Of a stretch of 64,000 nt of DNA, positions 1 to 64,000 are shown one piece after another. The notes below the pieces were generated by a model. The model was given only the letters and a program-made list of their open reading frames with translations, was not told the DNA's origin and made no database searches. Origin of the DNA: Rhodococcus sp. AW25M09 (GTDB taxonomy: Bacteria; Actinomycetota; Actinomycetes; Mycobacteriales; Mycobacteriaceae). Position 1 is the stretch's first letter, and each line of letters begins with the position of its first letter. The stretch is from the NCBI RefSeq assembly GCF_000333955.1, contig NZ_CAPS01000051.1, positions 33,375 through 97,374 on the forward strand. The letters run 5' to 3'. Position numbers and translations under genes: made by a program.

Positions 1-24
1 GAACGCGTAATTCGACAGTTACGA

Positions 25-60
25 ACGAAGGCCGGTCTCCCTGGGGAGGCCGGCCTTCGT
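25..60. terminator. Strong hairpin terminator at the 3' end of the hydrolase gene
   Basis: Perfect 11-bp arms (25-35 and 50-60), with a further inner pairing of CTCCC (37-41) and GGGAG (44-48). It lies 17 bp beyond the stop codon of the minus-strand hydrolase at 78. The hairpin is symmetrical and could also stop transcription entering from the left. In the minus direction it is followed by a mixed A/T tract rather than a clean U-run. Confidence 0.7.
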
Positions 61-77
61 CGTGTTCGACCGAGGAT

Positions 78-989
78 CTAGGCAGCCTTTGCCCGAGCGA
101 AGTTCGCCAGAATGATGCCGCTGATGCGGTCGAGCAAGGCCGCAGGCAGGTCGTGTGCCATACCGTCGATCAGCGTCAGTTCGGCGTCGGGGACGGCCCG
201 GGCGATGGCCTTCCCGCCCGACGGCCGCACCAGTTTGTCGGCGGTGCCGTGGATGACCGTGGTGGGTGCGGTGATCTTCCTCGCATAGGGCCGCAGACTG
301 CCGGTGCCGGTGATCGCGGCCATCTGTCGGACGACGCCGGACGGGTTGTAGTTCCGCTCGTACATCACCTGCGCGATCTCGAGCTGCTCTTCGGGCGGTG
401 TGCGGTAGCCGGGGGAGCCGATCGCGGCGAGAGTCTTCGCCGAGTGCGCGATGATCTCGTCCTTGGTGGCGTCCTTGCCGACGCCGCCGATGAGCGGCAG
501 CAGCGCGCGTGGGTCGGGGGGCGGTAGAAACGGCTCGTTGGTGCTCGAGAAGAGAATGCCCACCGACTTCGTTCGTTCGGGATAGCGTCCGGCGAAGACC
601 TGGGTGATCATCCCGCCCATCGAGGCACCGACGACGTGCACCGAGTCGATGTCGAGATGGTCGAGCACGCCGACGGCGTCGGCCGCCATGTCCGTGATCG
701 TGTACGGCACGTCCGAGGACATCCCGAACTCGTGCCGGATGAGGCGAAGAATCTGGGAACCTCGCACTTTCTGTCCGGTCATCTTGGTGGACAACCCGAT
801 GTCTCGATTGTCGATCCGGATCACTCGGTAGCCGGCATCGACGAGGCGGGTGCAGAAGTCCATGGGCCACAACGTCAATTGCGCGGACAGGCCCATGATG
901 AGCAGTACTGCAGGATCGTCGACCGATCCCATGTCCTCGTACGCGATCTCGACGGAATTCGTCGGCGCGACACCTTGTTCGATTCTCAT
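78..989 (-). CDS. Alpha/beta-fold hydrolase
   Basis: A 303-residue cytoplasmic alpha/beta hydrolase without a signal peptide. The nucleophile elbow is GASMGG with Ser123. Asp251 in the GTADKLV stretch and His279 in MAHDLP are spaced as a Ser-Asp-His triad, and the oxyanion region LLIMGLSAQ is seen near residue 30. The profile resembles the RdmC/aclacinomycin-methylesterase-like group common in mycobacteria and Rhodococcus; the substrate cannot be deduced. It lies 10 bp downstream of the CocE-type hydrolase on the same strand and is very probably co-transcribed with it. The ATG start is followed directly by a sequence reading into the first beta strand, so the start is likely right. Confidence 0.85.
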   Translation of the reverse strand: MRIEQGVAPTNSVEIAYEDMGSVDDPAVLLIMGLSAQLTLWPMDFCTRLVDAGYRVIRIDNRDIGLSTKMTGQKVRGSQILRLIRHEFGMSSDVPYTITDMAADAVGVLDHLDIDSVHVVGASMGGMITQVFAGRYPERTKSVGILFSSTNEPFLPPPDPRALLPLIGGVGKDATKDEIIAHSAKTLAAIGSPGYRTPPEEQLEIAQVMYERNYNPSGVVRQMAAITGTGSLRPYARKITAPTTVIHGTADKLVRPSGGKAIARAVPDAELTLIDGMAHDLPAALLDRISGIILANFARAKAA

Positions 990-999
990 GTTCTCGTTC

Positions 1000-2946
1000 C
1001 TACCAGCCGGGCTCGCCGAGTACCGGAACCACCAGGTAACTCGGATTCTGTGGGTCGATGGCGATGTCCTGTCTGCGCAGTCGTGTACGCACCAGATCCG
1101 GCAGGATCGGGATGAACCGTGGTGTGTCGGTTGCGAATACGCTGACGCGAAGACGGTGACCGGATGCGATGACGGCCTCGGTGGTGAGAACGTCGATATC
1201 GAGCGTTATGGGTTCGCCGACCGGTACCGGGAGCAACGCGGCCTCGGTGAGCGGATGGTACGGCCGGGTGTAATCGCCGTTCGGGGCGAACAGTGATCGC
1301 TCGTCGTCGACGGCACGGCGGGTGGCCAGCAACGCGCCGTTGCTGAGCACGATGGATCGGCCGCTCGGGGCGACGTCGCAGATCATGACGGCCCACATCG
1401 CTTCCGGCGCATGGCAGACCACGCGCAGATGCAGGTTCATCGGCCCGGACAGCACGGTGTCCGACTCGGCCGGACCGGTGGTGAAAGTGACTGCGCCGCC
1501 CTCGGCGAATCGATTGTCGTAGGTGAAGCCGCCACCCAGGACCGCTGTCACGCCGGCGAGAACCTGTGTGGTGTCGCGAGATACGACTGCTCGCAGGGAC
1601 GGGCGGACCGTCAGAACGTCGGATTCGGCGGCCGGTTCGCCGGTGAGGCTGCCGTCGGCGACGGCGTGGCGCGCGGTGCCGGAATCCGCCCCCGACAGAT
1701 ACAGCCGGCGGGGTTCCGCCTGGGGAGCCGGAAAGCGGCCGTGCGCAGTCCAATTGCCACCCTGCTGACGCAGCGTGACGGGGCCGTAGTTCTCGATGCC
1801 GTTGTCCACGTCGCGCAGCCACTTGTCGAACCAGGCTCGCTCGAGCACGTCGAGCCGCGGTGGAAAGCCCGGTTCGCCGAAGCCGATTCCCGGATTGCCG
1901 TGGTATCCGTCGCCGACGAGCAGTTGCTTGAATCCGCGTTCGAGAGCGAGACGGTTGTAGATGTCCGGGGCTGAGCCGCCGAAGATGTCGTGCCAGCAGC
2001 CGTACAGAAATGTCGGTGCCGCGATGTCCTCGATCACGGCATCGATCGTGTCGTAGTACTCGTTGTCGTAGATCCGCGGATCTCCGCCGGTGACAAAGCC
2101 TTCGGCCAGATCGAACAGATTCGTGGCCGGGGATCGGAGGCGATCGCGGAGCCAGGCGAGTGTGTCGATTCCGCCGATTGCCGGTGCCCATTTGAGGCCG
2201 TTGACGGCGGCGAGCCACAGTGGAATGAACGCCGAGGTGGCACCTCCGGTGGCAAAGATCTCGCGCACGATGTCCACCGATCCTTCGACCGCGAAGATCG
2301 CGTCCAGGCCTGCAGGCTGCTTGGCTGCGGCCTGTAGCGCGTTGATCGCGGAGTACGAGATCCCGGCCATCCCCACCCTGCCGTTGCACCAGTACTGGCG
2401 GCGGGCCCAGTCGATCACCTCGAGCGAGTCGAGCTGTTCTCGGGTGCCCAGTACGTCCCAGGTACCCGAGGAGCTGCCGGTGCCGCGGACGTCGACGATC
2501 ATCTGCACGTATCCGCTGCGCACGAGGTGGCGGTTGACCGAGAGCAGGTCGGCTGCCCCGCCTGCGACCACTCGGGTGATCTCGGTGATGCCGTCGAATC
2601 TCGTTCCGGTCAGGTCGAACGCGGACGAGAAAGCCCGGATCGCGCGGCCCAGAATCGGCGTTTCGAGGACGGTGTCGATGCCCTTGATCAGCAGCTTGTT
2701 GTAGGGCGTGAGGTTCAGGACGGTGGGAAACGTGCCCTCCACAGCCCGTCCCGACGCGTCCGCGGGGCGAAAGACGTATCCGCGCAACGCCGTTCCGTCG
2801 CTCATCGGAATGCGCACGTTCGCCGAGACGGACACCCGCGGGTAGCGCGGTTGCTCGCGCACGATCGCCGCCCATGCCACTGCTGCGTCGCCGCCGGTCG
2901 GATCGCGCTCGGGTTGCAGGAGGGGGTGTGGTTGTACGGCAGTCAT
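1000..2946 (-). CDS. CocE/NonD family hydrolase (X-Pro dipeptidyl-peptidase S15 type)
   Basis: A 648-residue serine hydrolase. The order of parts matches the CocE/S15 family: an N-terminal catalytic domain beginning with a VRIPMSDGTALRGYVFRP-type strand, the RGTGSSSGTW signature near residue 157, the nucleophile motif GISYS with Ser197, a probable Asp and His in the YGCWHDIFGG and GDGYHGNP stretches, and a C-terminal jelly-roll domain from about residue 400. Known members cleave X-Pro peptides, cocaine esters or glutaryl-cephalosporins, so only ester or amide hydrolysis can be claimed. No signal peptide is seen. It is the first gene of a two-gene minus-strand unit with the downstream alpha/beta hydrolase. 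It is divergent from the lipid operon starting at 3184. Confidence 0.88.
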   Translation of the reverse strand: MTAVQPHPLLQPERDPTGGDAAVAWAAIVREQPRYPRVSVSANVRIPMSDGTALRGYVFRPADASGRAVEGTFPTVLNLTPYNKLLIKGIDTVLETPILGRAIRAFSSAFDLTGTRFDGITEITRVVAGGAADLLSVNRHLVRSGYVQMIVDVRGTGSSSGTWDVLGTREQLDSLEVIDWARRQYWCNGRVGMAGISYSAINALQAAAKQPAGLDAIFAVEGSVDIVREIFATGGATSAFIPLWLAAVNGLKWAPAIGGIDTLAWLRDRLRSPATNLFDLAEGFVTGGDPRIYDNEYYDTIDAVIEDIAAPTFLYGCWHDIFGGSAPDIYNRLALERGFKQLLVGDGYHGNPGIGFGEPGFPPRLDVLERAWFDKWLRDVDNGIENYGPVTLRQQGGNWTAHGRFPAPQAEPRRLYLSGADSGTARHAVADGSLTGEPAAESDVLTVRPSLRAVVSRDTTQVLAGVTAVLGGGFTYDNRFAEGGAVTFTTGPAESDTVLSGPMNLHLRVVCHAPEAMWAVMICDVAPSGRSIVLSNGALLATRRAVDDERSLFAPNGDYTRPYHPLTEAALLPVPVGEPITLDIDVLTTEAVIASGHRLRVSVFATDTPRFIPILPDLVRTRLRRQDIAIDPQNPSYLVVPVLGEPGW

Positions 2947-3183
2947 GACGAACGATTAGACCTTCGAACGACCCCATTTGTCCTGTGGAACGAAAATCAG
3001 TCGTAATCTGCTCCAACAGAATCGGCATCGCACTGTGTTCTATTGGGAATCCTCTCAACAAAAGTTGAGCGCGGCTATGTGCCGTACCAGACTTTCCTCG
3101 TGACCCGATCTGGCGTCCACGTCATTGCTAACGTCGGCCAGTCCGAAGTGACATGGGACACCGATCGTTGCAGGGGAGCGAAT
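2947..3183. promoter_or_regulatory. Divergent intergenic region with a CTCAAC-AAAA-GTTGAG inverted repeat
   Basis: This 237-bp gap separates two divergent transcription units. A perfect 6-bp inverted repeat with a 4-base A loop lies at 3054-3069. It could be an operator of a small dimeric repressor or a short hairpin. The reading frame of the downstream SDR stays open back to 3043, but no convincing ribosome binding site precedes that ATG. I see no clear consensus promoter pair. Confidence 0.3.
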
Positions 3184-4422
3184 ATGCACGTAGAAGCACT
3201 GTTCGGAGACGGATCGCTGCGTCCGATCTGGCCGCACGCAGACGCACTGATCACCAACGAATGCCCGGGGCTCCGCTTCGGCGGGAAGTACGCCGACGTC
3301 GTCGCGCTGAGCAACGGCGATCCGACTGCACTGCGTCCGTTCATCGACGAGGACACCCGTCGCCGCGTGGCGGACATGGCTCCACCGCGCACCGATACTG
3401 CACTGGTCTTCGGGGCGAACGGGTTTCTCGGTGCTCATCTGATCGGTCGTCTCACTCGTGATGCCGCCGTCGAGGTGGTCTATGCCATGGTGCGCTCCAC
3501 CGAGGAAGAATCGGCTCTGGAGCGGCTGCAGCGCACGTTCGATCAGTACGAGATCTCGGTGGATGCCGACAAGATTCGCATCGTCGAGGGCACCCCGACG
3601 AAGTTCCGGTTCGGCCTGGACAAGCCCGCGTACTACGACCTGGCCGCCGGAGTGGGGCAGATCTTCAACTGCGCCAGCTCGACCGACTACACCGAGAGTT
3701 ATGCCGATCTGCGCGACGACTGGTTCGTCAGCGTGCTACGCATCCTCGAATTCAGCATCACCTCGGCCCGCAAGCACCTGACCTACGTCGGCAGCATCGG
3801 CGCTCACCTCTACCAGAAGCCCGAGGACTTCCGCCGTCCCGACTCGTGGTGGTATTCCGGCTACGCGCAGATGAAGTGGGTCAACGCAACGCTGCTCGGC
3901 TGGCTGTCCATGTCGGACACCTACTCGGTCACCCTGTGCGAGGCTCCCTACATCCTCGGTAGCACCGAACTCGGGCGTGATCCGGGACGGGTCTACAGCT
4001 TCTGGCGCATCATCGAACTCGCGATCGCCGCCGGAGCCATCTGGGACGGCCCGGGAATGAACTACGTCCCGGTCGACGTGATGTGCGACGTCATGGCGAG
4101 CAACTCGTTGCGCAGCCATCCTCTGACGAGGTTGTTGCCCAGCAATCCCACGGGTTACGGTCACGATCTGTACGCCGACCTCCTCGGCCTCGATCTGGTG
4201 AGCTGGGAGGAGTTCAAGGAGCGAGTCAGCGCGCGCATCTCTCCCCGGTTTGCCGAGACGATGCTGGCCGACAACATCGATCAGCTCATGCGCCTGGTAC
4301 ACAAGCCCGAGGCCATCCTGCCCGTCGACCACGACGTCTCCTGGTGCGATCACCGCCGACTCTTCGAGCTCTACTTCGAGAAAGCACAGCTCAAGACGCT
4401 CACGCCCGCCGCCGTCAACTGA
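3184..4422 (+). CDS. NAD(P)-dependent SDR, thioester-reductase (R-domain)-like
   Basis: A 412-residue extended short-chain dehydrogenase. The dinucleotide-binding motif GANGFLG is at residues 77-83 and the catalytic YxxxK as Tyr227-Ala-Gln-Met-Lys231. The pattern around 'FNCASSTDYTESYADL' and the YVGSIGAH strand resembles the standalone reductase domains that release acyl thioesters as aldehydes or alcohols in NRPS, Lys2 and CAR proteins. There is no carrier or adenylation domain here. The ATG at 3184 is chosen because GGGGAG lies about 6 bases upstream; the frame is open to an earlier ATG at 3043 without such a site. It is the first gene of an operon with a small peptide, PSD, a GNAT protein and an MMPL transporter. 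An ordinary epimerase/dehydratase is the alternative. Confidence 0.75.
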   Translation: MHVEALFGDGSLRPIWPHADALITNECPGLRFGGKYADVVALSNGDPTALRPFIDEDTRRRVADMAPPRTDTALVFGANGFLGAHLIGRLTRDAAVEVVYAMVRSTEEESALERLQRTFDQYEISVDADKIRIVEGTPTKFRFGLDKPAYYDLAAGVGQIFNCASSTDYTESYADLRDDWFVSVLRILEFSITSARKHLTYVGSIGAHLYQKPEDFRRPDSWWYSGYAQMKWVNATLLGWLSMSDTYSVTLCEAPYILGSTELGRDPGRVYSFWRIIELAIAAGAIWDGPGMNYVPVDVMCDVMASNSLRSHPLTRLLPSNPTGYGHDLYADLLGLDLVSWEEFKERVSARISPRFAETMLADNIDQLMRLVHKPEAILPVDHDVSWCDHRRLFELYFEKAQLKTLTPAAVN

Positions 4423-4423
4423 C

Positions 4424-4621
4424 GTGGCGGACGGATTCGAACCCACCTCGGTGCGCCTACGGGACGTACCCATCGGCCGCGAGGTGACCAACGGCGTTCT
4501 CTCGCTCGGCTTCTACGTGGTGTGTGGGGTGATCGGGTTGCTGCCCGGCTCGGTGCGGAACCGGGCAGCCGACGCCTTCGTGTCCTGGTCGGAAAGCATC
4601 GACGAACAGCGGCACGGCTGA
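4424..4621 (+). CDS. Small single-pass membrane peptide between SDR and PSD
   Basis: A 65-residue reading frame starting at GTG, one base after the SDR stop codon. It ends in a TGATG overlap with the next gene, a strong sign of translational coupling. A hydrophobic segment covers about residues 23-41, followed by a short amphipathic, acidic tail (SWSESIDEQRHG end). No family is recognised. The tight packing on both sides and the absence of alternative coding in the gap support it being real. It could be an accessory subunit or membrane tether for the neighbouring lipid enzymes. Confidence 0.6.
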   Translation: MADGFEPTSVRLRDVPIGREVTNGVLSLGFYVVCGVIGLLPGSVRNRAADAFVSWSESIDEQRHG

Positions 4622-5361
4622 TGTCGTGGGTGCGGTTGACCCTCGGCCTCGGCGCGGTGCCGGCAGCGTCGTTCGCGCTGTTCGTGTACTGGCGAACCCG
4701 GTTCTTCTTCCGTGATCCGCACCGCGAGCCACCGGCCGATCCGCGGGCGGTGCTCGCCCCGGCCGACGGGTTCGTCACGTACGTCAAACGGGTGGAGGCG
4801 GGCAGCACCGCGTTCGCCGTCAAGAAGGGCCGGACGATCGTTCTCGACGAGATCGCCGGAGTCGCGTCGAGCGACAGTGGATACCTGATCGGGATCTACA
4901 TGTCCGAATACTCGGTGCACCGCAATCGAATTCCGGTGTCGGGCACCGTCGGCATGCGTCGGCACCGGTCCGCGGCACCGTTCAACAAGTCGATGGCCCG
5001 GGTCGGCGCGAATCTGCTGACCCGACGCACTCCCTACGACGAGGGCTGCGACTACCTGCTCACCAACGAGCGGCTGACCATCTCGATCGAGCACGAGTCC
5101 GGTGCCGTGGTGACGGTGACGCAGATAGCCGATCTCTGGGTGGACCGCATCGTCGCGCACGTCGCCGTCGGCGACAGCGTCGAACGTGGCGAGCAGTACG
5201 GGATGATCCGCTTCGGTTCTCAGTGCGACGTGTTCGTGCCGGACGCACTCGTCGACGAGATCACCGTCCGGCCAGGTAATTACGTGTTCGCCGGGGAGAC
5301 GACGGTGGCCCGTTCACCGATCCTCGTCGACGGCAGTCAACAGAGCGAAGAGGAACGATGA
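4621..5361 (+). CDS. Phosphatidylserine decarboxylase family protein (divergent paralogue)
   Basis: A 246-residue PSD-fold protein. It has the FFRDPHREPP start, the APADG aspartate region, the V-H-R-N-R-x-P-V-S-G histidine motif, and the self-cleavage site as FGS (residues 198-200) where canonical enzymes have LGST or FGSR. Cleavage before Ser200 would create the pyruvoyl group. A hydrophobic N-terminal stretch (about residues 3-21) suggests membrane association. Family members decarboxylate phosphatidylserine to phosphatidylethanolamine. Here the partner genes are not pssA but an SDR, a GNAT and an MMPL protein, so a different amino-acid-headed lipid may be the substrate. It overlaps its upstream gene by one base and its downstream gene by four. 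Confidence 0.82.
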   Translation: MSWVRLTLGLGAVPAASFALFVYWRTRFFFRDPHREPPADPRAVLAPADGFVTYVKRVEAGSTAFAVKKGRTIVLDEIAGVASSDSGYLIGIYMSEYSVHRNRIPVSGTVGMRRHRSAAPFNKSMARVGANLLTRRTPYDEGCDYLLTNERLTISIEHESGAVVTVTQIADLWVDRIVAHVAVGDSVERGEQYGMIRFGSQCDVFVPDALVDEITVRPGNYVFAGETTVARSPILVDGSQQSEEER

Positions 5362-6512
5362 TCACGATCGAAGCGGTCGACGGCAAGGCCGGCTGGCGTG
5401 AGTTCGAGGCCGTCGCGGACCTGGTCTACCAGGACGATCCGCATCGCCTTCCCGACGAGTCGATCGACCTGCGTCGAGTGCTCATCGCACCGCCGTCCTC
5501 GGTCGCCGCCACCCGCATCACCAAGGCATTCCTGGCGCGCGAGAACGGAATCGCGGTCGGTCGCATCGTCGCCATCCACGACCTGTCGTTCACCGAGTAC
5601 ACGGGCGAATCGATCGGCTTCTTCGGCTTCTACGAGGCCGTCGACGATCACGACGTCGCGACAGCATTGCTCGACGCTGCCGCGCAATGGATCTCGGCGC
5701 GCGGACTCGCCTCGATATCCGGGCCGTTCGGTCCGTCGATGTTCTACAGCGCAGGCATCGTCGTCGACGAGATCCCGGCACTGCCCCTGGTGGGGATGCC
5801 GCACAACCCGCTCTACTACGCGGCCCACTTCGAGAAGTGGGGTCTGATGGCGGTCAAGGACTTCTACAGTTACCTCTTCGACGATCCGTGCATCATCTAC
5901 AACGACCCCAAATACGCGCGGCACATGCAGATCTTCGAGAAGATCAAGGCGCGATCCGAGGTGACGTTCCGCTCGATGAAGTACCGGACGCTGCGCCGCG
6001 ACGCACGCATCGTGCGCGACCTCTACAACAAGACGTTCGTGAACTTCTGGGGCTTCTCACCGCTGTCCTACACCGAGCTGTTCGAGTTGCTGAAAATGAT
6101 GCTTCCGGTCATCGACCGTCGGCTCACCCTGCTGGCCGAACTGGACGGCAAGCCCGTCGGCTTCCTGATGGGAATCCCGGACGTCAATCAGGCCGTCGCG
6201 AAGGCGTTGCATCTGAAGTCGCGCTGGGCACGAGACCTGGTGACGCTGTGGCACGTCAAGCGTCCCGGTCGTACGGAGGTCATCGACGGCGTGCGGGTGG
6301 ACATGCTGTTCGTCGATCCCGATTGCCCCGACCGAGCCGTGTCCTCGCTGCTGATCATGGAGATGTCGGTGCGTATGCGCGATCTCGGGTTCACGCGCGT
6401 CGAAGCGGCTCCCGTGCTCGACGACAGTCCGTGGATGAAGGGGTCGGTCCTGTCTCGGACGAAACTCGCCCCGCACCGCACCTATCGCATCTTCAGCCGG
6501 GAGTTGACGTAG
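5358..6512 (+). CDS. GNAT-fold N-acyltransferase-like protein
   Basis: A 384-residue protein overlapping the PSD stop by ATGA. Features visible are a GRIVAIHD strand-loop near residue 57, 'FFGFYEAVDD' near residue 85, the conserved-looking ISGPFGPS loop near residue 118, PHNPLYY near residue 150, and a C-terminal acyl-CoA N-acyltransferase-like half with VDMLFVDPDCPDR and a long helix. This architecture resembles a family of about 380-residue GNAT proteins that includes bacterial N-acyltransferases acting on lipid amines. I could not verify that by search. The operon context (PSD, reductase, MMPL exporter) fits N-acylation of an aminolipid. Function is inferred from fold and context only. Confidence 0.65.
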   Translation: MITIEAVDGKAGWREFEAVADLVYQDDPHRLPDESIDLRRVLIAPPSSVAATRITKAFLARENGIAVGRIVAIHDLSFTEYTGESIGFFGFYEAVDDHDVATALLDAAAQWISARGLASISGPFGPSMFYSAGIVVDEIPALPLVGMPHNPLYYAAHFEKWGLMAVKDFYSYLFDDPCIIYNDPKYARHMQIFEKIKARSEVTFRSMKYRTLRRDARIVRDLYNKTFVNFWGFSPLSYTELFELLKMMLPVIDRRLTLLAELDGKPVGFLMGIPDVNQAVAKALHLKSRWARDLVTLWHVKRPGRTEVIDGVRVDMLFVDPDCPDRAVSSLLIMEMSVRMRDLGFTRVEAAPVLDDSPWMKGSVLSRTKLAPHRTYRIFSRELT

Positions 6513-8753
6513 ATGACCGACACCATCGCGCGAATCGACCCGCAGGTGACCAGGGGAAACATCGGCGACCGGTGGGGTCGACTCGTCGCGCGTCGGCGCT
6601 GGGTGGTGCTGGCGATCTGGACGCTGCTGGCGGTGGGCTCCGCGGTGCTGTACCCGGCGTTGCAGAATTCGCTGGTCGGAGCCAACTTCTCGGTGCCGGG
6701 TACCGAATCGAGCCGGGCCGAGGATCTCATCGAGCGTCACTTCGAGTCGTTCGGCTCCGAACAGCTCGTCGTGATGTTCACCTCCAAATCGGTGAACACC
6801 GCGGACCCGGCGTTTCGTGAGCGAGTGGGGGAGGTCGTCGGTTCGCTGAGGCAGTCTCCGGACGTGCTGCGGGTCGTCGATCCCTACGAGACCGCAGGCT
6901 TCGTCCCGACGATCTCCGACGACGGGACGTCGGCGCTCGCGTTCGTCGGCATCGGCGGAGAGGCCAGCGATCGAATCGCGGTCGCCGAACGCGTGCAGGA
7001 GATGATCGGCGCGGCGTCCGGCGACGGGGTCGAGGTGGCGGTGACGGGGTACTCCCCGATGACGGTCGATCTCACCCGCGTCGAATCGGAGGACGCCGTG
7101 CGGGCCGAGAGCATCGGCCTTCCCATCGCGTTCGTGGTCCTGGTGCTGGCGCTCGGTTCGGTCGTGGCGGGCATCGTTCCGCTGATCTCCACGGGGATCG
7201 GAGTGCTCGCGGCGTTCGGAATGTTCGCGCTGTTGTCCAACTTCATGACGTTCGACGTTCTCGTCACCACCGTTGCGGCGATGTTCGGCCTGGGTCTGGG
7301 AATCGACTACGCGCTCTTCATCGTCAGTCGGTTCCGAGAGGAGATCGGGCGGGCCGGCCCACCCGATGATCCGCACCGGACCGAGCGTGCGGTGGGGGCG
7401 GCCATGGGGACGGCCGGGCACACCATCGTCATCTCCGGCCTGGTCGTGTTGATCGCGCTCGGAGCCCTCGCCATCGTCGATGTTCCCGCGGTGCGCAGCA
7501 TCTCGCTGGTCGTCGCACTGACGATCGCCACCGTCGTCGTCGTAGCGTGGACCCTGCTGCCCGCGATACTCGCAATCCTGGGAGCGCGTATCGGGGCCTG
7601 GTCGCTCCCGCGCAGATTCCAACCTCCGTCGGTCGACGAGCACGACGCCGCTGTGCCCACCTGGTGGTCGCGGTGGGCGCAGCACGTCATCGAGCGCCCG
7701 TGGCGCTACACGGCCGCGTCCGCCGCAGTCCTCGTCGTGTGTCTGATTCCCATCGGTTCCATCTCGTACGGCGTCGACCTCGGGGCGGAGGCGCTCAGCC
7801 AGGAACCGTCCGGACGTGCCAACACGGTTCTGACCGAGAAGTTCGCGCCCGGCACCATCTCGCCCATCACCATCGTGTTCACGGGCGAGGACGACAGTCC
7901 GTTGGGGCCGCAACAGACGGCTACCGTCAACGCCTTCGCCGATACGGTCCGCGGTGACGATCGCGTTGCCTACGCATTGGCTCAGCCGGAGGGCGGACGG
8001 TCGTTGCTGATCGTGGTTCCGTCGGTGCCGATCGACTCGACGGAAGCCGCCGATCTCGTGGGATCTCTTCGTGCCCAAGCGCTTCTCGCCGGTGAGACCG
8101 ACGGCACGAACGTCTCCGTGGGTGGCACCACCGCACTGGTCGTCGACGCCTCCGACGAGATCTCCGGAAAGTTCGCCTGGGTCGTTGCGGCGGTGCTGGC
8201 CTTCTCTCTTTTCTATCTGGCCGTCGTCTTCCGCAGCGTCGTCATCCCGCTCAAGGCAGTCGCCATGAATCTGCTGGTCACCGGCGCGGCGTTGGGTGCG
8301 ACCGTGGCGGTATTCCAATGGGGTTGGGGGGCGAGCATTCTCGGCTTCGAGAGCCCGGGTTACATCCAGGTGTATCTACCGGTGACGGTGTTCGCCGTGG
8401 TGTTCGGTCTGTCGATGGACTACGAGGTGTTCCTCATCGGGCGCATGCGAGAGGTGTTCGTGCGGGGAGCGAGCAACGACGTGGCCGTCGTCGACGGCAT
8501 CGAGCACACCGCCAGGCCCATCACGGCCGCCGCCGCGATCATGATCGCCGTGTTCGCCAGCTTCGTCACCGCCGACGTGCTCGAGCTCAAACAGTTCGGC
8601 TTCGCGCTCGCCATCGCCGTGCTGTTCGACGCGGTGCTGGTGCGCATGATGATGGTGCCCGCGATGATGAAGCTGTTCGGTGAGCGCAACTGGTGGCCCG
8701 GTTCGGACCGCAGGACTGCGGGTTCAGGACGCTACGAGGCTGCCGGCAGCTGA
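6513..8753 (+). CDS. MMPL/RND family transporter
   Basis: A 746-residue membrane protein with the duplicated RND layout. It has one N-terminal TM helix (about 29-49), a periplasmic loop, five to six helices (about 205-365), a second large loop, and a final helix bundle (about 555-715). The conserved GLGIDYALFIVSRFREE stretch (repeat 1) and GLSMDYEVFLIGRMRE (repeat 2) carry the Asp-Tyr pair used in proton coupling. MMPL proteins of Mycobacteriales export complex lipids. It starts directly after the GNAT stop and is the last gene of the five-gene operon, so export of that operon's product is likely. Its 3' end overlaps the convergent anti-sigma gene by 22 bp. Confidence 0.9.
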   Translation: MTDTIARIDPQVTRGNIGDRWGRLVARRRWVVLAIWTLLAVGSAVLYPALQNSLVGANFSVPGTESSRAEDLIERHFESFGSEQLVVMFTSKSVNTADPAFRERVGEVVGSLRQSPDVLRVVDPYETAGFVPTISDDGTSALAFVGIGGEASDRIAVAERVQEMIGAASGDGVEVAVTGYSPMTVDLTRVESEDAVRAESIGLPIAFVVLVLALGSVVAGIVPLISTGIGVLAAFGMFALLSNFMTFDVLVTTVAAMFGLGLGIDYALFIVSRFREEIGRAGPPDDPHRTERAVGAAMGTAGHTIVISGLVVLIALGALAIVDVPAVRSISLVVALTIATVVVVAWTLLPAILAILGARIGAWSLPRRFQPPSVDEHDAAVPTWWSRWAQHVIERPWRYTAASAAVLVVCLIPIGSISYGVDLGAEALSQEPSGRANTVLTEKFAPGTISPITIVFTGEDDSPLGPQQTATVNAFADTVRGDDRVAYALAQPEGGRSLLIVVPSVPIDSTEAADLVGSLRAQALLAGETDGTNVSVGGTTALVVDASDEISGKFAWVVAAVLAFSLFYLAVVFRSVVIPLKAVAMNLLVTGAALGATVAVFQWGWGASILGFESPGYIQVYLPVTVFAVVFGLSMDYEVFLIGRMREVFVRGASNDVAVVDGIEHTARPITAAAAIMIAVFASFVTADVLELKQFGFALAIAVLFDAVLVRMMMVPAMMKLFGERNWWPGSDRRTAGSGRYEAAGS

Positions 8754-9502
8754 GCGCGCGCCAGGACGGTGCCGCCGGAGGTGCGGATCTCGATCTCGGA
8801 GACCTCGCCGCGAAGAACCGCCGCGTTCATCCGGCACTCGATGGTGACGTCGCTGCCGAGGAACGTGCCCGACGGCCGTTCGGCACCCGACCGGTCGACG
8901 AGAACCACCTCGTACGGGCCACGATCGGAGATGCCATCCATCTCGAGGACGGTTTCGGTGCCCCAGGTGTGGGCGACCAGACCTCCCTCGATGTCGACGT
9001 TCGACACACTTGTCGTGAATGCGATCTCCTCGTATGCGCCGAGGGTTCCGGGTGGACCGGTGATGGCGGCGGGTGGATTCTCCGGCTGCTGGCGATAGGC
9101 GTCGATTCCGAGCACGACGCCACTACCGACCACGACCCCCACGATCGCGGCCGCAGCGGCCAGTCCCGCAGAGCTGCGCTGCCTGGTAGATCGCTGCCTT
9201 GTCGTTCGCTGCGTTGTCGACGGCTGCGTACCGGGCCCCTGCGCTTCCGATTCCCGCTCGGAGTTGCCCGTCGCGACGAGGATTCGCTCGCGCAGGTCCG
9301 GTGACGGCGAAGGTTCGAGCCATGGCTCTGTCGGCCCACGGCGGCCCAGAGTATCCGTCATCGCGCGCAGTTCGGCGATCTCGATGTCGATGGTGGGGTC
9401 CGATGCGGCGAGCTCGCGGAGTTCGGCAATCTCGGCACCGTCCAGTTCGTCGCCGACGGCAGCAGCGATCAGCTCGGCTCGGCGGTCGTGTGACGCGCTC
9501 AT
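8732..9502 (-). CDS. Anti-sigma factor-like membrane protein (RskA type)
   Basis: A 256-residue protein with an N-terminal cytoplasmic helical domain (1-about 100), an Arg/Thr-rich linker, one TM helix around residues 128-148, and an extracytoplasmic domain of about 100 residues ending in beta-rich sequence like the RskA C-terminal domain. The Zn-binding His-x3-Cys-x2-Cys motif of ZAS anti-sigma factors is absent. It overlaps the upstream sigma factor gene by ATGA, the classical arrangement of a sigma factor with its membrane anti-sigma factor. It probably holds the sigma factor at the membrane until regulated proteolysis. The signal it senses is unknown. Confidence 0.8.
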   Translation of the reverse strand: MSASHDRRAELIAAAVGDELDGAEIAELRELAASDPTIDIEIAELRAMTDTLGRRGPTEPWLEPSPSPDLRERILVATGNSERESEAQGPGTQPSTTQRTTRQRSTRQRSSAGLAAAAAIVGVVVGSGVVLGIDAYRQQPENPPAAITGPPGTLGAYEEIAFTTSVSNVDIEGGLVAHTWGTETVLEMDGISDRGPYEVVLVDRSGAERPSGTFLGSDVTIECRMNAAVLRGEVSEIEIRTSGGTVLARAQLPAAS

Positions 9503-10068
9503 GTCTCCTCCTTTCCATCGAGATGATCTCGTAGTGCCCTCAGTGCGTAGAAGGCTCGGGTGCGCAGCGTTCGCACGGCGACTCCGGTCGATTCCGACAG
9601 CTCCGCATAGGTGGTCCCGGCCAAATGAACCGCGACGACGACCTGGCGATGTTCGGGGGAGAGCAATGCCAGAGCAGCGATGATGCGCAGCCGTTCGTCG
9701 ACGTCGGGGGTGGTGTCACGGCTGACCGCCCCCGCTCCTCGATCGATGTCCTCGATCCGATCCGATACGGAGACCGGCATCCTCGTCAGCGAGCGCTGAA
9801 CGTCGACGATGACGTTGCGCTCGATGGCGAACAGCCACGTTCGCAGTGACCCACGATTGGGCTCGAATCGGGACCGGGCTCGCCAAGCCCTGAGGAAGGT
9901 CTCCTGGACGCAGTCCTCCGCGAGAGTTCTGTCTCGGAGAACGTTGACGGCGAACCCGAGCATGACCGACGCGTGCTCGTCGTACGCGGCAGCGACATCG
10001 AAGTCCAGTTCGATCACGCTCCCGATGCTCATGACAGTGAATACGTCGGTGAACCCCCGGACGTTCAT
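9499..10068 (-). CDS. ECF RNA polymerase sigma factor
   Basis: An ECF sigma factor of about 189 residues. Region 2 is seen in the CVQETFLRAWR stretch followed by SLRTWLFAIERNVIVD. Region 4 is the C-terminal LLSPEHRQVV...TYAELSESTGVAVRTLRTRAFYALRAL helix-turn-helix. The start is uncertain: TTG at 10074, ATG at 10068 and ATG at 10032 are in frame and none has a good Shine-Dalgarno. ATG 10032 gives a start typical of the family just ahead of region 2. It is translationally coupled to the anti-sigma factor. The divergent CHRD/sortase genes are obvious candidate targets, as sigma factors often control their neighbours. Confidence 0.88.
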   Translation of the reverse strand: MNVRGFTDVFTVMSIGSVIELDFDVAAAYDEHASVMLGFAVNVLRDRTLAEDCVQETFLRAWRARSRFEPNRGSLRTWLFAIERNVIVDVQRSLTRMPVSVSDRIEDIDRGAGAVSRDTTPDVDERLRIIAALALLSPEHRQVVVAVHLAGTTYAELSESTGVAVRTLRTRAFYALRALRDHLDGKEET

Positions 10069-10175
10069 ATCCAAGGCTGAGAAGTTTCTTTACCGAGCGT
10101 TGAACATTCTGGCATCGGTGCTCGTACACCTTCCACGGGCTCGCCTGCCCGATACTCCCACGGAAGGCACACGAG

Positions 10176-10934
10176 ATGACCAGACGCTCGATCACCCGCC
10201 CGGCCACGTCGATCCGAGGCACCGCCACCGCCGTCGTCGGCGGTACGGCAACCGCTGCCGCGCTGATGCTGTTCGGCGCTGCCCCGGCCGGTGCCGATAC
10301 TCCCGTCGCCGAACCGGATTCGTTCACCAGTGCCTTCACGGCGATGGCCACTCCCGACCAGGTCCTCAACGGTGAGGGCGTCGCCACGCCCGGGCAGTCG
10401 GGCGCGATGGGTACTTTCACCCTGCGCATCAATTCCGACCTCGACATCATCTGCTACGACATCGCACTCGAAGGCGTGACCGGCGACTACATGAGCCCGG
10501 CGAAGACGGCCACGCACATTCACCAGGCGGCGGCGGGCGAAGCAGGACCTCCGCGACTGGCGTTCCCGAACCCGACCCCGATCGGCGACGGCCCGCGTAC
10601 CAGCAGCGGCTGCATGCAGGGACCGTTCACCACCGGTCTGACTCCGGCCGGTGCCGACGCCGACAGCGGTACCGGGTTCACTCTCGATCAGATCGAAGCC
10701 GATCCCGCGGCCTTCGCCGCCGACACCCACACCGTCGACTTCGCGGCGGGAGCGGTGCGCGGCCAGCTCAGCCAGATTCCGGTCGGGTCCGTTGCGACCG
10801 GTGGCGGTGGATCGGCGCTCGCCGCGGCCGATTCGGCGTCGAGTTCGGTGCTGCCCGTCGTCGGCGCGGTGGCTCTGGGTGCGATGGTCGTCGCGGGCGT
10901 GACGTTCGCGGCACGACGCGAGGTGCGGAGCTGA
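10176..10934 (+). CDS. Secreted CHRD-domain protein with C-terminal membrane/sorting tail
   Basis: A 252-residue exported protein. An N-terminal signal peptide (Arg-rich start, hydrophobic 18-35, cleavage near AGADT) is followed by a CHRD domain at about 50-205 (ATHIHQAAAGEAGPP and VRGQLSQIP are typical). After a Gly/Ala/Ser linker comes LPVVG, then a hydrophobic segment and an Arg-rich tail (AARREVRS). That tail has the shape of a cell-wall sorting signal but with Val in place of the Thr of LPxTG. A class F sortase is encoded immediately downstream, so it is a likely substrate or else a simple C-terminally anchored protein. GGAAGG precedes the ATG by 7-8 bases. Confidence 0.85.
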   Translation: MTRRSITRPATSIRGTATAVVGGTATAAALMLFGAAPAGADTPVAEPDSFTSAFTAMATPDQVLNGEGVATPGQSGAMGTFTLRINSDLDIICYDIALEGVTGDYMSPAKTATHIHQAAAGEAGPPRLAFPNPTPIGDGPRTSSGCMQGPFTTGLTPAGADADSGTGFTLDQIEADPAAFAADTHTVDFAAGAVRGQLSQIPVGSVATGGGGSALAAADSASSSVLPVVGAVALGAMVVAGVTFAARREVRS

Positions 10935-11536
10935 GATATTCGGTTCTGATCGCGGCCACGGCGGTGGTGGTGGCGGCGGGGTGCTCCTCACCACCGCCAC
11001 CGTCCCCGGTGGCGTCCCCGATTCCGGCCGCCCCTGAGTCCTCGCAGCCGTCGTCGGGTGCTGCCCCGACTGCGCCCGCGGCGGACTCGGCGCGACCGGC
11101 CCCTGCGCGGGTGAGCGCCCCGGACATCGGTCTGGACGAGCCGTTGATCGAACTGGGTCTCACCGAATCGGGGGAGATGCAGGTGCCCACCGACTACGAC
11201 GACGTCGGGTGGTTCACCGGAGGTGGCCGACCCGGCGCGATCGGCAGTCCGACGGTGATAGCCGGGCACGTCGACTCGACGACCGGTCCCGCGGTGTTCG
11301 ATCGATTGTCCGAACTCGGAATCGGCGATGTCGTTGCGGTGGACGACGAGGCGGGTGGCCGAGCCGAGTACCGCATCGACGAGATCGGTGACTACGGCAA
11401 AGTGGAGTTCCCGACGGTGCAGGTCTTCGGGGCGGTGCCCACCGACGAGATCAGGCTGATCACGTGCTCGGGCGACTTCGACGCCTCGGTGGGCAGTTAC
11501 GAGCGCAACCTCGTCGTCTACGGAGTGCGGCAATAG
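10931..11536 (+). CDS. Class F sortase with lipoprotein signal peptide
   Basis: The catalytic residues of class F sortases are present: His in GHVDS, Cys in TCSGDFD, and Arg in YERNLVVYG, at about residues 113, 179 and 192 if translation begins at 10931. The first canonical start codon is GTG 10964, but that begins in the middle of a lipoprotein signal. Reading from CTG 10931 gives Leu-Arg, a hydrophobic core and the lipobox VAAGC. The segment GAGG lies about 7 bases before that CTG, which overlaps the CHRD stop codon. A Pro/Ala-rich linker follows the Cys. The enzyme would be anchored in the outer leaflet and transpeptidate surface proteins such as its neighbour. Confidence 0.8.
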   Translation: MRYSVLIAATAVVVAAGCSSPPPPSPVASPIPAAPESSQPSSGAAPTAPAADSARPAPARVSAPDIGLDEPLIELGLTESGEMQVPTDYDDVGWFTGGGRPGAIGSPTVIAGHVDSTTGPAVFDRLSELGIGDVVAVDDEAGGRAEYRIDEIGDYGKVEFPTVQVFGAVPTDEIRLITCSGDFDASVGSYERNLVVYGVRQ

Positions 11537-11864
11537 CCCAGCGTTTTGGAGTTGACGCGGAGGATGTTGTAACCTGAACAACGGTTCGGATCACGAGTGC
11601 TCGCACTCCGGTCCAGACCGCCCAATCAAGTTCTACCCAAGACCGTTGGTCACCGCCTTCTCGAAGGATTCACTTCCGGGAGTTGCGCGGTTGAAGGTCC
11701 GAGATCGTGTCGGACGGCCCACGCAGGAGAACGAGGTAGGGAACCTGTCTGCAGTCCTCGCGACTGCCTGCTCGTTCACGCCCCGTGTGCTTCTTGCGCC
11801 GGGGCGTTCGTCGTTTTCCGGCCCTCTCGCGATCGACACAACTTCCCACGAGAGGAGGCGAAGT
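11537..11864 (+). promoter_or_regulatory. Promoter and structured L10-type leader of rplJ-rplL
   Basis: A 328-bp gene-free stretch. A candidate promoter is TTGGAG (11546-11551), 18 bp, TAACCT (11570-11575). Downstream the transcript can form stacked hairpins: GAACGAG/CTCGTTC (11729-11735 with 11771-11777), CGCCCCG/CGGGGCG (11779-11785 with 11800-11806) and CCTCTCG/CGAGAGG (11823-11829 with 11849-11855), the last beside the AGGAGG ribosome site. This matches the place and general shape of the L10 leader, where excess L10-L12 represses its own translation. Confidence 0.65.
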
Positions 11865-12446
11865 ATGGCAAAGCCCGAAAAGGTCTCAGCAGTATCGGAG
11901 ATCACCGAACAGTTCAAGGGTTCGACGGCTGCCGTCGTCACGGAATACCGTGGCCTGTCGGTGTCCGGTCTGACTCAGCTCCGGCGTGCGCTCGGCGAAG
12001 GTGCCACGTACTCCGTCGCCAAGAACACCCTGGTCAAGCGCGCAGCGGCCGAGGCAGGTATTACCGGCCTCGACGAGTTGTTCGTCGGACCGACCGCCAT
12101 TGCATTCATCAAGGGCGAGCCGGTCGACGCAGCGAAGGCCATCAAGGCCTTCGCGAAGGACAACAAGGCCTTGATCGTCAAGGGCGGCTACATGGACGGC
12201 GCAACGCTGTCCGTGGAAGAGATCAACAAGATCGCAGACCTCGAGTCGCGCGAAATCCTGTTGGCCAAGCTCGCCGGCGCCATGAAGGGCAACTTGTCGA
12301 AGGCTGCAGGCCTGTTCAACGCTCCCGCATCGCAGTTCGCGCGTCTGGCGTTCGCGTTGCAGGAGAAGAAGGCTGCCGGCGCACCCGCCGCAGCCGAGGC
12401 ACCTGCAGAAACAGAAGCACCGGCGGAAGCTCCCGCCGAAAGCTGA
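11865..12446 (+). CDS. rplJ: 50S ribosomal protein L10
   Basis: A 193-residue ribosomal stalk base protein. It begins AKPEKVSAV, has the conserved [10 protein letters not shown] and [13 protein letters not shown] stretches, and ends in an Ala/Glu/Pro-rich tail typical of actinobacterial L10. L10 binds 23S rRNA helices 42-44 and carries L12 dimers at the GTPase centre. The ATG at 11865 is preceded by GAGAGGAGG. The frame is open upstream to 11646, but that part lies in the leader and does not resemble L10. It is co-transcribed with rplL. Confidence 0.97.
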
Positions 12447-12505
12447 TCCGCTGGTATTGGCGTACAGCTCAGCTCCACACCATCAACACCATGCCGCGGA
12501 TCAGC
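12442..12505 (+). other. Stem-loop across the rplJ stop codon, rplJ-rplL intergenic
   Basis: GCTGATCCGC (12442-12451) and GCGGATCAGC (12496-12505) form a perfect 10-bp inverted repeat around a loop of about 44 bases that can fold further. It includes the rplJ stop codon (12444-12446) and ends before the rplL ribosome site. There is no U-run, so it is not a classical terminator. It may be an RNase processing or stability element that helps raise L12 above L10. Confidence 0.5.
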
Positions 12506-12536
12506 GGTTAGGTACTTACAGGAAGGACCCGCCACC

Positions 12537-12923
12537 ATGGCGAAGCTCAGCACCGAAGAATTGCTCGACCAGTTCAAGGAGCTCACTCTCCTCGAGCTCA
12601 GCGAGTTCGTGAAGGCATTCGAGGAGACCTTCGAGGTCACCGCAGCTGCCCCCGTCGCCGTTGCTGCTGCAGGCGGCGGCGCAGCCCCCGCCGAGGCTGC
12701 TGAAGAGCAGGACGAGTTCGACGTCGTCCTCGAGTCGGCCGGCGACAAGAAGATCCAGGTCATCAAGGTCGTCCGTGAGGTCGTTTCCGGCCTGGGCCTG
12801 AAGGAAGCCAAGGATCTCGTCGAGAGCGCTCCGAAGGCAATTCTGGAGAAGGTTGCCAAGGACGCAGCCGACGCCGCCAAGGAGAAGCTGGAAGCTGCCG
12901 GCGCGAAGATCTCCGTCAAGTAG
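12537..12923 (+). CDS. rplL: 50S ribosomal protein L7/L12
   Basis: A 128-residue stalk protein. It has an N-terminal dimerisation helix pair ([20 protein letters not shown]), an Ala/Gly/Pro-rich hinge at about residues 37-58, and the C-terminal domain with the EFDVVLE and [11 protein letters not shown] stretches that contacts elongation factors. AGGAAGG lies a few bases before the ATG. It is present in multiple copies per ribosome. The transcript ends at the strong hairpin starting at 12971. Confidence 0.98.
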
Positions 12924-12970
12924 GACCGCTTCGTTGCAGTCGTGCTTCGTGCTCTGAACGCACGAGCGCA

Positions 12971-13014
12971 AGAAGGGCCGTTCCCACCTCGGTGGGGACG
13001 GCCCTTCTTCTGTT
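12971..13014 (+). terminator. Rho-independent terminator of rplJ-rplL
   Basis: A long hairpin. AGAAGGGCCGT (from 12971) pairs with ACGGCCCTTCT (ending 13008) around a CCCACCTCGGTGGG core. It is followed by TCTGTTCT. It lies about 48 bp after the rplL stop. Confidence 0.88.
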
Positions 13015-13366
13015 CTCGGACACCGCACGGGGTGCACCGTTGTGATCGATCACGGACTCCTGCAAATCGCGTGACACCGGCCTTGTGCCCCTGTTTACTC
13101 GGTTTCGCCGAAGTCCAAAGCATTCCGAAGGGTTTCGGCGGTCATTGTTTGTGGCGTGTCACAGCTTTGTGACGCAGGGACTTGTCACAGTTCTGGCGAG
13201 TCGCCGACCGTGTCGCGTGAGATGAGCCACACTGATGCAAGCTCTACAGCCTGACTCGGGGAAGTTCTTACTGGGCGGTAAGCTCCCGTGTCGGTGCGGA
13301 CACGTGCATGGGATACAGTGACACAACCCACATCCGGGTCGATGTGTACGAATTGTGGAGGTCAGC
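13015..13366 (+). promoter_or_regulatory. Upstream control region of the mce operon with several palindromes
   Basis: A gene-free stretch of about 350 bp. It contains the perfect palindrome GTGATCGATCAC (13042-13053), the inverted repeat GTCACA-GCTT-TGTGAC (13158-13173) and a further GTCACAG (13184-13190). A weak -10-like TACAGT is at 13314-13319 without a good -35. The repeated GTCACA/TGTGAC elements suggest binding of a global regulator (MtrA-like direct or inverted GTCAC sites, or a CRP/GlxR relative, although the spacer is 4, not 6). The protein that binds is not identifiable from sequence. Confidence 0.45.
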
Positions 13367-14527
13367 GTGGGAGTCGAGGTTTCGGTCGAGGGATTGACCA
13401 AGTCTTTCGGGGTACAGAAGATCTGGCAGGACGTGACGTTGACCCTGCCGAAGGGTGAGGTCAGTGCGCTCCTCGGTCCTTCCGGTACCGGCAAGTCGGT
13501 CTTCCTGAAGTCCTTGATCGGCCTCCTGCGTCCCGAACAGGGCAAGATATTCATCGACGGAACCGACATCCTGCAGTGCTCCTCCCGTGAGCTCTACGAG
13601 ATCAGGAAGCTCTTCGGGGTGCTGTTCCAGGACGGCGCACTGTTCGGCTCGATGAACCTCTACGACAATGTCGCGTTCCCGCTCCGCGAGCACACGAAGA
13701 AGTCCGAGTCCGACATCCGCAAGATCGTCATGGAGAAGTTGGAACTGACGGGTCTGCTCGGTGCCGAGGACAAGCTGCCCGGCGAGATCTCCGGCGGTAT
13801 GCGTAAGCGCGCCGGTCTCGCCCGCGCTCTGGTTCTCGATCCCGAGATCATCCTGGTCGACGAGCCGGACTCCGGCCTCGATCCCGTTCGCACTACGTAC
13901 ATCTCGCAGACCCTGATCGACATCAACGCCGAGATCGACGCCACGATCCTGATCGTGTCGCACAACATCAACCTCGCTCGGACGGTGCCCGACAACATCG
14001 GCATGCTCTTCCGTCGCCAGCTGGTCATGTTCGGCCCCCGCGAGGTGCTCCTGACGAGCGACGAGCCGGTAGTCAAGCAGTTCCTCAACGGAACGATGAT
14101 CGGTCCGATCGGCATGTCGGAGGAGAAGGACGAGGCGCAGATGGCGCAGGAGCAGGCCATGGTCGACGCCGGCCACCACGCCGGCGGCGTCGACGACGTC
14201 GAAGGCATCGTGCCGCAGATGAAGGCCACTCCCGGAACTCCGGTGCGCGAAGCCGTCGGGCGTAGGCAGGAGCGCGTCCGCCAGATCATGCACACCCTGC
14301 CGCACAATGCCCAGGTTGCGATCCAGGAAAGCCTCGACACCACCGACCCGGGTCAGCGTTACCCCGCGTATGCAGACCAGCAGCAGGGTTACGACCAGCA
14401 GGGATACGACCACCAGGGTTACGACCACCAGGGTTACGACCAGCAGAGTTACGACCAGCAGAGTTACAGCGGGCAAGGTCATGATCAGCAGGGCTACCAA
14501 GCTCCAACACAAGGTCGGGGTCAATAG
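13367..14527 (+). CDS. mceG: MceG-type ABC transporter ATPase
   Basis: A 386-residue ATPase energising the Mce lipid importer. It has the Walker A motif LGPSGTGKS, signature ISGGMRKR and Walker B IILVDEPDSGLDP, as in MlaF/Mkl. GTG 13367 is preferred because GGAGG lies 6-8 bases upstream; GTG 13355 is within that site. After the ATPase domain (about 1-250) there is an extension ending in 5-residue Y-D-Q/H-Q-G/S repeats (about 345-386). In mycobacteria mceG (mkl) is usually away from mce operons but also lies between rplL and rpoB. Here it heads a complete operon, 8 bp before yrbEA. Confidence 0.93.
   Translation: MGVEVSVEGLTKSFGVQKIWQDVTLTLPKGEVSALLGPSGTGKSVFLKSLIGLLRPEQGKIFIDGTDILQCSSRELYEIRKLFGVLFQDGALFGSMNLYDNVAFPLREHTKKSESDIRKIVMEKLELTGLLGAEDKLPGEISGGMRKRAGLARALVLDPEIILVDEPDSGLDPVRTTYISQTLIDINAEIDATILIVSHNINLARTVPDNIGMLFRRQLVMFGPREVLLTSDEPVVKQFLNGTMIGPIGMSEEKDEAQMAQEQAMVDAGHHAGGVDDVEGIVPQMKATPGTPVREAVGRRQERVRQIMHTLPHNAQVAIQESLDTTDPGQRYPAYADQQQGYDQQGYDHQGYDHQGYDQQSYDQQSYSGQGHDQQGYQAPTQGRGQ
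14388..14505 (+). repeat. 15-bp tandem repeat encoding the Gln/Tyr-rich MceG tail
   Basis: About eight imperfect copies of a 15-bp unit (GGTTACGACCAGCAG and variants) encode the pentapeptide G-Y-D-Q-Q, with H and S variants. They sit at the extreme C-terminus of MceG, outside the ATPase domain. Such in-frame repeats expand and contract readily. Confidence 0.85.
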
Positions 14528-14532
14528 CAGAC

Positions 14533-15327
14533 ATGGGGGGATCGAAGAAGTCCGCGTTCGCTCCGGCGAGCGCCGCTCTGACACAAGCCGGCAATATCGT
14601 CGAACTGTTCGTCGAGGTGGTTCGCAACACCTTCCGTAGGCCGTTCCAGTTCCGCGAGTTCATCGAGCAGGCCTGGTTCATCGCCAGCGTCACGATTCTG
14701 CCGACGGCGCTCGTCGCCATTCCGTTCGGCGCGGTCGTGGCGCTGCAGACCGGATCGCTCATCAAGCAGCTCGGTGCCGAGTCGTTCACGGGTGCGGCCA
14801 GCGTGCTCGCGGTCATCCAGCAGGGCAGTCCGATCGTGACCGCACTGCTGGTGGCCGGCGCTGCCGGTTCTGCTGTGACTGCAGACCTCGGCTCGCGCAC
14901 CATCCGCGAGGAGATCGACGCCATGCGAGTGCTGGGTATCGACCCGGTACATCGTCTCGTCGTTCCCCGAGTGCTCGCGATGATCCTCGTCGCACTGTTG
15001 CTCAACGGCCTGGTCTCGGTCGTCGGCATCGCCGGCGGCTACTTCTTCAACGTGATCCTCCAGGGCGGCACCCCCGGTGCATATCTGGCGTCGTTCTCGT
15101 TTTTGGCCCAGCTGCCGGATCTGTATGTCGCCGAGGCGAAAGCAGCAATCTTCGGACTCATCGCGGGCATCATCGCCTCCTACAAGGGCCTCAATCCCAA
15201 CCCCGGACCCAAGGGCGTCGGCGAGGCAGTGAACCAGACGGTTGTCATCACGTTCCTGCTGCTCTTCTTCGCCAACCTCATCCTGACCCTGGTCTATCTC
15301 CAGGTCGTCCCAGCGAAGGGAGCGTAA
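14533..15327 (+). CDS. yrbEA: YrbE/MlaE family ABC permease A
   Basis: A 264-residue inner-membrane permease of the MlaE fold. It has an N-terminal interface helix, then five to six hydrophobic helices, with the conserved EIDAMRVLGIDPVHRLVVPR coupling-helix region (about 133-152) that contacts the ATPase. It forms the heterodimeric channel with YrbEB under the MceA-F ring. It starts 5 bases after the mceG stop region and is followed 5 bases later by yrbEB. Confidence 0.94.
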   Translation: MGGSKKSAFAPASAALTQAGNIVELFVEVVRNTFRRPFQFREFIEQAWFIASVTILPTALVAIPFGAVVALQTGSLIKQLGAESFTGAASVLAVIQQGSPIVTALLVAGAAGSAVTADLGSRTIREEIDAMRVLGIDPVHRLVVPRVLAMILVALLLNGLVSVVGIAGGYFFNVILQGGTPGAYLASFSFLAQLPDLYVAEAKAAIFGLIAGIIASYKGLNPNPGPKGVGEAVNQTVVITFLLLFFANLILTLVYLQVVPAKGA

Positions 15328-15332
15328 CCGCG

Positions 15333-16193
15333 ATGACGATCGCAAGAGGTCGCGGTGACCGCACGCTGATGCGCGTCAAGCGCGTCGGCAACGCCCCGCT
15401 CAACGTGCTCGACCGCGCAGGCGAGCAAATGTCGTTCTACCTGCGGGCCATCGGGTGGATTCCCAAGACCGCAGTGCATTACAAGAAGGAGGTGCTCCGC
15501 CTGCTGGCGGAGGTCACCTTCGGCAGCGGTGCGCTCGCCGTCATCGGTGGGACCATCGGCGTGATCGTGATGATGTCCGGCTTCACCGGCATCGTCGTCG
15601 GTCTACAGGGCTATGCAGCCCTCGAACAGCTCGGTAGCTCCGTGCTCACCGGATTCCTGTCCGCGTACGTCAACACCCGTGAGATCGCGCCGATTGTCGC
15701 AGGACTGGCACTCTCGGCCACCGTCGGCTGTGGTTTCACCGCCCAGCTCGGTGCCATGCGAATCTCCGAGGAGATCGACGCGCTCGAGGTGATGGCCGTA
15801 CCCAGCGTGCCGTTCCTCGTGACCACCCGCATGATCGCAGGCTTCGTGGCCGTCATCCCGCTGTACATCGTCGGGCTGTTGGCGTCGTACGTCGCATCCC
15901 GAGGGATCAGCACCGTTTTCAACGGGCAGTCCACGGGGTCCTACGACCACTACTTCAACCTCTTCCTACCTCCGGAAGACGTGTTGTATTCGTTCTTGAA
16001 GGTGCTGATATTCGCCTTCGTCCTGATCATGATCCACTGCTATTACGGCTACCACGCCTCTGGCGGACCTGCCGGTGTCGGCGTCGCAGTGGGCCGTGCC
16101 GTTCGTACCGCGATCGTCACGATCGCCGTACTGGACTTCTTCTTGAGCCTCGCCATCTGGGGCACGACCACCACAGTGAGGGTTGCGGGATGA
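15333..16193 (+). CDS. yrbEB: YrbE/MlaE family ABC permease B
   Basis: A 286-residue second MlaE-type permease. It is longer at the N-terminus (LMRVKRVGNAPLNVLDRAGEQ interface helix), with the EEIDALEVMAVPSVPFLVTTRM coupling region and a hydrophobic C-terminus. Together with YrbEA it makes the transmembrane part of the Mce importer. It overlaps mceA by ATGA (16190-16193), so translation is coupled. Confidence 0.94.
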   Translation: MTIARGRGDRTLMRVKRVGNAPLNVLDRAGEQMSFYLRAIGWIPKTAVHYKKEVLRLLAEVTFGSGALAVIGGTIGVIVMMSGFTGIVVGLQGYAALEQLGSSVLTGFLSAYVNTREIAPIVAGLALSATVGCGFTAQLGAMRISEEIDALEVMAVPSVPFLVTTRMIAGFVAVIPLYIVGLLASYVASRGISTVFNGQSTGSYDHYFNLFLPPEDVLYSFLKVLIFAFVLIMIHCYYGYHASGGPAGVGVAVGRAVRTAIVTIAVLDFFLSLAIWGTTTTVRVAG

Positions 16194-17545
16194 TCGACTC
16201 GCCGTCGCGACTGAAGCGAGTACTCCTCGGTTTGGCGTTCTTCCTGGTGCTCATCCTGTTCCTGGGGTGGAGCATCACGTCCTACAACAAGACGTTCAAA
16301 GATGTGGTGAAAGTCAGCCTCGAAACCGACTCGGTCGGCAACGCGCTGCCGATGAACGCGGATGTCAAGGTGCGCGGAATGATCGTGGGCGAGGTGCGCT
16401 CGGCGTCCACCGTCGACGGCGTCGTGACCTCGCAGCTCGCCATCGATCCGGACAAGGCACCGCTGATTCCGTCGAACGTGACGGCACGGTTGCTTCCCAA
16501 GACACTGTTCGGTGAGCGCTACGTCTCGTTGATCGTGCCCGAGAACGATGCGGCGTCGCCGATCTCCGAGGGCACGGTCCTCAAACAGGACACCAGCGGA
16601 AACGCCATCGAGGTCGGGCAGTTGCTCGACGGCTTGCTTCCACTGCTGCAGGCGATTCCGCCACAGGATCTGGCGAACACCCTCGGGTCGTTGGCGCAGG
16701 GCCTCAGCGGGCGCGGTGAGCAACTGGGCCAGACCATCGACAACCTGACGAACATCGTGTCGGGTCTGAACACGGAGTTGCCGAACATCCAGCAGACGTT
16801 GGTCGGGCTGGCCGACTTCTCGCAGACCTACGCAGACGCGGCACCGGACTTGGTCTCGGCGCTGGACAACTTGCGGACGACGGGCAACACCGTGGTCGAG
16901 CGGCAGTCCAGCCTCGACACGCTGTACGGCTCCCTGACCTCGGCGTCGTACACCACTGCGGACTTTCTGCAGACCAACTCCGAGAACCTGATCGGATTGG
17001 CCGCGAACTCTCGGGAAGCGCTCGAGCTGCTGGCCGAGTTCTCCCCGACGTTCGGCTGCACGTTCACTTATTTCGCTGAAGGTGCCAGGCGCGGAAAAGT
17101 CGTACTCGGTGAGGGCGACGAGTACCCCGGCATCAACGTCTCCGCACCGTTCGTCAACCCGAAGGGTCGTTACTTGCCGAACCAGGACGAGCCGCGCTTG
17201 TTCGACGATCGCGGAGCCACCTGTTTCGAGCCCGCGGCGCCGGGGGAGTTCTTCCCGCAGTATCCGGGAGGCTCGATCAACGACGGTTCCTACCAGGTGC
17301 CGACCCGGAACCCGGGCCCGCAGGTGATCGAAGGACAGGGACCACCGAAGTCTGCCCAGAGTTCCATCGTTCCCGCCGTCTCCGCATCCGCGCAGCCGGC
17401 GAGCTACGAGGGCTCCGACTTCGAGCGCGACACTCTGGCCGTGATCTACGGACAGGCGAGTGGTGTTGCACCGGACAGTATTCCGTCGTGGGCGGCCGCT
17501 ATCGGCGCACCGGCACTGAGAGGAGTGGAGGTGACCGTGCCATGA
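16190..17545 (+). CDS. mceA: Mce family protein MceA
   Basis: A 451-residue protein. It has one N-terminal TM anchor (about 9-27), an MCE domain at about 36-115 (VKVRGMIVGEVRS), a long helical region (about 140-290) that contributes to the lipid tunnel, then a Pro-rich C-terminal extension. It is the first of six paralogues forming the hexameric periplasmic conduit. Such systems import cholesterol, fatty acids or mycolic acids in mycobacteria; the substrate here is not determined by sequence. Start and stop overlap neighbours by four bases on each side. Confidence 0.93.
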   Translation: MIDSPSRLKRVLLGLAFFLVLILFLGWSITSYNKTFKDVVKVSLETDSVGNALPMNADVKVRGMIVGEVRSASTVDGVVTSQLAIDPDKAPLIPSNVTARLLPKTLFGERYVSLIVPENDAASPISEGTVLKQDTSGNAIEVGQLLDGLLPLLQAIPPQDLANTLGSLAQGLSGRGEQLGQTIDNLTNIVSGLNTELPNIQQTLVGLADFSQTYADAAPDLVSALDNLRTTGNTVVERQSSLDTLYGSLTSASYTTADFLQTNSENLIGLAANSREALELLAEFSPTFGCTFTYFAEGARRGKVVLGEGDEYPGINVSAPFVNPKGRYLPNQDEPRLFDDRGATCFEPAAPGEFFPQYPGGSINDGSYQVPTRNPGPQVIEGQGPPKSAQSSIVPAVSASAQPASYEGSDFERDTLAVIYGQASGVAPDSIPSWAAAIGAPALRGVEVTVP

Positions 17546-18609
17546 GAGGCCTTCTCGCGCCGATCATCAAGTTGGTCGTGTTCGCCGTGATCACGATCAC
17601 TGCTACGGCCACCCTTGCCTTCACCATCGCCAATTCCAGCGGCGGCGGCGGCACCAAGTTCTCGGCTGTGTTCACCGACGTCACGTCTCTCAACGAGGGC
17701 GACGAGATTCGTATCGCGGGCGTTCGTGTCGGCCAGGTCGACAAGATCGAGATCGCCAACGAGCGCGAAGCCAAGGTGGACTTCACTCTGAGCAGTCGTG
17801 ATTGGCTCCCGGCCAGTTCGACGGCGACCATCCGATTCCGGAACCTGGTGGGCCAGCGCTACATCGCCATCGAGCAGGGTTCGGGAGACCAGGGTCGGAA
17901 GATCACCGACGGTGCCACCATTCCGTTGGAGCGGACCAAGCCTGCGGTGAACCTGACCACGCTCTTCGACGGCTTCCGCCCGCTGTTCACCACGCTCAGC
18001 TCCGATGACGTCAACAAGCTGTCGTACCAGATCATTCAGGTGTTCCAGGGGGAGTCGGGCACCATCAATGAACTGGTCACCAATACGGCGACCCTGACCA
18101 ACACCGTCGCCGACAAGGATCAGGTCATCGGGCAGGTCATCACCAATCTGAACAACGTGTTGGAGACGGTGAACCAGAACGACGGGCAGCTCGACAGCCT
18201 GATCGTCAACACGCAGCAGCTCGTCTCGGGCCTGTCGGCCGACCGTGGTGTCGTCGGCTCCGCCGTGACGTCGCTCGCCGGCCTGACCAACGCGACCGCC
18301 GACCTGCTCGAGCCGACCAGGCCGTCGATCCAGGGTTCGGTGACTGCGTTGAACACGTTGGCCGAGACAGTCAACCGACGAAGCGACGACGTGGACACGG
18401 TCCTCGGAATTCTGCCCGTCAAGCTCGAGAAGCTCATTCGCACGGCCCAGCAGGGATCCTGGTTCACCTTCTATCTGTGCGGTATCGACATCGTCGCCGG
18501 ACCGGGTAGTTCGCCGAATCTGAATCTGCCGACCGGGCTGCCGACCGTCAACCAGCCGCTGTACACGAACTCCGCAGCGCGTTGCAAAGCTGGGGGGATC
18601 AAGCAATGA
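17542..18609 (+). CDS. mceB: Mce family protein MceB
   Basis: A 355-residue Mce paralogue. It has an N-terminal anchor helix (about 6-25), an MCE domain about 32-115 (RIAGVRVGQVDKIEI), a coiled or helical tunnel region to about 300, and a short tail with Cys residues. ATG 17542 is chosen for its ATGA overlap with the mceA stop; the open frame upstream runs inside mceA. It functions as one of six subunits of the conduit. Confidence 0.92.
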   Translation: MRGLLAPIIKLVVFAVITITATATLAFTIANSSGGGGTKFSAVFTDVTSLNEGDEIRIAGVRVGQVDKIEIANEREAKVDFTLSSRDWLPASSTATIRFRNLVGQRYIAIEQGSGDQGRKITDGATIPLERTKPAVNLTTLFDGFRPLFTTLSSDDVNKLSYQIIQVFQGESGTINELVTNTATLTNTVADKDQVIGQVITNLNNVLETVNQNDGQLDSLIVNTQQLVSGLSADRGVVGSAVTSLAGLTNATADLLEPTRPSIQGSVTALNTLAETVNRRSDDVDTVLGILPVKLEKLIRTAQQGSWFTFYLCGIDIVAGPGSSPNLNLPTGLPTVNQPLYTNSAARCKAGGIKQ

Positions 18610-19604
18610 AATCTCGTCGTAGTCCGGCCACCATCGGTGCGCTCGGTATCGCAATCATCCTGCTCGCCACGATGTCGGTCTTCTTTCTCGACCGGCTCCC
18701 GATCATCGGTGCGGGTTCGGTGTACACCGCCGAGTTCAGCGAGGCAGCAGGGCTCAAGCCGCCCAACGAGGTCCGTATCGCGGGCGTGAAGGTCGGCAAG
18801 GTCACCGATGTGCGTCTCGACGGCGACCGGGTGCTCGTGGACTTCACGGTCAAGGACGCCTGGGTCGGCAACGAGTCGCGAGCGGCCATCGCCATCAAGA
18901 CTGTGCTGGGGCAGAAATATCTGGCGCTCGACCCGAGCGGTCCGGAGACGTTGAGCCCCAAGGACCCGATTCCGCTCGAGCGCACCACGTCCCCGTACGA
19001 CGTGATCGACGCGTTCTCCGCTGCGGCCTCGACCATCAGCGACATCGACACCGATCAGCTGGCGACGAGCATGCGGACCCTGTCCGAGGCGTTCTCCGAG
19101 ACGCCTGCGAACATCCGTGCCTCGCTCGACGGTGTGACTCGGTTATCGCAGACCGTGGCCAGCCGTGACGAGGAACTGAAGAAGCTGTTCGAGGCCACCG
19201 GCGAGACCTCGAAGGTGCTGGCCGACCGCAACGAGCAGTTCAACCAACTGATCACCGACGCGGGCCCGCTTCTCGAAGAGCTCAACAATCGGCAGCAGGC
19301 CATCTCGCAGCTGCTCACCGGCACTCAGCGAGTGTCGCAAGAGCTGACCGGCCTGGTTCGCGACAACGAGGCCACCATCAACCCGATGTTGCAGCAGCTC
19401 AACGGCACCATCGAGATCCTGCAGCGCAACAACGACAACCTCGACCGTGCGCTGAAGCTGTACGAACCGTTCATTCGGCTGTACACGAACCTGACCGGCA
19501 ACGGCCGGTGGATAGACATCACGCTGGCAAACCTCACACCGCCCGGAGTTCCGTTGATACCTGGTTACCGCCAGCCCTCGCTCGATACGTTGGCGGGGAA
19601 CTGA
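18606..19604 (+). CDS. mceC: Mce family protein MceC
   Basis: A 332-residue Mce paralogue. The N-terminus is KSRRSPATIG followed by an anchor helix, an MCE domain with RIAGVKVGKVTDVRL, and a helical region to about 300. ATG 18606 overlaps the mceB stop (18607-18609). It lacks the Pro-rich C-terminal tail found in some mycobacterial MceC proteins. Confidence 0.92.
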   Translation: MKSRRSPATIGALGIAIILLATMSVFFLDRLPIIGAGSVYTAEFSEAAGLKPPNEVRIAGVKVGKVTDVRLDGDRVLVDFTVKDAWVGNESRAAIAIKTVLGQKYLALDPSGPETLSPKDPIPLERTTSPYDVIDAFSAAASTISDIDTDQLATSMRTLSEAFSETPANIRASLDGVTRLSQTVASRDEELKKLFEATGETSKVLADRNEQFNQLITDAGPLLEELNNRQQAISQLLTGTQRVSQELTGLVRDNEATINPMLQQLNGTIEILQRNNDNLDRALKLYEPFIRLYTNLTGNGRWIDITLANLTPPGVPLIPGYRQPSLDTLAGN

Positions 19605-20887
19605 TGACAGACACGCAGACAGCACCGAGAAGCAAGAACAAGCTCGCGCTGATCGCCGTCGTCGTGACCGTGGCGCTCGTCCTCGCGGTCGCCGGCTGGT
19701 GGCTGTTCACCAGGGCCGGAACGACCAAGATCACCGCCTACTTCGACAAGTCGATCGGCATCTATTCCGGCTCGGAGGTGCGCGTGCTCGGCGTCAAGGT
19801 CGGCACGGTCGACTCGGTCACGCCGCAGGGCGAAGACGTGGAGGTCATTCTTCGCGTCGACCGTGGGGTCGACATTCCTGTGGACGCCAAGGCCGTCCAG
19901 GTCACCCCGTCGCTCGTCGCCGACCGCTACGTCCAGCTCTCGCCCGTCTACACCGGCGGCGACACCATGGCCGACGGCGCGACGATCGGTCGCGATCGCA
20001 CCGCAACACCCGTCGAGGTCGACGAGCTGTACAAGTCCATCGACGACCTGTCCACCGCCCTCGGTCCGGACGGCGCGAACAAGGACGGCGCTCTCACCGA
20101 TCTGGTCAACACCGGTGCAGCCAACCTCGACGGCAACGGTGAAGCGTTGGGCAACAGCATCACCCAGCTCTCGGCCGCCGGTCGAACGTTGAGTGACTCG
20201 CGCACCGACGTGTTCGACACGATCAAGAACCTGCAGACGTTCGTCAGCGCCTTGGCCGTCAACGATCAGCAGGTACGCAACTTCAACACCCAGTTGGCCG
20301 ACCTGACCGGTTTCCTGTCGGGGCAGCGAGAGGACCTCGGAGCTGCACTCCAACAGCTGTCGGTCTCGCTCGGCGACGTGGCGACGTTCGTCGCGGACAA
20401 CCGGACCCAACTGACCGATGCCGCGAACGGTCTCACGGTTCCGACGCAGACACTCGCCGACAACCGCGAGCAGCTGGTGCAAACGCTCACGTTGCTGCCG
20501 CTGGCCATCAGCAACCTGGTGAACGCGTACGACGCCGAGTCGGGAACGCTCGCCACGCGCGCCAATCTCCAGAACGAGACCCAGGATCCGCTCGGCACCG
20601 TGTGCAAGCTCCTCGATCTCGGCAAGCTCGTTCCCGGCGATCCGCGCTTCGAGGCCCTCGGTGCGCAGATTCAGCCGATCATCGATCAGTGCGCCAACAT
20701 CACCACGATGATCCAGGCCCCGATCACCGACCAGAACCGGATCGTGCTGCCGTTCGGTGTTCTCACCAACGACATCGAGCAGAACGTATCCGTTCCCGGC
20801 ACCGTGCCTGGCGTCGTCTCGCCCAGGCTCGGAAACAGCTCGATGCCCGGACTGGAGCAGTCGTACATCGGAGGTGGGGGACAGTGA
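19604..20887 (+). CDS. mceD: Mce family protein MceD
   Basis: A 427-residue Mce paralogue. It has a Lys-rich start (SKNKLALIAV) leading into an anchor helix (about 12-32), an MCE domain with VRVLGVKVGTVDSV, and long helical repeats to about 330. ATG 19604 overlaps the mceC stop by one base (TGATG). Its stop is overlapped by the GTG of mceE. Confidence 0.92.
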   Translation: MTDTQTAPRSKNKLALIAVVVTVALVLAVAGWWLFTRAGTTKITAYFDKSIGIYSGSEVRVLGVKVGTVDSVTPQGEDVEVILRVDRGVDIPVDAKAVQVTPSLVADRYVQLSPVYTGGDTMADGATIGRDRTATPVEVDELYKSIDDLSTALGPDGANKDGALTDLVNTGAANLDGNGEALGNSITQLSAAGRTLSDSRTDVFDTIKNLQTFVSALAVNDQQVRNFNTQLADLTGFLSGQREDLGAALQQLSVSLGDVATFVADNRTQLTDAANGLTVPTQTLADNREQLVQTLTLLPLAISNLVNAYDAESGTLATRANLQNETQDPLGTVCKLLDLGKLVPGDPRFEALGAQIQPIIDQCANITTMIQAPITDQNRIVLPFGVLTNDIEQNVSVPGTVPGVVSPRLGNSSMPGLEQSYIGGGGQ

Positions 20888-22185
20888 GAACCTCTGTGAA
20901 TCGGAATCGAGCTCGAGTGAAGCGTTCTTTGGTGGTCGGAGCCGGTGCGTGCGTGGTGGCGCTGTCGGCCGGAGCATGCTCGTCGGCCGGCATCTACGCG
21001 ATACCGCTGCCCGGCGGTGCCGACGTCGGTGAGAACCCGTTGAACCTGACGGTGCAGTTCGACGACGTACTGGACCTCGTCCCGCAGTCGACCGTGAAGG
21101 TCGACGGCGTCTCGGTCGGCCGCGTCGACTCGATAACGGTCCCGAACGACGGCTGGACCGCCGACGTCAACGTCATCTTGAATTCCGACGTCGACCTTCC
21201 GGCCAACGCGATCGCATCGGTGCAACAGACCAACCTGCTGGGCGAGAAGTTCGTGCAGCTCTCGGCACCTCCTGGCGACGAGGAAGCAGCGCGTCTGCAG
21301 GACGGGGCCACGATCCCGCTCGATCGCACCCGCCATGCCACCGATATCGAACAGGTACTCGGTGCGCTCTCGCTGCTGCTCAACGGCGGCGGTGTCGGGC
21401 AGCTCTCGCCGATCGTCAAGGAACTGAGCACGGCGTTCGACGGTCGCGAAGGCAGAACCAAAGAGCTTCTGCAGCAAGCGAACACCCTCATCGACGGCCT
21501 CAACCAGCAGCGTGACGACATCACCCGCGCCATCGACGGTCTCGACACACTGAGCGGGCGCGTCAACTCGCAGACCGACAAGATCGACGGGGTGCTGAAG
21601 GACCTGCCGATCGCCACCGAGGTTCTCGAGCAGCAGCGCCCGCAGCTGACCGAGATGCTCGGAGCGCTCGACCGTCTCGGAGCCGTCGGCACCGACGTGA
21701 TCGACCGTTCCAAGGACGATCTCATCGCGGACCTGCGGGCACTACGCCCCACGCTCCAGGCCCTGGCCGATTCGGCGGACGACGTGGTGAGCTCGCTCGC
21801 GGTGATCCCCACCCTGCCGTTCGCGGACGGTACCGAGAAGATCATCGAGGGCAACTCGGCGAACCTGTTCCTTTCGCTCGACCTGTCGATCGGAACTGCG
21901 TTGCGCAACTTCGGCGTCGGGGAGGGCGATCCGGTCTACATCCAGCCCAAGTACGGCAACACGCTGCCCGTCGTCGACCCGTCGAATCCGTACTACAACG
22001 GCAACGGACCGCGCCCGGGTTGGCCGACGATCTCGCTGCTGCCGTTGCCGCCGATCATCCCGTCACCGGTTCCCGGTCCGGGTGCACCTGCGAACGAGCA
22101 GGCAGCGGCGGCCGCCGCGCCCGCACCGGCCGATCCGTTCGCACCGTTGAACGATCTGCTCGAGCGATTCGGAGTTGGACAGTGA
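20884..22185 (+). CDS. mceE: Mce family lipoprotein MceE (LprK-like)
   Basis: A 433-residue Mce paralogue. It has a lipoprotein signal in place of a TM anchor: basic start, hydrophobic core, lipobox SAGAC near residue 30. The MCE domain (VKVDGVSVGRVDSI) follows, then helical sequence and a Pro/Ala-rich tail. In mce operons the fifth subunit is characteristically a lipoprotein, so the order mceA-F is assigned with confidence. GTG 20884 overlaps the mceD stop. Confidence 0.93.
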   Translation: MRTSVNRNRARVKRSLVVGAGACVVALSAGACSSAGIYAIPLPGGADVGENPLNLTVQFDDVLDLVPQSTVKVDGVSVGRVDSITVPNDGWTADVNVILNSDVDLPANAIASVQQTNLLGEKFVQLSAPPGDEEAARLQDGATIPLDRTRHATDIEQVLGALSLLLNGGGVGQLSPIVKELSTAFDGREGRTKELLQQANTLIDGLNQQRDDITRAIDGLDTLSGRVNSQTDKIDGVLKDLPIATEVLEQQRPQLTEMLGALDRLGAVGTDVIDRSKDDLIADLRALRPTLQALADSADDVVSSLAVIPTLPFADGTEKIIEGNSANLFLSLDLSIGTALRNFGVGEGDPVYIQPKYGNTLPVVDPSNPYYNGNGPRPGWPTISLLPLPPIIPSPVPGPGAPANEQAAAAAAPAPADPFAPLNDLLERFGVGQ

Positions 22186-23429
22186 GATCGAGACTGGTTC
22201 GCATTCAATTGGTCCTCTTCGTCGTGGTCGCTGTGGTGGGGTTGGTCTATGTCGGTGCCAAGTACGTGCGACTGGACAACATGCTCGGCTTCGGGCAGTA
22301 CCAGGTCGATCTGAACCTCGCCGATTCCGGTGGCATCTTCTCCAACGCCGAGGTCACCTACCGAGGTGTCCCGGTGGGAACCGTCGGAGATCTGGAACTG
22401 ACGGAAGACGGGATCCGAGTCGCGCTCATGCTCGACGACGGCGGCCCGGACATCCCAGCCGACACCAAGGCCGTCGTGGCCAACAGGTCGGCCATCGGTG
22501 AGCAGTACGTCGACCTGCAACCCGAGACCGACCAGGGCCCGTTCCTGGTCGACGGTTCGCAGATCGCGGAGGCCGACACCACTACACCCGTGCCGGTGGA
22601 ACAGGTTCTCGCCAACGCGAACACGCTGGTTCGGTCGGTACCGCTGGATACGTTGACGCGAGTCGTCAACGAGCTCGGTGTGGCGTTCGACGGAAAGGGC
22701 ACGGATCTTGCGTCTCTCGTCGATTCGCTCGGGAACATCTCCGAGGCAGGCAACGAGGCGCTGCCGCAGACGCTCGCGCTGGTGCGCGACGCGGTGCCAG
22801 TGCTGAACACGCAGTCCGAGCAGTCGGATCTGATTCGGCAGTTCAGCACCAGCTTGGATGAGGTGACGGCTCAGTTGAAGTCCAGCGATCCGGACATCCG
22901 TCGCCTGATCGACACCGGCACAGCGGCGGGCGATCAGCTCGGTGGTCTCATCACCGATGCCGGTCCGGCTCTGACGACCGATATCAACAACCTAGCCCTG
23001 GTTGCTGCGCAGGCCGAACCCCGGTACGTTGCGCTTCGTCCGTTCCTGACGTTCCTGCCTGCCCTCGGTGCCGGCATCTCCACCATCGTCCCGGACGACG
23101 GCACGATCCATCAGGGCCTGTTGCTCGAGACCAACAACCCGCCCCCGTGCACGGTGGGCTACGAGGGCAGCCAGGCGATCCTCGACGAGGAGAAGCGCAA
23201 GAACCCGAACTTCGATCCGACTCGGGAGAATTACCCGCTGAACCTCGACGCGAACTGCGCCACACCGCAGGGCAGCGTCACCGGTGTTCGTAGTGCGAAC
23301 CGCATCGTGTTCGCCGATCCGGATGTGCCGCAGCCGTGGGACCTCAAGCCCAAGGTCGATCCCGAGAAGTTGAACCTCAACCCGATCGCCACCCAGTTGG
23401 CACCGCTGATCGGCGTCACGCCGAAGTAG
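22182..23429 (+). CDS. mceF: Mce family protein MceF
   Basis: A 415-residue Mce paralogue. It has a short basic start, anchor helix (about 5-24), MCE domain (VTYRGVPVGTVGDLEL), helical region and a C-terminal globular part with Cys residues. GTG 22182 overlaps the mceE stop. It is the last of the six conduit subunits; 84 bp separate it from the first Mce-associated gene. Confidence 0.92.
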   Translation: MRSRLVRIQLVLFVVVAVVGLVYVGAKYVRLDNMLGFGQYQVDLNLADSGGIFSNAEVTYRGVPVGTVGDLELTEDGIRVALMLDDGGPDIPADTKAVVANRSAIGEQYVDLQPETDQGPFLVDGSQIAEADTTTPVPVEQVLANANTLVRSVPLDTLTRVVNELGVAFDGKGTDLASLVDSLGNISEAGNEALPQTLALVRDAVPVLNTQSEQSDLIRQFSTSLDEVTAQLKSSDPDIRRLIDTGTAAGDQLGGLITDAGPALTTDINNLALVAAQAEPRYVALRPFLTFLPALGAGISTIVPDDGTIHQGLLLETNNPPPCTVGYEGSQAILDEEKRKNPNFDPTRENYPLNLDANCATPQGSVTGVRSANRIVFADPDVPQPWDLKPKVDPEKLNLNPIATQLAPLIGVTPK

Positions 23430-23513
23430 TGGAATCGGTGGAACTGCTGCTCAGCACTATCGTCGGGCCGAGAGTGGTTCGGCCGGATATTACCGAGTAG
23501 TAGGGTGGAAAGT

Positions 23514-24206
23514 GTGAACTCGAGCACCGAAGCCCTGGAGTCCTCAGCGACTCCAGGGCGTAACAAGACCGCGAAAATCCTCTTTGCCGTCGTCACGGTG
23601 ATCGCCGTGGCGGCCCTCGCGGCGGCCGTGTTCTTAGGATACGGCTGGGGCAATGCGTTGCTGAGTCAGAAGCCCACCGCGGACACCCGCGACGCGGCTC
23701 TCACCGGCGCTCAGCAAGCGGCCGTCAACCTCAACACGGTCGACGCGGCCACCATCGATCAGTCGTTCGACAACATGAAGTCGTCCATCACCGGCGACCT
23801 GATGCTCAACGACCTCGAGCAGACGCGGTCGGGTATCACCGACCAGGTTCGTCAGTCCGGTGCCAAGAGCGACGCCGAGGTGCTGCACGGAACGCTGACC
23901 GAGCTGAGCACGGACGAGAACACCGCCACCGCTCTCGTGGTCATCGCGACGACCACCACCTGGCCCGACCGCATCGAGCGCAGCAAGCTGACGATGAGCC
24001 TGGCCATGGAAGAGATCGACGGGGTGTGGAAGACCAACAAGGTCGACCCGATCGGTTCGCGGATCTCGCTCGACAACCCCAGCACAAACCCCGTCATCCC
24101 GAACGAACCGGGCGGCCCCGCCGATCCGAATGCCGCCGATCCGAATGCGGCCGACCCCGGTACGGACGCGACGCCTGCTCCCCAGCCGGACTCCGGCGGT
24201 AACTGA
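23514..24206 (+). CDS. Mce-associated membrane protein 1
   Basis: A protein of about 230 residues. It has a cytoplasmic N-terminus, one TM helix (about 23-45) and an extracytoplasmic domain with the alpha+beta pattern of Mas proteins (VDAATIDQSFDNMKSSITGD, then beta strands with VVVIATTTTW). It ends in a tail with two Asp-Pro-Asn-Ala-Ala repeats. GTG 23514 is preferred to GTG 23505 because AGGG lies about 9 bases before it. Mas proteins stabilise or assist Mce complexes, as described for Mycobacterium OmamA and related proteins. Confidence 0.85.
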   Translation: MNSSTEALESSATPGRNKTAKILFAVVTVIAVAALAAAVFLGYGWGNALLSQKPTADTRDAALTGAQQAAVNLNTVDAATIDQSFDNMKSSITGDLMLNDLEQTRSGITDQVRQSGAKSDAEVLHGTLTELSTDENTATALVVIATTTTWPDRIERSKLTMSLAMEEIDGVWKTNKVDPIGSRISLDNPSTNPVIPNEPGGPADPNAADPNAADPGTDATPAPQPDSGGN

Positions 24207-24263
24207 GAATCCGGCAGTGGTGTTTTCCGTCTGTACCGAAGTGAGTTTCGAAGGAGTTCTGTA

Positions 24264-25106
24264 GTGCCTCCCCAGCGTCGCAAGATCGTTCCACCCACCA
24301 CCACCAGCAAGGTTCGACGCAAGGTGGCCGGCACCGGGAAGCCGACTGCAGCCGACACCGACACGGCGTCGACCGACGCCGAGGGATCGGCGGCCGCCGA
24401 GTCGCAGGCCATCGCGACGCCGCCGCCGACCGAGCCGGTTCTCGACAAGCCCGCAACCGACAAGCCTGTGACCGAGAAGCCGTCACTCGAGAAGCCTTCG
24501 GTCGACAAGTCTGCAACCGACAAGTCTGCAACCGACAAAACTGCAACCGAGAAGCCTTCGGTCGACAAGCCTGCTGCCGACTCCATCGCAAGCGCCTCGT
24601 CCTCCGGACCGGTGTCGGGTATCGGCTACAAGCACGTGATCGTCGTCGCGGTGATTGCCGTGGTGCTCGGCGCGTTCGCTGCCGTTGCCGCGTTCAAGCC
24701 GTTCGCCACGATCGACAATGCGGCGTGGGTGGATTCCGCGGCCACCCAGGAGGTCACTTCGGCTGCGACCGATGCGCTGCAGACCCTGTACACGTACAAG
24801 GCCGAGACGATCGATGCCGATTTCGATGCGGCCCGCGCTGTTCTCAATCAGTCGATGCTCGAGGAGTTCAACTCCACCGCTGAGACAACCAAATCTGCTG
24901 TGGTGCAGACGAGTACGGGTACCGAGGCCATGGTGACGGACATCGGTGTCACGCGGTTGGAGGACGACAAGGCCGAGCTGCTCGCCAATGTGAACATCAG
25001 CGCCACGCAGAACGGCGTCGCGTCGGGCAGCGCCGAGGGCCCGTTGACGGTGAACATGGAGAAGGTCGACGGCTCCTGGAAGCTCTCGGCCATCGACGAT
25101 CAGTAG
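24264..25106 (+). CDS. Mce-associated membrane protein 2 with N-terminal Lys/Glu/Pro repeats
   Basis: A 280-residue protein. A disordered N-terminal region (1-about 110) contains about nine tandem 5-residue units of the type D/E-K-P/S-x-T/V. A TM helix (about 122-142) and a Mas-type extracytoplasmic domain follow, homologous in layout to the preceding gene. GTG 24264 has AAGGAG 8 bases before. It ends the mce operon; a terminator follows 27 bp later. Confidence 0.85.
   Translation: MPPQRRKIVPPTTTSKVRRKVAGTGKPTAADTDTASTDAEGSAAAESQAIATPPPTEPVLDKPATDKPVTEKPSLEKPSVDKSATDKSATDKTATEKPSVDKPAADSIASASSSGPVSGIGYKHVIVVAVIAVVLGAFAAVAAFKPFATIDNAAWVDSAATQEVTSAATDALQTLYTYKAETIDADFDAARAVLNQSMLEEFNSTAETTKSAVVQTSTGTEAMVTDIGVTRLEDDKAELLANVNISATQNGVASGSAEGPLTVNMEKVDGSWKLSAIDDQ
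24441..24585 (+). repeat. 15-bp tandem repeats in Mas-2 coding region
   Basis: Imperfect 15-bp units such as GACAAGTCTGCAACC and GAGAAGCCTTCGGTC are repeated about nine times in frame, coding a charged 5-residue period in the cytoplasmic tail of the second Mas protein. Confidence 0.8.
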
Positions 25107-25132
25107 TCGCTCCGACCAGTAGCTCGATCAGG

Positions 25133-25172
25133 CCCCGTTCGACGCAGAAGCCCTGCGTGGACGGGGTTTTTT
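25133..25172 (+). terminator. Rho-independent terminator of the mce operon
   Basis: CCCCGTTC-GACGCAG pairs with CTGCGT-GGACGGGG around a short AAGCC loop and is followed by six T. It is the cleanest intrinsic terminator in the window and closes the mceG-to-Mas operon. Confidence 0.93.
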
Positions 25173-25190
25173 CGTGTCGTTTTCGGCCAT

Positions 25191-25321
25191 CTGTCACCGA
25201 CTTCGGGCCGAGCTACCATCGCGTTTGCGTCCTGGTTGGGACGAGCCCTGGTTGTTCGGGACAACCATTTTCACGCTCGGACAGCCAGGGGTGGATCCGA
25301 TGAAAACGGAGCATGCTGGTC
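25191..25321 (+). promoter_or_regulatory. Promoter and leader of the fused aminotransferase gene
   Basis: CTGTCA (25191-25196), a 17-bp spacer and TACCAT (25214-25219) form a plausible housekeeping promoter. The leader of about 95 bases contains the hairpin GGTTGT-TCGGG-ACAACC (25250-25266) and two copies of CCTGGTTG. No known riboswitch is recognised. Confidence 0.4.
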
Positions 25322-27898
25322 ATGACTGACACAACTATCGATTTTTCCGTGCTGGAATCCCGGTCCGGTCGATCGGGCTTTGCCGAGCACGTCAATCCCG
25401 AACTGTATCGCTTGTTGTCTGCGCTGAACCTGGATCGCGAGTACGTGCGCGGCGACGGGACGGTCCTGTTCGACGCCTCGGGCCGACGCTATCTCGACTT
25501 CGCGGGGGCGTACGGAGCCCTTCCGTTCGGGCACGGTCCCACTCCGATCTGGCAGGCGGTCAACGACGTTCGCTGCAGCGGGGAGGCAATTTTCGTGCAG
25601 CCCTCGGTGCTGAGCGCGGCCGGTGAATTGGCAGATCGGTTGGGGCGCATGGCCCCAGAGGGGTTGACGCGAACGACGTTCGTCAACAGTGGTACCGAGG
25701 CGACGGAGGTCGCGCTCAAGATCGCCCGAGCGCACACCGGGCGGCTGGGTGTGCTGACCACCGCGAACAGCTTCCACGGTAAGACCCTCGGTGCCTTGTC
25801 TGCGACGGGAAACATCAAGTATCAGAACGGTTTCGGCGCTCCGGTCGAGGGATTCGATCATATCGAGTTCGGGGATTCGGATGCGCTCGACGCGGCCCTG
25901 GCGGCAGCACCCGGGCATTATGCAGTGTTTCTGGTGGAGCCGATTCAGGGTGAGGGTGGAGTGGTGTGCCCGCCCGACGGATACCTGCGCCGCGTGCGGG
26001 AGATCTGCGATCGGCACGGGGTGCTCATGGCACTCGACGAGGTGCAGACCGGGCTCGGCCGGACGGGCCGGATGTTCGCAGCCGAGCACGACGGCGTGGT
26101 GCCGGACATTCTGACTCTCGCCAAGGCGCTCGGCGGCGGAATCGTGCCGGTGGGCGCGGTGCTGAGCCGCCCGGAGTTGGTGGGGGAGAGCTTCGCGCTA
26201 CGACACACGTCGACCTTCGCGGGGAACGCGTTGGCTGCACGGGTGGGTATCGCGGTACTCGACGAACTGACTCGGGATGGCTGCGCGGTGGTGGAGAATG
26301 CGGCGGTACTCGGCCATCGGCTGAAGAACGATCTGAGCGCGCTGGCCGAGAAGTATCCGTCGGTGGTCACCGAGGTACGCGGCCGCGGACTGTTGCTGGG
26401 CATCGAACTCACCGCGGACGTGAACTTCGTCGGACGGCAGTCGCTGCTCGGATCGATCGCAGATCAGCACAACCTCTCCGCGGTGATCTGCTCGTACCTG
26501 CTCAATGTCGAGGGGATCCGAGTGGCTCCGACTCTGTTCGGCAACAGGGTGATTCGCATCGAGCCGCCGCTCACGGTGTCCGGGGTGCAGTGCTCGCGTC
26601 TGGTCGCCGCGCTGGACCGGGCGTTGGGCTACGCGGCAGCCGGAGACATGGACGGATTGTTCGGGCACCTGTTGGGCCGTCCGACCGTCGCCACGCCGCC
26701 TGCCCTCGCGGCGCTGCGTCCCGGGCGTACCCCCGACATCGCGGTACGGCCCACCGATCGACGTTTCGCGTTCATCGCGCATCCCCTCGATCTCGGGTTC
26801 TTCGCGGCATTCGACCCGGCGCTCGAGGTGTTCGACGACTCCGAGCGACAGGACTTGCTCGAGCGGTTCGCGGCGTCGACGTCCGAGCTCGAACCCGCGT
26901 CGTTCGTCATCGGCAGCGGCCGGGTCGTCGGAGGCGGGGACGCGACGGCGCACGGTGATCTGATAGGGCTGCCGTACACCTCTCAGCAGTTGCTGCAGCT
27001 GCCGACCCAGCGTGCGCTGGCAGTGGTGGGCGGTGCCGTCGAACTGGCGATCTCACGCGGTGCAACGGTCGTCGGGTTGGGCGGTTATTCATCGGTGATC
27101 ACCGGGAACGGGCTGGGTCTCGGAGTAACAGCTCGGCCGATCACCACTGGCAACACGTTCACCGCCGCGGCGAGTCTGCGGGCTGTTCGACGCGTGTGCC
27201 GTGAACGCGGTATCGATGTCGGGCGGGCGAGGGTGACGATTCTCGGCGCTGCCGGAGCGATCGGTCGGACCATCGGCAGGCAGTTGGCCGGCGAAGTCGG
27301 GAGTATTGCGTTGGTCGGTAGGCAGGGTGAGAGTTCGGTCATCGCTCCGAAGTTGTGGGCCGCGGCGCAGGAGATGGTGGCCGGCGCGAGGGCCGGCTCC
27401 GGCTCGGGGGATCTCGCGGTTGCTGCCGATACGGTCGGTGGTGACTTGGATGATCTGATCAGGTCGCAGCACATCGAGTTCTTCACCGATCCCGTTGTTG
27501 CGGTGAAGGATTCGTTGATCGTGATCGCTGCGACATCTGCACCGCATGCGCTGATCGATCCGACGGACCTGATGGAGGGTGCCATCGTGTGCGATGTTGC
27601 GCAGCCCCCGAACATCGGCCGTGACGTGCGAGGTGAGCGGCCGGACGTGACGGTGTTCGACGGCGGCATCGTTCGGGTGCCGTCGGGTTCGGATTTCGGG
27701 TTGACCTACGGGTTGGCTCCCGGCCTGACGTACGCCTGCATGGCCGAGACGATGCTGATTGCGCTGTCGGGAGAGTTCGGACTCCGCAGCATCGGTACCA
27801 GTCTCGACGGTGACAGCGTCGAGAGATTGGGCGAGCTGGCCGACGTCCACGGGTTCGCACTCGCGGAAGCCACGCGCTGGCGCGAAGGCAGTCAGTAG
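25322..27898 (+). CDS. Class III aminotransferase fused to acyl-ACP-reductase-like domain
   Basis: An 858-residue two-part enzyme. Residues about 15-435 are a PLP fold-type I class III aminotransferase with YLDFAGAYGALPFGH, a Gly/Thr phosphate site (NSGTEATE), DEVQTG, and the Schiff-base Lys268 in LAKALGGG. Residues about 480-835 resemble long-chain acyl-ACP reductase (AAR): VGLGGYSSVI, TTGNTFTAA, the NADPH loop GAAGAIG (642-648), and an ACMAETML motif whose Cys806 aligns with the AAR nucleophile. The expected chemistry is acyl thioester to enzyme-bound aldehyde to primary amine, by inference. ATG 25322 is favoured since GGAG lies 10 bases before; ATG 25313 is too close to it. The gene stands alone downstream of the mce terminator and overlaps a convergent MMPL gene by 7 bp. 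Confidence 0.8.
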   Translation: MTDTTIDFSVLESRSGRSGFAEHVNPELYRLLSALNLDREYVRGDGTVLFDASGRRYLDFAGAYGALPFGHGPTPIWQAVNDVRCSGEAIFVQPSVLSAAGELADRLGRMAPEGLTRTTFVNSGTEATEVALKIARAHTGRLGVLTTANSFHGKTLGALSATGNIKYQNGFGAPVEGFDHIEFGDSDALDAALAAAPGHYAVFLVEPIQGEGGVVCPPDGYLRRVREICDRHGVLMALDEVQTGLGRTGRMFAAEHDGVVPDILTLAKALGGGIVPVGAVLSRPELVGESFALRHTSTFAGNALAARVGIAVLDELTRDGCAVVENAAVLGHRLKNDLSALAEKYPSVVTEVRGRGLLLGIELTADVNFVGRQSLLGSIADQHNLSAVICSYLLNVEGIRVAPTLFGNRVIRIEPPLTVSGVQCSRLVAALDRALGYAAAGDMDGLFGHLLGRPTVATPPALAALRPGRTPDIAVRPTDRRFAFIAHPLDLGFFAAFDPALEVFDDSERQDLLERFAASTSELEPASFVIGSGRVVGGGDATAHGDLIGLPYTSQQLLQLPTQRALAVVGGAVELAISRGATVVGLGGYSSVITGNGLGLGVTARPITTGNTFTAAASLRAVRRVCRERGIDVGRARVTILGAAGAIGRTIGRQLAGEVGSIALVGRQGESSVIAPKLWAAAQEMVAGARAGSGSGDLAVAADTVGGDLDDLIRSQHIEFFTDPVVAVKDSLIVIAATSAPHALIDPTDLMEGAIVCDVAQPPNIGRDVRGERPDVTVFDGGIVRVPSGSDFGLTYGLAPGLTYACMAETMLIALSGEFGLRSIGTSLDGDSVERLGELADVHGFALAEATRWREGSQ

Positions 27899-30063
27899 TC
27901 GACCGGGTCCGGGGTCCGCGCCACTCGGTGTACCCCGGACCCGTCGTCGTCGGTGGATCCCGATCGTCTCGGGGTGGGATGGAGCCACCAGTTCGCATGT
28001 CCCATCAGTGTGACGAGGGCAGGCACCAGCATCATTCGCACGATGGTGGCGTCGATGAGGAGCCCGACGATGATGCCGACGCCGACGAGTCGCATCATGG
28101 ACAGTTCCGACAACGAGAAGAACGCGGTGACGGTGATCAGCAGTAGCGCAGCGGCTGTCACGACACGTCCGGTGCGCGCTGCTCCGATGCGTACCGCTTC
28201 TCGGGTGGTGGCACCGTTGTCATGGGCCTCGACGATGCGCGAGAGCAGAAAGATCTCGTAGTCGGTGGACAGGCCGAACACCACTGCCATGATGAGGATG
28301 CTCATCGTGGACTGCAGCGGCCCAGGCGTGACGCCGATCGCTCCGGCACCGTTGCCGTCGTGGAAGATCCAGGTGAGCACGCCGAACGTGGCACCCAGGC
28401 TGACTATCGCCATCGCAATCGCTTTGAGGCTGAGCACGATCGAACGGAACGCCAGTGTCGTCATGGTGAACGTGGCCAACACCATGATGGCCAACATCCA
28501 CGGAATGGTGGAGTAGATCGCAGCGATGCCGTCCTCGCTCGCTGCGGTGCTGCCGCCCACTCGCAGCGTGGTCCCGGTGGGGGCGGGAATCGACCTGATC
28601 CGGTCGAGAGTGGCGAGTGCACCCGGGGTGCGGTCGGCCGAGGTCATGATGGCGTCGACCACGGCCAGATTGTCGGCGGCACCGCCGGGAATCACTGCCG
28701 CGACACCGTCCGCGCGGCCGATGGCAGCGGTGACTTCTGCGATGGCATTCGGGCTCGGCGGTGCACCGGTATCCGATTCGATGAGGACGGTGACGCCGGT
28801 GTTGGTGAGCGTGAAATCGGTGAACAACTTCTCTGTGGCGATGCGGGCAGGTGCGCCCCGAGGCAGGCCCGTGTGGTCGAGGTCTCCCAGCGCGACCCCC
28901 GAGACAGGGGCGCTGAGCACGGCCAGCACACCGATGATGGCGACCGCAACGAGGATCGGCCTGCGCATCACCCGGTCGGCGACAGTGCCCCAGAACTTCT
29001 GCGCCCGCGCGTCGCCGCGGTCGATCGCGCCCGTGCGCCAACTCAGCGAATCGATGCGGGGTCCGAGGAGGGCGAGCGCGGCCGGAAGGGCGGTCAGCGA
29101 GATCACCGCGGCGACGGCGACAGCGGCAATGCCGCCGAAGCCCAGCGAGCGGATCATCGCCTGCGGGAAGACCAGCATGCCGATGAACCCACAGACCAGC
29201 AACAGGGCCGAAAACGCCACGGTGCGGCCGGCCGTGGACATCGTGCGGCGCACCGCAGCTGCCGTTCCGCGGCCGCTGCGAACCTCCTCGCGACACCGCG
29301 TGAGCACGAACAGGCTGTAGTCGACGGCCATTCCCAGTCCGACGAGGGACGCGATATTGGTGGCGAATACCGACACCTCGGTGACGCTGTTCAATGCTCT
29401 GAGAACGGTCAGTGAGGCCAGCACGCTGAGGCCGCCGATCACCAGAGGAATCGCTGCGGCGACGAGTCCACCGAAGATGAGCAGCAGCAGCACCAGCAGA
29501 ATGGGGAAGGTGATGGTCTCGGCTCGCACCAGATCTGCGCGTGCTTGCTCGTTGTACGCGTCGGCGATGGCCGAGAATCCACCGAACTGCACGGTCACGC
29601 CGTCGATCGTCAACTGCTCGCGCAGGTCCTGATAGGTCTTGATGCGCCGATCCTCGTCGCCGGTCAGAATCAGTACGGCGAGGGCCGACTGCCCGTCCGA
29701 CGAACGCATGCCGGGGGCGAAGGTATCGGGCACCGTCCAGTAGGTGATGGGATCGCGAGCCAGTGCGGACTCGTCGATGGTGCTCAGGCCGGCTGTTACG
29801 GTCTCGCCGATCTGGTCGACCGTTCGTCCGTCCGTCGGGGTGTAGACCACCGCGATGTCCGGAACGTCACGACCGAAGCGGGATTCGACCAGCGCGTCGA
29901 CCCGGGCCGACTCGCTACCCGGGTCGCTGTAGCCGCCGAGACTGAGCTCGTCGACCACGCCCAGTCCCCATACACCCGAGACGAGAACGGCCGCGACGAC
30001 CGTCGTCAGTACCCACCGCGCACGCGTGATGACGAAGTCGACGACGGGCGCACCCCTGTTCAC
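27892..30063 (-). CDS. MMPL/RND family transporter
   Basis: A 723-residue exporter with the two-fold RND layout. It has an N-terminal helix (about 13-32), a periplasmic domain, the GLGMAVDYSLFVLTRCREE helix, a second periplasmic domain, and GLSTDYEIFLLSRI in the second half. The GTG at 30063 reads NRGAPVVDFVITRARW, a typical MMPL start. The open frame runs on to 30258 but that upstream part has no membrane character. It lies back to back with the rpoB promoter region and ends convergently into the aminotransferase fusion. The substrate is unknown; lipid export is typical. Confidence 0.88.
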   Translation of the reverse strand: MNRGAPVVDFVITRARWVLTTVVAAVLVSGVWGLGVVDELSLGGYSDPGSESARVDALVESRFGRDVPDIAVVYTPTDGRTVDQIGETVTAGLSTIDESALARDPITYWTVPDTFAPGMRSSDGQSALAVLILTGDEDRRIKTYQDLREQLTIDGVTVQFGGFSAIADAYNEQARADLVRAETITFPILLVLLLLIFGGLVAAAIPLVIGGLSVLASLTVLRALNSVTEVSVFATNIASLVGLGMAVDYSLFVLTRCREEVRSGRGTAAAVRRTMSTAGRTVAFSALLLVCGFIGMLVFPQAMIRSLGFGGIAAVAVAAVISLTALPAALALLGPRIDSLSWRTGAIDRGDARAQKFWGTVADRVMRRPILVAVAIIGVLAVLSAPVSGVALGDLDHTGLPRGAPARIATEKLFTDFTLTNTGVTVLIESDTGAPPSPNAIAEVTAAIGRADGVAAVIPGGAADNLAVVDAIMTSADRTPGALATLDRIRSIPAPTGTTLRVGGSTAASEDGIAAIYSTIPWMLAIMVLATFTMTTLAFRSIVLSLKAIAMAIVSLGATFGVLTWIFHDGNGAGAIGVTPGPLQSTMSILIMAVVFGLSTDYEIFLLSRIVEAHDNGATTREAVRIGAARTGRVVTAAALLLITVTAFFSLSELSMMRLVGVGIIVGLLIDATIVRMMLVPALVTLMGHANWWLHPTPRRSGSTDDDGSGVHRVARTPDPVDY

Positions 30064-30758
30064 GTCGTCCAGCCGGGCGTGACGTGCCACGAGCGGAGCC
30101 CGTCGTGAACCTCGACGCGGACTCTGAATCCGGCGTCGACCGCTGCCACCGTGACCATGTCGTCCCCCCGCGAGACGTGAATCGAGTGCTGCGTGAATAT
30201 GCCTGTGGCACTGAAGAAAAAGCGTCCGACCGTACATCCGGTCACGCGACGACGCCACCCCCGTTGCGACAGAAGAAATACAATCAGACCTCGGGCTCGA
30301 TTGCTAGACCTCCGACGGATTCGCGCGGACCTCTTGACGAAGGAAGGCGCAGGGGTCACTCTTGTCGTTGAAGGAGCACCCCGTGGTGACGACCGCACTC
30401 GATCGTCTTCCGCAGCTTCCAGTTCGCTGTCGTTTGCTGTTCGACGCGCTGCCGCTTTCTGGTCCGACACGCTGCTGCCGACTCGACGCGCGAATCGATC
30501 CCGGGTGCTACTTTTGATGCCCCCGTTGCGCTCTGCGCACATTTGGGGTATCTTTGGACGTTGCGCTGGCTGCCTCCTGTCCACCTCTCGATCGCTGTTA
30601 CCCGAAGCCTCGTTTTCGGGCCGCTGTGATGGGGATTCGGTCTGGTTGCGACCAGCCGAAATTCGCCCCACATATAGCAAACAGATACAGCGGCGGTCGC
30701 CATGTCGTTTAGATTGACAGAACGGCGCGACCCGCGTGAGGTGCTGGAAGGACGCATC
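30064..30758 (+). promoter_or_regulatory. rpoB: Long upstream region and promoter of rpoB-rpoC
   Basis: About 695 bp with no convincing gene. The best promoter is TTGCGC (30526-30531), a 17-bp spacer and TATCTT (30549-30554), giving a leader of about 200 bases to the TTG start. Another -10-like TACAAT lies at 30279-30284 without a -35. Small open frames here lack ribosome sites. Long untranslated regions before rpoB are known in mycobacteria. Confidence 0.5.
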
Positions 30759-33700
30759 TTGGCAGTCTCTAGCCAGACCAAGGCAGTTGTCGGAACACCG
30801 GGAGCCCCGAGGAGGGTTTCGTTCGCGAACATTCGCGAGCCGTTGGAGGTACCCGGTCTCCTCGATGTACAGACGGATTCGTTCGAATGGCTGGTAGGTG
30901 CGCAGAGTTGGCGTGACCGTGCAGCCGCCCGCGGAGACAGCAGTGTCGCCGGTGGACTCGAGGACATCCTGACCGAGCTCTCTCCGATCGAGGACTTCTC
31001 GGGCTCGATGTCGCTCTCCTTCTCCGACCCACGATTCGACGAGGTCAAGGCCTCGACCGATGAGTGCAAGGACAAGGACATGACGTACGCAGCACCGCTG
31101 TTCGTCACGGCCGAGTTCATCAACAACAACACCGGTGAGATCAAGAGCCAGACGGTCTTCATGGGTGACTTCCCGATGATGACCGACAAGGGCACCTTCA
31201 TCATCAACGGCACCGAGCGAGTCGTCGTCTCGCAGCTGGTGCGTTCTCCGGGCGTCTACTTCGATCATTCGATCGACAAGACCACCGAGAAGGATCTGCA
31301 CAGCGTCAAGGTCATTCCCGGCCGTGGTGCTTGGCTCGAGTTCGACGTCGACAAGCGCGACACCGTCGGTGTCCGTATCGACCGCAAGCGTCGTCAGCCC
31401 GTCACGGTGCTGCTGAAGGCTCTCGGCTGGTCCACCGAGCAGATCACGGAGCGCTTCGGCTTCTCCGAGATCCTCATGGCGACGCTGGAGAAGGACAACA
31501 CCGCCGGTACCGACGAGGCTCTCCTCGACATCTACCGCAAGCTGCGTCCGGGCGAGCCGCCGACCAAGGAGTCGGCGCAGACCCTGCTGGAGAACCTGTT
31601 CTTCAAGGACAAGCGTTACGACCTCGCTCGCGTGGGTCGCTACAAGATCAACAAGAAGCTCGGCCTCAACTCGGGTCAGCCCATCGTGGCGTCGACCCTC
31701 ACCGAGGAAGACATCGTCGCGACCATCGAGTACCTGGTGCGTCTGCACGCAGGTGAGACCTCGATGACCGCACCCGACGGCGTCGAGGTTCCGGTAGAGG
31801 TCGACGACATCGACCACTTCGGTAACCGTCGTCTGCGTACCGTCGGCGAGCTGATCCAGAACCAGATCCGCGTGGGCCTGTCCCGCATGGAGCGCGTCGT
31901 GCGCGAACGTATGACGACTCAGGACGTCGAGGCCATCACGCCGCAGACCCTGATCAACATTCGTCCCGTCGTCGCTGCGATCAAGGAGTTCTTCGGAACC
32001 TCCCAGCTCTCGCAGTTCATGGACCAGAACAACCCGCTGTCGGGTCTGACGCACAAGCGTCGCCTGTCGGCACTGGGACCCGGCGGTCTCTCTCGTGAGC
32101 GCGCCGGCCTCGAGGTCCGCGACGTGCACCCCTCGCACTACGGCCGCATGTGCCCCATCGAGACCCCGGAAGGCCCGAACATCGGCCTGATCGGATCGCT
32201 CTCGGTGTACGCACGCGTCAATCCGTTCGGCTTCATCGAGACCCCGTACCGCAAGGTCGTCGACGGGCAGGTGACCGACGATGTCGATTACCTGACTGCC
32301 GACGAGGAGGATCGCCACACGCTCGCGCAGGCGAACTCTCCGGTCGACGATTCGGGCCACTTCATCGAGGACAAGATTCTCGTTCGTCGTAAGGGTGGAG
32401 AGGTCGAGTTCGTCTCGTCCGACGACATCGACTACATGGACGTCTCGCCTCGTCAGATGGTGTCCGTCGCAACCGCGATGATTCCGTTCCTCGAGCACGA
32501 CGATGCCAACCGTGCCCTGATGGGCGCGAACATGCAGCGTCAGGCTGTTCCGCTGGTTCGGAGCGAGGCTCCGATCGTCGGTACCGGCATGGAGTTGCGT
32601 GCCGCTGTCGACGCCGGTGACGTCGTCATCAGCGACAAGACCGGTGTCGTCGAAGAGGTCTCTGCCGACTACGTCACGGTCATGGCCGACGACGGATCGC
32701 GCAAGACCTACCGGATGCGCAAGTTCGCGCGCTCCAACCAGGGCACGTGCGCCAACCAGCGTCCGATCGTGGACGAGGGACAGCGCGTCGAGTCCGGCCA
32801 GGTCCTCGCCGACGGCCCCTGCACCGAGAACGGTGAGATGGCACTCGGAAAGAACCTGCTGCTGGCGATCATGCCGTGGGAGGGCCACAACTACGAGGAC
32901 GCGATCATCCTGTCGCAGCGCCTCGTGGAAGAGGACGTTCTCACCTCGATCCACATCGAGGAGCACGAGATCGATGCTCGCGACACCAAGCTCGGTGCCG
33001 AGGAGATCACTCGCGACATCCCGAACGTCTCCGACGAGGTTCTCGCGGACCTCGACGAGCGCGGCATCATCCGTATCGGTGCCGAGGTTCGTGACGGCGA
33101 CGTGCTGGTCGGAAAGGTCACGCCGAAGGGCGAGACCGAGCTGACCCCCGAAGAGCGCCTGCTGCGCGCCATCTTCGGTGAGAAGGCTCGCGAAGTTCGC
33201 GACACCTCGCTCAAGGTTCCGCACGGCGAGAACGGAAAGGTCATCGGCATCCGCGTCTTCTCGCGCGACGACGACGACGATCTGCCTCCCGGCGTCAACG
33301 AGCTGGTACGCGTCTACGTGGCTCAGAAGCGCAAGATCCAGGACGGCGACAAGCTCGCCGGCCGCCACGGCAACAAGGGCGTCATCGGCAAGATCCTCCC
33401 GCAGGAGGACATGCCGTTCCTGCCCGACGGCACCCCGATCGACATCATCCTCAACACCCACGGTGTGCCGCGTCGTATGAACATCGGTCAGGTCCTCGAA
33501 ACCCACCTGGGTTGGATCGGCAAGACCGGTTGGAACGTTCAGATCGCCACGGACGGCACCAAGCCCGATTGGGCCGAGCGTCTGCCCGAGGAGATGTTGG
33601 CGGCTCCGGCCGACAGCAACATCGCCACCCCGGTGTTCGACGGTGCCAAGGAAAATCAGCTCGCCGGCCTGCTGGAGAGCACGATTCCCAACCGCGACGG

Positions 33701-34247
33701 CGAGCAGATGGTCGGATCCGACGGAAAGGCCACCTTGTTCGACGGCCGCTCCGGCGAGCCGTTCCCGTACCCGGTGTCGGTGGGCTACATGTACATCATC
33801 AAGCTGCACCACTTGGTCGACGACAAGATCCACGCTCGTTCGACCGGGCCGTACTCGATGATCACGCAGCAGCCCCTCGGTGGTAAGGCCCAGTTCGGTG
33901 GACAGCGCTTCGGTGAGATGGAGTGCTGGGCCATGCAGGCCTACGGTGCCGCGTACACGCTGCAGGAGCTTCTCACCATCAAGTCGGACGACGTTGTCGG
34001 CCGCGTGAAGGTGTACGAGGCGATCGTCAAGGGCGAGAACATTCCCGAGCCCGGTATCCCCGAGTCCTTCAAGGTGCTCCTCAAGGAGCTCCAGTCGCTG
34101 TGCCTCAACGTGGAGGTGCTGTCCTCGGACGGTGCAGCCATCACGATGGCCGACGGTGACGACGAAGACCTCGAGCGTGCCGCAGCCAACCTGGGAATCA
34201 ACCTCTCCCGCAACGAAGCTGCCACGGTCGACGATCTCGCTCAGTAG
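30759..34247 (+). CDS. rpoB: DNA-directed RNA polymerase beta subunit
   Basis: About 1162 residues, essentially collinear with mycobacterial RpoB from [15 protein letters not shown] onward. TTG 30759 is chosen because GGAAGGA lies 6 bases upstream and because M. tuberculosis RpoB begins at the equivalent position. GTG or ATG (30702) starts upstream are possible and add up to 19 residues. The rifampicin-resistance region (about 31995-32085) has wild-type Asp, His and Ser in FMDQNN and [10 protein letters not shown], so it reads as rifampicin sensitive. It ends 96 bp before rpoC. Confidence 0.97.
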
Positions 34248-34256
34248 TTCTGTGGT

Positions 34257-34287
34257 CTGCCGGATTCGCTCGAAGCGGATCCGGCAG
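34257..34287 (+). other. Stable hairpin between rpoB and rpoC
   Basis: CTGCCGGATTCGCT (34257-34270), loop CGA, AGCGGATCCGGCAG (34274-34287): a 14-bp stem with one G-U pair. It is followed by GCGTTTGTCTCATTT, a weak U-rich tail. It could act as a partial terminator/attenuator or a processing site that balances RpoB and RpoC. Confidence 0.6.
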
Positions 34288-34343
34288 GCGTTTGTCTCAT
34301 TTGCTCTTCCAGCACAACACCCATAACGGGGAAAGGAAGTTAC

Positions 34344-38300
<3,957 letters not shown>

Positions 38301-38377
38301 AGCGACTTCGTCGCATGTGCGCGGAACTTCGTAGCCCACTACGAATTTCCACTCACGACGACAGTGCTCCACAAACA

Positions 38378-38420
38378 GAGCCCCGCATCGACTTCGGTCG
38401 ATGCGGGGCTCTGTTGTTCG
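38378..38420 (+). terminator. Terminator of rpoB-rpoC
   Basis: GAGCCCCGCATCGAC, loop TTCG, GTCGATGCGGGGCTC: a 15-bp perfect stem closed by a stable UUCG tetraloop, followed by TGTTGTTCG. It is symmetrical enough to act also for the convergent SnoaL-like gene. Confidence 0.93.
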
Positions 38421-38467
38421 AGAGCTGTTGTTGTTCAGTAGCTGTTTCGTTGAACGAGCCGGCGACG

Positions 38468-38830
38468 CTAGGCCGAATCGACGAACGTGTACAGCTCGGT
38501 GATTCTGTTGTTTTTCGTGACGATGAAGTCCTGTCCGGTCGCGACGGGCGGGGCGTCGGGTGGCGACAGTGCCCAGGAGATGCGAGCGACGTCGCCCAGT
38601 TGCGCGGGTTCCACGGCGACGGTGAAGGTGAGGCCTACGGAATCCGCGAGTAGTGCACCGATGGCATCGATGACGGATTCGCGTCCGGTGGCGGTGTTCT
38701 CGGCGTCGTAGAACACCGCATCCGGGTCGTACAGGTCCTCGATGAGTTCGCGCCGTCGTGCGGAGTCGGTGGCGTTGAATACTTCGTCGACGTTCCGGCG
38801 CGCCAGCTCTGCGGGTGAATTCTGATTCAT
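38468..38830 (-). CDS. SnoaL-like/NTF2-fold polyketide-cyclase-type protein
   Basis: A 120-residue single-domain protein with the NTF2-like pattern: LIEDLYDPDAVFYDAENTATGRESV, then strands with FTVAVEPAQLGDVARISWAL, and a C-terminal NNRITELYTFVD. Such proteins are cyclases, isomerases or simply small binding proteins; no catalytic claim is made. ATG 38830 is chosen over the longer frame because it gives a normal domain start. It is divergent from a MarR regulator 78 bp away, whose operator-like palindrome lies in or next to its promoter, so it is probably the regulated target. Confidence 0.75.
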   Translation of the reverse strand: MNQNSPAELARRNVDEVFNATDSARRRELIEDLYDPDAVFYDAENTATGRESVIDAIGALLADSVGLTFTVAVEPAQLGDVARISWALSPPDAPPVATGQDFIVTKNNRITELYTFVDSA

Positions 38831-38900
38831 GCTGTGCCCCCTATGGTTGGTGAACAGGGGTTCGCACGGTCGCCTACCCCGAATCCAGCATCCCAGAAAG

Positions 38901-38918
38901 TACATGACATGTCACGTA
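38901..38918. promoter_or_regulatory. MarR-type operator overlapping the marR start codon
   Basis: TACATGACATGTCACGTA is an 18-bp inverted repeat with 16 matching positions and a perfect 10-bp core TGACATGTCA. It covers the ATG (38909) of the MarR gene and lies in the 78-bp gap to the divergent SnoaL-like gene. Size and symmetry fit a MarR dimer site giving autorepression. Confidence 0.6.
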
Positions 38919-39388
38919 AAAAGTCGGATGAGGCCTGGCTGACGCCGACCCAGCAATCGGCGTGGCGTGCCTACATGGGTCTGTCGCTGCAGATGACCTA
39001 CGAAATGAACCGGCAACTCACCGAGGATCACGGCCTCTCGCTCGCCGACTACTCGGTACTCGTCGCCCTTGCGGACAGTACGGACGGGTGTCGGCAGTTG
39101 ACCGGGCTTGCGAGCGAGATCGGCTGGGAACGAAGCCGACTCTCACACCATCTGACGCGCATGTGCACGCGCGGGCTGACCGAGCGACGCGCGTCGAATT
39201 CGGACGGCCGCGCGACCGATGCGGTGATCACCGATGTCGGTCGCGCGGCCCTGCTCGACGCGTCGCCCGGTCACGTGGCGCTGGTGCAGCGGTTGTTCTT
39301 TGCGGGACTGTCCGATTCCGATGTCGCAGTCCTCGGCGACACCCTCGGTCGCCTCAAAGCGCACGTCAAGGAAAACGGGAGCATCTAG
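38909..39388 (+). CDS. MarR family transcriptional regulator
   Basis: A 159-residue winged-helix regulator. The helix-turn-helix is in the RQLTGLASEIGWERSRLSHHLTRM region and the wing in RASNSDGRATDAVITDVGRAAL, flanked by dimerisation helices. ATG 38909 gives SRKKSDEAWLT, with AGAAAG 8 bases upstream; longer frames are less likely. Divergent orientation with the SnoaL-like gene and the palindrome at the start codon indicate local autoregulation. The inducer is unknown. Confidence 0.85.
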   Translation: MSRKKSDEAWLTPTQQSAWRAYMGLSLQMTYEMNRQLTEDHGLSLADYSVLVALADSTDGCRQLTGLASEIGWERSRLSHHLTRMCTRGLTERRASNSDGRATDAVITDVGRAALLDASPGHVALVQRLFFAGLSDSDVAVLGDTLGRLKAHVKENGSI

Positions 39389-39427
39389 GTACCAACCCGG
39401 TCCGAGCTGCGTTGTGACCGTGCTGCG

Positions 39428-40252
39428 TCAGGAGCGGAAGAACTCCAGCAGATCGGCATTGATGGTCGCCGCTTCTGTGGTGGGCATTCCGTGCGGGAAG
39501 CCCGGGTACGTCTTCAGCGTGCCGTTGGGCAGTAGCTTCGCCGACAGCACTCCGGCGTTCTGGTAGGGCACCACCTGGTCGTCCTCGCCGTGCAGCACCA
39601 GCGTCGGTATGTTCACCCCACGAAGGTCGTCGCTGAAGTCGGTCTGCGAGAAGGCAACCACACCGTCGTAGTGGGCTTTCGCGCCGCCGATCATGCCCTG
39701 ACGCCACCAGTTGGCGATGATGCCCTCCGAGGGTGTTGCCCCTGGCCGGTTGTAGCCGTAGAAGGGACCCTCGGCGAAGGTGCGGAAGAAGTCGGCGCGA
39801 CGGGTGGCCACCTGAACCTGCACGTCGTCGAAGAAGGATTTCTCGATACCGCCGGGGTGGTCGTCGGTCTTGACCATGATCGGCGGTACCGAACTGATCA
39901 GCACCGCCTTTGCTGCGCGTTCCTCGCCGTGGCGGGCCAAGTAGCGAACCACCTCGCCGCCGCCGGTGGAGTGCCCGACGTGGATCGCGTCGCTCAGGTC
40001 CAGCGCTTCGACGACGGCGGCCAGATCATCGGCGTAGTGATCCATGTCGTGCCCATCCGAGACCTGCTCAGACCGGCCGTGACCGCGTCGATCGTGCGCG
40101 ACGACGCGGTAGCCCCGCTCGAGGAAGAACATCATCTGGGCGTCCCAGTCGTCCGAGGAGAGCGGCCAGCCATGACTGAACACGACGGGTTGACCTGACC
40201 CCCAGTCCTTGTAGAAGATCTCGACATTGTCCGATGTTGTGATGGTTGGCAT
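39428..40252 (-). CDS. Alpha/beta hydrolase, non-haem chloroperoxidase type
   Basis: A 274-residue cofactor-free hydrolase of the bromo/chloroperoxidase group. It has the oxyanion HGWPLSSDDW, nucleophile HSTGGGE with Ser in GHSTGG near residue 94, acid Asp in LHGEDDQVVP, and His in GFPHGMP near the end. Members show esterase activity and, with acetate and peroxide, halogenation in vitro. No signal peptide. It is immediately downstream (20 bp) of the broken GlxA-like regulator on the same strand, so the two may have formed a regulator-enzyme unit. Confidence 0.88.
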   Translation of the reverse strand: MPTITTSDNVEIFYKDWGSGQPVVFSHGWPLSSDDWDAQMMFFLERGYRVVAHDRRGHGRSEQVSDGHDMDHYADDLAAVVEALDLSDAIHVGHSTGGGEVVRYLARHGEERAAKAVLISSVPPIMVKTDDHPGGIEKSFFDDVQVQVATRRADFFRTFAEGPFYGYNRPGATPSEGIIANWWRQGMIGGAKAHYDGVVAFSQTDFSDDLRGVNIPTLVLHGEDDQVVPYQNAGVLSAKLLPNGTLKTYPGFPHGMPTTEAATINADLLEFFRS

Positions 40253-40273
40253 GGTGTACGTCTCGGTCGGGCG

Positions 40274-41262
40274 CTACCCGAGCGATACCACTGTGTGCGA
40301 CGAGAACCGCTCGTTTCGAGACACAGTCGTGTGGCTACCGAGCTGCGGTGCGAACCGCTGTTGGTAGCTGCGCGGGGAAGCCCCTATCCGGGCGACGAAC
40401 GCCCGTCGCATCACCTCGCAGCTCGAGTAGCCGGCCCGACGGGCAGCCTCGCCGACGGTGAATCCTGCATGGAGGGCATCGCGGGCCAACTCGAACCTCG
40501 TCGACGCGACGAATTCGGCCGGTGAGGTACCCAGTTCGTTCTGGAACAGCCGGGTGAGCTGGCGGGTGCTGATGGTCGCAAACCGAGCCAGCGTGACCAC
40601 GGTGTGCGGCAGTTGGGGGTTCCCCCGGATATGGTCGGCCACCCGGCGGACCGCCCCGGTGCGAGGGATCGGGCCCAGCAGGGACGACGAGAACTGGGAT
40701 TGTCCGCCGCCTCGCTGCATGTACACCAGCAGTCCCTGCGCCGCGGCCCGCGCCACTTCGGGTCCGTGGTCGTCCTCGACGAGAGCCAGTGCAAGATCGA
40801 TCCCCGCCGCCACGCCGGCCGAGCTGTACAGGTCCCCGTCGCGGACGAAGATGGCATCCGGATCGACGTCGCGGCGCGGCCGTCGAGAAGGCCGGCCGCG
40901 GCGAGTACGAATGCCCCTGTGCACACCGAGGCCATCCGGCGGGTCCGCGCTGCAAGATCGGCTGCGGCATCGACGAGGTCTGCGGTGACCAGGCGAACCG
41001 GATCGAATTCGCTACCTGCGATGATCACGGTGTCGAACTCTCCGGATTGCGCGACCGGGCGGGTGGACACCGTTGTCCCGATGGAGGTGCTCACCTCCCC
41101 ACCGCGCGGAGAGAGGATCACCACCTCGTAATCGACGGCGGGTTGCTGATTCGCCTCGACGAATACCTCTGCGGGGCCGACGAAATCGAGCATTTTCACC
41201 CCGTCGAACACCATGACAGCGATCCGCCGTGAGGTGCGGGATTCGGTAAGCGCGTCGTTCAT
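40274..41262 (-). pseudogene. GlxA-like DJ-1/PfpI-AraC regulator, internally deleted and frameshifted
   Basis: The 5' part (41262 to about 40880) encodes a DJ-1/PfpI-like domain: VFDGVKMLDFVGPAEVF and SVCTGAFVLAAAGLLDGR. The 3' part (about 40872 to 40274) is in another frame and encodes VDPDAIFVRDGDLYSSAGVAAGIDLALALVE and two AraC helix-turn-helix motifs ending at HTVVSLG. Intact relatives have about 17-20 residues between LLDGR and VDPDAIF; these are missing here. The join, within 40861-40885, is a deletion that also shifts frame. Either a true pseudogene or an assembly fault. ATG 41262 (MNDALTES) is the likely original start; ATG 41292 is the alternative. Confidence 0.78.
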
Positions 41263-41361
41263 GCCTACAGAAGCTACCGCCGCGGGCGACATCGCAGAGG
41301 ATGGTTGTCGTTACACCCTTCGGGGCGGTGAGTTTTCGAGGCGGCGCGAGTCGGTACCGAC

Positions 41362-41766
41362 ATGACCAACCACATCTCCAGCAACCACACATCCAGCACC
41401 GTCGTGAACATCGGCGTGGCCATGTTCTCCGTGTCCGATCAGGACGCGGCTCTCGACTTCTACTCGCGCGTGCTCGGCTTCGAGGTCCGCGGTGATTCGC
41501 GTTTCGGCCCCGAGGGTGAGTATCGATGGCTCGAAGTGGCACCGCCTGGTTCGACTGCGCGGCTCGCACTCAACCCGCCGATGGGAGGCGGGCCCGGTGG
41601 AGGTTCCATCGGCGTCGAGACCGCCGATGTCGGAGCCGAGCATGCGCGTTTGAGTGCTCTCGGCGGCGTCGATCTCGACGACCTCATGGAGGAGGTGGAC
41701 GGCGCGCCGCCCATGTTCGCCTTGCGCGATCCTGACGGCAATTCGATCTGGGTCGTTCAGGCCTGA
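41362..41766 (+). CDS. VOC superfamily (glyoxalase/bleomycin-resistance-like) protein
   Basis: A 134-residue vicinal-oxygen-chelate protein: the first beta-alpha-beta-beta-beta unit with VAMFSVSDQDAALDFYSRVLGFEV and the second ending PPMFALRDPDGNSIWVVQA. Metal ligand positions could include the Glu near the first-module end, but they are not certain. Function is unknown (isomerase, dioxygenase or resistance). It is divergent from the GlxA-like pseudogene with about 100 bp between. Confidence 0.82.
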   Translation: MTNHISSNHTSSTVVNIGVAMFSVSDQDAALDFYSRVLGFEVRGDSRFGPEGEYRWLEVAPPGSTARLALNPPMGGGPGGGSIGVETADVGAEHARLSALGGVDLDDLMEEVDGAPPMFALRDPDGNSIWVVQA

Positions 41767-41799
41767 TCCGGCTGCGGCGCTCGGCCGCTCACAGGTCGT

Positions 41800-42117
41800 T
41801 CATTCGTGGTGACAGACGGCCTCGAGGTCGATGCCGTTGAGGTCGCGCACGAAGGATCCGTAGTACGTGGCGTGGTACTCCGGCTGCAGTCCTGGCGGTC
41901 GGAGCTGGATCGCTCCGGCCGACAGCGCCGCAGTGTGAAAGGCAACGACCGTGGCGCGGTCGGGGGCGCTGAATGCGAGGTGCAAGTGGGGGCGGATGCT
42001 CGACCCCGGCGCGTCGACGATCCAGAAAAAGGGTTTGAGGTCGGCCCAGCCGAAGGCGATCATGGCAAGTTGAAGTCGAGCATCGTCGAGATCGCGGACG
42101 ATTTCGGTCCTGAATCG
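41800..42117 (-). pseudogene. Truncated VOC-family gene remnant
   Basis: The ATG at 42063 opens an 87-residue frame matching only the second half of a VOC protein (AFGWADLKPFFWI, then LHLAFSAPDRATVVAFH, ending DLNGIDLEAVCHHE). Upstream in the same frame the DNA still reads EIVRDLDDAR, the usual start of the first VOC helix, joined directly to the middle of the protein. The segment that would carry the FY helix and first strands is gone, and no start codon precedes it. I read this as a gene with an internal deletion, though the 87-residue product could still be made. Confidence 0.6.
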
Positions 42118-42135
42118 GATGGATCCGCCCTGAAA

Positions 42136-43521
42136 CTATGCCCGCTGCGATCGCGCTGCCGCTGTCACCCCGATCAATGCCAGCGCGGCGAAGGTGAACA
42201 GCAACAACTGAGCCGATCGAAGGGTCGATGATTCCCCGAGGTTCACCAGCACACCCGCAAGGGCTGCGCCGAAGGCGTTGGCGATCAGCTGGACAGTATT
42301 GATGGCGGCCGAGGCTCGTGCGCCTTCGCCTGGTTCGCTTACCGAGGTCATAGCGCCGACAGCCAGGTGCGGCCACGCGATTCCTATTCCGACACCCGCG
42401 ATGATCAGGCCCACCACCCATACGGCGATCAGGCCGAAACCTGCTCGATCGGTGAGAAACGCTGCCATGGTGCACAATCCGACAGCGACGAGAATCGGTC
42501 CGGCGATGACGATGCGTCGTACGATGTGCGGAGCCGAAGCCGACGCGCTCGGAATCTCGCCTATAGTCCAGCCCAATGCCAGTGCAGCTCCGAGGAATCC
42601 GGCCGCCAATGGTGCCAATCCGGCAAGTCGTTGGCCGAACAGAGGGATGAACGTTTCCACCGTCGATGCGACGGCGAGAACGACGATGGTCAGGTACACC
42701 CATTTCAGGGACGACGCGCTGAAGGTCGACGGCGGGAGGACGCCGTGTGGTGCGCGACGGTCCGCTGCGACGAACGCGATCAGTAGCAGCTCTCCTGCTG
42801 CGACCATCGCTGCAGTGATCGCCGGGCTCGGCATCACGCCGGCGACGCTCACCAGCAGTGCAGCCGTGGTCAGCAGGGTCAGTGACCATGTCGGTATCGG
42901 GCTGGCTTCGGTGGCCTCGCGGGTCTGGGCAGGGAGTGACCGGGGGACGAGGGCGGCCACCGCCAGCGCTGCGACGACGAGTGCGCCGAAAGCCCACCGC
43001 CAGGCTCCGAACTGAGCGAATACGCCGCCGATGGCCGGGCCTGCGAACGTTCCCACACCCCACATGGCCGAGACAAGTGCAGCTCCGCGAGTCCAGAGAT
43101 ACTGCGGCAGTGCTGCATTGATGACGGCGTAACCGAGCCCGGCCAGCAGGCCACCTCCTGAGCCCTGGATTGCTCTGCCCACCAGCAGAAGCTCCATCGT
43201 GGGGCTGACGGCGCACACGACGGTTCCGAGTGCGAAAATCGTCAGGCCGATCAGATAGGCACCGCGAGGTCCGCGGGCTGCCAGTACAGTGCTGACCAAC
43301 ATCGAGGAAATGACAGACGCAATGAGGAAAACCGTTGCGGTCCAAGCATAGTAGCGTTGGCCGCCGATTTCGTCGATGGCGGTGGGGAGCAGGCTCGTGG
43401 TGAGGTAGACGTTCGTGGCATACAGCGCCACGCCGCCGGCGAGCACAGTTGCGGTGCCGACATAGTCAGCGCTGAGCAACTGTCGCCAGGTTCCGGTCGC
43501 GGGTTCGGTTGAGGGGTGCAT
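42136..43521 (-). CDS. MFS drug-efflux transporter (DHA2-like)
   Basis: A 461-residue transporter with about 13-14 hydrophobic helices, the GRAIQGSGGGLLAGLGYAV stretch of motif C character near residue 115, and an Arg/Pro loop after TM2 (LAARGPRGAY). The family exports drugs, dyes or redox-active compounds. The ATG at 43521 lies only about 8 bases after a TAACCT -10 element, so the message is probably leaderless. A SoxR-type box sits between -35 and -10, and a SoxR gene is divergent, so export of a redox-cycling compound is likely. Confidence 0.87.
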   Translation of the reverse strand: MHPSTEPATGTWRQLLSADYVGTATVLAGGVALYATNVYLTTSLLPTAIDEIGGQRYYAWTATVFLIASVISSMLVSTVLAARGPRGAYLIGLTIFALGTVVCAVSPTMELLLVGRAIQGSGGGLLAGLGYAVINAALPQYLWTRGAALVSAMWGVGTFAGPAIGGVFAQFGAWRWAFGALVVAALAVAALVPRSLPAQTREATEASPIPTWSLTLLTTAALLVSVAGVMPSPAITAAMVAAGELLLIAFVAADRRAPHGVLPPSTFSASSLKWVYLTIVVLAVASTVETFIPLFGQRLAGLAPLAAGFLGAALALGWTIGEIPSASASAPHIVRRIVIAGPILVAVGLCTMAAFLTDRAGFGLIAVWVVGLIIAGVGIGIAWPHLAVGAMTSVSEPGEGARASAAINTVQLIANAFGAALAGVLVNLGESSTLRSAQLLLFTFAALALIGVTAAARSQRA

Positions 43522-43529
43522 GATGAGGA

Positions 43530-43561
43530 AGGTTATGATCTCAAGTTCACTTCAGGTCAAA
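43530..43561 (-). promoter_or_regulatory. SoxR-box promoter with 19-bp spacer driving the MFS gene
   Basis: On the minus strand TTGACC and TAACCT are separated by exactly 19 bases, the over-long spacer of MerR/SoxR-controlled promoters. The spacer contains the box, read on the plus strand as TCTCAAGTTCACTTCAGG (43539-43556), 15 of 18 positions matching the enterobacterial SoxR site CCTCAAGTTAACTTGAGG. The MFS start codon follows about 8 bases after the -10. Confidence 0.8.
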
Positions 43562-43585
43562 TCGACATACCCGCTGGGAGGTAGC

Positions 43586-44026
43586 ATGATCCGCGTCAGC
43601 GACGAGTTGCTCTCGATCGGTGAGGTCGCGGCCAGAACCGGTGCCGCGGTGTCCGCGGTCCGATACTACGAGACCCTCGGACTCGTTCCCGCCGAGCGGA
43701 CGGCCGGCAACGTACGCATGTTTCCCCGTCATGCGATTCGGCGGATCTCGCTGATTCAGGTCGCGGTGCGGTTCGGAATACCGCTTGCCGAAGTCGCCGA
43801 GGTCTTCGCATCCTTGCCGTCGAGTCGCACTCCGACCAAGCGCGACTGGGCAAAGATCTCGGCTGCATGGAACCGGAGGTTGGAAGATCGCAAGCAGTCG
43901 ATTGCGCGGATGCAGGCGGAGCTGACCGGTTGCATCGGCTGTGGATGTCTTTCGCTCAACAAGTGCACCTTGCTCAACCCCGGCGACGAGCTGGGCAAGG
44001 AGGGCCCAGGAGCTCGACGAATCTGA
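43586..44026 (+). CDS. soxR: Redox-sensitive transcriptional activator SoxR
   Basis: A 146-residue MerR-family protein. It has an N-terminal winged helix (SIGEVAARTGAAVSAVRYYETLGL), a coiled-coil dimer helix, and the [2Fe-2S] ligand motif Cys116-x2-Cys119-x-Cys121-x5-Cys127. ATG 43586 is preceded by GGGAGGT; the longer open frame to 43520 is not needed. It probably senses redox-cycling molecules and twists the 19-bp-spaced promoter of the divergent MFS gene, as in Streptomyces. Confidence 0.93.
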   Translation: MIRVSDELLSIGEVAARTGAAVSAVRYYETLGLVPAERTAGNVRMFPRHAIRRISLIQVAVRFGIPLAEVAEVFASLPSSRTPTKRDWAKISAAWNRRLEDRKQSIARMQAELTGCIGCGCLSLNKCTLLNPGDELGKEGPGARRI

Positions 44027-44099
44027 AGGCCGCATCGTGTTCACCTCGGTGTCGAGTCGATGACGAGTGCAGTTTGCCCGGGCACGAGAGTCTCGACCA

Positions 44100-45714
44100 A
44101 TGGTGAGACGGGGTAACGAGATACGGATCGGGCACGACGTCACCTTGCGGGCGGGGGCCACTCGTCGGCAGTTCCTGACGTGGAGCGCATTGGTGGGGGC
44201 GCTGGCGTTCACACCTGAATTGGCAGGCACGGCAGCGCATGCGCAGTCCGTGGTGACCCCCCGACTACCCGTTCCGCCTCGGCGTTGCCTCGGGCGATCC
44301 GTTGCCCGATTCGGTGGTGCTGTGGACGCGGCTCGCCACCGATCCTTTCGCGCCGCTGGGTGGCATGACTCCGGGTGTCGTGCCGGTGCGGTGGCAGATC
44401 GCGGCGGACGAAAACTTTGCGCAGATGAGCCGCGAAGGCGTGGAGCTCGCCACTGAGTTCGACGGTTGGTCCGTCCACGTCGACGTCCGCGGGCTGGAGC
44501 CGGGCCGAGAGTACTTCTACCGCTTCCTCGTCGGACCGCACGCGAGCGGCGTCGGTCGCACCAAAACCGCACCGGCACTGGGGCAGCCGCTGAGCACGCT
44601 CGACTTCGCCTGGGCGTCGTGTCAGAAGTGGGAGGACGGCTATTTCGGCGCGTACGCAGACTTGGCGGCCTCGAACCTGGACGTGGTTTTCTTCCTTGGC
44701 GATTACATCTACGAGTACGCGATCAAGGACGAGGGCGCACGTAAGGCCGAATCGCGCAACGAGGCGGCCGCTCGAGAAACCATGGTGCTCAACGACTATC
44801 GCGATCGGTACGCCCTCTACAAGGCGGACGAGAACCTGGCCGCTGCGCATGCGTCGGCGCCGTTCGTCTCGACGTTCGACGATCATGAAGTGGACAACAA
44901 CTGGGCCTCGCAGATCAGTCAGGATGACGACGACCCGCGAGAGTTTCTGTTGCGCAGAGCGGATGCCTTCAAGGCGTGGTGGGAGAACACCCCGGTGCGT
45001 GCGAATCTGAAGCCCGCCGGTCCGGACATGAAGGTGTATCGCCGGTTCTCGTTCGGCGATCTGGTGGACTTCTGGGTGCTGGACACCCGGCAATACCGCA
45101 GCGATCAGGCGCACGGAGACGGCGAGCATGCCCAGGACGCCGAGACCGCAGATCCGTCGCGCACCATCACCGGTGCGGCACAGGAGCAATGGATCCTGGA
45201 CGGGTTCGCATCACCGTCGAGGTGGAACTTCCTGGCGCACCAGACGGTGATCTCCGATCTCGCGCGAGGGCTGGGCAGCGAACGCAAAGTCGGGATGGAT
45301 CCGTGGAGCGGATACGAAGCCTCGCGCCATCGAGTCCTCGACGGTGCCCGAGATCGCGGCACGAAGAACGTCGCGTCGATCGTCGGCGACATCCACCGCA
45401 CGATCGTCTCGGAACTGCGCCGTGACTACCAGGACCAGGCCTCACCGATACAGGGCGTCGAGATCGCAGCCACGTCCATCGCGTCGGGCAAAGACGGTGC
45501 CGATGTCGATTCCGTCGGTGCTGCCGTCGCCGAAGCCTCACCGCACGTCAAGTACGGCAACGCGCGTCGTGGTTACCTACGGAGCACGCTCACCCCCACC
45601 GAATGGCGTTCGGAGGTAAGGGTTCTCGATCGTGTCTCGACGCCGGGAGCCACAGTGCGCACCGCAGCAACGGTCACCGTCCCCGAAGGTCGCCCCGAAA
45701 TCCAGCTGAGCTAG
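44100..45714 (+). pseudogene. phoD: PhoD-like alkaline phosphatase with a frameshift after the signal peptide
   Basis: The 5' part (44100-about 44262) encodes a twin-arginine signal (ATRRQFLTWSALVGALAF). The mature enzyme is in another frame and reads DYPFRLGVASGDPLPDSVVLWTRL, then FAWASCQKWEDGYFGAY, FFLGDYIYEY, FDDHEVDNNW and IVGDIHRTIV, the metal-site motifs of PhoD. A run of six C (44257-44262) lies exactly at the switch; five C would restore one frame. Thus a 1-base insertion, a sequencing error, or slippage. Without repair the exported enzyme cannot be made. PhoD hydrolyses phosphodiesters and monoesters outside the cell. Confidence 0.8.
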
Positions 45715-45731
45715 CGCCCGTCGGCAGACAC

Positions 45732-47372
45732 TCAGCGCCCGTCGGCGATGATCTGCGCGACGTTGCGCTCGGCCAGTGCCGTGATGGTCAGCGACGGGTT
45801 GGCGGCTCCCGTGCTGCCGGGGATCAGGGCGCCGTCGACGACGTAGAGCCCGGGGTGGCCCTCCACTCGGCCGTAGCCGTCGGTGGCGTCGCCCAGCACT
45901 GCGCCGCCGAGTGGGTGCGCGGTGAACGTGTCGTCGACGTCGCGAGTGAACGGTTCCGCCGCAACGATGGTGCCGCCGGCCTGCGCCATTCTGTTCTGCA
46001 CTGCGCGAAGGGCTTCGACGGTGTCGCGGCTGCCGCCCTTCGGCCAGTTCAGCGTCAATCGGTTTGTGGCGGAATCGAATCCGAAGTTGCCGCGCAATGG
46101 GTCGATGGTCATGCCGAGTGAGCCGATGAAGCCCAGGTTCACCGGAACGCCTGGCACATACCAGTTTTCGACGGTCAAGGGCAGGCCGGAGTCGTCGACG
46201 ATGCGGGATGCGCACGGCGCACCCTGCGGTCCGGCCGACATCGGGCCGAGTGACCGCGTCATCGAGGCGTCGCCGTTGGTGCCCCAGCCGGTGCCGACGA
46301 ATTCGTTGAGATTCGGCAGCGCTCCGGTCGTGCGGGCACGCATCAGCAGTTCGGTGGTACCGATGGATCCGGCTCCGAGGACGAGGGTGTCGCACGTGAC
46401 CGTGCGAGTCTCGAGAACATTGCCGAAGGGGTCGAGGCGCTCGATGTCGACGCGGTAGCGGCCACCGGATTCGGTTCCGATCGCCGCAACGCGATGGCTG
46501 TGACACACGCTCGCGCGGCCGGTGGCCTCGGCCTGGGGGATGTAGTTCTGCGTCAGGTCGTGCTTGGCCCCGTTGGAGTTGCCGAACGTGCTCGCGCCGA
46601 CGGTCGCGGACGGGCGGGATCGGCCGGCGAGTTCGTCGCGCACGACGTTCCAGTTCCAGTTGCCGTCCACGGCTTCGGGGGTGAAACCGGCTCGTCGGGC
46701 GTGGTCGTCCCAGGTGCGCGAGTGCGCGAAGTTCGGGCTGTTGTAGACGTCCTCGGGCATCGCCGACGGCCGGAGCATCGAGCGGGCCTTGGGGTACCAG
46801 GTGGCGGCCATCTCGTCGTAGTTCAGGCGTCCGCCGAAGGAGAGGTCGAAGAACTTCTTGTCGGGGGCGATGGTCACGCCGGTGTAGACGATCGAGCCGC
46901 CGCCCACGGCGGCTCCGCGCCACACCGAGAGGTTCTCGAAGCGGGTGGTGTCGAGGACTCCGTCGAACAGATCGACCGGCCCCACGGGCATGCCGGTGAT
47001 GTTGGTGAACGAGCTCTGCTGCCAGAGTCCGCGTCCGTCGGCGGTCATGTCCGCGGTGAAGATCTCTCGCCACGGGTCACGCGGCCAGCGCAGTCCGCGT
47101 TCGAGCACGGTCACCTGGCTGCCGGCCTGCGCCAGGCGCAGCGCCGCGGCGCTGGCACCGAATCCGGAGCCGATGACGATGACGGACGAGTGGTCCGGTG
47201 GGCGCGGGGGATCGGCGAACAGCTCGGGAACCAGTGACCGGATTCGTTCGGCACCGATCGGCAGCGCGCCTGCGGTGGGGGAACCCGCCAGGCCAGCAGA
47301 GCTCAGGACCGGAGCGGCGGCAGCGCCGAGCATTCCGGCAGCGGCCAACCTCAGCAGTTGCCTTCGATTCAC
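45732..47372 (-). CDS. Cholesterol oxidase-like GMC oxidoreductase
   Basis: A 546-residue exported flavoenzyme. It starts at GTG 47372 (NRRQLLRLAAAGMLGAAAAP), with AGGGGGA 6 bases upstream and a Tat-like double Arg. The FAD loop is VIGSGFGASAAALRLAQAG. Alignment by eye with Streptomyces cholesterol oxidase follows throughout, including AVGGGSIVYTGVTI, LVLGAGSIGTTELLMRAR, the catalytic His in TAHPLGGAVLG and Asn in AANPSLTITALAERN. It would oxidise a 3-beta-hydroxysterol to the 4-en-3-one with H2O2. Convergent with PhoD and divergent from the nuclease-like gene. Confidence 0.87.
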   Translation of the reverse strand: MNRRQLLRLAAAGMLGAAAAPVLSSAGLAGSPTAGALPIGAERIRSLVPELFADPPRPPDHSSVIVIGSGFGASAAALRLAQAGSQVTVLERGLRWPRDPWREIFTADMTADGRGLWQQSSFTNITGMPVGPVDLFDGVLDTTRFENLSVWRGAAVGGGSIVYTGVTIAPDKKFFDLSFGGRLNYDEMAATWYPKARSMLRPSAMPEDVYNSPNFAHSRTWDDHARRAGFTPEAVDGNWNWNVVRDELAGRSRPSATVGASTFGNSNGAKHDLTQNYIPQAEATGRASVCHSHRVAAIGTESGGRYRVDIERLDPFGNVLETRTVTCDTLVLGAGSIGTTELLMRARTTGALPNLNEFVGTGWGTNGDASMTRSLGPMSAGPQGAPCASRIVDDSGLPLTVENWYVPGVPVNLGFIGSLGMTIDPLRGNFGFDSATNRLTLNWPKGGSRDTVEALRAVQNRMAQAGGTIVAAEPFTRDVDDTFTAHPLGGAVLGDATDGYGRVEGHPGLYVVDGALIPGSTGAANPSLTITALAERNVAQIIADGR

Positions 47373-47504
47373 GGAAAGTCCCCCTACTTGACTCACGGAC
47401 AGCGTTGTCGATTGTGTCGTGTTTTCCACGAGAAAGCGAACAGTTCGGTCGGAATTGGGGATGCTTCCCAGCTCGGCCTCAGGTTTGCCTGTCAGACTTC
47501 GCTC

Positions 47505-48434
47505 ATGGTGTGGGCATCGCTGGCTGTGTTGCTGCTCGTCGCAGCCGTCCTCGGTGTCGTAGCGCATCATCTCGACGCCCGATCGCAGCCGATGCTCGTG
47601 GCCGGTGCTTTGGCACATGTCCTCATGCTCGCGGCTGTGCCCGGCACTGTCGCAGCCGGCGTCGCGTTCGGCGGCTGGGGTGTGGCGGTGGGTCTGCTGG
47701 TGTCCGCAGGCGCAGTGGCGACGCAGGTGCCGCTGCATCGGGCCCGCGCCGGAGCCGACTCCGACGGCTCGACTTTGACGGTGCTGCACGCCAATATCTG
47801 GTTGGGTCAGGCCGATCTCGATGCACTGGTTGCGCTGGTGCTCGAGCACCAGCCAGACGTGCTGACCCTCGTCGAGTTGACGCCCGAGGCCGACGCGGTC
47901 CTTCGCCACAGGCTGTCCGGGGTGTTCCCGCACGGGCACGTCAGTGCTGTCGCAGGCGGTGAGGGCACCGGGATCTACAGCCGGTTCCCGCTCGCCGACC
48001 AGCAGCGTCACGACGGCTTCGTGACCGAGCTGCTCTCTGCGCGGGTGGAGATGCCGGGCCGTCCTCTGGTGTTCGCGGTGCATCCGGTGCCGCCGTGGCC
48101 GCGCGAGCCGTCGGAATGGGTGCGTGAACTGGGGCTGCTGCGTCAACTACTGGCCAAGATTCCCGTCGACGACGGCCCGGTGGTGGTGGCAGGCGACTTC
48201 AACGCGACGCAGGATCATCGACGTTACCGAGATTTGCAGGACGGCCGGTTCGTCGATGCCTCGCTGGCGACCGGGGCCGGGATGCTTCGGACGTACCCGG
48301 CACACACCTGGTATCCGCCGGTCATCGCCATCGACCATGTTCTCGTTGCCGACATGGCGGTCCGGTCGGTGGAGGCAGTGACGATTCCCGGCTCCGACCA
48401 CCGCGGCATCCTCGCCCGGTTGCAGTTCCGGTAA
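47505..48434 (+). CDS. Membrane-linked endonuclease/exonuclease/phosphatase-fold protein
   Basis: A 309-residue protein. Three hydrophobic segments at the N-terminus (about 1-20, 29-50, 52-70) precede an EEP domain: VLHANIWLGQ, LVELTPEA, VFAVHPVPPW, VVVAGDFNATQDH and the final GSDHRGI. These carry the Asn, Glu, His, Asp/Asn and Asp-His positions of the Mg-dependent phosphodiesterase site. Substrates in the family range from nucleic acids to sphingolipids and phosphoinositides, so it is unassigned. ATG 47505 gives a normal membrane start. Confidence 0.8.
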   Translation: MVWASLAVLLLVAAVLGVVAHHLDARSQPMLVAGALAHVLMLAAVPGTVAAGVAFGGWGVAVGLLVSAGAVATQVPLHRARAGADSDGSTLTVLHANIWLGQADLDALVALVLEHQPDVLTLVELTPEADAVLRHRLSGVFPHGHVSAVAGGEGTGIYSRFPLADQQRHDGFVTELLSARVEMPGRPLVFAVHPVPPWPREPSEWVRELGLLRQLLAKIPVDDGPVVVAGDFNATQDHRRYRDLQDGRFVDASLATGAGMLRTYPAHTWYPPVIAIDHVLVADMAVRSVEAVTIPGSDHRGILARLQFR

Positions 48435-48821
48435 TCAGGCCTCGGTCGACTCGGGCGCAGGCAGCTGCTGCACCGACCACGGGTTGCCGTCGGGGTCGGT
48501 GAAGTGCACGAACGTGCCCCAGCCCTCGTCCTTGGGCGGAGCGATCGTCAGACCGGCTGCGGTGAGGTGCTCGTACGCATCCTGGGCGCTGTCGACGACC
48601 ATCAGGATTCCGGCGCCTGTGCCGGGTTCGGCGTCGGTGATGCCCTCGCCGATCGCGATGGAGCAGGCCGAGCCAGGGGGAGTGAGCTGGACATATCGAA
48701 TGCCCTCCCAGGGGCGAGCGTCGAAGTCGGCGTTGAAACCGATCGAGGTGTAGAACTCCTTGGCGCGGTCGACGTCGGTGACAGCGAGGGTGACGAGTTC
48801 GATCTTCATGGCGAGGTTCAT
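48435..48821 (-). CDS. VOC superfamily protein
   Basis: A 128-residue glyoxalase-fold protein. It has IELVTLAVTDVDRAKEFYTSIGFNADFDA, then GIRYVQLTPPGSACSIAIG, and a second half ending GWGTFVHFTDPDGNPWSVQQL. The family is known for extradiol, lyase and antibiotic-binding functions; nothing points to one. The start may also be the in-frame ATG at 48809. Convergent with the EEP-fold gene (one base apart). Confidence 0.83.
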   Translation of the reverse strand: MNLAMKIELVTLAVTDVDRAKEFYTSIGFNADFDARPWEGIRYVQLTPPGSACSIAIGEGITDAEPGTGAGILMVVDSAQDAYEHLTAAGLTIAPPKDEGWGTFVHFTDPDGNPWSVQQLPAPESTEA

Positions 48822-48860
48822 GGATACAGATTCACCGCTATTGCGGTCAGGTTCGGTCCG

Positions 48861-49508
48861 CTATGTGACCTCGTCGAAGAACTTTTCGATGATTTTTCGG
48901 CCGTGCTCGGCGGCTCGGGTGAGAAATTTCGCGTCCGGTGCCGTTCCCGCAGGCATGTGTGCTTCGAGCATAGGCCGCTCCGCGGGGGTGAGCTCGACGT
49001 GGAACTGCAGTCCGAGGCCGCTGCCCAATCGAAAGGCCTGGTTCCGGTACAGGTTGGAGCTCGCCAGCAGTTCTGCGCCCTCGGGCAGGTCGAAGGTATC
49101 GGTGTGCCACTGCACCACCGGCACAGCACCCGCCCCGAGCAACGAGACACCGGCCGCGGCTGCGGTGACTTCGCCGGACCCCAGCTCCGCGACAGGTCCC
49201 CGGTACACCGCGCATCCCTGCGAGGCCGCCAACAGTTGCGCGCCCAAACACACCCCGAGCACCGGAATCTCGCGTCGCAGACACTCGGCGATCAGTTCCC
49301 GTTCCTTCCGCACATGTGGGTGGGCGACGTCGCCCCACGCATCCATCGGACCGCCCAGCACGATCAACCCGGACACGTTCTCGGCCGTGGGTAGTGGGTC
49401 GCCGTTACCCACACTGGCCAGCGAGTACTCGATTTCGCGCTCGGTCATGATCGTCCCGATCAGGGCCGGACCCTCGTCGTCGACATGTTTCAACACCCAC
49501 CAACTCAT
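48861..49508 (-). CDS. Class I glutamine amidotransferase-like protein
   Basis: A 215-residue standalone GATase domain. It has GLIVLGGPMDAWGD near residue 48, the nucleophile Cys87 in GVCLGAQLLA, and His170/Glu172 in LQFHVE. This is the triad of class I amidotransferases; the GMP-synthase-like family of unknown partner. The start codon lies only 10 bp from the divergent gene's ATG, so one of the two starts or promoters must be inside coding sequence. Confidence 0.85.
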   Translation of the reverse strand: MSWWVLKHVDDEGPALIGTIMTEREIEYSLASVGNGDPLPTAENVSGLIVLGGPMDAWGDVAHPHVRKERELIAECLRREIPVLGVCLGAQLLAASQGCAVYRGPVAELGSGEVTAAAAGVSLLGAGAVPVVQWHTDTFDLPEGAELLASSNLYRNQAFRLGSGLGLQFHVELTPAERPMLEAHMPAGTAPDAKFLTRAAEHGRKIIEKFFDEVT

Positions 49509-49518
49509 ACCTAGAAAT

Positions 49519-50517
49519 ATGCCCGACGCCTCGGCGGTTGTGCTAGTCGTGTTGCTTTCCCTCCTCGACAGATCCCGTACGCGAACCGGTTTCGACGACG
49601 CCTCGGCGCTGCGTCATACCGTCGAACGGGCAGTGCATGCGGAGCAGATCGGGCTGCATCGATTCTGGGTGGCCGAGCATCACGGCGTTCCCGGCATCGC
49701 GTCGGGTGCACCGGCGGTACTGGCCGCGGCGGTGGCCGCGCGCACCTCGCATATCCGCGTCGGCTCCGGGGGAGTGATGCTGCCCAATCATCAGCCGCTG
49801 ATCGTGGCCGAGCAGTTCCTGATGTTGGAGTCCCTGTTTCCCGGCCGAATCGATCTGGGTGTGGGCCGCTCGCTGGGATTCACAGAACCGGTCCGTGCGG
49901 CACTGCGCAGCAAGCACACCGATTCGGACGCGTTCGAAGCCGAGATCGCCGAATTGCGTTCGTATCTGGACGGTTCGGCACCGGTGACGGCGCGGCCCGC
50001 TGCGGGGTCACCGCCGGTATTCGTTCTCGCGACCGGTGCAGGCCTCGAGGTGGCTGCCCGCGCCGGACTTCCGGTCGTCGTCGGTGGGCCGGTACTGCAG
50101 CTGGGCGATCCGTTGGCTCTGTATCGCAAGCACTTTCGACCCTCGTCGGCCAATCCTGAACCGTACGTGATCGTCTCGCTCGACGTGACGATCGCGGCCG
50201 ACACTGCCGATGCGCGCAGGCTCGCTGTGCCCGAAGCATGGGCGATGGCACGCTCGCGGCGTGAGGGCGAGTTTCCGCCTCTCGAGCCGCCGTCGCATAT
50301 CGAGACGGCACAGTGGACGCCGCAGACGCGCAACCGAATCGAAGTATCGCTGGAGTCGACGATTCTCGGCACCGCCGAGCAGGTACGACCTCGCCTCGAG
50401 GAGTTGATCGAGCGCACCGGCGCGGACGAGATCATGGCGTCGACGTCGACGTACGATCGCGCCGAGTTGTTCGATGCGGACGCTGCGTTCGCTCAGCTCG
50501 CCGGTGTGGCCGGTTGA
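49519..50517 (+). CDS. Luciferase-like (LLM) flavin-dependent monooxygenase
   Basis: A 332-residue F420/FMN-dependent TIM-barrel protein of the bacterial-luciferase family. It has HRFWVAEHHG near residue 50, RIRVGSGGVMLPNHQPL-like sequence near 80, and FPGRIDLGVGRSLGFT near 115. ATG 49519 has no ribosome site. Family members begin shortly before the SLLDRS strand, so GTG 49549 is a strong alternative. Its 3' end overlaps the convergent LysR gene by 25 bp. Substrate unknown. Confidence 0.85.
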   Translation: MPDASAVVLVVLLSLLDRSRTRTGFDDASALRHTVERAVHAEQIGLHRFWVAEHHGVPGIASGAPAVLAAAVAARTSHIRVGSGGVMLPNHQPLIVAEQFLMLESLFPGRIDLGVGRSLGFTEPVRAALRSKHTDSDAFEAEIAELRSYLDGSAPVTARPAAGSPPVFVLATGAGLEVAARAGLPVVVGGPVLQLGDPLALYRKHFRPSSANPEPYVIVSLDVTIAADTADARRLAVPEAWAMARSRREGEFPPLEPPSHIETAQWTPQTRNRIEVSLESTILGTAEQVRPRLEELIERTGADEIMASTSTYDRAELFDADAAFAQLAGVAG

Positions 50518-51410
50518 ACCGGTGCCGTGGGTTTGACAGGTGCGGTTGCCGCCAGCGCCGCGACGAGGTCACGTTGAGTGTCGGTAACGGGAACGTTGGC
50601 GTCGACCACCGCCGAGACCGGTAGTTGCAGACGTCGGTCGGCCTCGGTGCGAAACACCAATCCGGTCTTGGGCGTGCTGTCGGCGGTACTGGCGTACAGG
50701 ATCGACCAGCATTGCGGGTTGTTGAGCAGTTCGGCGCTGGCAGTGTGATCCGACGCGACGGGTGGGCCGAAGGTCAGGGGTAGTCCGCTGCGTTTCATCT
50801 CGCGCTCGATCACCCGGTGCAGCAGGATCTGCTCGCTGCGTTTGGGTAGGAGCAGTGGATACTCGGCGAGTTGGCTCAGGCTCGGGTTGTCTTCGCCGGC
50901 CAGCGGATGGCCCTCGGGGAGCACGACGACGAGGTCCTCGGTCCACAACTCGGTCACCTGAAGCCCCGAACGTTCGACGCTGCCGCGGATCAGCGCCACC
51001 TGACAGTCTCCTGATGTCACCGCTTCGATCTGTTCTGCGAATCGTTTCAGGACGAAGTCGATCTCGGCGTCGGGATGCTGTTCACGCACCGAGACGATGG
51101 CGGCGATGGCATTGGCGGCGAAGGTCATGTTCCCGGTCAGGCGCAGTTGGTTGCGGCGGCGTGCTGTCAACGCCAGGGCGGATTGTTCGAGTTCCACCAT
51201 GTGCCGGGCGATGGACACCAATTGTGCTCCGACGACGGTCAATCGAACGGTCCGCGAGGTTCGCTCGAACAGGGGCTCGCTGATCTCTCGTTCCAGCTTG
51301 GCGATCTGCAGGCTGATGGCGGACTGCGAGACGTAGCAGCGCTCTGCGGCACGCGAGAAGTTCAGCTCCTCCCCGACGGCAAGGAAGTACTTCAGCTGAC
51401 GGAGTTCCAT
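50493..51410 (-). CDS. LysR family transcriptional regulator
   Basis: A 305-residue LysR protein. The N-terminal helix-turn-helix reads MELRQLKYFLAVGEELNFSRAAERCYVSQSAISLQI, followed by a linker helix and a periplasmic-binding-like effector domain. It is divergent from an NDH-2 gene, with a perfect 19-bp palindrome just upstream, consistent with autoregulation and control of the neighbour. Effector unknown. Confidence 0.92.
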   Translation of the reverse strand: MELRQLKYFLAVGEELNFSRAAERCYVSQSAISLQIAKLEREISEPLFERTSRTVRLTVVGAQLVSIARHMVELEQSALALTARRRNQLRLTGNMTFAANAIAAIVSVREQHPDAEIDFVLKRFAEQIEAVTSGDCQVALIRGSVERSGLQVTELWTEDLVVVLPEGHPLAGEDNPSLSQLAEYPLLLPKRSEQILLHRVIEREMKRSGLPLTFGPPVASDHTASAELLNNPQCWSILYASTADSTPKTGLVFRTEADRRLQLPVSAVVDANVPVTDTQRDLVAALAATAPVKPTAPVQPATPAS

Positions 51411-51422
51411 CTTGGGCTCTTT

Positions 51423-51441
51423 CCATGAGTTCTACTCATGG
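51423..51441. promoter_or_regulatory. LysR-type operator palindrome
   Basis: CCATGAGTTCTACTCATGG has perfect 8-bp arms around TCT. It begins 13 bp upstream of the LysR start codon and fits the T-N11-A rule of LysR recognition sites. It lies about 100 bp before the divergent NDH-2 gene. Confidence 0.65.
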
Positions 51442-51542
51442 ATGCTATTTCAACTTCCGCGTTGATAGACCACCGGGTTCGGAGTTTCATAGAGGTAGTT
51501 CTTCGAATGGGAAAGGACTTGGGCTAGGAAAGGGAAAGTGCT

Positions 51543-52865
51543 GTGGAAACGTACGACGTCGTCATCGTGGGATCGGGATTCGGAGCGTTGGCGGCCGCCA
51601 AGTCTCTGGGCAAGGCCGGTGTGACGTTCTCGCTGATCTCCAGCACCACCGAGCACCTCTTCCAGCCGTTGCTTTACCAGGCCGCCACCGGAATGCTCTC
51701 GACGGGCGAGATCGCCCCTCCGATCCGGCGCATCCTCGCTCAGTACGACTCCGCCGACGTCCGTCTTGGACGCGTCGTCGACGTCGATCCCGAAGCCCAC
51801 CAGGTCACCTACGTCGGTGCCGGACAGAGCCACACCATCGGGTTCGGTCATCTCATCGTCGCGACGGGTGCCACGCAGGCGTACTTCGGCCGGGACGAGT
51901 TCAAGGACCGTACGTTCGCGCTCAAGACGGTGGACGACGCGATCTCACTGCGTGAGCAGATTCTGAGCTGCTACGAAACCGCGCACACGACGACCGATCC
52001 CGAGCTTCGCAAGGAGCTGCTGAGCTTCGTCGTCGTCGGTGCCGGCGCGACGGGCGTCGAGCTCGCCGGCCAGATCAGGGATCTCGCGCATCGATACTTC
52101 GCCGGATCGTTTCCCGGGATCGACCCGGACGACGTCACGGTCACCCTCGTCGACGGCGTCAAGGAAGTTCTGCCCGCGTTCGGCGGCAAGCTCAGCGCGT
52201 ACGCACGCACGAAGCTCGAGAAGGCGGGTGTCGATGTCGTGACGGGGGGAATGGTCACCGACATCGCCGACGACGTCGTCACGGTGCAGGACGTCGACAC
52301 CAAGACCTCGCGGACATACCCGGCCAAGACGGTCATCTGGTCGGCAGGCGTTCAGGCCAGCGAGTTGGCGGCCACGGTCGCCGAGCGCACCGGTTGTGAG
52401 ACCGACCGTGCCGGAAGGCTTCTCGTGCACGACGATCTGACTGTGGGCTCGGCGAAGGACATCTTCGCGATAGGCGACGTGACGTCGTTGCACAAGCTGC
52501 CCGGCCAGTCGCCGGTGGCGATGCAGCAGGGCCGCCACGTCGCGAAGATGATCATCGGGAAGGTCGACGCCGGAACGCCGTTCGAGTACACCGACAAGGG
52601 CAGCATGTCGATCGTCGGCCGATTCAGTGCTGTGGCACGGCTGTTCGGCAAGGTCGACATGTCGGGACCGATTGCCTGGCTCATGTGGCTGGCCGTGCAC
52701 CTGATGTACCTCGTCGGATTCCGAAACCGCTACGTCGCAGTGGTGTCGTGGATGACGTCGTACATCGGCGACAAGCGACCGCACTTCCAGTACACCGACA
52801 AGTCGGGGTCGATGCTCGAACTTGCCGACGAGACATCGGACGACGAGGAACGTTCAGCGGCCTAG
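51543..52865 (+). CDS. ndh: Type II NADH:quinone oxidoreductase (NDH-2)-like
   Basis: A 440-residue two-dinucleotide-binding flavoprotein. It has the FAD motif VIVGSGFGALAAAKSL, the second Rossmann motif VVVGAGATGVELAGQI near residue 165, IFAIGDVTSL near 315, and hydrophobic C-terminal helices (SGPIAWLMWLAVHLMYLVGF) that bind the membrane. GTG 51543 has AGGGAAAG upstream. NDH-2 oxidises NADH and reduces menaquinone without pumping protons. It may be controlled by the divergent LysR protein. Confidence 0.9.
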   Translation: METYDVVIVGSGFGALAAAKSLGKAGVTFSLISSTTEHLFQPLLYQAATGMLSTGEIAPPIRRILAQYDSADVRLGRVVDVDPEAHQVTYVGAGQSHTIGFGHLIVATGATQAYFGRDEFKDRTFALKTVDDAISLREQILSCYETAHTTTDPELRKELLSFVVVGAGATGVELAGQIRDLAHRYFAGSFPGIDPDDVTVTLVDGVKEVLPAFGGKLSAYARTKLEKAGVDVVTGGMVTDIADDVVTVQDVDTKTSRTYPAKTVIWSAGVQASELAATVAERTGCETDRAGRLLVHDDLTVGSAKDIFAIGDVTSLHKLPGQSPVAMQQGRHVAKMIIGKVDAGTPFEYTDKGSMSIVGRFSAVARLFGKVDMSGPIAWLMWLAVHLMYLVGFRNRYVAVVSWMTSYIGDKRPHFQYTDKSGSMLELADETSDDEERSAA

Positions 52866-52878
52866 GTTTCGGATAGGG

Positions 52879-53550
52879 CTAGCTGCTCACCAGCCCGTTG
52901 CGGTAGGCCCAGATCACCACGTGCACTCGGGTATCGACGTCGAGTTTGCGGCAGATGTTGCCGATGTGGGTCTTCACCGTGCTCTGTTCGACTTCGAGCG
53001 ACCGGGCAATCTCGTTGTTGCCCATGCCCTGCGCGAGTAGTTGCACCACCTCCATCTCGCGCAGACTGAGATCGTGCTGCGGCGCGGTAGTTCTCGTGGC
53101 GCTACGCTGCGTACCTCGGCGGGCGAACTCCGCCATCAAGCGCGGAGTCAGACGTGGGGAGAGCGCCGCGCCGCCGGCGGCAACGGTGATCACGGCGTCG
53201 ACGAGTTCTTCGGGGTCGGTGTCCTTGAGCAGAAAGCCGGACGCTCCGCTGTCGAGAGCGGCGAACACGTATTCGTCGAGGTCGAACGTGGTGACGACGA
53301 TGACGCGTACGTTGCTGTCGTCGATTCTGCCGTTGCGTGCCAGGATCTCTCGTGTCGCAGTGAGCCCATCGCCGTTCGGCATTCTGATGTCCATCAGCAC
53401 CACGTCGGGGCGAAGGGCCGACACCTGTTGTACGGCATGCTTGCCCGAGGTTGCGTGGCCGATGACCGCGATGTTCGGGTGGCCGGCCAGGAACAGCTCG
53501 AATCCCTGCCGAACGACGGGTTGATCGTCCGCGATCAGTACGGTGATCAT
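52879..53550 (-). CDS. NarL/FixJ-type response regulator
   Basis: A 223-residue regulator. Its receiver domain has phospho-acceptor Asp54 in VVLMDIRMPNG, Asp-Asp at 8-9, and Lys in GFLLKDTDPEE. Its C-terminal LuxR helix-turn-helix is around LSLREMEVVQLLAQGMGNNEIA. ATG 53550 (MITVLIADDQ) overlaps the kinase stop by ATGA, a coupled pair. The longer frame reads into the kinase gene and is rejected. Convergent with NDH-2. Confidence 0.93.
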   Translation of the reverse strand: MITVLIADDQPVVRQGFELFLAGHPNIAVIGHATSGKHAVQQVSALRPDVVLMDIRMPNGDGLTATREILARNGRIDDSNVRVIVVTTFDLDEYVFAALDSGASGFLLKDTDPEELVDAVITVAAGGAALSPRLTPRLMAEFARRGTQRSATRTTAPQHDLSLREMEVVQLLAQGMGNNEIARSLEVEQSTVKTHIGNICRKLDVDTRVHVVIWAYRNGLVSS

Positions 53551-54872
53551 GCCGGTACCTCGAGCGGCTGGGATATGTTCCCGCCGAAAGGCAGCCGAGC
53601 CTGCACGGACCACGTACGTTCATCGGCAGACAATTCGGCGACGAGGGTTCCGCCGAGCAGAGCAGCCCGCTCCTGCATTCCCGGGATGCCGAAACCCTGA
53701 CCTGCCGGGGCCGGTTGCTCGGAGCCGCCCGAGGTCATCGTGTTGGTGACGGTTACCTCGATCGCGGACGGATGCTCGGTCACCTGCACGCGCACAACGC
53801 AGTTCGGGGCGTGGCGTCGGGCATTGGACAGCGCTTCCTGCACGATGCGATAGCACGTCAATTGCACCGCACTGTCCGTGTTGTCGGTGATCTCGATGTC
53901 GGTTCGGATGTCGATGTCGGTTCGGATGTCGACGTCGATGGACGCGAACGAGATTCGAGACTGCTCGATCAGATCGGGGAGGTCGGCGATCATCGGCTGC
54001 GGTGCGCTGTCGGTCCCAGGTCTGTGGTCGATGCTGCTCGGGCGCAGGATTCCGACGATCTGACGCAGGCTGTCGAGAGTGCGTTGGCCGTGTCCGATTG
54101 CGCCGGTCAGCAGTTCGCGTGCCTGTTCGGGGTCGACCGTGATGAGTGTCTTCGAGGCTTTGGCCTGTATGAGCATCCCGGTCAGGTGGTGAGCGGCGAC
54201 ATCGTGCAACTCCCGCGCCATGGTCCGGCGTTCGTTGTCGAGAGCCGCGTCCAGTCGTTGTCGGTGTTCCGATTCGGCGCGGTCGAGTGCAGCCTCGTTC
54301 TCGAGTTCCTGGGCCCGGCTGCGTGCGATGTACTTACCGAGTGCGATGAGCACCGTGTAGTTGATGGCCAGGTTCACCACCTGCTCGGCCACCACACCGA
54401 GCGTGCCACCGGGGCCCGCTGCGGCGTTCGGGAAGGACAAGCGGGTGTCGACGCTGATCACGATCTCGAGGACCAGTCCGAGGGTGATGGGGGCGAACAG
54501 GCGTAGCCCGGTCACTCGAATCGCCAAGGCCGCGATGGCAAACCAGTACAGCGGGGTGAACCCGAGCGTTCGGTCCGGCAGAACGAGAATCAGCGCGACA
54601 CTGATCGCCACCACCGTCAGATACGAGGTGACAGGAAATGATCGGCGCACGCACGTTGCCGCGGTCATCGCCAGCAGGGCAACCACACTGACCGCGATCA
54701 GATGAGGGCTGCCGACGAGTTCGTCTCCGGTGTCACCGACCAAGCCCGTCGAGAGTTGGAACCCGGCGTAGACGACGGTGGCCAGCAGCATCTCGATCGG
54801 GAGAACCACAGGATTTCGTGGCCGCCACGCGGGACGAAGTGTGCTCCACCAACGCGTACCACCGAGCGTCAC
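53547..54872 (-). CDS. DesK/NarX-type sensor histidine kinase
   Basis: A 441-residue sensor. About five hydrophobic helices lie in the first 175 residues, then a dimerisation domain with the H-box MARELHDVAAHHLTGML, then a HATPase domain (VQEALSNARRHAP, GFGIPGMQERAALLGG). GTG 54872 is chosen because ACGGAG lies 6 bases upstream and it overlaps the stop of the preceding membrane protein gene. The frame continues to 55373 but that part is antisense-like and low in hydrophobicity. It phosphorylates the coupled regulator. Confidence 0.9.
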   Translation of the reverse strand: MTLGGTRWWSTLRPAWRPRNPVVLPIEMLLATVVYAGFQLSTGLVGDTGDELVGSPHLIAVSVVALLAMTAATCVRRSFPVTSYLTVVAISVALILVLPDRTLGFTPLYWFAIAALAIRVTGLRLFAPITLGLVLEIVISVDTRLSFPNAAAGPGGTLGVVAEQVVNLAINYTVLIALGKYIARSRAQELENEAALDRAESEHRQRLDAALDNERRTMARELHDVAAHHLTGMLIQAKASKTLITVDPEQARELLTGAIGHGQRTLDSLRQIVGILRPSSIDHRPGTDSAPQPMIADLPDLIEQSRISFASIDVDIRTDIDIRTDIEITDNTDSAVQLTCYRIVQEALSNARRHAPNCVVRVQVTEHPSAIEVTVTNTMTSGGSEQPAPAGQGFGIPGMQERAALLGGTLVAELSADERTWSVQARLPFGGNISQPLEVPA

Positions 54873-55444
54873 AGCCGACTCCGTTCTCCTGCCGCGTTTC
54901 TCGAGCCTGTATTTCTCGTACCCAGCACCCACAGTGGTCCGGTGACGAACCAGAAGAACGTGATCACGCCGAGCGGCTGGATCACGGTCTTCAACGCTGC
55001 GGCCTGCTCCGAGTCTGCCACGGTGTACGCGAGTCCGTAGGTGATCACCAGAGCGATCGCGGCGGCGCACAGCCACTTCGCGAATTCTCGGATCTCGTTG
55101 CGGTAGGCCTTCGGACCGGCCTTGGGGGGCTTGACCGGTGCGGGCCCACCAACGAATCGGTGGGCGAAGCGCACGTCGATCCAGGCCACGGTGGAGTGCG
55201 CGAACACCACGGTCCAGCCGAGGTAGATGCCGGCGAGGCGGTGGGCGAACTCGACCTCGCCGCCGCGGTGCAGATCGAGTGCCACCGCAGCGACGAGGAC
55301 GACGTCGAGCACCGGGAGCAGGGCCAGGGTGATGGTGCTGGCGCGCCGCATTCGCGCGATGTAGCGCAGGCACAGTCCGCCGATCACCAGTACCCAGAAG
55401 CCGACCTCGCAGATCGCGATCGTGAGCAGAATGGGATTGTTCAC
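54869..55444 (-). CDS. Small polytopic membrane protein coupled to the two-component system
   Basis: A 191-residue protein with about five hydrophobic segments (6-26, 34-54, 67-90, 130-147, 155-175) and a basic loop (PVKPPKAGPKAYRNEI). GTG 55444 follows the pattern of a membrane start. Its stop overlaps the kinase GTG (GTGA), so synthesis is coupled. No family recognised with certainty; it may be a sensory accessory or the protein under control. Confidence 0.7.
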   Translation of the reverse strand: MNNPILLTIAICEVGFWVLVIGGLCLRYIARMRRASTITLALLPVLDVVLVAAVALDLHRGGEVEFAHRLAGIYLGWTVVFAHSTVAWIDVRFAHRFVGGPAPVKPPKAGPKAYRNEIREFAKWLCAAAIALVITYGLAYTVADSEQAAALKTVIQPLGVITFFWFVTGPLWVLGTRNTGSRNAAGERSRL

Positions 55445-55589
55445 AGGGGCGATTTCACCGCAGCCAACGCCTCCCGAGATACCCCCGGCGAGGCGTCGTA
55501 GCTGGTGATTCGGCCGAAGGTACGACGCTGCGCTCCACCGAAAGTCGTACCGCTTCTTCTCGGGCAATCGGCACGTTAGTCTCGTCCGC

Positions 55590-56882
55590 GTGATCGACCG
55601 CAGTGGTGTCAGGCGTCAACCGAAGATCTTCTGGCTCTTCGTCGCTGTTGCAATCGTCGCGACGGGGGTGATCGTCGTGGAGTCGCGTGCACCCGACACG
55701 GCCGAGGTCGCGCTGCCGGAGACGCCGGGGTCGGGAGGGTTCAGCTCGATGACCTACGACTCGAGCGATACCTCGACAACGATTCCAGGGTGCGCGACAG
55801 TTCTGGTTCCCGACAATTCCGCAGTTGCTTTCGTGGTCGATGAAGGCAGTTTCGACGATCCTCGCTATCCGTGGTTCTCCGGGCGTAAGGCAACTGCCCT
55901 GTCCGACGCGCTTGCATCTGCATTGCCGAACGACACAACCATCGAGTTCGCTGCGCCGGGCAGCGCCCTGTTTCTTACCGAATCGGCATTTCGTTTCGGT
56001 CCGGTTCAAGGTCCTTCGCGCAGTAGTTCGGTGGACGATCCGTCGTTCTTCGCGAGCTCGAATGCGGCCGGACTGCTGATCCGCAACGGCCGGGGCGTCG
56101 ACATGAATGTGTCGCTCTCCCAATCGAAGCGCGGTGTACCGCCCTGCATCGGTGGCAATCTCGAGCGCAGACAGGTGTTGGCCGACGGTACGGTCGTCGA
56201 CACGAAGGAGTCCACCGGCGACGTCGCAGGCAAGGCCGCGGTGATCAGGACGGCGTCCGCGTACGCACCTGACGGAACGACTCTGTCCGTCAACGCCAGT
56301 CAATTCGTGTCCTCGGACGAAGTGATGTCGATGGAAGACCTGGTGGCCCTGGTCTCGTCTAGCGATCTGCGCGTCGACGCACCGATACCTCCTGGCACCC
56401 GCCCGGCACCGCGGCCCTGCAGCGGTAGTGGCGCGCCTCAGGATGGACCCGCTGTCACTTGGTCCGATGCCGACCGTATCGGTCGGGCACTGGAACATGC
56501 GCGCATCCGCGCGCTGCGAGCCGTCATCGCGTTCGAGCAACCGCTGACCCCGATGCAACGAGGTTCGTTCACCGACGACACGTTGTGCACGTCCGGAACG
56601 ATCACGACGCCGGGTTCGGAAGGCGTTGTGAGCGTCTCGATCACAGGAGGGCAGCCGCTCCCGGAGATTCCCGACCGGTACGATCCGGCCGCTGATCGCT
56701 CTGTCGATGTGGTCCGCCTGCCCGACGGTTCCATCTCGGAGCGTTCGAAGCGCGGGGCTCGGACCGTGACCGTTACTCGGCCATCCGGCACCAGGGTCCG
56801 TATTTCGTCCACGTCGGCGGGTGATCTGATCACCATCGGCAATCTCGAGTCCATCGCGACAGCAGCGGGTTTGGACCTGTGA
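55590..56882 (+). CDS. Secreted or membrane-anchored protein of unknown function
   Basis: A 430-residue protein starting at GTG. It has an N-terminal hydrophobic anchor (about 13-30) and then an Asp/Ser/Thr-rich extracytoplasmic region with five or more Cys residues. No enzyme motif is recognised. It overlaps the next gene by GTGA, so the two work as a pair. It is divergent (145 bp) from the two-component system operon and may be its target. Confidence 0.7.
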   Translation: MIDRSGVRRQPKIFWLFVAVAIVATGVIVVESRAPDTAEVALPETPGSGGFSSMTYDSSDTSTTIPGCATVLVPDNSAVAFVVDEGSFDDPRYPWFSGRKATALSDALASALPNDTTIEFAAPGSALFLTESAFRFGPVQGPSRSSSVDDPSFFASSNAAGLLIRNGRGVDMNVSLSQSKRGVPPCIGGNLERRQVLADGTVVDTKESTGDVAGKAAVIRTASAYAPDGTTLSVNASQFVSSDEVMSMEDLVALVSSSDLRVDAPIPPGTRPAPRPCSGSGAPQDGPAVTWSDADRIGRALEHARIRALRAVIAFEQPLTPMQRGSFTDDTLCTSGTITTPGSEGVVSVSITGGQPLPEIPDRYDPAADRSVDVVRLPDGSISERSKRGARTVTVTRPSGTRVRISSTSAGDLITIGNLESIATAAGLDL

Positions 56883-58279
56883 GCATTCGGTGGCCGGTCT
56901 GGGCCGCGGGGGCTGTGGCACTGGTGACCGTCGTTGCTGCGGTGATCGTCGTCGTGCAGGATGACCTGCCCGTGGTCGCGACGGCACCCGAACCGACGAG
57001 CACAGCACCCTCTGCGGCTCCGCTTCCGCCCGAGGTCCAGTGGTCCAGATCGGCCGAGGACGTGTATGGCCGCGAGTTCGCGCAGTTCGGTGATCTGGGT
57101 GCGGGGAACCGATTCCATTCCGGTGCAGCGTCATTCATCGATGCGGGCCAGGTGTACATCACCTCCGTGGGTCTGCCGGATCCCGCCGACGGAAACTTCG
57201 ACGCTCCCGCGATGGTGGGACTCGCTGCTATGGATGGGTCCACCATGTGGCGGCGTGACGACATTCGTGTCGACTCCTGCGCCGAGCAGCTTCTGGCCGG
57301 GTCCCTGGTCTGCCTTTCGGGCGGCGAATCGGAAGGCACGGAATCGACGATCGTCCTGGTGAACGCGATGACCGGTGAGGGCCGCTCCGTTCGGGTGCCG
57401 TACCCCATCATCGCCATGGGGACCGACGGATCTTCTCTCTATTCTGTCGATTACACGGTGGCATCTGGGGGTTACGAGGGCGCGCCGCAGCTCCGAAAGG
57501 GTTCTGTGGACGATCTCGGGAGTGAGTGGGTCACCGAGTTTCCCGGCCAGGCGCTCTATGCGGGTTCGTCGAGTTCGGCGATCACCGTCGACGGCTCTTA
57601 TGGCCTGGGTCGGTTCGGTCCGACAGCAATAGGATTCGACTCGGCTTCCGGGGCGATCACCTGGTATCGGGGGTATCCCGACAGCTGCATCCAGCAACCG
57701 TACCGGGTGCAGCCGGCCTTGGTGATCATGACCGAGGCGGTGTGTTCACAGTCCGAATCGTTCACCGGCACTGCGGCAGTCGCGTCCGATGGGCGCATCG
57801 TTGCGAGGTCACCGGCACCGGTGTATCCCTATCCCGAGATCGACGCTCCGGGCGACCTGTCGTTCCCGATGATCGTCGGCGACAGCGCGTTCGACCGTTC
57901 CACCGGGGCGTTCGTCTGGTCGAGCCCGCTGCTGGCCTCGACCAACGGTGTGGCTGTCGTCGGGGACGTGGTGATCGCGCGCGCTCCCGGCACCGCGCAC
58001 GTGACGGCTCTCGATCTGCGGACCGGTGCAGTTCGATGGGAGAACGATCCTGGCGACTATTATCCGATCACCGCATACGCCGATGGTCTCGCGTATTTCA
58101 CGGTTGGCGGTACCGTGGAAACGATTGCGCTCGAGGACGGTTCGACTCGTCGACGGGTCGAGATAGAGCCGACACCCGACCGTTTCGCTGCCGATCCGTA
58201 TCTGGGATCGCGGGTCACGGAATCCGGCGATCGTCTGGTGTATTCATCCACGGCACATCTTGCCGTCGTGGACCGGTAG
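56879..58279 (+). CDS. PQQ-like beta-propeller extracytoplasmic protein
   Basis: A 466-residue protein. It has an N-terminal anchor (SIRWPVWAAGAVALVTVVAAVIVVV), a Pro/Thr linker, and propeller-like repeats of the type LAAMDGSTMWRRDD, IGFDSASGAITWYRGY, and TALDLRTGAVRWENDPGDY. These blades resemble quinoprotein/BamB-type repeats, used for binding rather than necessarily catalysis. No PQQ-dependent dehydrogenase active site is seen. Coupled to the preceding secreted protein. Confidence 0.75.
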   Translation: MSIRWPVWAAGAVALVTVVAAVIVVVQDDLPVVATAPEPTSTAPSAAPLPPEVQWSRSAEDVYGREFAQFGDLGAGNRFHSGAASFIDAGQVYITSVGLPDPADGNFDAPAMVGLAAMDGSTMWRRDDIRVDSCAEQLLAGSLVCLSGGESEGTESTIVLVNAMTGEGRSVRVPYPIIAMGTDGSSLYSVDYTVASGGYEGAPQLRKGSVDDLGSEWVTEFPGQALYAGSSSSAITVDGSYGLGRFGPTAIGFDSASGAITWYRGYPDSCIQQPYRVQPALVIMTEAVCSQSESFTGTAAVASDGRIVARSPAPVYPYPEIDAPGDLSFPMIVGDSAFDRSTGAFVWSSPLLASTNGVAVVGDVVIARAPGTAHVTALDLRTGAVRWENDPGDYYPITAYADGLAYFTVGGTVETIALEDGSTRRRVEIEPTPDRFAADPYLGSRVTESGDRLVYSSTAHLAVVDR

Positions 58280-58341
58280 CCGAACGCGCTACTGTGGAAT
58301 TACGCATACAGGACAGCGCACCCAAGACCAGGGAGTCCACC

Positions 58342-58542
58342 ATGGCAGGCAAGAAGATCGACAGAGTCCACGCACAATCCGCGTTGGAGACGGTTCGCGA
58401 GAATCCCGGCATCGCACTCATTGCCGCTGCGCCCGCACTGGTGGTGTTGGCAGTGGTGTGGTGGTTGCTCGGCTTCCCCGCGGCGCTGATTCTGCTGATC
58501 GCAGCCGGTGGTGCCGGCTACCTGTACCTCAAAAACCGTTAG
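58342..58542 (+). CDS. Small membrane protein
   Basis: A 66-residue protein. It has a basic start AGKKIDRVHAQ, then two hydrophobic helices (about 25-44 and 46-61) ending YLYLKNR. ATG 58342 is preceded by AGGGAG at a good distance. No family recognised. It lies 62 bp after the propeller gene and may be part of the same transcript. Confidence 0.65.
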   Translation: MAGKKIDRVHAQSALETVRENPGIALIAAAPALVVLAVVWWLLGFPAALILLIAAGGAGYLYLKNR

Positions 58543-58557
58543 TCGGCTCGAGAACCG

Positions 58558-59094
58558 CTAGTCGGTCTCGGCACGGGGAATGCAGAACTCGGTGATGGTG
58601 GCCGAGCCTGCGGACATCTCTGCCCATGACTTCTCGGTGGTCAGTACCGCAATCGCCGATGTGGGGAAGCGGTGTCGAACCTCGCGGGCCAGGTCGGTGT
58701 CGTCGTCCGCCGCCAATTCGAGTGCGGTCCAGGGGATTCCCGGTTCGTGTCCGACGACCAACAGCGTCGATACGGTCACATCGTCGAAGTAGGTGTCGGC
58801 GAGGCGGATCTCGTCGATGATCTCGTCGGCGGATCCGCCGTAGATGTCGCGCTCGAAACGAGTGGGCGCGCCGCCCAGACCGGTTGCGGCCAATGTCTCG
58901 CGGGTGCGCAGGGCCGTCGAACACAGAACGGCGTCGACGGGGCCGACATGCTCGGTGATCCAATCTCCGGCAAGCGCCGCTTCTCGTTCGCCACGCGCGG
59001 CCAGCGGCCGTTCGTGATCGGGCACGCCGTCGGGGTAGCCGGATTTGCCATGCCGCATCAGCACGAGGGTCCTAGTGGTCGCCATGCTGTCCAC
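58558..59094 (-). CDS. SixA-type histidine phosphatase
   Basis: A 178-residue phosphatase of the histidine phosphatase superfamily. Catalytic RHGK motif LVLMRHGKSGYP, ALRTRETLAATG, acid region, and second His in LLVVGHEPGIP. Substrates may be phosphohistidine proteins or small phosphoesters. The GTG at 59094 or ATG at 59085 may serve as start. It overlaps the upstream GtrA gene by 23 bp on the same strand. Confidence 0.87.
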   Translation of the reverse strand: MDSMATTRTLVLMRHGKSGYPDGVPDHERPLAARGEREAALAGDWITEHVGPVDAVLCSTALRTRETLAATGLGGAPTRFERDIYGGSADEIIDEIRLADTYFDDVTVSTLLVVGHEPGIPWTALELAADDDTDLAREVRHRFPTSAIAVLTTEKSWAEMSAGSATITEFCIPRAETD

Positions 59095-59614
59095 CGTAAA
59101 CGGTCAGGGCGACGGAATCGGCGAGAACGTCAACCTGTTCCGGGAAGACGAACTTGCGCATTGCCCACCATCGGAATGCGGTCGCCAGCAGCGTGCCGAT
59201 GATGGAGCCGCTGACGAAATCGGCGATGTTCTCGGTGAGGAACGACACGTTCGGTGCCCGCAGATCAAGCACGTAACTCGATACCCAGAGCGGCAACTGG
59301 TTGATTGCCAGGCCGGTTCCGGCTACGGCGAAGAAGAGTGCCGCCTCGTGGTGTCGACGACGTCCGCCGCGGGCGGTGAACGACCATTCTCGGTTGAGCA
59401 CGTACGACACGATTGTCGCGATCAGCACGGCCAGAACGTTCGCTGTCACTGGCTTGTCCTGCAGGATCGTCCACTTCAGGCCGAAGAACAGGACGACGGT
59501 GACAACGAAGGTGATCGCTCCGACGATGAGGAACTTGAGGGCCTCGGCGTGCTTGACGAGGGGCTCGAGCCATCGCTCGGGAACGTGGTCGGTGAGGCGG
59601 TCGGACACATGCAT
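59072..59614 (-). CDS. GtrA family membrane protein
   Basis: A 180-residue protein with four hydrophobic helices (about 27-47, 58-76, 92-111, 130-150) and the GtrA signature FLIVGAITFVVTVVLFFGL with YVLNREWSF. GtrA proteins are thought to flip polyprenyl-phosphate-linked sugars for cell envelope decoration (in mycobacteria, arabinan-related). No glycosyltransferase gene is adjacent. Ends inside the SixA gene. Confidence 0.85.
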   Translation of the reverse strand: MHVSDRLTDHVPERWLEPLVKHAEALKFLIVGAITFVVTVVLFFGLKWTILQDKPVTANVLAVLIATIVSYVLNREWSFTARGGRRRHHEAALFFAVAGTGLAINQLPLWVSSYVLDLRAPNVSFLTENIADFVSGSIIGTLLATAFRWWAMRKFVFPEQVDVLADSVALTVYGGQHGDH

Positions 59615-59676
59615 CCCAACGACGTTACCTCGAGTAACGGATCCGGGTCGTCGACGATCGATAGGCTCACGGCGTC

Positions 59677-60852
59677 ATGACTGCTGCCCGGGTGTCCGTA
59701 CTTGTCGTTTTCTTCGTCAACGGAGCGGTGTTCGCGAACTGGGCTCCGCGCATCCCGGAGATCCAGAACTCGCTGTCGATCGATGTCGCGACGCTCGGGT
59801 TCGCGCTGGCCGGAATCGGTGTCGGTGGGCTCGCGGCTGCGCCTATCGCAGCTGCGCTGATTCGGAGGTTCGGCAGTCGGTGGGCGATTCTCGCCTCTGG
59901 GCTGCTGTTGTGCACGGCGTTCGTGCTGCCGGCAGTGGCAGTGTCGTGGTGGACGCTGCTCGCTGCACTGGTGCTGCTCGGCGGGGCAGACGCAGTGATG
60001 GACATTTCCATGAACGCGCAGGGGGTCCTTGTCGAGGAGCGGCTGGGCAAATCGGTGCTCAGCAGCTTCCATGCCGCGTGGAGTGTCGGTGCCGTCGTCG
60101 GGGGAGTGACGGGTGCGGCCGCGGCAGGTATTCGGATGCCGGTGGCGGCACACTTCGGTGTGGTCGGTGCGGTGCTGATTCTGGTCCTGGCCGCCGTCGG
60201 GCGGGGTCTGCTGGGTCCGGAACCCCTCGCGTCGGCGTCGGATGACGACCCGGACGTGCGGCATGTCGTCGTCCGCCCGACTGCGGCACTCGCGATGCTG
60301 GGCGCTGTGGTGTTGCTTGCCGGTCTGATGGAGGACTTTCCGCAGTCGTGGAGTGCTGTCTACATGACGACGGAGGAGGGCGCGGGCCCCGGCTCGGCCG
60401 GTATCGCATTCGTCGCGTTCTCGGCGGCGATGCTGATCGGCCGGTTGGTCGGAGATCGGATCGTCGATCGGTGCGGGCCGTCCACGGTGTTGACGGGCGG
60501 CGCGTCGCTGGTGGCTCTCGCTTTTCTCGTCGTCCTGGGGCTGTCGAGTTTCGCCGCGGATCTACCGGTGCTGGTCATCGCGGCGTTCGCGGTCGCAGGT
60601 CTGGGCTCGAGCCCGCTGTTTCCTATTGTTTTCAGCCTGGCCGGGCGGCTCCCGGGAGTGTCCTCGGCAGCAGCCATTTCGATCGTTTCGCTGATCTCGC
60701 GGATGGGATTTCTTCTGGCACCCTTGGCTGTCGGTCGCGTCGTGGACGCGTCGGGCTTCGGATCGGTGCTGGGAGCCATCGCCGCGGCCGGTGTCGTCGT
60801 CGCGGTGATCGGCTGGTTCTACGGCCGCAAATTTCCAGTGAAGACGGCTTAG
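59677..60852 (+). CDS. MFS transporter
   Basis: A 391-residue 12-helix transporter with the VNGAVFANWAPRIPEIQNSLSI start typical of the YfcJ/fucose-permease-like MFS group, an internal FGSRWAILASGLLL loop, and symmetric halves joined by a charged loop near 195-210 (DDDPDVRHVVVRP). Substrate not inferable. Divergent from the GtrA/SixA pair. Confidence 0.86.
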   Translation: MTAARVSVLVVFFVNGAVFANWAPRIPEIQNSLSIDVATLGFALAGIGVGGLAAAPIAAALIRRFGSRWAILASGLLLCTAFVLPAVAVSWWTLLAALVLLGGADAVMDISMNAQGVLVEERLGKSVLSSFHAAWSVGAVVGGVTGAAAAGIRMPVAAHFGVVGAVLILVLAAVGRGLLGPEPLASASDDDPDVRHVVVRPTAALAMLGAVVLLAGLMEDFPQSWSAVYMTTEEGAGPGSAGIAFVAFSAAMLIGRLVGDRIVDRCGPSTVLTGGASLVALAFLVVLGLSSFAADLPVLVIAAFAVAGLGSSPLFPIVFSLAGRLPGVSSAAAISIVSLISRMGFLLAPLAVGRVVDASGFGSVLGAIAAAGVVVAVIGWFYGRKFPVKTA

Positions 60853-60963
60853 CGCCGCGCGTTCAGGTGCGTACGCAACAACCGACCCTGTGGTACTGAA
60901 TTTTCGGCCCACCCGTGATAGACAAGTCCGGGGGTCGACAGCTGCTCGGTAGCAGGCAATGCG

Positions 60964-61938
60964 GTGCTTGACGTGATTGGTGGTGACCTGGTGGCGCGCA
61001 GTCTCGATGCGGGTTCCGTTGCTCACTCGCCTCGACGTGGGCTCACTGCTGCCGGTACTGCGGTGATGGTCCTGGGTCTGGTGGCCGGTTGGGTCGTCGT
61101 GTACTTCATCGGCCTGGTGGGTGCGCTGTGGCGCTTCCGCGAACCGAATGCGCTGGCACCGACGCTCACGCTGTCGGATCAGTGGATGGATCTCGCGGTC
61201 GGTCTTGTGCAGGTAACGGTGGGAGCTGCCGCGATCGCGGCGGTGTACTTCGTTCGCCGTCGGACGTTGCCTGCGGTGTGGCCGCTGCGCAGCGGTACCG
61301 CCTTGGAGGCGGCCGTCACCTGGTGTGCCGCAATCGGTGCCGCGTCTGCCTTACTGCTCGTGTTGTCTCGGATGGATGTGCTCAGATTCAGCTTTTCCAT
61401 CCCGGCCTCGGTCGAATCCGATTGGCTCGCAGTGGTTTCTGCGCTCGCCGTGGGTCTGCGCGAGGAGCCGATCCTGGTGGCGCTGCCGGTGTTGCTGCTC
61501 GTGGGCAGGCTGCCGATCTGGGGCATCATTTTGTTGTCGGCGACGATGCGGGGCCTTCTCTACGTGTACTTCGGCGGCGGCGGCTTCCTGTGGGCAGTCT
61601 GCTGGGGTGCGGCGGCAGTGTGGGTGTTCTATCGCTATCGGCGGCTGTGGGTGTTGATCGCCGTGCACGGGTTCGTCATGAACGTCCAGGTGTTCGATCG
61701 AGTGATTCCTTCCGAGAACGCGGCGACGATCATGCAGTGGGTCAACATCCTGATCCTGTTCACTGCGTTGCTGTGGTGGGTTACCCCGAGGGCGCTGGAC
61801 TCGTTTCTCCCGAACACCGTGGCCGTTCGGTACGGGGACGCGACCGTCGAGGCGACGCCGATGGTGGCCGAGGTAGTGCTCAATCCCGAGAAGCTCGATC
61901 CGGATTCACCCAGAAGAAGCCCGCCGGTCAAGCCCTGA
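60964..61938 (+). CDS. CPBP family intramembrane protein
   Basis: A 324-residue membrane protein with about eight helices. The CPBP (CAAX protease and bacteriocin-processing) motif is seen as LREEPILVALPVLL, with the RGLLYVYFGG second motif and HGFVMNVQVF. The usual EExxxR is present as EE without the following Arg, so activity is uncertain. GTG 60964 is one of several possible starts (also 60973). It ends convergently over the GNAT gene by 11 bp. Confidence 0.75.
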   Translation: MLDVIGGDLVARSLDAGSVAHSPRRGLTAAGTAVMVLGLVAGWVVVYFIGLVGALWRFREPNALAPTLTLSDQWMDLAVGLVQVTVGAAAIAAVYFVRRRTLPAVWPLRSGTALEAAVTWCAAIGAASALLLVLSRMDVLRFSFSIPASVESDWLAVVSALAVGLREEPILVALPVLLLVGRLPIWGIILLSATMRGLLYVYFGGGGFLWAVCWGAAAVWVFYRYRRLWVLIAVHGFVMNVQVFDRVIPSENAATIMQWVNILILFTALLWWVTPRALDSFLPNTVAVRYGDATVEATPMVAEVVLNPEKLDPDSPRRSPPVKP

Positions 61939-62440
61939 CCATACGGGCGTCGAGGCATTCCCATTCCGCGTCGAACACGGTGGTGCCATCCAGCTCGAAC
62001 CGATGCTTGCGATAGAACGTGATCGCGCGATCGTTTCCTGCCGCTACCCACAGATATACGGATCCGTCTCGACGGCCGATCACGTCGTCCAAGAGTTCGG
62101 TCGCGACGCCGGTGCCGTGGTGTTGGGGCAGGACGTTAAATGACCACAACTCGGTCGCCGCCGGTGGATTGTCGTCGCGTGGCGGGCCGCTGGTGGCGAA
62201 TCCGGCGATGCGTGAACTGGCGATGTCGATCGCACACCGGGCCCGGACTCCGCGCGACGACGCCTCGTCCAGACCGGCGATGATGCGCTCCCACCGTTCG
62301 ATGCGATCCTGGGGCTGCACGGCGTCCAGCTTGGCGCTGTTCATCATTCCCGCGTAGGTGGCCTTCCAGACGGCCACGTGAGCTCTGCCGAGCTGCTCTT
62401 CATCGCCTGGCCGGATGTCGCGGATCGCGTAGCTGCTCAC
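61928..62440 (-). CDS. GNAT family N-acetyltransferase
   Basis: A protein of about 170 residues. It has the acetyl-CoA loop QHHGTGVATELLDDVI near residue 108, with strands SSRIAGFATSG and VYLWVAAGNDRAITFYRKHRFELDG matching GNAT motifs A and B. GTG 62440 (SSYAIRDIRPGDEEQLG) is a typical family start. The frame runs on to 62686 without such features. Substrate unknown. Confidence 0.85.
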   Translation of the reverse strand: MSSYAIRDIRPGDEEQLGRAHVAVWKATYAGMMNSAKLDAVQPQDRIERWERIIAGLDEASSRGVRARCAIDIASSRIAGFATSGPPRDDNPPAATELWSFNVLPQHHGTGVATELLDDVIGRRDGSVYLWVAAGNDRAITFYRKHRFELDGTTVFDAEWECLDARMVRA

Positions 62441-62783
62441 CTGTTCGTTATACAGATCCTGCCCCGGGGCGCGCGAAGAATTTTTCTGTCGTACCCCTCT
62501 CGTACTATCGAATGCATGTTCCCCTGAGTCGGGCATGAGGCGTCCTCGACGTATCCGAAGCGGGCTGATGACGAGCAACCGGGCCCCCACCGCGTGATTA
62601 TCAAGAGTGTCCGCACCGCGTGTCAGTTTCAGAAGACGACTGCACTCTTTGCAGGCGTTTTGAGGGTGTGTGCACGCCCTCAGCAACGGCCGTCCCTTTC
62701 CAAAACATACGGGGAGGGGGTATCGTCCCGATACGGCAATCGGATACCCCTAGGGGGTATGCGAATCAACTGAAGGGGCACCC
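62441..62783 (+). promoter_or_regulatory. Gap before the copper module
   Basis: About 340 bp without a convincing gene. It holds a TGAGGG...CCCTCA hairpin (62661-62682) and the copper-type operator described separately. The part nearer 62441 is the upstream region of the GNAT gene; I recognise no strong promoter there. Confidence 0.35.
62744..62760 (+). promoter_or_regulatory. CsoR/RicR-type copper operator
   Basis: ATACCCCTAGGGGGTAT contains TACCC-N5-GGGTA (62745-62759), the motif bound by CsoR-family copper sensors such as mycobacterial RicR. It lies 24 bp before the CopZ-like gene, where a bound repressor would block transcription. Confidence 0.75.
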
Positions 62784-63014
62784 ATGATCACCACGAACTA
62801 CCGAGTTATCGGCATGACCTGCGGTCACTGCGAGGCCTCGGTGCGAGAAGAAGTCGGTGCCGTAGCCGGAGTCGAGACGGTCGAAGCGTCCGCGTCGGCG
62901 GGAACGATGACAGTGACCAGTGCCGCAGAACTCGACCAGACTCAGGTCATCGCTGCCGTCCGCGAGGCCGGATACACAGCAGAACCGCAACCCGCAGATT
63001 CACGCTCCGTGTAA
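62784..63014 (+). CDS. Heavy-metal-associated (CopZ-like) copper chaperone
   Basis: A 76-residue HMA domain. Metal-binding MTCGHC with Cys13 and Cys16, followed by helix ASVREEVGAVAGVETVEAS and a final strand. It delivers Cu(I) to P-type ATPases. AAGGGGC is 8 bases before the ATG. It is 33 bp before the ATPase and shares the copper operator. Confidence 0.93.
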   Translation: MITTNYRVIGMTCGHCEASVREEVGAVAGVETVEASASAGTMTVTSAAELDQTQVIAAVREAGYTAEPQPADSRSV

Positions 63015-63047
63015 CCACCGAATCAGGTGGATGGAAGGACTCGCACG

Positions 63048-64000
63048 ATGAACGAGCACATACATGCAGGCGTCGATGCTGCGACGGATCAGCCCACTTC
63101 GTCGCCGCACAGCGGCCCTGACGCGGGCCAGGACATGTCCGGTCACAGCGGCGGCTCACCCGCACATGGCGGGCACGCGGACCACGGGGGTCACACCGGT
63201 CACGGTGGTCATGCGGGGCATGGTGATCACGTCGGTATGTTCCGGCGCCTGTTCGCGATCATGCTGGTCCTCGCGTTCCCGGTGGTCTTGGCCTCCGAGA
63301 TGTTCGCGATGCTCGTCGGCTACTCGTTACCCGACGCGTCGTGGATCGCCTGGATCTCCCCGGTGTTGGGGACGGTGATGTTCGTCTGGGGCGGTTCCCC
63401 GTTTCTGACCGGCGCAGTGAGCGAAATCCGTTCGCGTGCACCAGCAATGATGCTTCTCATCGCCCTGGCCATCAGTGTTGCGTTCGCGTCGTCGATGGGC
63501 GCGAGCCTCGGTGTGCTTTCTCATGAGCTCGACTTCTGGTGGGAACTGGCCCTACTGATCGTGATCATGCTGCTCGGGCACTGGATCGAAATGCGATCAC
63601 TCGCGCAGACCACGTCCGCCTTGGATTCGCTGGCAGCGTTGCTACCGGACACCGCCCAACGCGTCGACGGCGACGATGTGGTGCCGGTATCACCGGATCA
63701 GCTCGAGCTCGGCGATGTCGTGGTCGTCCGCCCCGGCGGGCGACTACCGGCTGACGGGACCATTGTGTCCGGATCGGCGAGTATGGACGAGTCGATGATC
63801 ACCGGAGAATCGCGCACGATCCGCCGTAGCGACGGCGAGCACGTCGTCGCGGGGACCGTGGCCACCGACTCCGGAATCAGGGTTCGAGTCACCGCGGTAG
63901 GTGAGGACACTGCCCTCGCCGGTATCGGAAGACTGGTTGCCGACGCCCAGAACTCGACGTCGCGAGCTCAACGCATTGCTGACACCGCTGCGGGGTGGTT
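63048..64000 (+). CDS. P1B-type copper-translocating ATPase, His-rich N-terminus (partial, runs off the window)
   Basis: The first 317 residues are present; the frame is open to the window end. The N-terminus (1-about 65) is rich in His-Gly repeats (GHSGGSPAHGGH, GHTGHGGHAGHGDH), then membrane helices, the actuator domain VVRPGGRLPADGTIVSGSASMDESMITGES with TGES. No HMA domain precedes. This N-terminus is the style of CopB-type ATPases, which often carry CPH rather than CPC; the CPx motif lies beyond the window. GGAAGGA is 6-8 bases before ATG 63048. Confidence 0.9.
   Translation, partial: MNEHIHAGVDAATDQPTSSPHSGPDAGQDMSGHSGGSPAHGGHADHGGHTGHGGHAGHGDHVGMFRRLFAIMLVLAFPVVLASEMFAMLVGYSLPDASWIAWISPVLGTVMFVWGGSPFLTGAVSEIRSRAPAMMLLIALAISVAFASSMGASLGVLSHELDFWWELALLIVIMLLGHWIEMRSLAQTTSALDSLAALLPDTAQRVDGDDVVPVSPDQLELGDVVVVRPGGRLPADGTIVSGSASMDESMITGESRTIRRSDGEHVVAGTVATDSGIRVRVTAVGEDTALAGIGRLVADAQNSTSRAQRIADTAAGW

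What the first reader, a model, noticed from the sequence alone, without database searches (positions are those of the whole stretch)
25322..27898. Fusion of a class III aminotransferase to an acyl-ACP-reductase-like domain: a possible one-protein route from acyl thioester to amine
Residues about 15-435 carry a full class III aminotransferase (Lys268 Schiff-base motif). Residues about 480-835 carry motifs that I match by eye, in order, to cyanobacterial long-chain acyl-ACP reductase: VGLGGYSSVI, TTGNTFTAA, GAAGAIG, and ACMAETML with Cys806 at the thioester-accepting position. Prodigiosin PigE couples a reductase and a transaminase too, but with the domains in the reverse order and, as far as I know, a different reductase. 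The aldehyde could be passed within one protein, making fatty amines or amino-lipids. The gene stands alone after a terminator.
Basis: partly seen in the sequence, partly recalled or inferred. Interest (0 to 1): 0.82.

Follow-up and report, generated by a model that had tools for sequence, protein, structure and literature searches.

The report
Fused acyl reductase–transaminase, orphaned in Rhodococcus
This Rhodococcus gene encodes one protein with an aminotransferase half and an acyl-carrier-protein-reductase half, predicted to turn a carrier-bound fatty or polyketide chain into an amine; enzymes built this way are already known in other bacteria, but this one has likely lost the polyketide synthase found fused to or beside the related genes examined.

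Summary

What I add: the window protein sits in a well-supported actinobacterial branch. All five non-Rhodococcus members whose neighbourhoods I examined are joined to, or directly behind, type I polyketide synthases; one is a single 3499-aa polypeptide. In Rhodococcus the gene is in 29 of 37 species held, follows an mce lipid-transport operon, and is under purifying selection where measured, but has no cognate PKS beside it here. Ten of the 29 carry the marker gene of a different PKS block. It therefore looks like an orphaned polyketide-release enzyme, now likely fed by fatty-acid synthesis. That step is inference.

The parts
25322..27898 (+). Fusion gene, 858 aa: class III aminotransferase + acyl-ACP-reductase-like domain
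25436..26626 (+). Aminotransferase class III domain (residues 39-435)
   Evidence: Pfam PF00202, E 1.3e-87; best Foldseek match of the whole model is PigE's aminotransferase domain 4ppm
26123..26125 (+). Lys268, PLP Schiff-base lysine
   Evidence: position; invariant in the 32 fusions aligned
26627..26761 (+). Linker between the two domains (about residues 436-480)
   Evidence: between Pfam end and start of the AAR structural match; low-pLDDT block at residues 461-470
26762..27892 (+). AAR-like reductase domain (residues 481-857)
27245..27265 (+). GAAGAIG, nucleotide-binding loop (residues 642-648)
   Evidence: its three motif glycines invariant in A1 and A2
27737..27739 (+). Cys806, aligned with catalytic Cys294 of Synechococcus AAR
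   Evidence: invariant in A1 and A2
25133..25172 (+). Intrinsic terminator between the mce operon and the fusion gene
   Evidence: fold -30.9 kcal/mol, z -4.9, then six T; found in 8 of 9 other loci of the sub-lineage
25308..25311 (+). GGAG, likely ribosome-binding site of the fusion gene
   Evidence: read from sequence; CGGAG kept in front of the start in the 20 related loci printed
14533..25106 (+). mce operon with two MlaE permeases, six MlaD/Mce proteins and two small downstream genes; neighbour, not shown to be part of the pathway
   Evidence: Pfam; synteny
27892..30258 (-). Convergent MmpL-family transporter overlapping the fusion gene's end by 7 nt (its own start is uncertain); neighbour, role in export is a guess
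   Evidence: PF03176 on 27895-30027; ortholog in 17 of 37 species of the genus

Best explanation
The protein joins a class III aminotransferase to an acyl-ACP-reductase domain, and it is predicted to move an acyl chain from a carrier protein onto Cys806, reduce it to an aldehyde with NAD(P)H, and convert that aldehyde to a primary amine at the PLP bound to Lys268. Shown here: the two domains, the aligned active-site residues, the predicted AAR fold of the reductase half, and a place in a branch whose examined members outside Rhodococcus are tied to type I polyketide synthases. Inferred: the reaction itself, direct hand-over of the aldehyde between the halves, and the orphan state. On this reading the Rhodococcus enzyme lost its own PKS and now likely takes fatty acyl chains from fatty-acid synthesis (acyl-ACP, less likely acyl-CoA), making a long-chain amine of unknown use.
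For: Domains and residues. The aminotransferase half is 57.6% identical to, and the whole protein 46% identical to, P0101. I take P0101 to be TsFusion of Thermaerobacter subterraneus: the source names that species, and its Cys815 matches the position given in the paper. That paper's abstract reports transaminase activity of its fusions on aldehydes (PMC10829540). PtTamH, same order, with TamA makes C12 amine from C12 acid via acyl-ACP (PMC9594044). PKS link: in a 54-row tree of both domains the window lies in a 20-row branch (99/96). Five of 5 non-Rhodococcus members with examined context are PKS-linked: G180, 3499-aa PKS with this pair at its end; Pseudarthrobacter, KS-AT-ACP upstream; G381, G276 and G653, PKS directly upstream. 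Carrier link outside the branch: Paraburkholderia phymatum has carrier domain, aminotransferase and reductase in one chain. Selection: dN/dS 0.08-0.12 in both halves in the three groups that could be computed. Orphan: none of 12 ketosynthase matches of the own genome lies on the window's contig. Ketosynthases of the PKS block seen near the gene in some species (three compared) are not specially related to the offloader PKSs (37-45%, against 47-55% among four of the five).
Against: No activity is shown for this protein. PtTamH's reductase half worked only with its own ACP partner TamA, not with acyl-CoA. PigE reduced a thioester in cell lysate but not when purified. For the four fusions of PMC10829540 the passages I saw report only negative alcohol-dehydrogenase tests of the reductase half. 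No ACP, acyl-activating enzyme or amine-using enzyme was recognised next to the gene in the window. Of the three arginines that hold the NADPH phosphate in AAR (R189, R193, R314; PMC7089970), R189 has a match, R667; R193 lies past the aligned stretch and R314 falls on Thr826 by eye. The orphan-from-PKS step rests on five contexts; eight other rows of the branch are bare proteins whose context I did not see. The G276 ketosynthases stand apart from the other four (42-51%).
Confidence: 0.78

Rival explanations
1. The enzyme is the release step of the nearby PKS block (PKS, class I/II aminotransferase resembling alpha-oxoamine synthases, KAS III, MmpL, GNAT-like gene) and is a remnant where that block was lost.
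For: The block lies next to the fusion gene in several related species; an ortholog of its class I/II aminotransferase is in 10 of 29 species with the fusion and 1 of 8 without; the window keeps the MmpL.
Against: 19 of 29 species keep the fusion without that marker gene, and dN/dS is low in the 12 of these that were computed; G007 has the marker and MmpL but no fusion; the block's KS is about as far from the offloader PKSs (37-45%) as the genome's own Pks13-like KS is (39-48%); its PKS and aminotransferase genes are on the other strand.
Confidence: 0.12
2. It runs backwards in the cell: lipid amines or diamines, perhaps imported by the neighbouring Mce system, are deaminated to aldehydes and oxidised to acyl thioesters for catabolism.
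For: Steady neighbourhood with an mce operon, a lipid transporter family; transamination is reversible, and the fusions of PMC10829540 also accept amines (abstract).
Against: All five examined close relatives sit with PKSs that build chains; AAR is described as a reducer; the genus shares the order around this locus, so proximity may be plain inheritance.
Confidence: 0.08
3. The reductase half works on a small or functionalised acyl group (aminoacyl, hydroxyacyl, branched polyketide), so the product is a short or cyclising amine such as a tetrahydropyridine, not a fatty amine.
For: KecF, same architecture, is proposed to make koreenceine tetrahydropyridines from a type II PKS chain (PMC6498172); the class III half is close to putrescine and ornithine-type aminotransferases.
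Against: No tailoring genes were recognised nearby in the window; PtTamH prefers a C12 aldehyde.
Confidence: 0.2

Closest known systems
TsFusion / TmFusion / TfFusion / PpKTFusion (natural transaminase fusions, PMC10829540)
   Same: Same two domains in the same order, AAR Cys294 equivalent; P0101, taken here as TsFusion, is 46% identical over residues 20-849 and 57.6% in the aminotransferase half
   Different: Thermaerobacter/Thermincola/Pseudomonas; PpKTFusion lies in a type II FAS/PKS cluster; Rhodococcus is not mentioned in the paper's main text (0 occurrences)
PtTamH, tambjamine YP1 (PMC9594044)
   Same: Same order, PLP lysine, GxxGxxG and catalytic Cys; makes a fatty amine from acyl-ACP
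   Different: Works with TamA in a pigment cluster; no such partner seen here. Its sequence was not obtained, so no identity is given
PigE, prodigiosin (4ppm; PMC8341465)
   Same: Homologous in both halves: NCBIfam PigE model 516 bits; its reductase half is the best PDB sequence match
   Different: Order reversed (reductase first). Two PigE-order proteins fall outside the 42-row main aminotransferase-first group (95/89); a distant six-row aminotransferase-first group lies further out under the midpoint root
KecF, koreenceine (PMC6498172)
   Same: N-terminal aminotransferase, C-terminal COG5322/AAR-like domain, proposed PKS chain release as amine
   Different: Type II PKS cluster in Pseudomonas; here an actinobacterial branch tied to type I PKS, and the window gene itself has none beside it
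Cyanobacterial acyl-ACP reductase (6jzq/6jzu/6jzy)
   Different: Single domain, hands aldehyde to a deformylating oxygenase; TIGR04058 score 56.5 against a cut-off of 449.7

Membership tests
Aminotransferase-AAR fusions (PtTamH/KecF/TsFusion kind) | N-terminal class III aminotransferase with PLP lysine | tested here: met
   Pfam E 1.3e-87; Lys268 invariant in the 32 fusions aligned
Aminotransferase-AAR fusions (PtTamH/KecF/TsFusion kind) | C-terminal AAR-like reductase in the same chain, after the aminotransferase | tested here: met
Aminotransferase-AAR fusions (PtTamH/KecF/TsFusion kind) | GxxGxxG loop and cysteine equivalent to AAR Cys294 | tested here: met
   GAAGAIG 642-648; Cys806 on Cys294
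Aminotransferase-AAR fusions (PtTamH/KecF/TsFusion kind) | Acyl thioester to amine activity | not testable with these tools
   needs purified protein
PigE (NF053554) | Score over the curated cut-off of 850 bits | tested here: not met
   516.1 bits
PigE (NF053554) | Reductase first, aminotransferase second | tested here: not met
   order is the reverse
Cyanobacterial AAR equivalog (TIGR04058) | Score over the cut-off of 449.7 bits | tested here: not met
   56.5 bits
Cyanobacterial AAR equivalog (TIGR04058) | AAR fold | tested here: met
Putrescine aminotransferase (TIGR03372) | Score over the cut-off of 658.65 bits | tested here: not met
   267 bits
PKS release enzyme | Fused to or directly behind a PKS module | tested here: not met
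   no PKS gene beside it in the window; no ketosynthase match on its contig. Met in 5 of 5 examined non-Rhodococcus relatives of the branch

The most novel reading that the evidence does not exclude
A whole branch of aminotransferase-AAR cassettes ends type I polyketide assembly lines, up to a single 3499-residue polypeptide that builds a chain and would release it as an amine. In Rhodococcus the cassette was cut loose from its PKS and became a genus-wide stand-alone maker of a long-chain lipid amine, an envelope lipid class that my few searches on these bacteria did not turn up, perhaps handled by the neighbouring Mce or MmpL transporters.
Probability: 0.3. Interest if true: 0.68.

Novelty: new member of a known kind. 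Interest (0 to 1): 0.42.

Why it matters
It places a known amine-making architecture in Rhodococcus, in a gene found in 29 of 37 species held of the genus, and gives a testable product class (a lipid or polyketide amine). The PKS-linked sister proteins suggest AAR-type reduction plus built-in transamination as a chain-release route for type I PKSs, beside the known separate reductase domain and transaminase (described in PMC6498172 and PMC10829540). They are also candidates for one-enzyme fatty-amine biocatalysis.

Tried and rejected

PtTamH's own sequence was not obtained: meant to reach it, matched 5531 of 7997 candidates at E <= 0.001 (not all need be fusions); 120 are listed and none is named TamH. 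The carmabin TAD paper was not found in the held library, for AAR, found nothing, and that paper was then read by its id. Paper searches on the fusion kind; with Rhodococcus or Nocardia: 0 papers; 2,133 papers, 15 listed, no title on this enzyme; 28 papers, 12 listed, PtTamH's among them. Rows dropped: six of 28 loci (L010, L026, L028, L029, L047, L048) failed my motif filter; searches show they have the cysteine, with CFAET in five and ATGN instead of TTGN in G008 (L010). The group 'sister lineage without block' therefore has no dN/dS, G017 was not fetched, and mean dS is 1.2-1.4 in the block group, so its ratio is rough. In one search, three long rows (P0054, P0055, L145) were left out.

Full report

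PigE does not use a different reductase. Couturier et al. (PMC8341465, whole text) identify PigE's N-terminal half as AAR-like with Cys296 and give evidence from cell lysate that PigE reduces a thioester; purified PigE did not. PtTamH (PMC9594044, parts 1-3 of 5) has exactly the window's order. With its partner TamA it converts C12 acid via C12-ACP to C12 amine, using NADH and not NADPH, with L-Glu as donor; it did not use C12-CoA. Prout et al. (PMC10829540, part 1 and passages) describe four more such fusions and map AAR Cys294 onto each. KecF (PMC6498172, passages) is the same architecture in a type II PKS cluster. P0101, which I take to be TsFusion from its species name and its Cys815, is 46% identical to the window protein. 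So the architecture and the proposed reaction are known; this is a new member.

DISTRIBUTION. In the window's genus 29 of 37 species held have the gene: 14 at 91-100% and 15 at 65-67% identity in the reductase half. In a sample of the family it is 13 of 201 (nine of those from the genus) and in a sample of the class 15 of 394 (own genome included), several of these weak partial matches. Among the 80 genome-contig loci kept from a scan with the reductase alone, 15 are fusions in this order, five have an aminotransferase match as a separate gene in the same locus, and 60 show the reductase only in the DNA held. One of the 15 (L062) has the aminotransferase part split between frames. Plasmid records give same-order fusions in Paraburkholderia, Haematobacter and Leisingera, and PigE-order proteins in prodigiosin-type clusters of Methylocystis and Pseudoalteromonas xiamenensis.

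TREES. Separate quick trees of the two halves and a joint careful tree of 54 rows broadly agree. The window protein lies with Rhodococcus (100/100), then with P0034 and G180 (99/94), within a 20-row branch (99/96). The two PigE-order rows group with four loci where the two enzymes are separate genes (99/98), outside the 42-row main aminotransferase-first group (95/89). A distant aminotransferase-first group of six rows lies further out under the midpoint root, so the tree does not say which order is older. Rows of the 20-row branch with examined context outside Rhodococcus: G180, where the pair is the end of a 3499-aa PKS with desaturase, P450, AMP-binding and MmpL-like genes behind it; Pseudarthrobacter enclensis, KS-AT-ACP directly upstream; G381 and G276, two PKS proteins upstream; G653, whose fusion is nearly identical to Nocardia puris P0035, KS-AT directly upstream. 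That is 5 of 5; eight further rows (P0034, P0036-P0042) are proteins without context here. The five were found by the reductase alone, not by PKS content.

RHODOCOCCUS CONTEXT. By coordinates an ortholog of the last mce gene lies within about 2.5 kb upstream of the fusion in 28 of 29 species; in G036 it is about 21 kb away. The 15 genus loci with the main fusion fetched show genes of this operon in front (in L046 only the small gene w21 was called). As the order is shared across the genus, this may be inheritance, not function. An MmpL ortholog (68-100% identity) of the window's convergent transporter is in 17 of 37 species, 16 of them with the fusion. A block marked by a class I/II aminotransferase (alpha-oxoamine-synthase-like by my recall) is present in 10 of 29 species with the fusion and in 1 of 8 without. 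Its reducing PKS was Pfam-scanned in two genomes (G025 and G003), KAS III in one; the GNAT-like gene scores under Pfam's cut-offs. G007 has the marker and MmpL, no fusion and no remnant of it. Three of the block's ketosynthases are 37-45% identical to those of the offloader PKSs, about as far as the own genome's Pks13-like one (39-48%); four of the five offloader genomes give ketosynthases 47-55% identical to each other, while G276 stands apart at 42-51%. So the block is unlikely to be the ancestral partner. The own genome's 12 ketosynthase matches include none on the window's contig. 'Pks13-like' is my label from size and layout.

SELECTION. Mean pairwise dN/dS is 0.08 (aminotransferase) and 0.09-0.10 (reductase) in the window's lineage, with or without MmpL (six genomes each), and 0.12 in eight block-bearing sister species, where dS is above 1 and the ratio rough. 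Sister species without the block could not be computed. Both halves are therefore kept, also in the window's lineage where no PKS block is near.

MECHANISM. Shown: domains, aligned residues, predicted fold, branch. Inferred from assayed relatives: ping-pong transfer of the acyl group to Cys806, hydride reduction, transamination at Lys268. Untested: the acyl donor, chain length, NADH or NADPH, and channelling. Of the three AAR arginines that bind the NADPH phosphate, R189 matches R667, R193 lies past the aligned stretch and R314 falls on Thr826 by eye; PtTamH is NADH-specific, so NADH is at least as likely. The orphan reading (a PKS-release cassette that lost its PKS and now takes fatty acyl chains) follows from the tree plus context and is the least certain step.

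VERDICT. A true and correctly read fusion, but of a published kind. The new content is its place in a type I PKS-linked branch and its genus-wide orphan state in Rhodococcus.

Noticed in passing
L198:4942-11112 (G682) and open frames of 1872-2107 aa in 27 of 148 genomes of genus g22, taken as Nocardia: One such protein (2057 aa, the only one scanned) reads as aminotransferase, AAR-like reductase, PPDK_N, PEP-utilizer and a thymidylate-kinase-like end: an amine maker fused to what looks like a PigC/TamQ-type condensing enzyme (that likeness is recalled).
   Followed up: partly
L054 (G042), 1517-12693: A distant fusion of this kind sits among an NRPS (C-A-PCP), a PPDK/PEP-utilizer/PCP protein and a second PPDK protein.
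   Followed up: partly
L148:11683-14625, Paraburkholderia phymatum pBPHY01: Carrier-protein domain, aminotransferase and reductase in one chain.
   Followed up: partly
L145:11959-16146, Leisingera sp. M527 plasmid: Aminotransferase, reductase and AMP-binding domain in one 1395-aa chain, followed by an MMPL transporter gene.
   Followed up: partly
P0055 (1447 aa) and P0047 (1260 aa): AMP-binding domain in front of the aminotransferase-reductase pair, and a GNAT domain in front of it, respectively.
   Followed up: partly
window 3079-8753: A second likely lipid cluster in front of rplJ: NAD_binding_4 reductase, phosphatidylserine-decarboxylase-like protein, a 384-aa protein without Pfam match, MmpL.
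   Followed up: no
L055 (G025), 9403-12162 minus strand: A second, distant fusion (920-aa open frame) in a species that also has the main one.
   Followed up: no
window 25300-25329: A 9-codon open frame whose stop overlaps the fusion's start (ATGACTGA). The overlapping TGA is absent in L037 and in the 11 sister-lineage loci printed, so it is probably not functional.
   Followed up: partly
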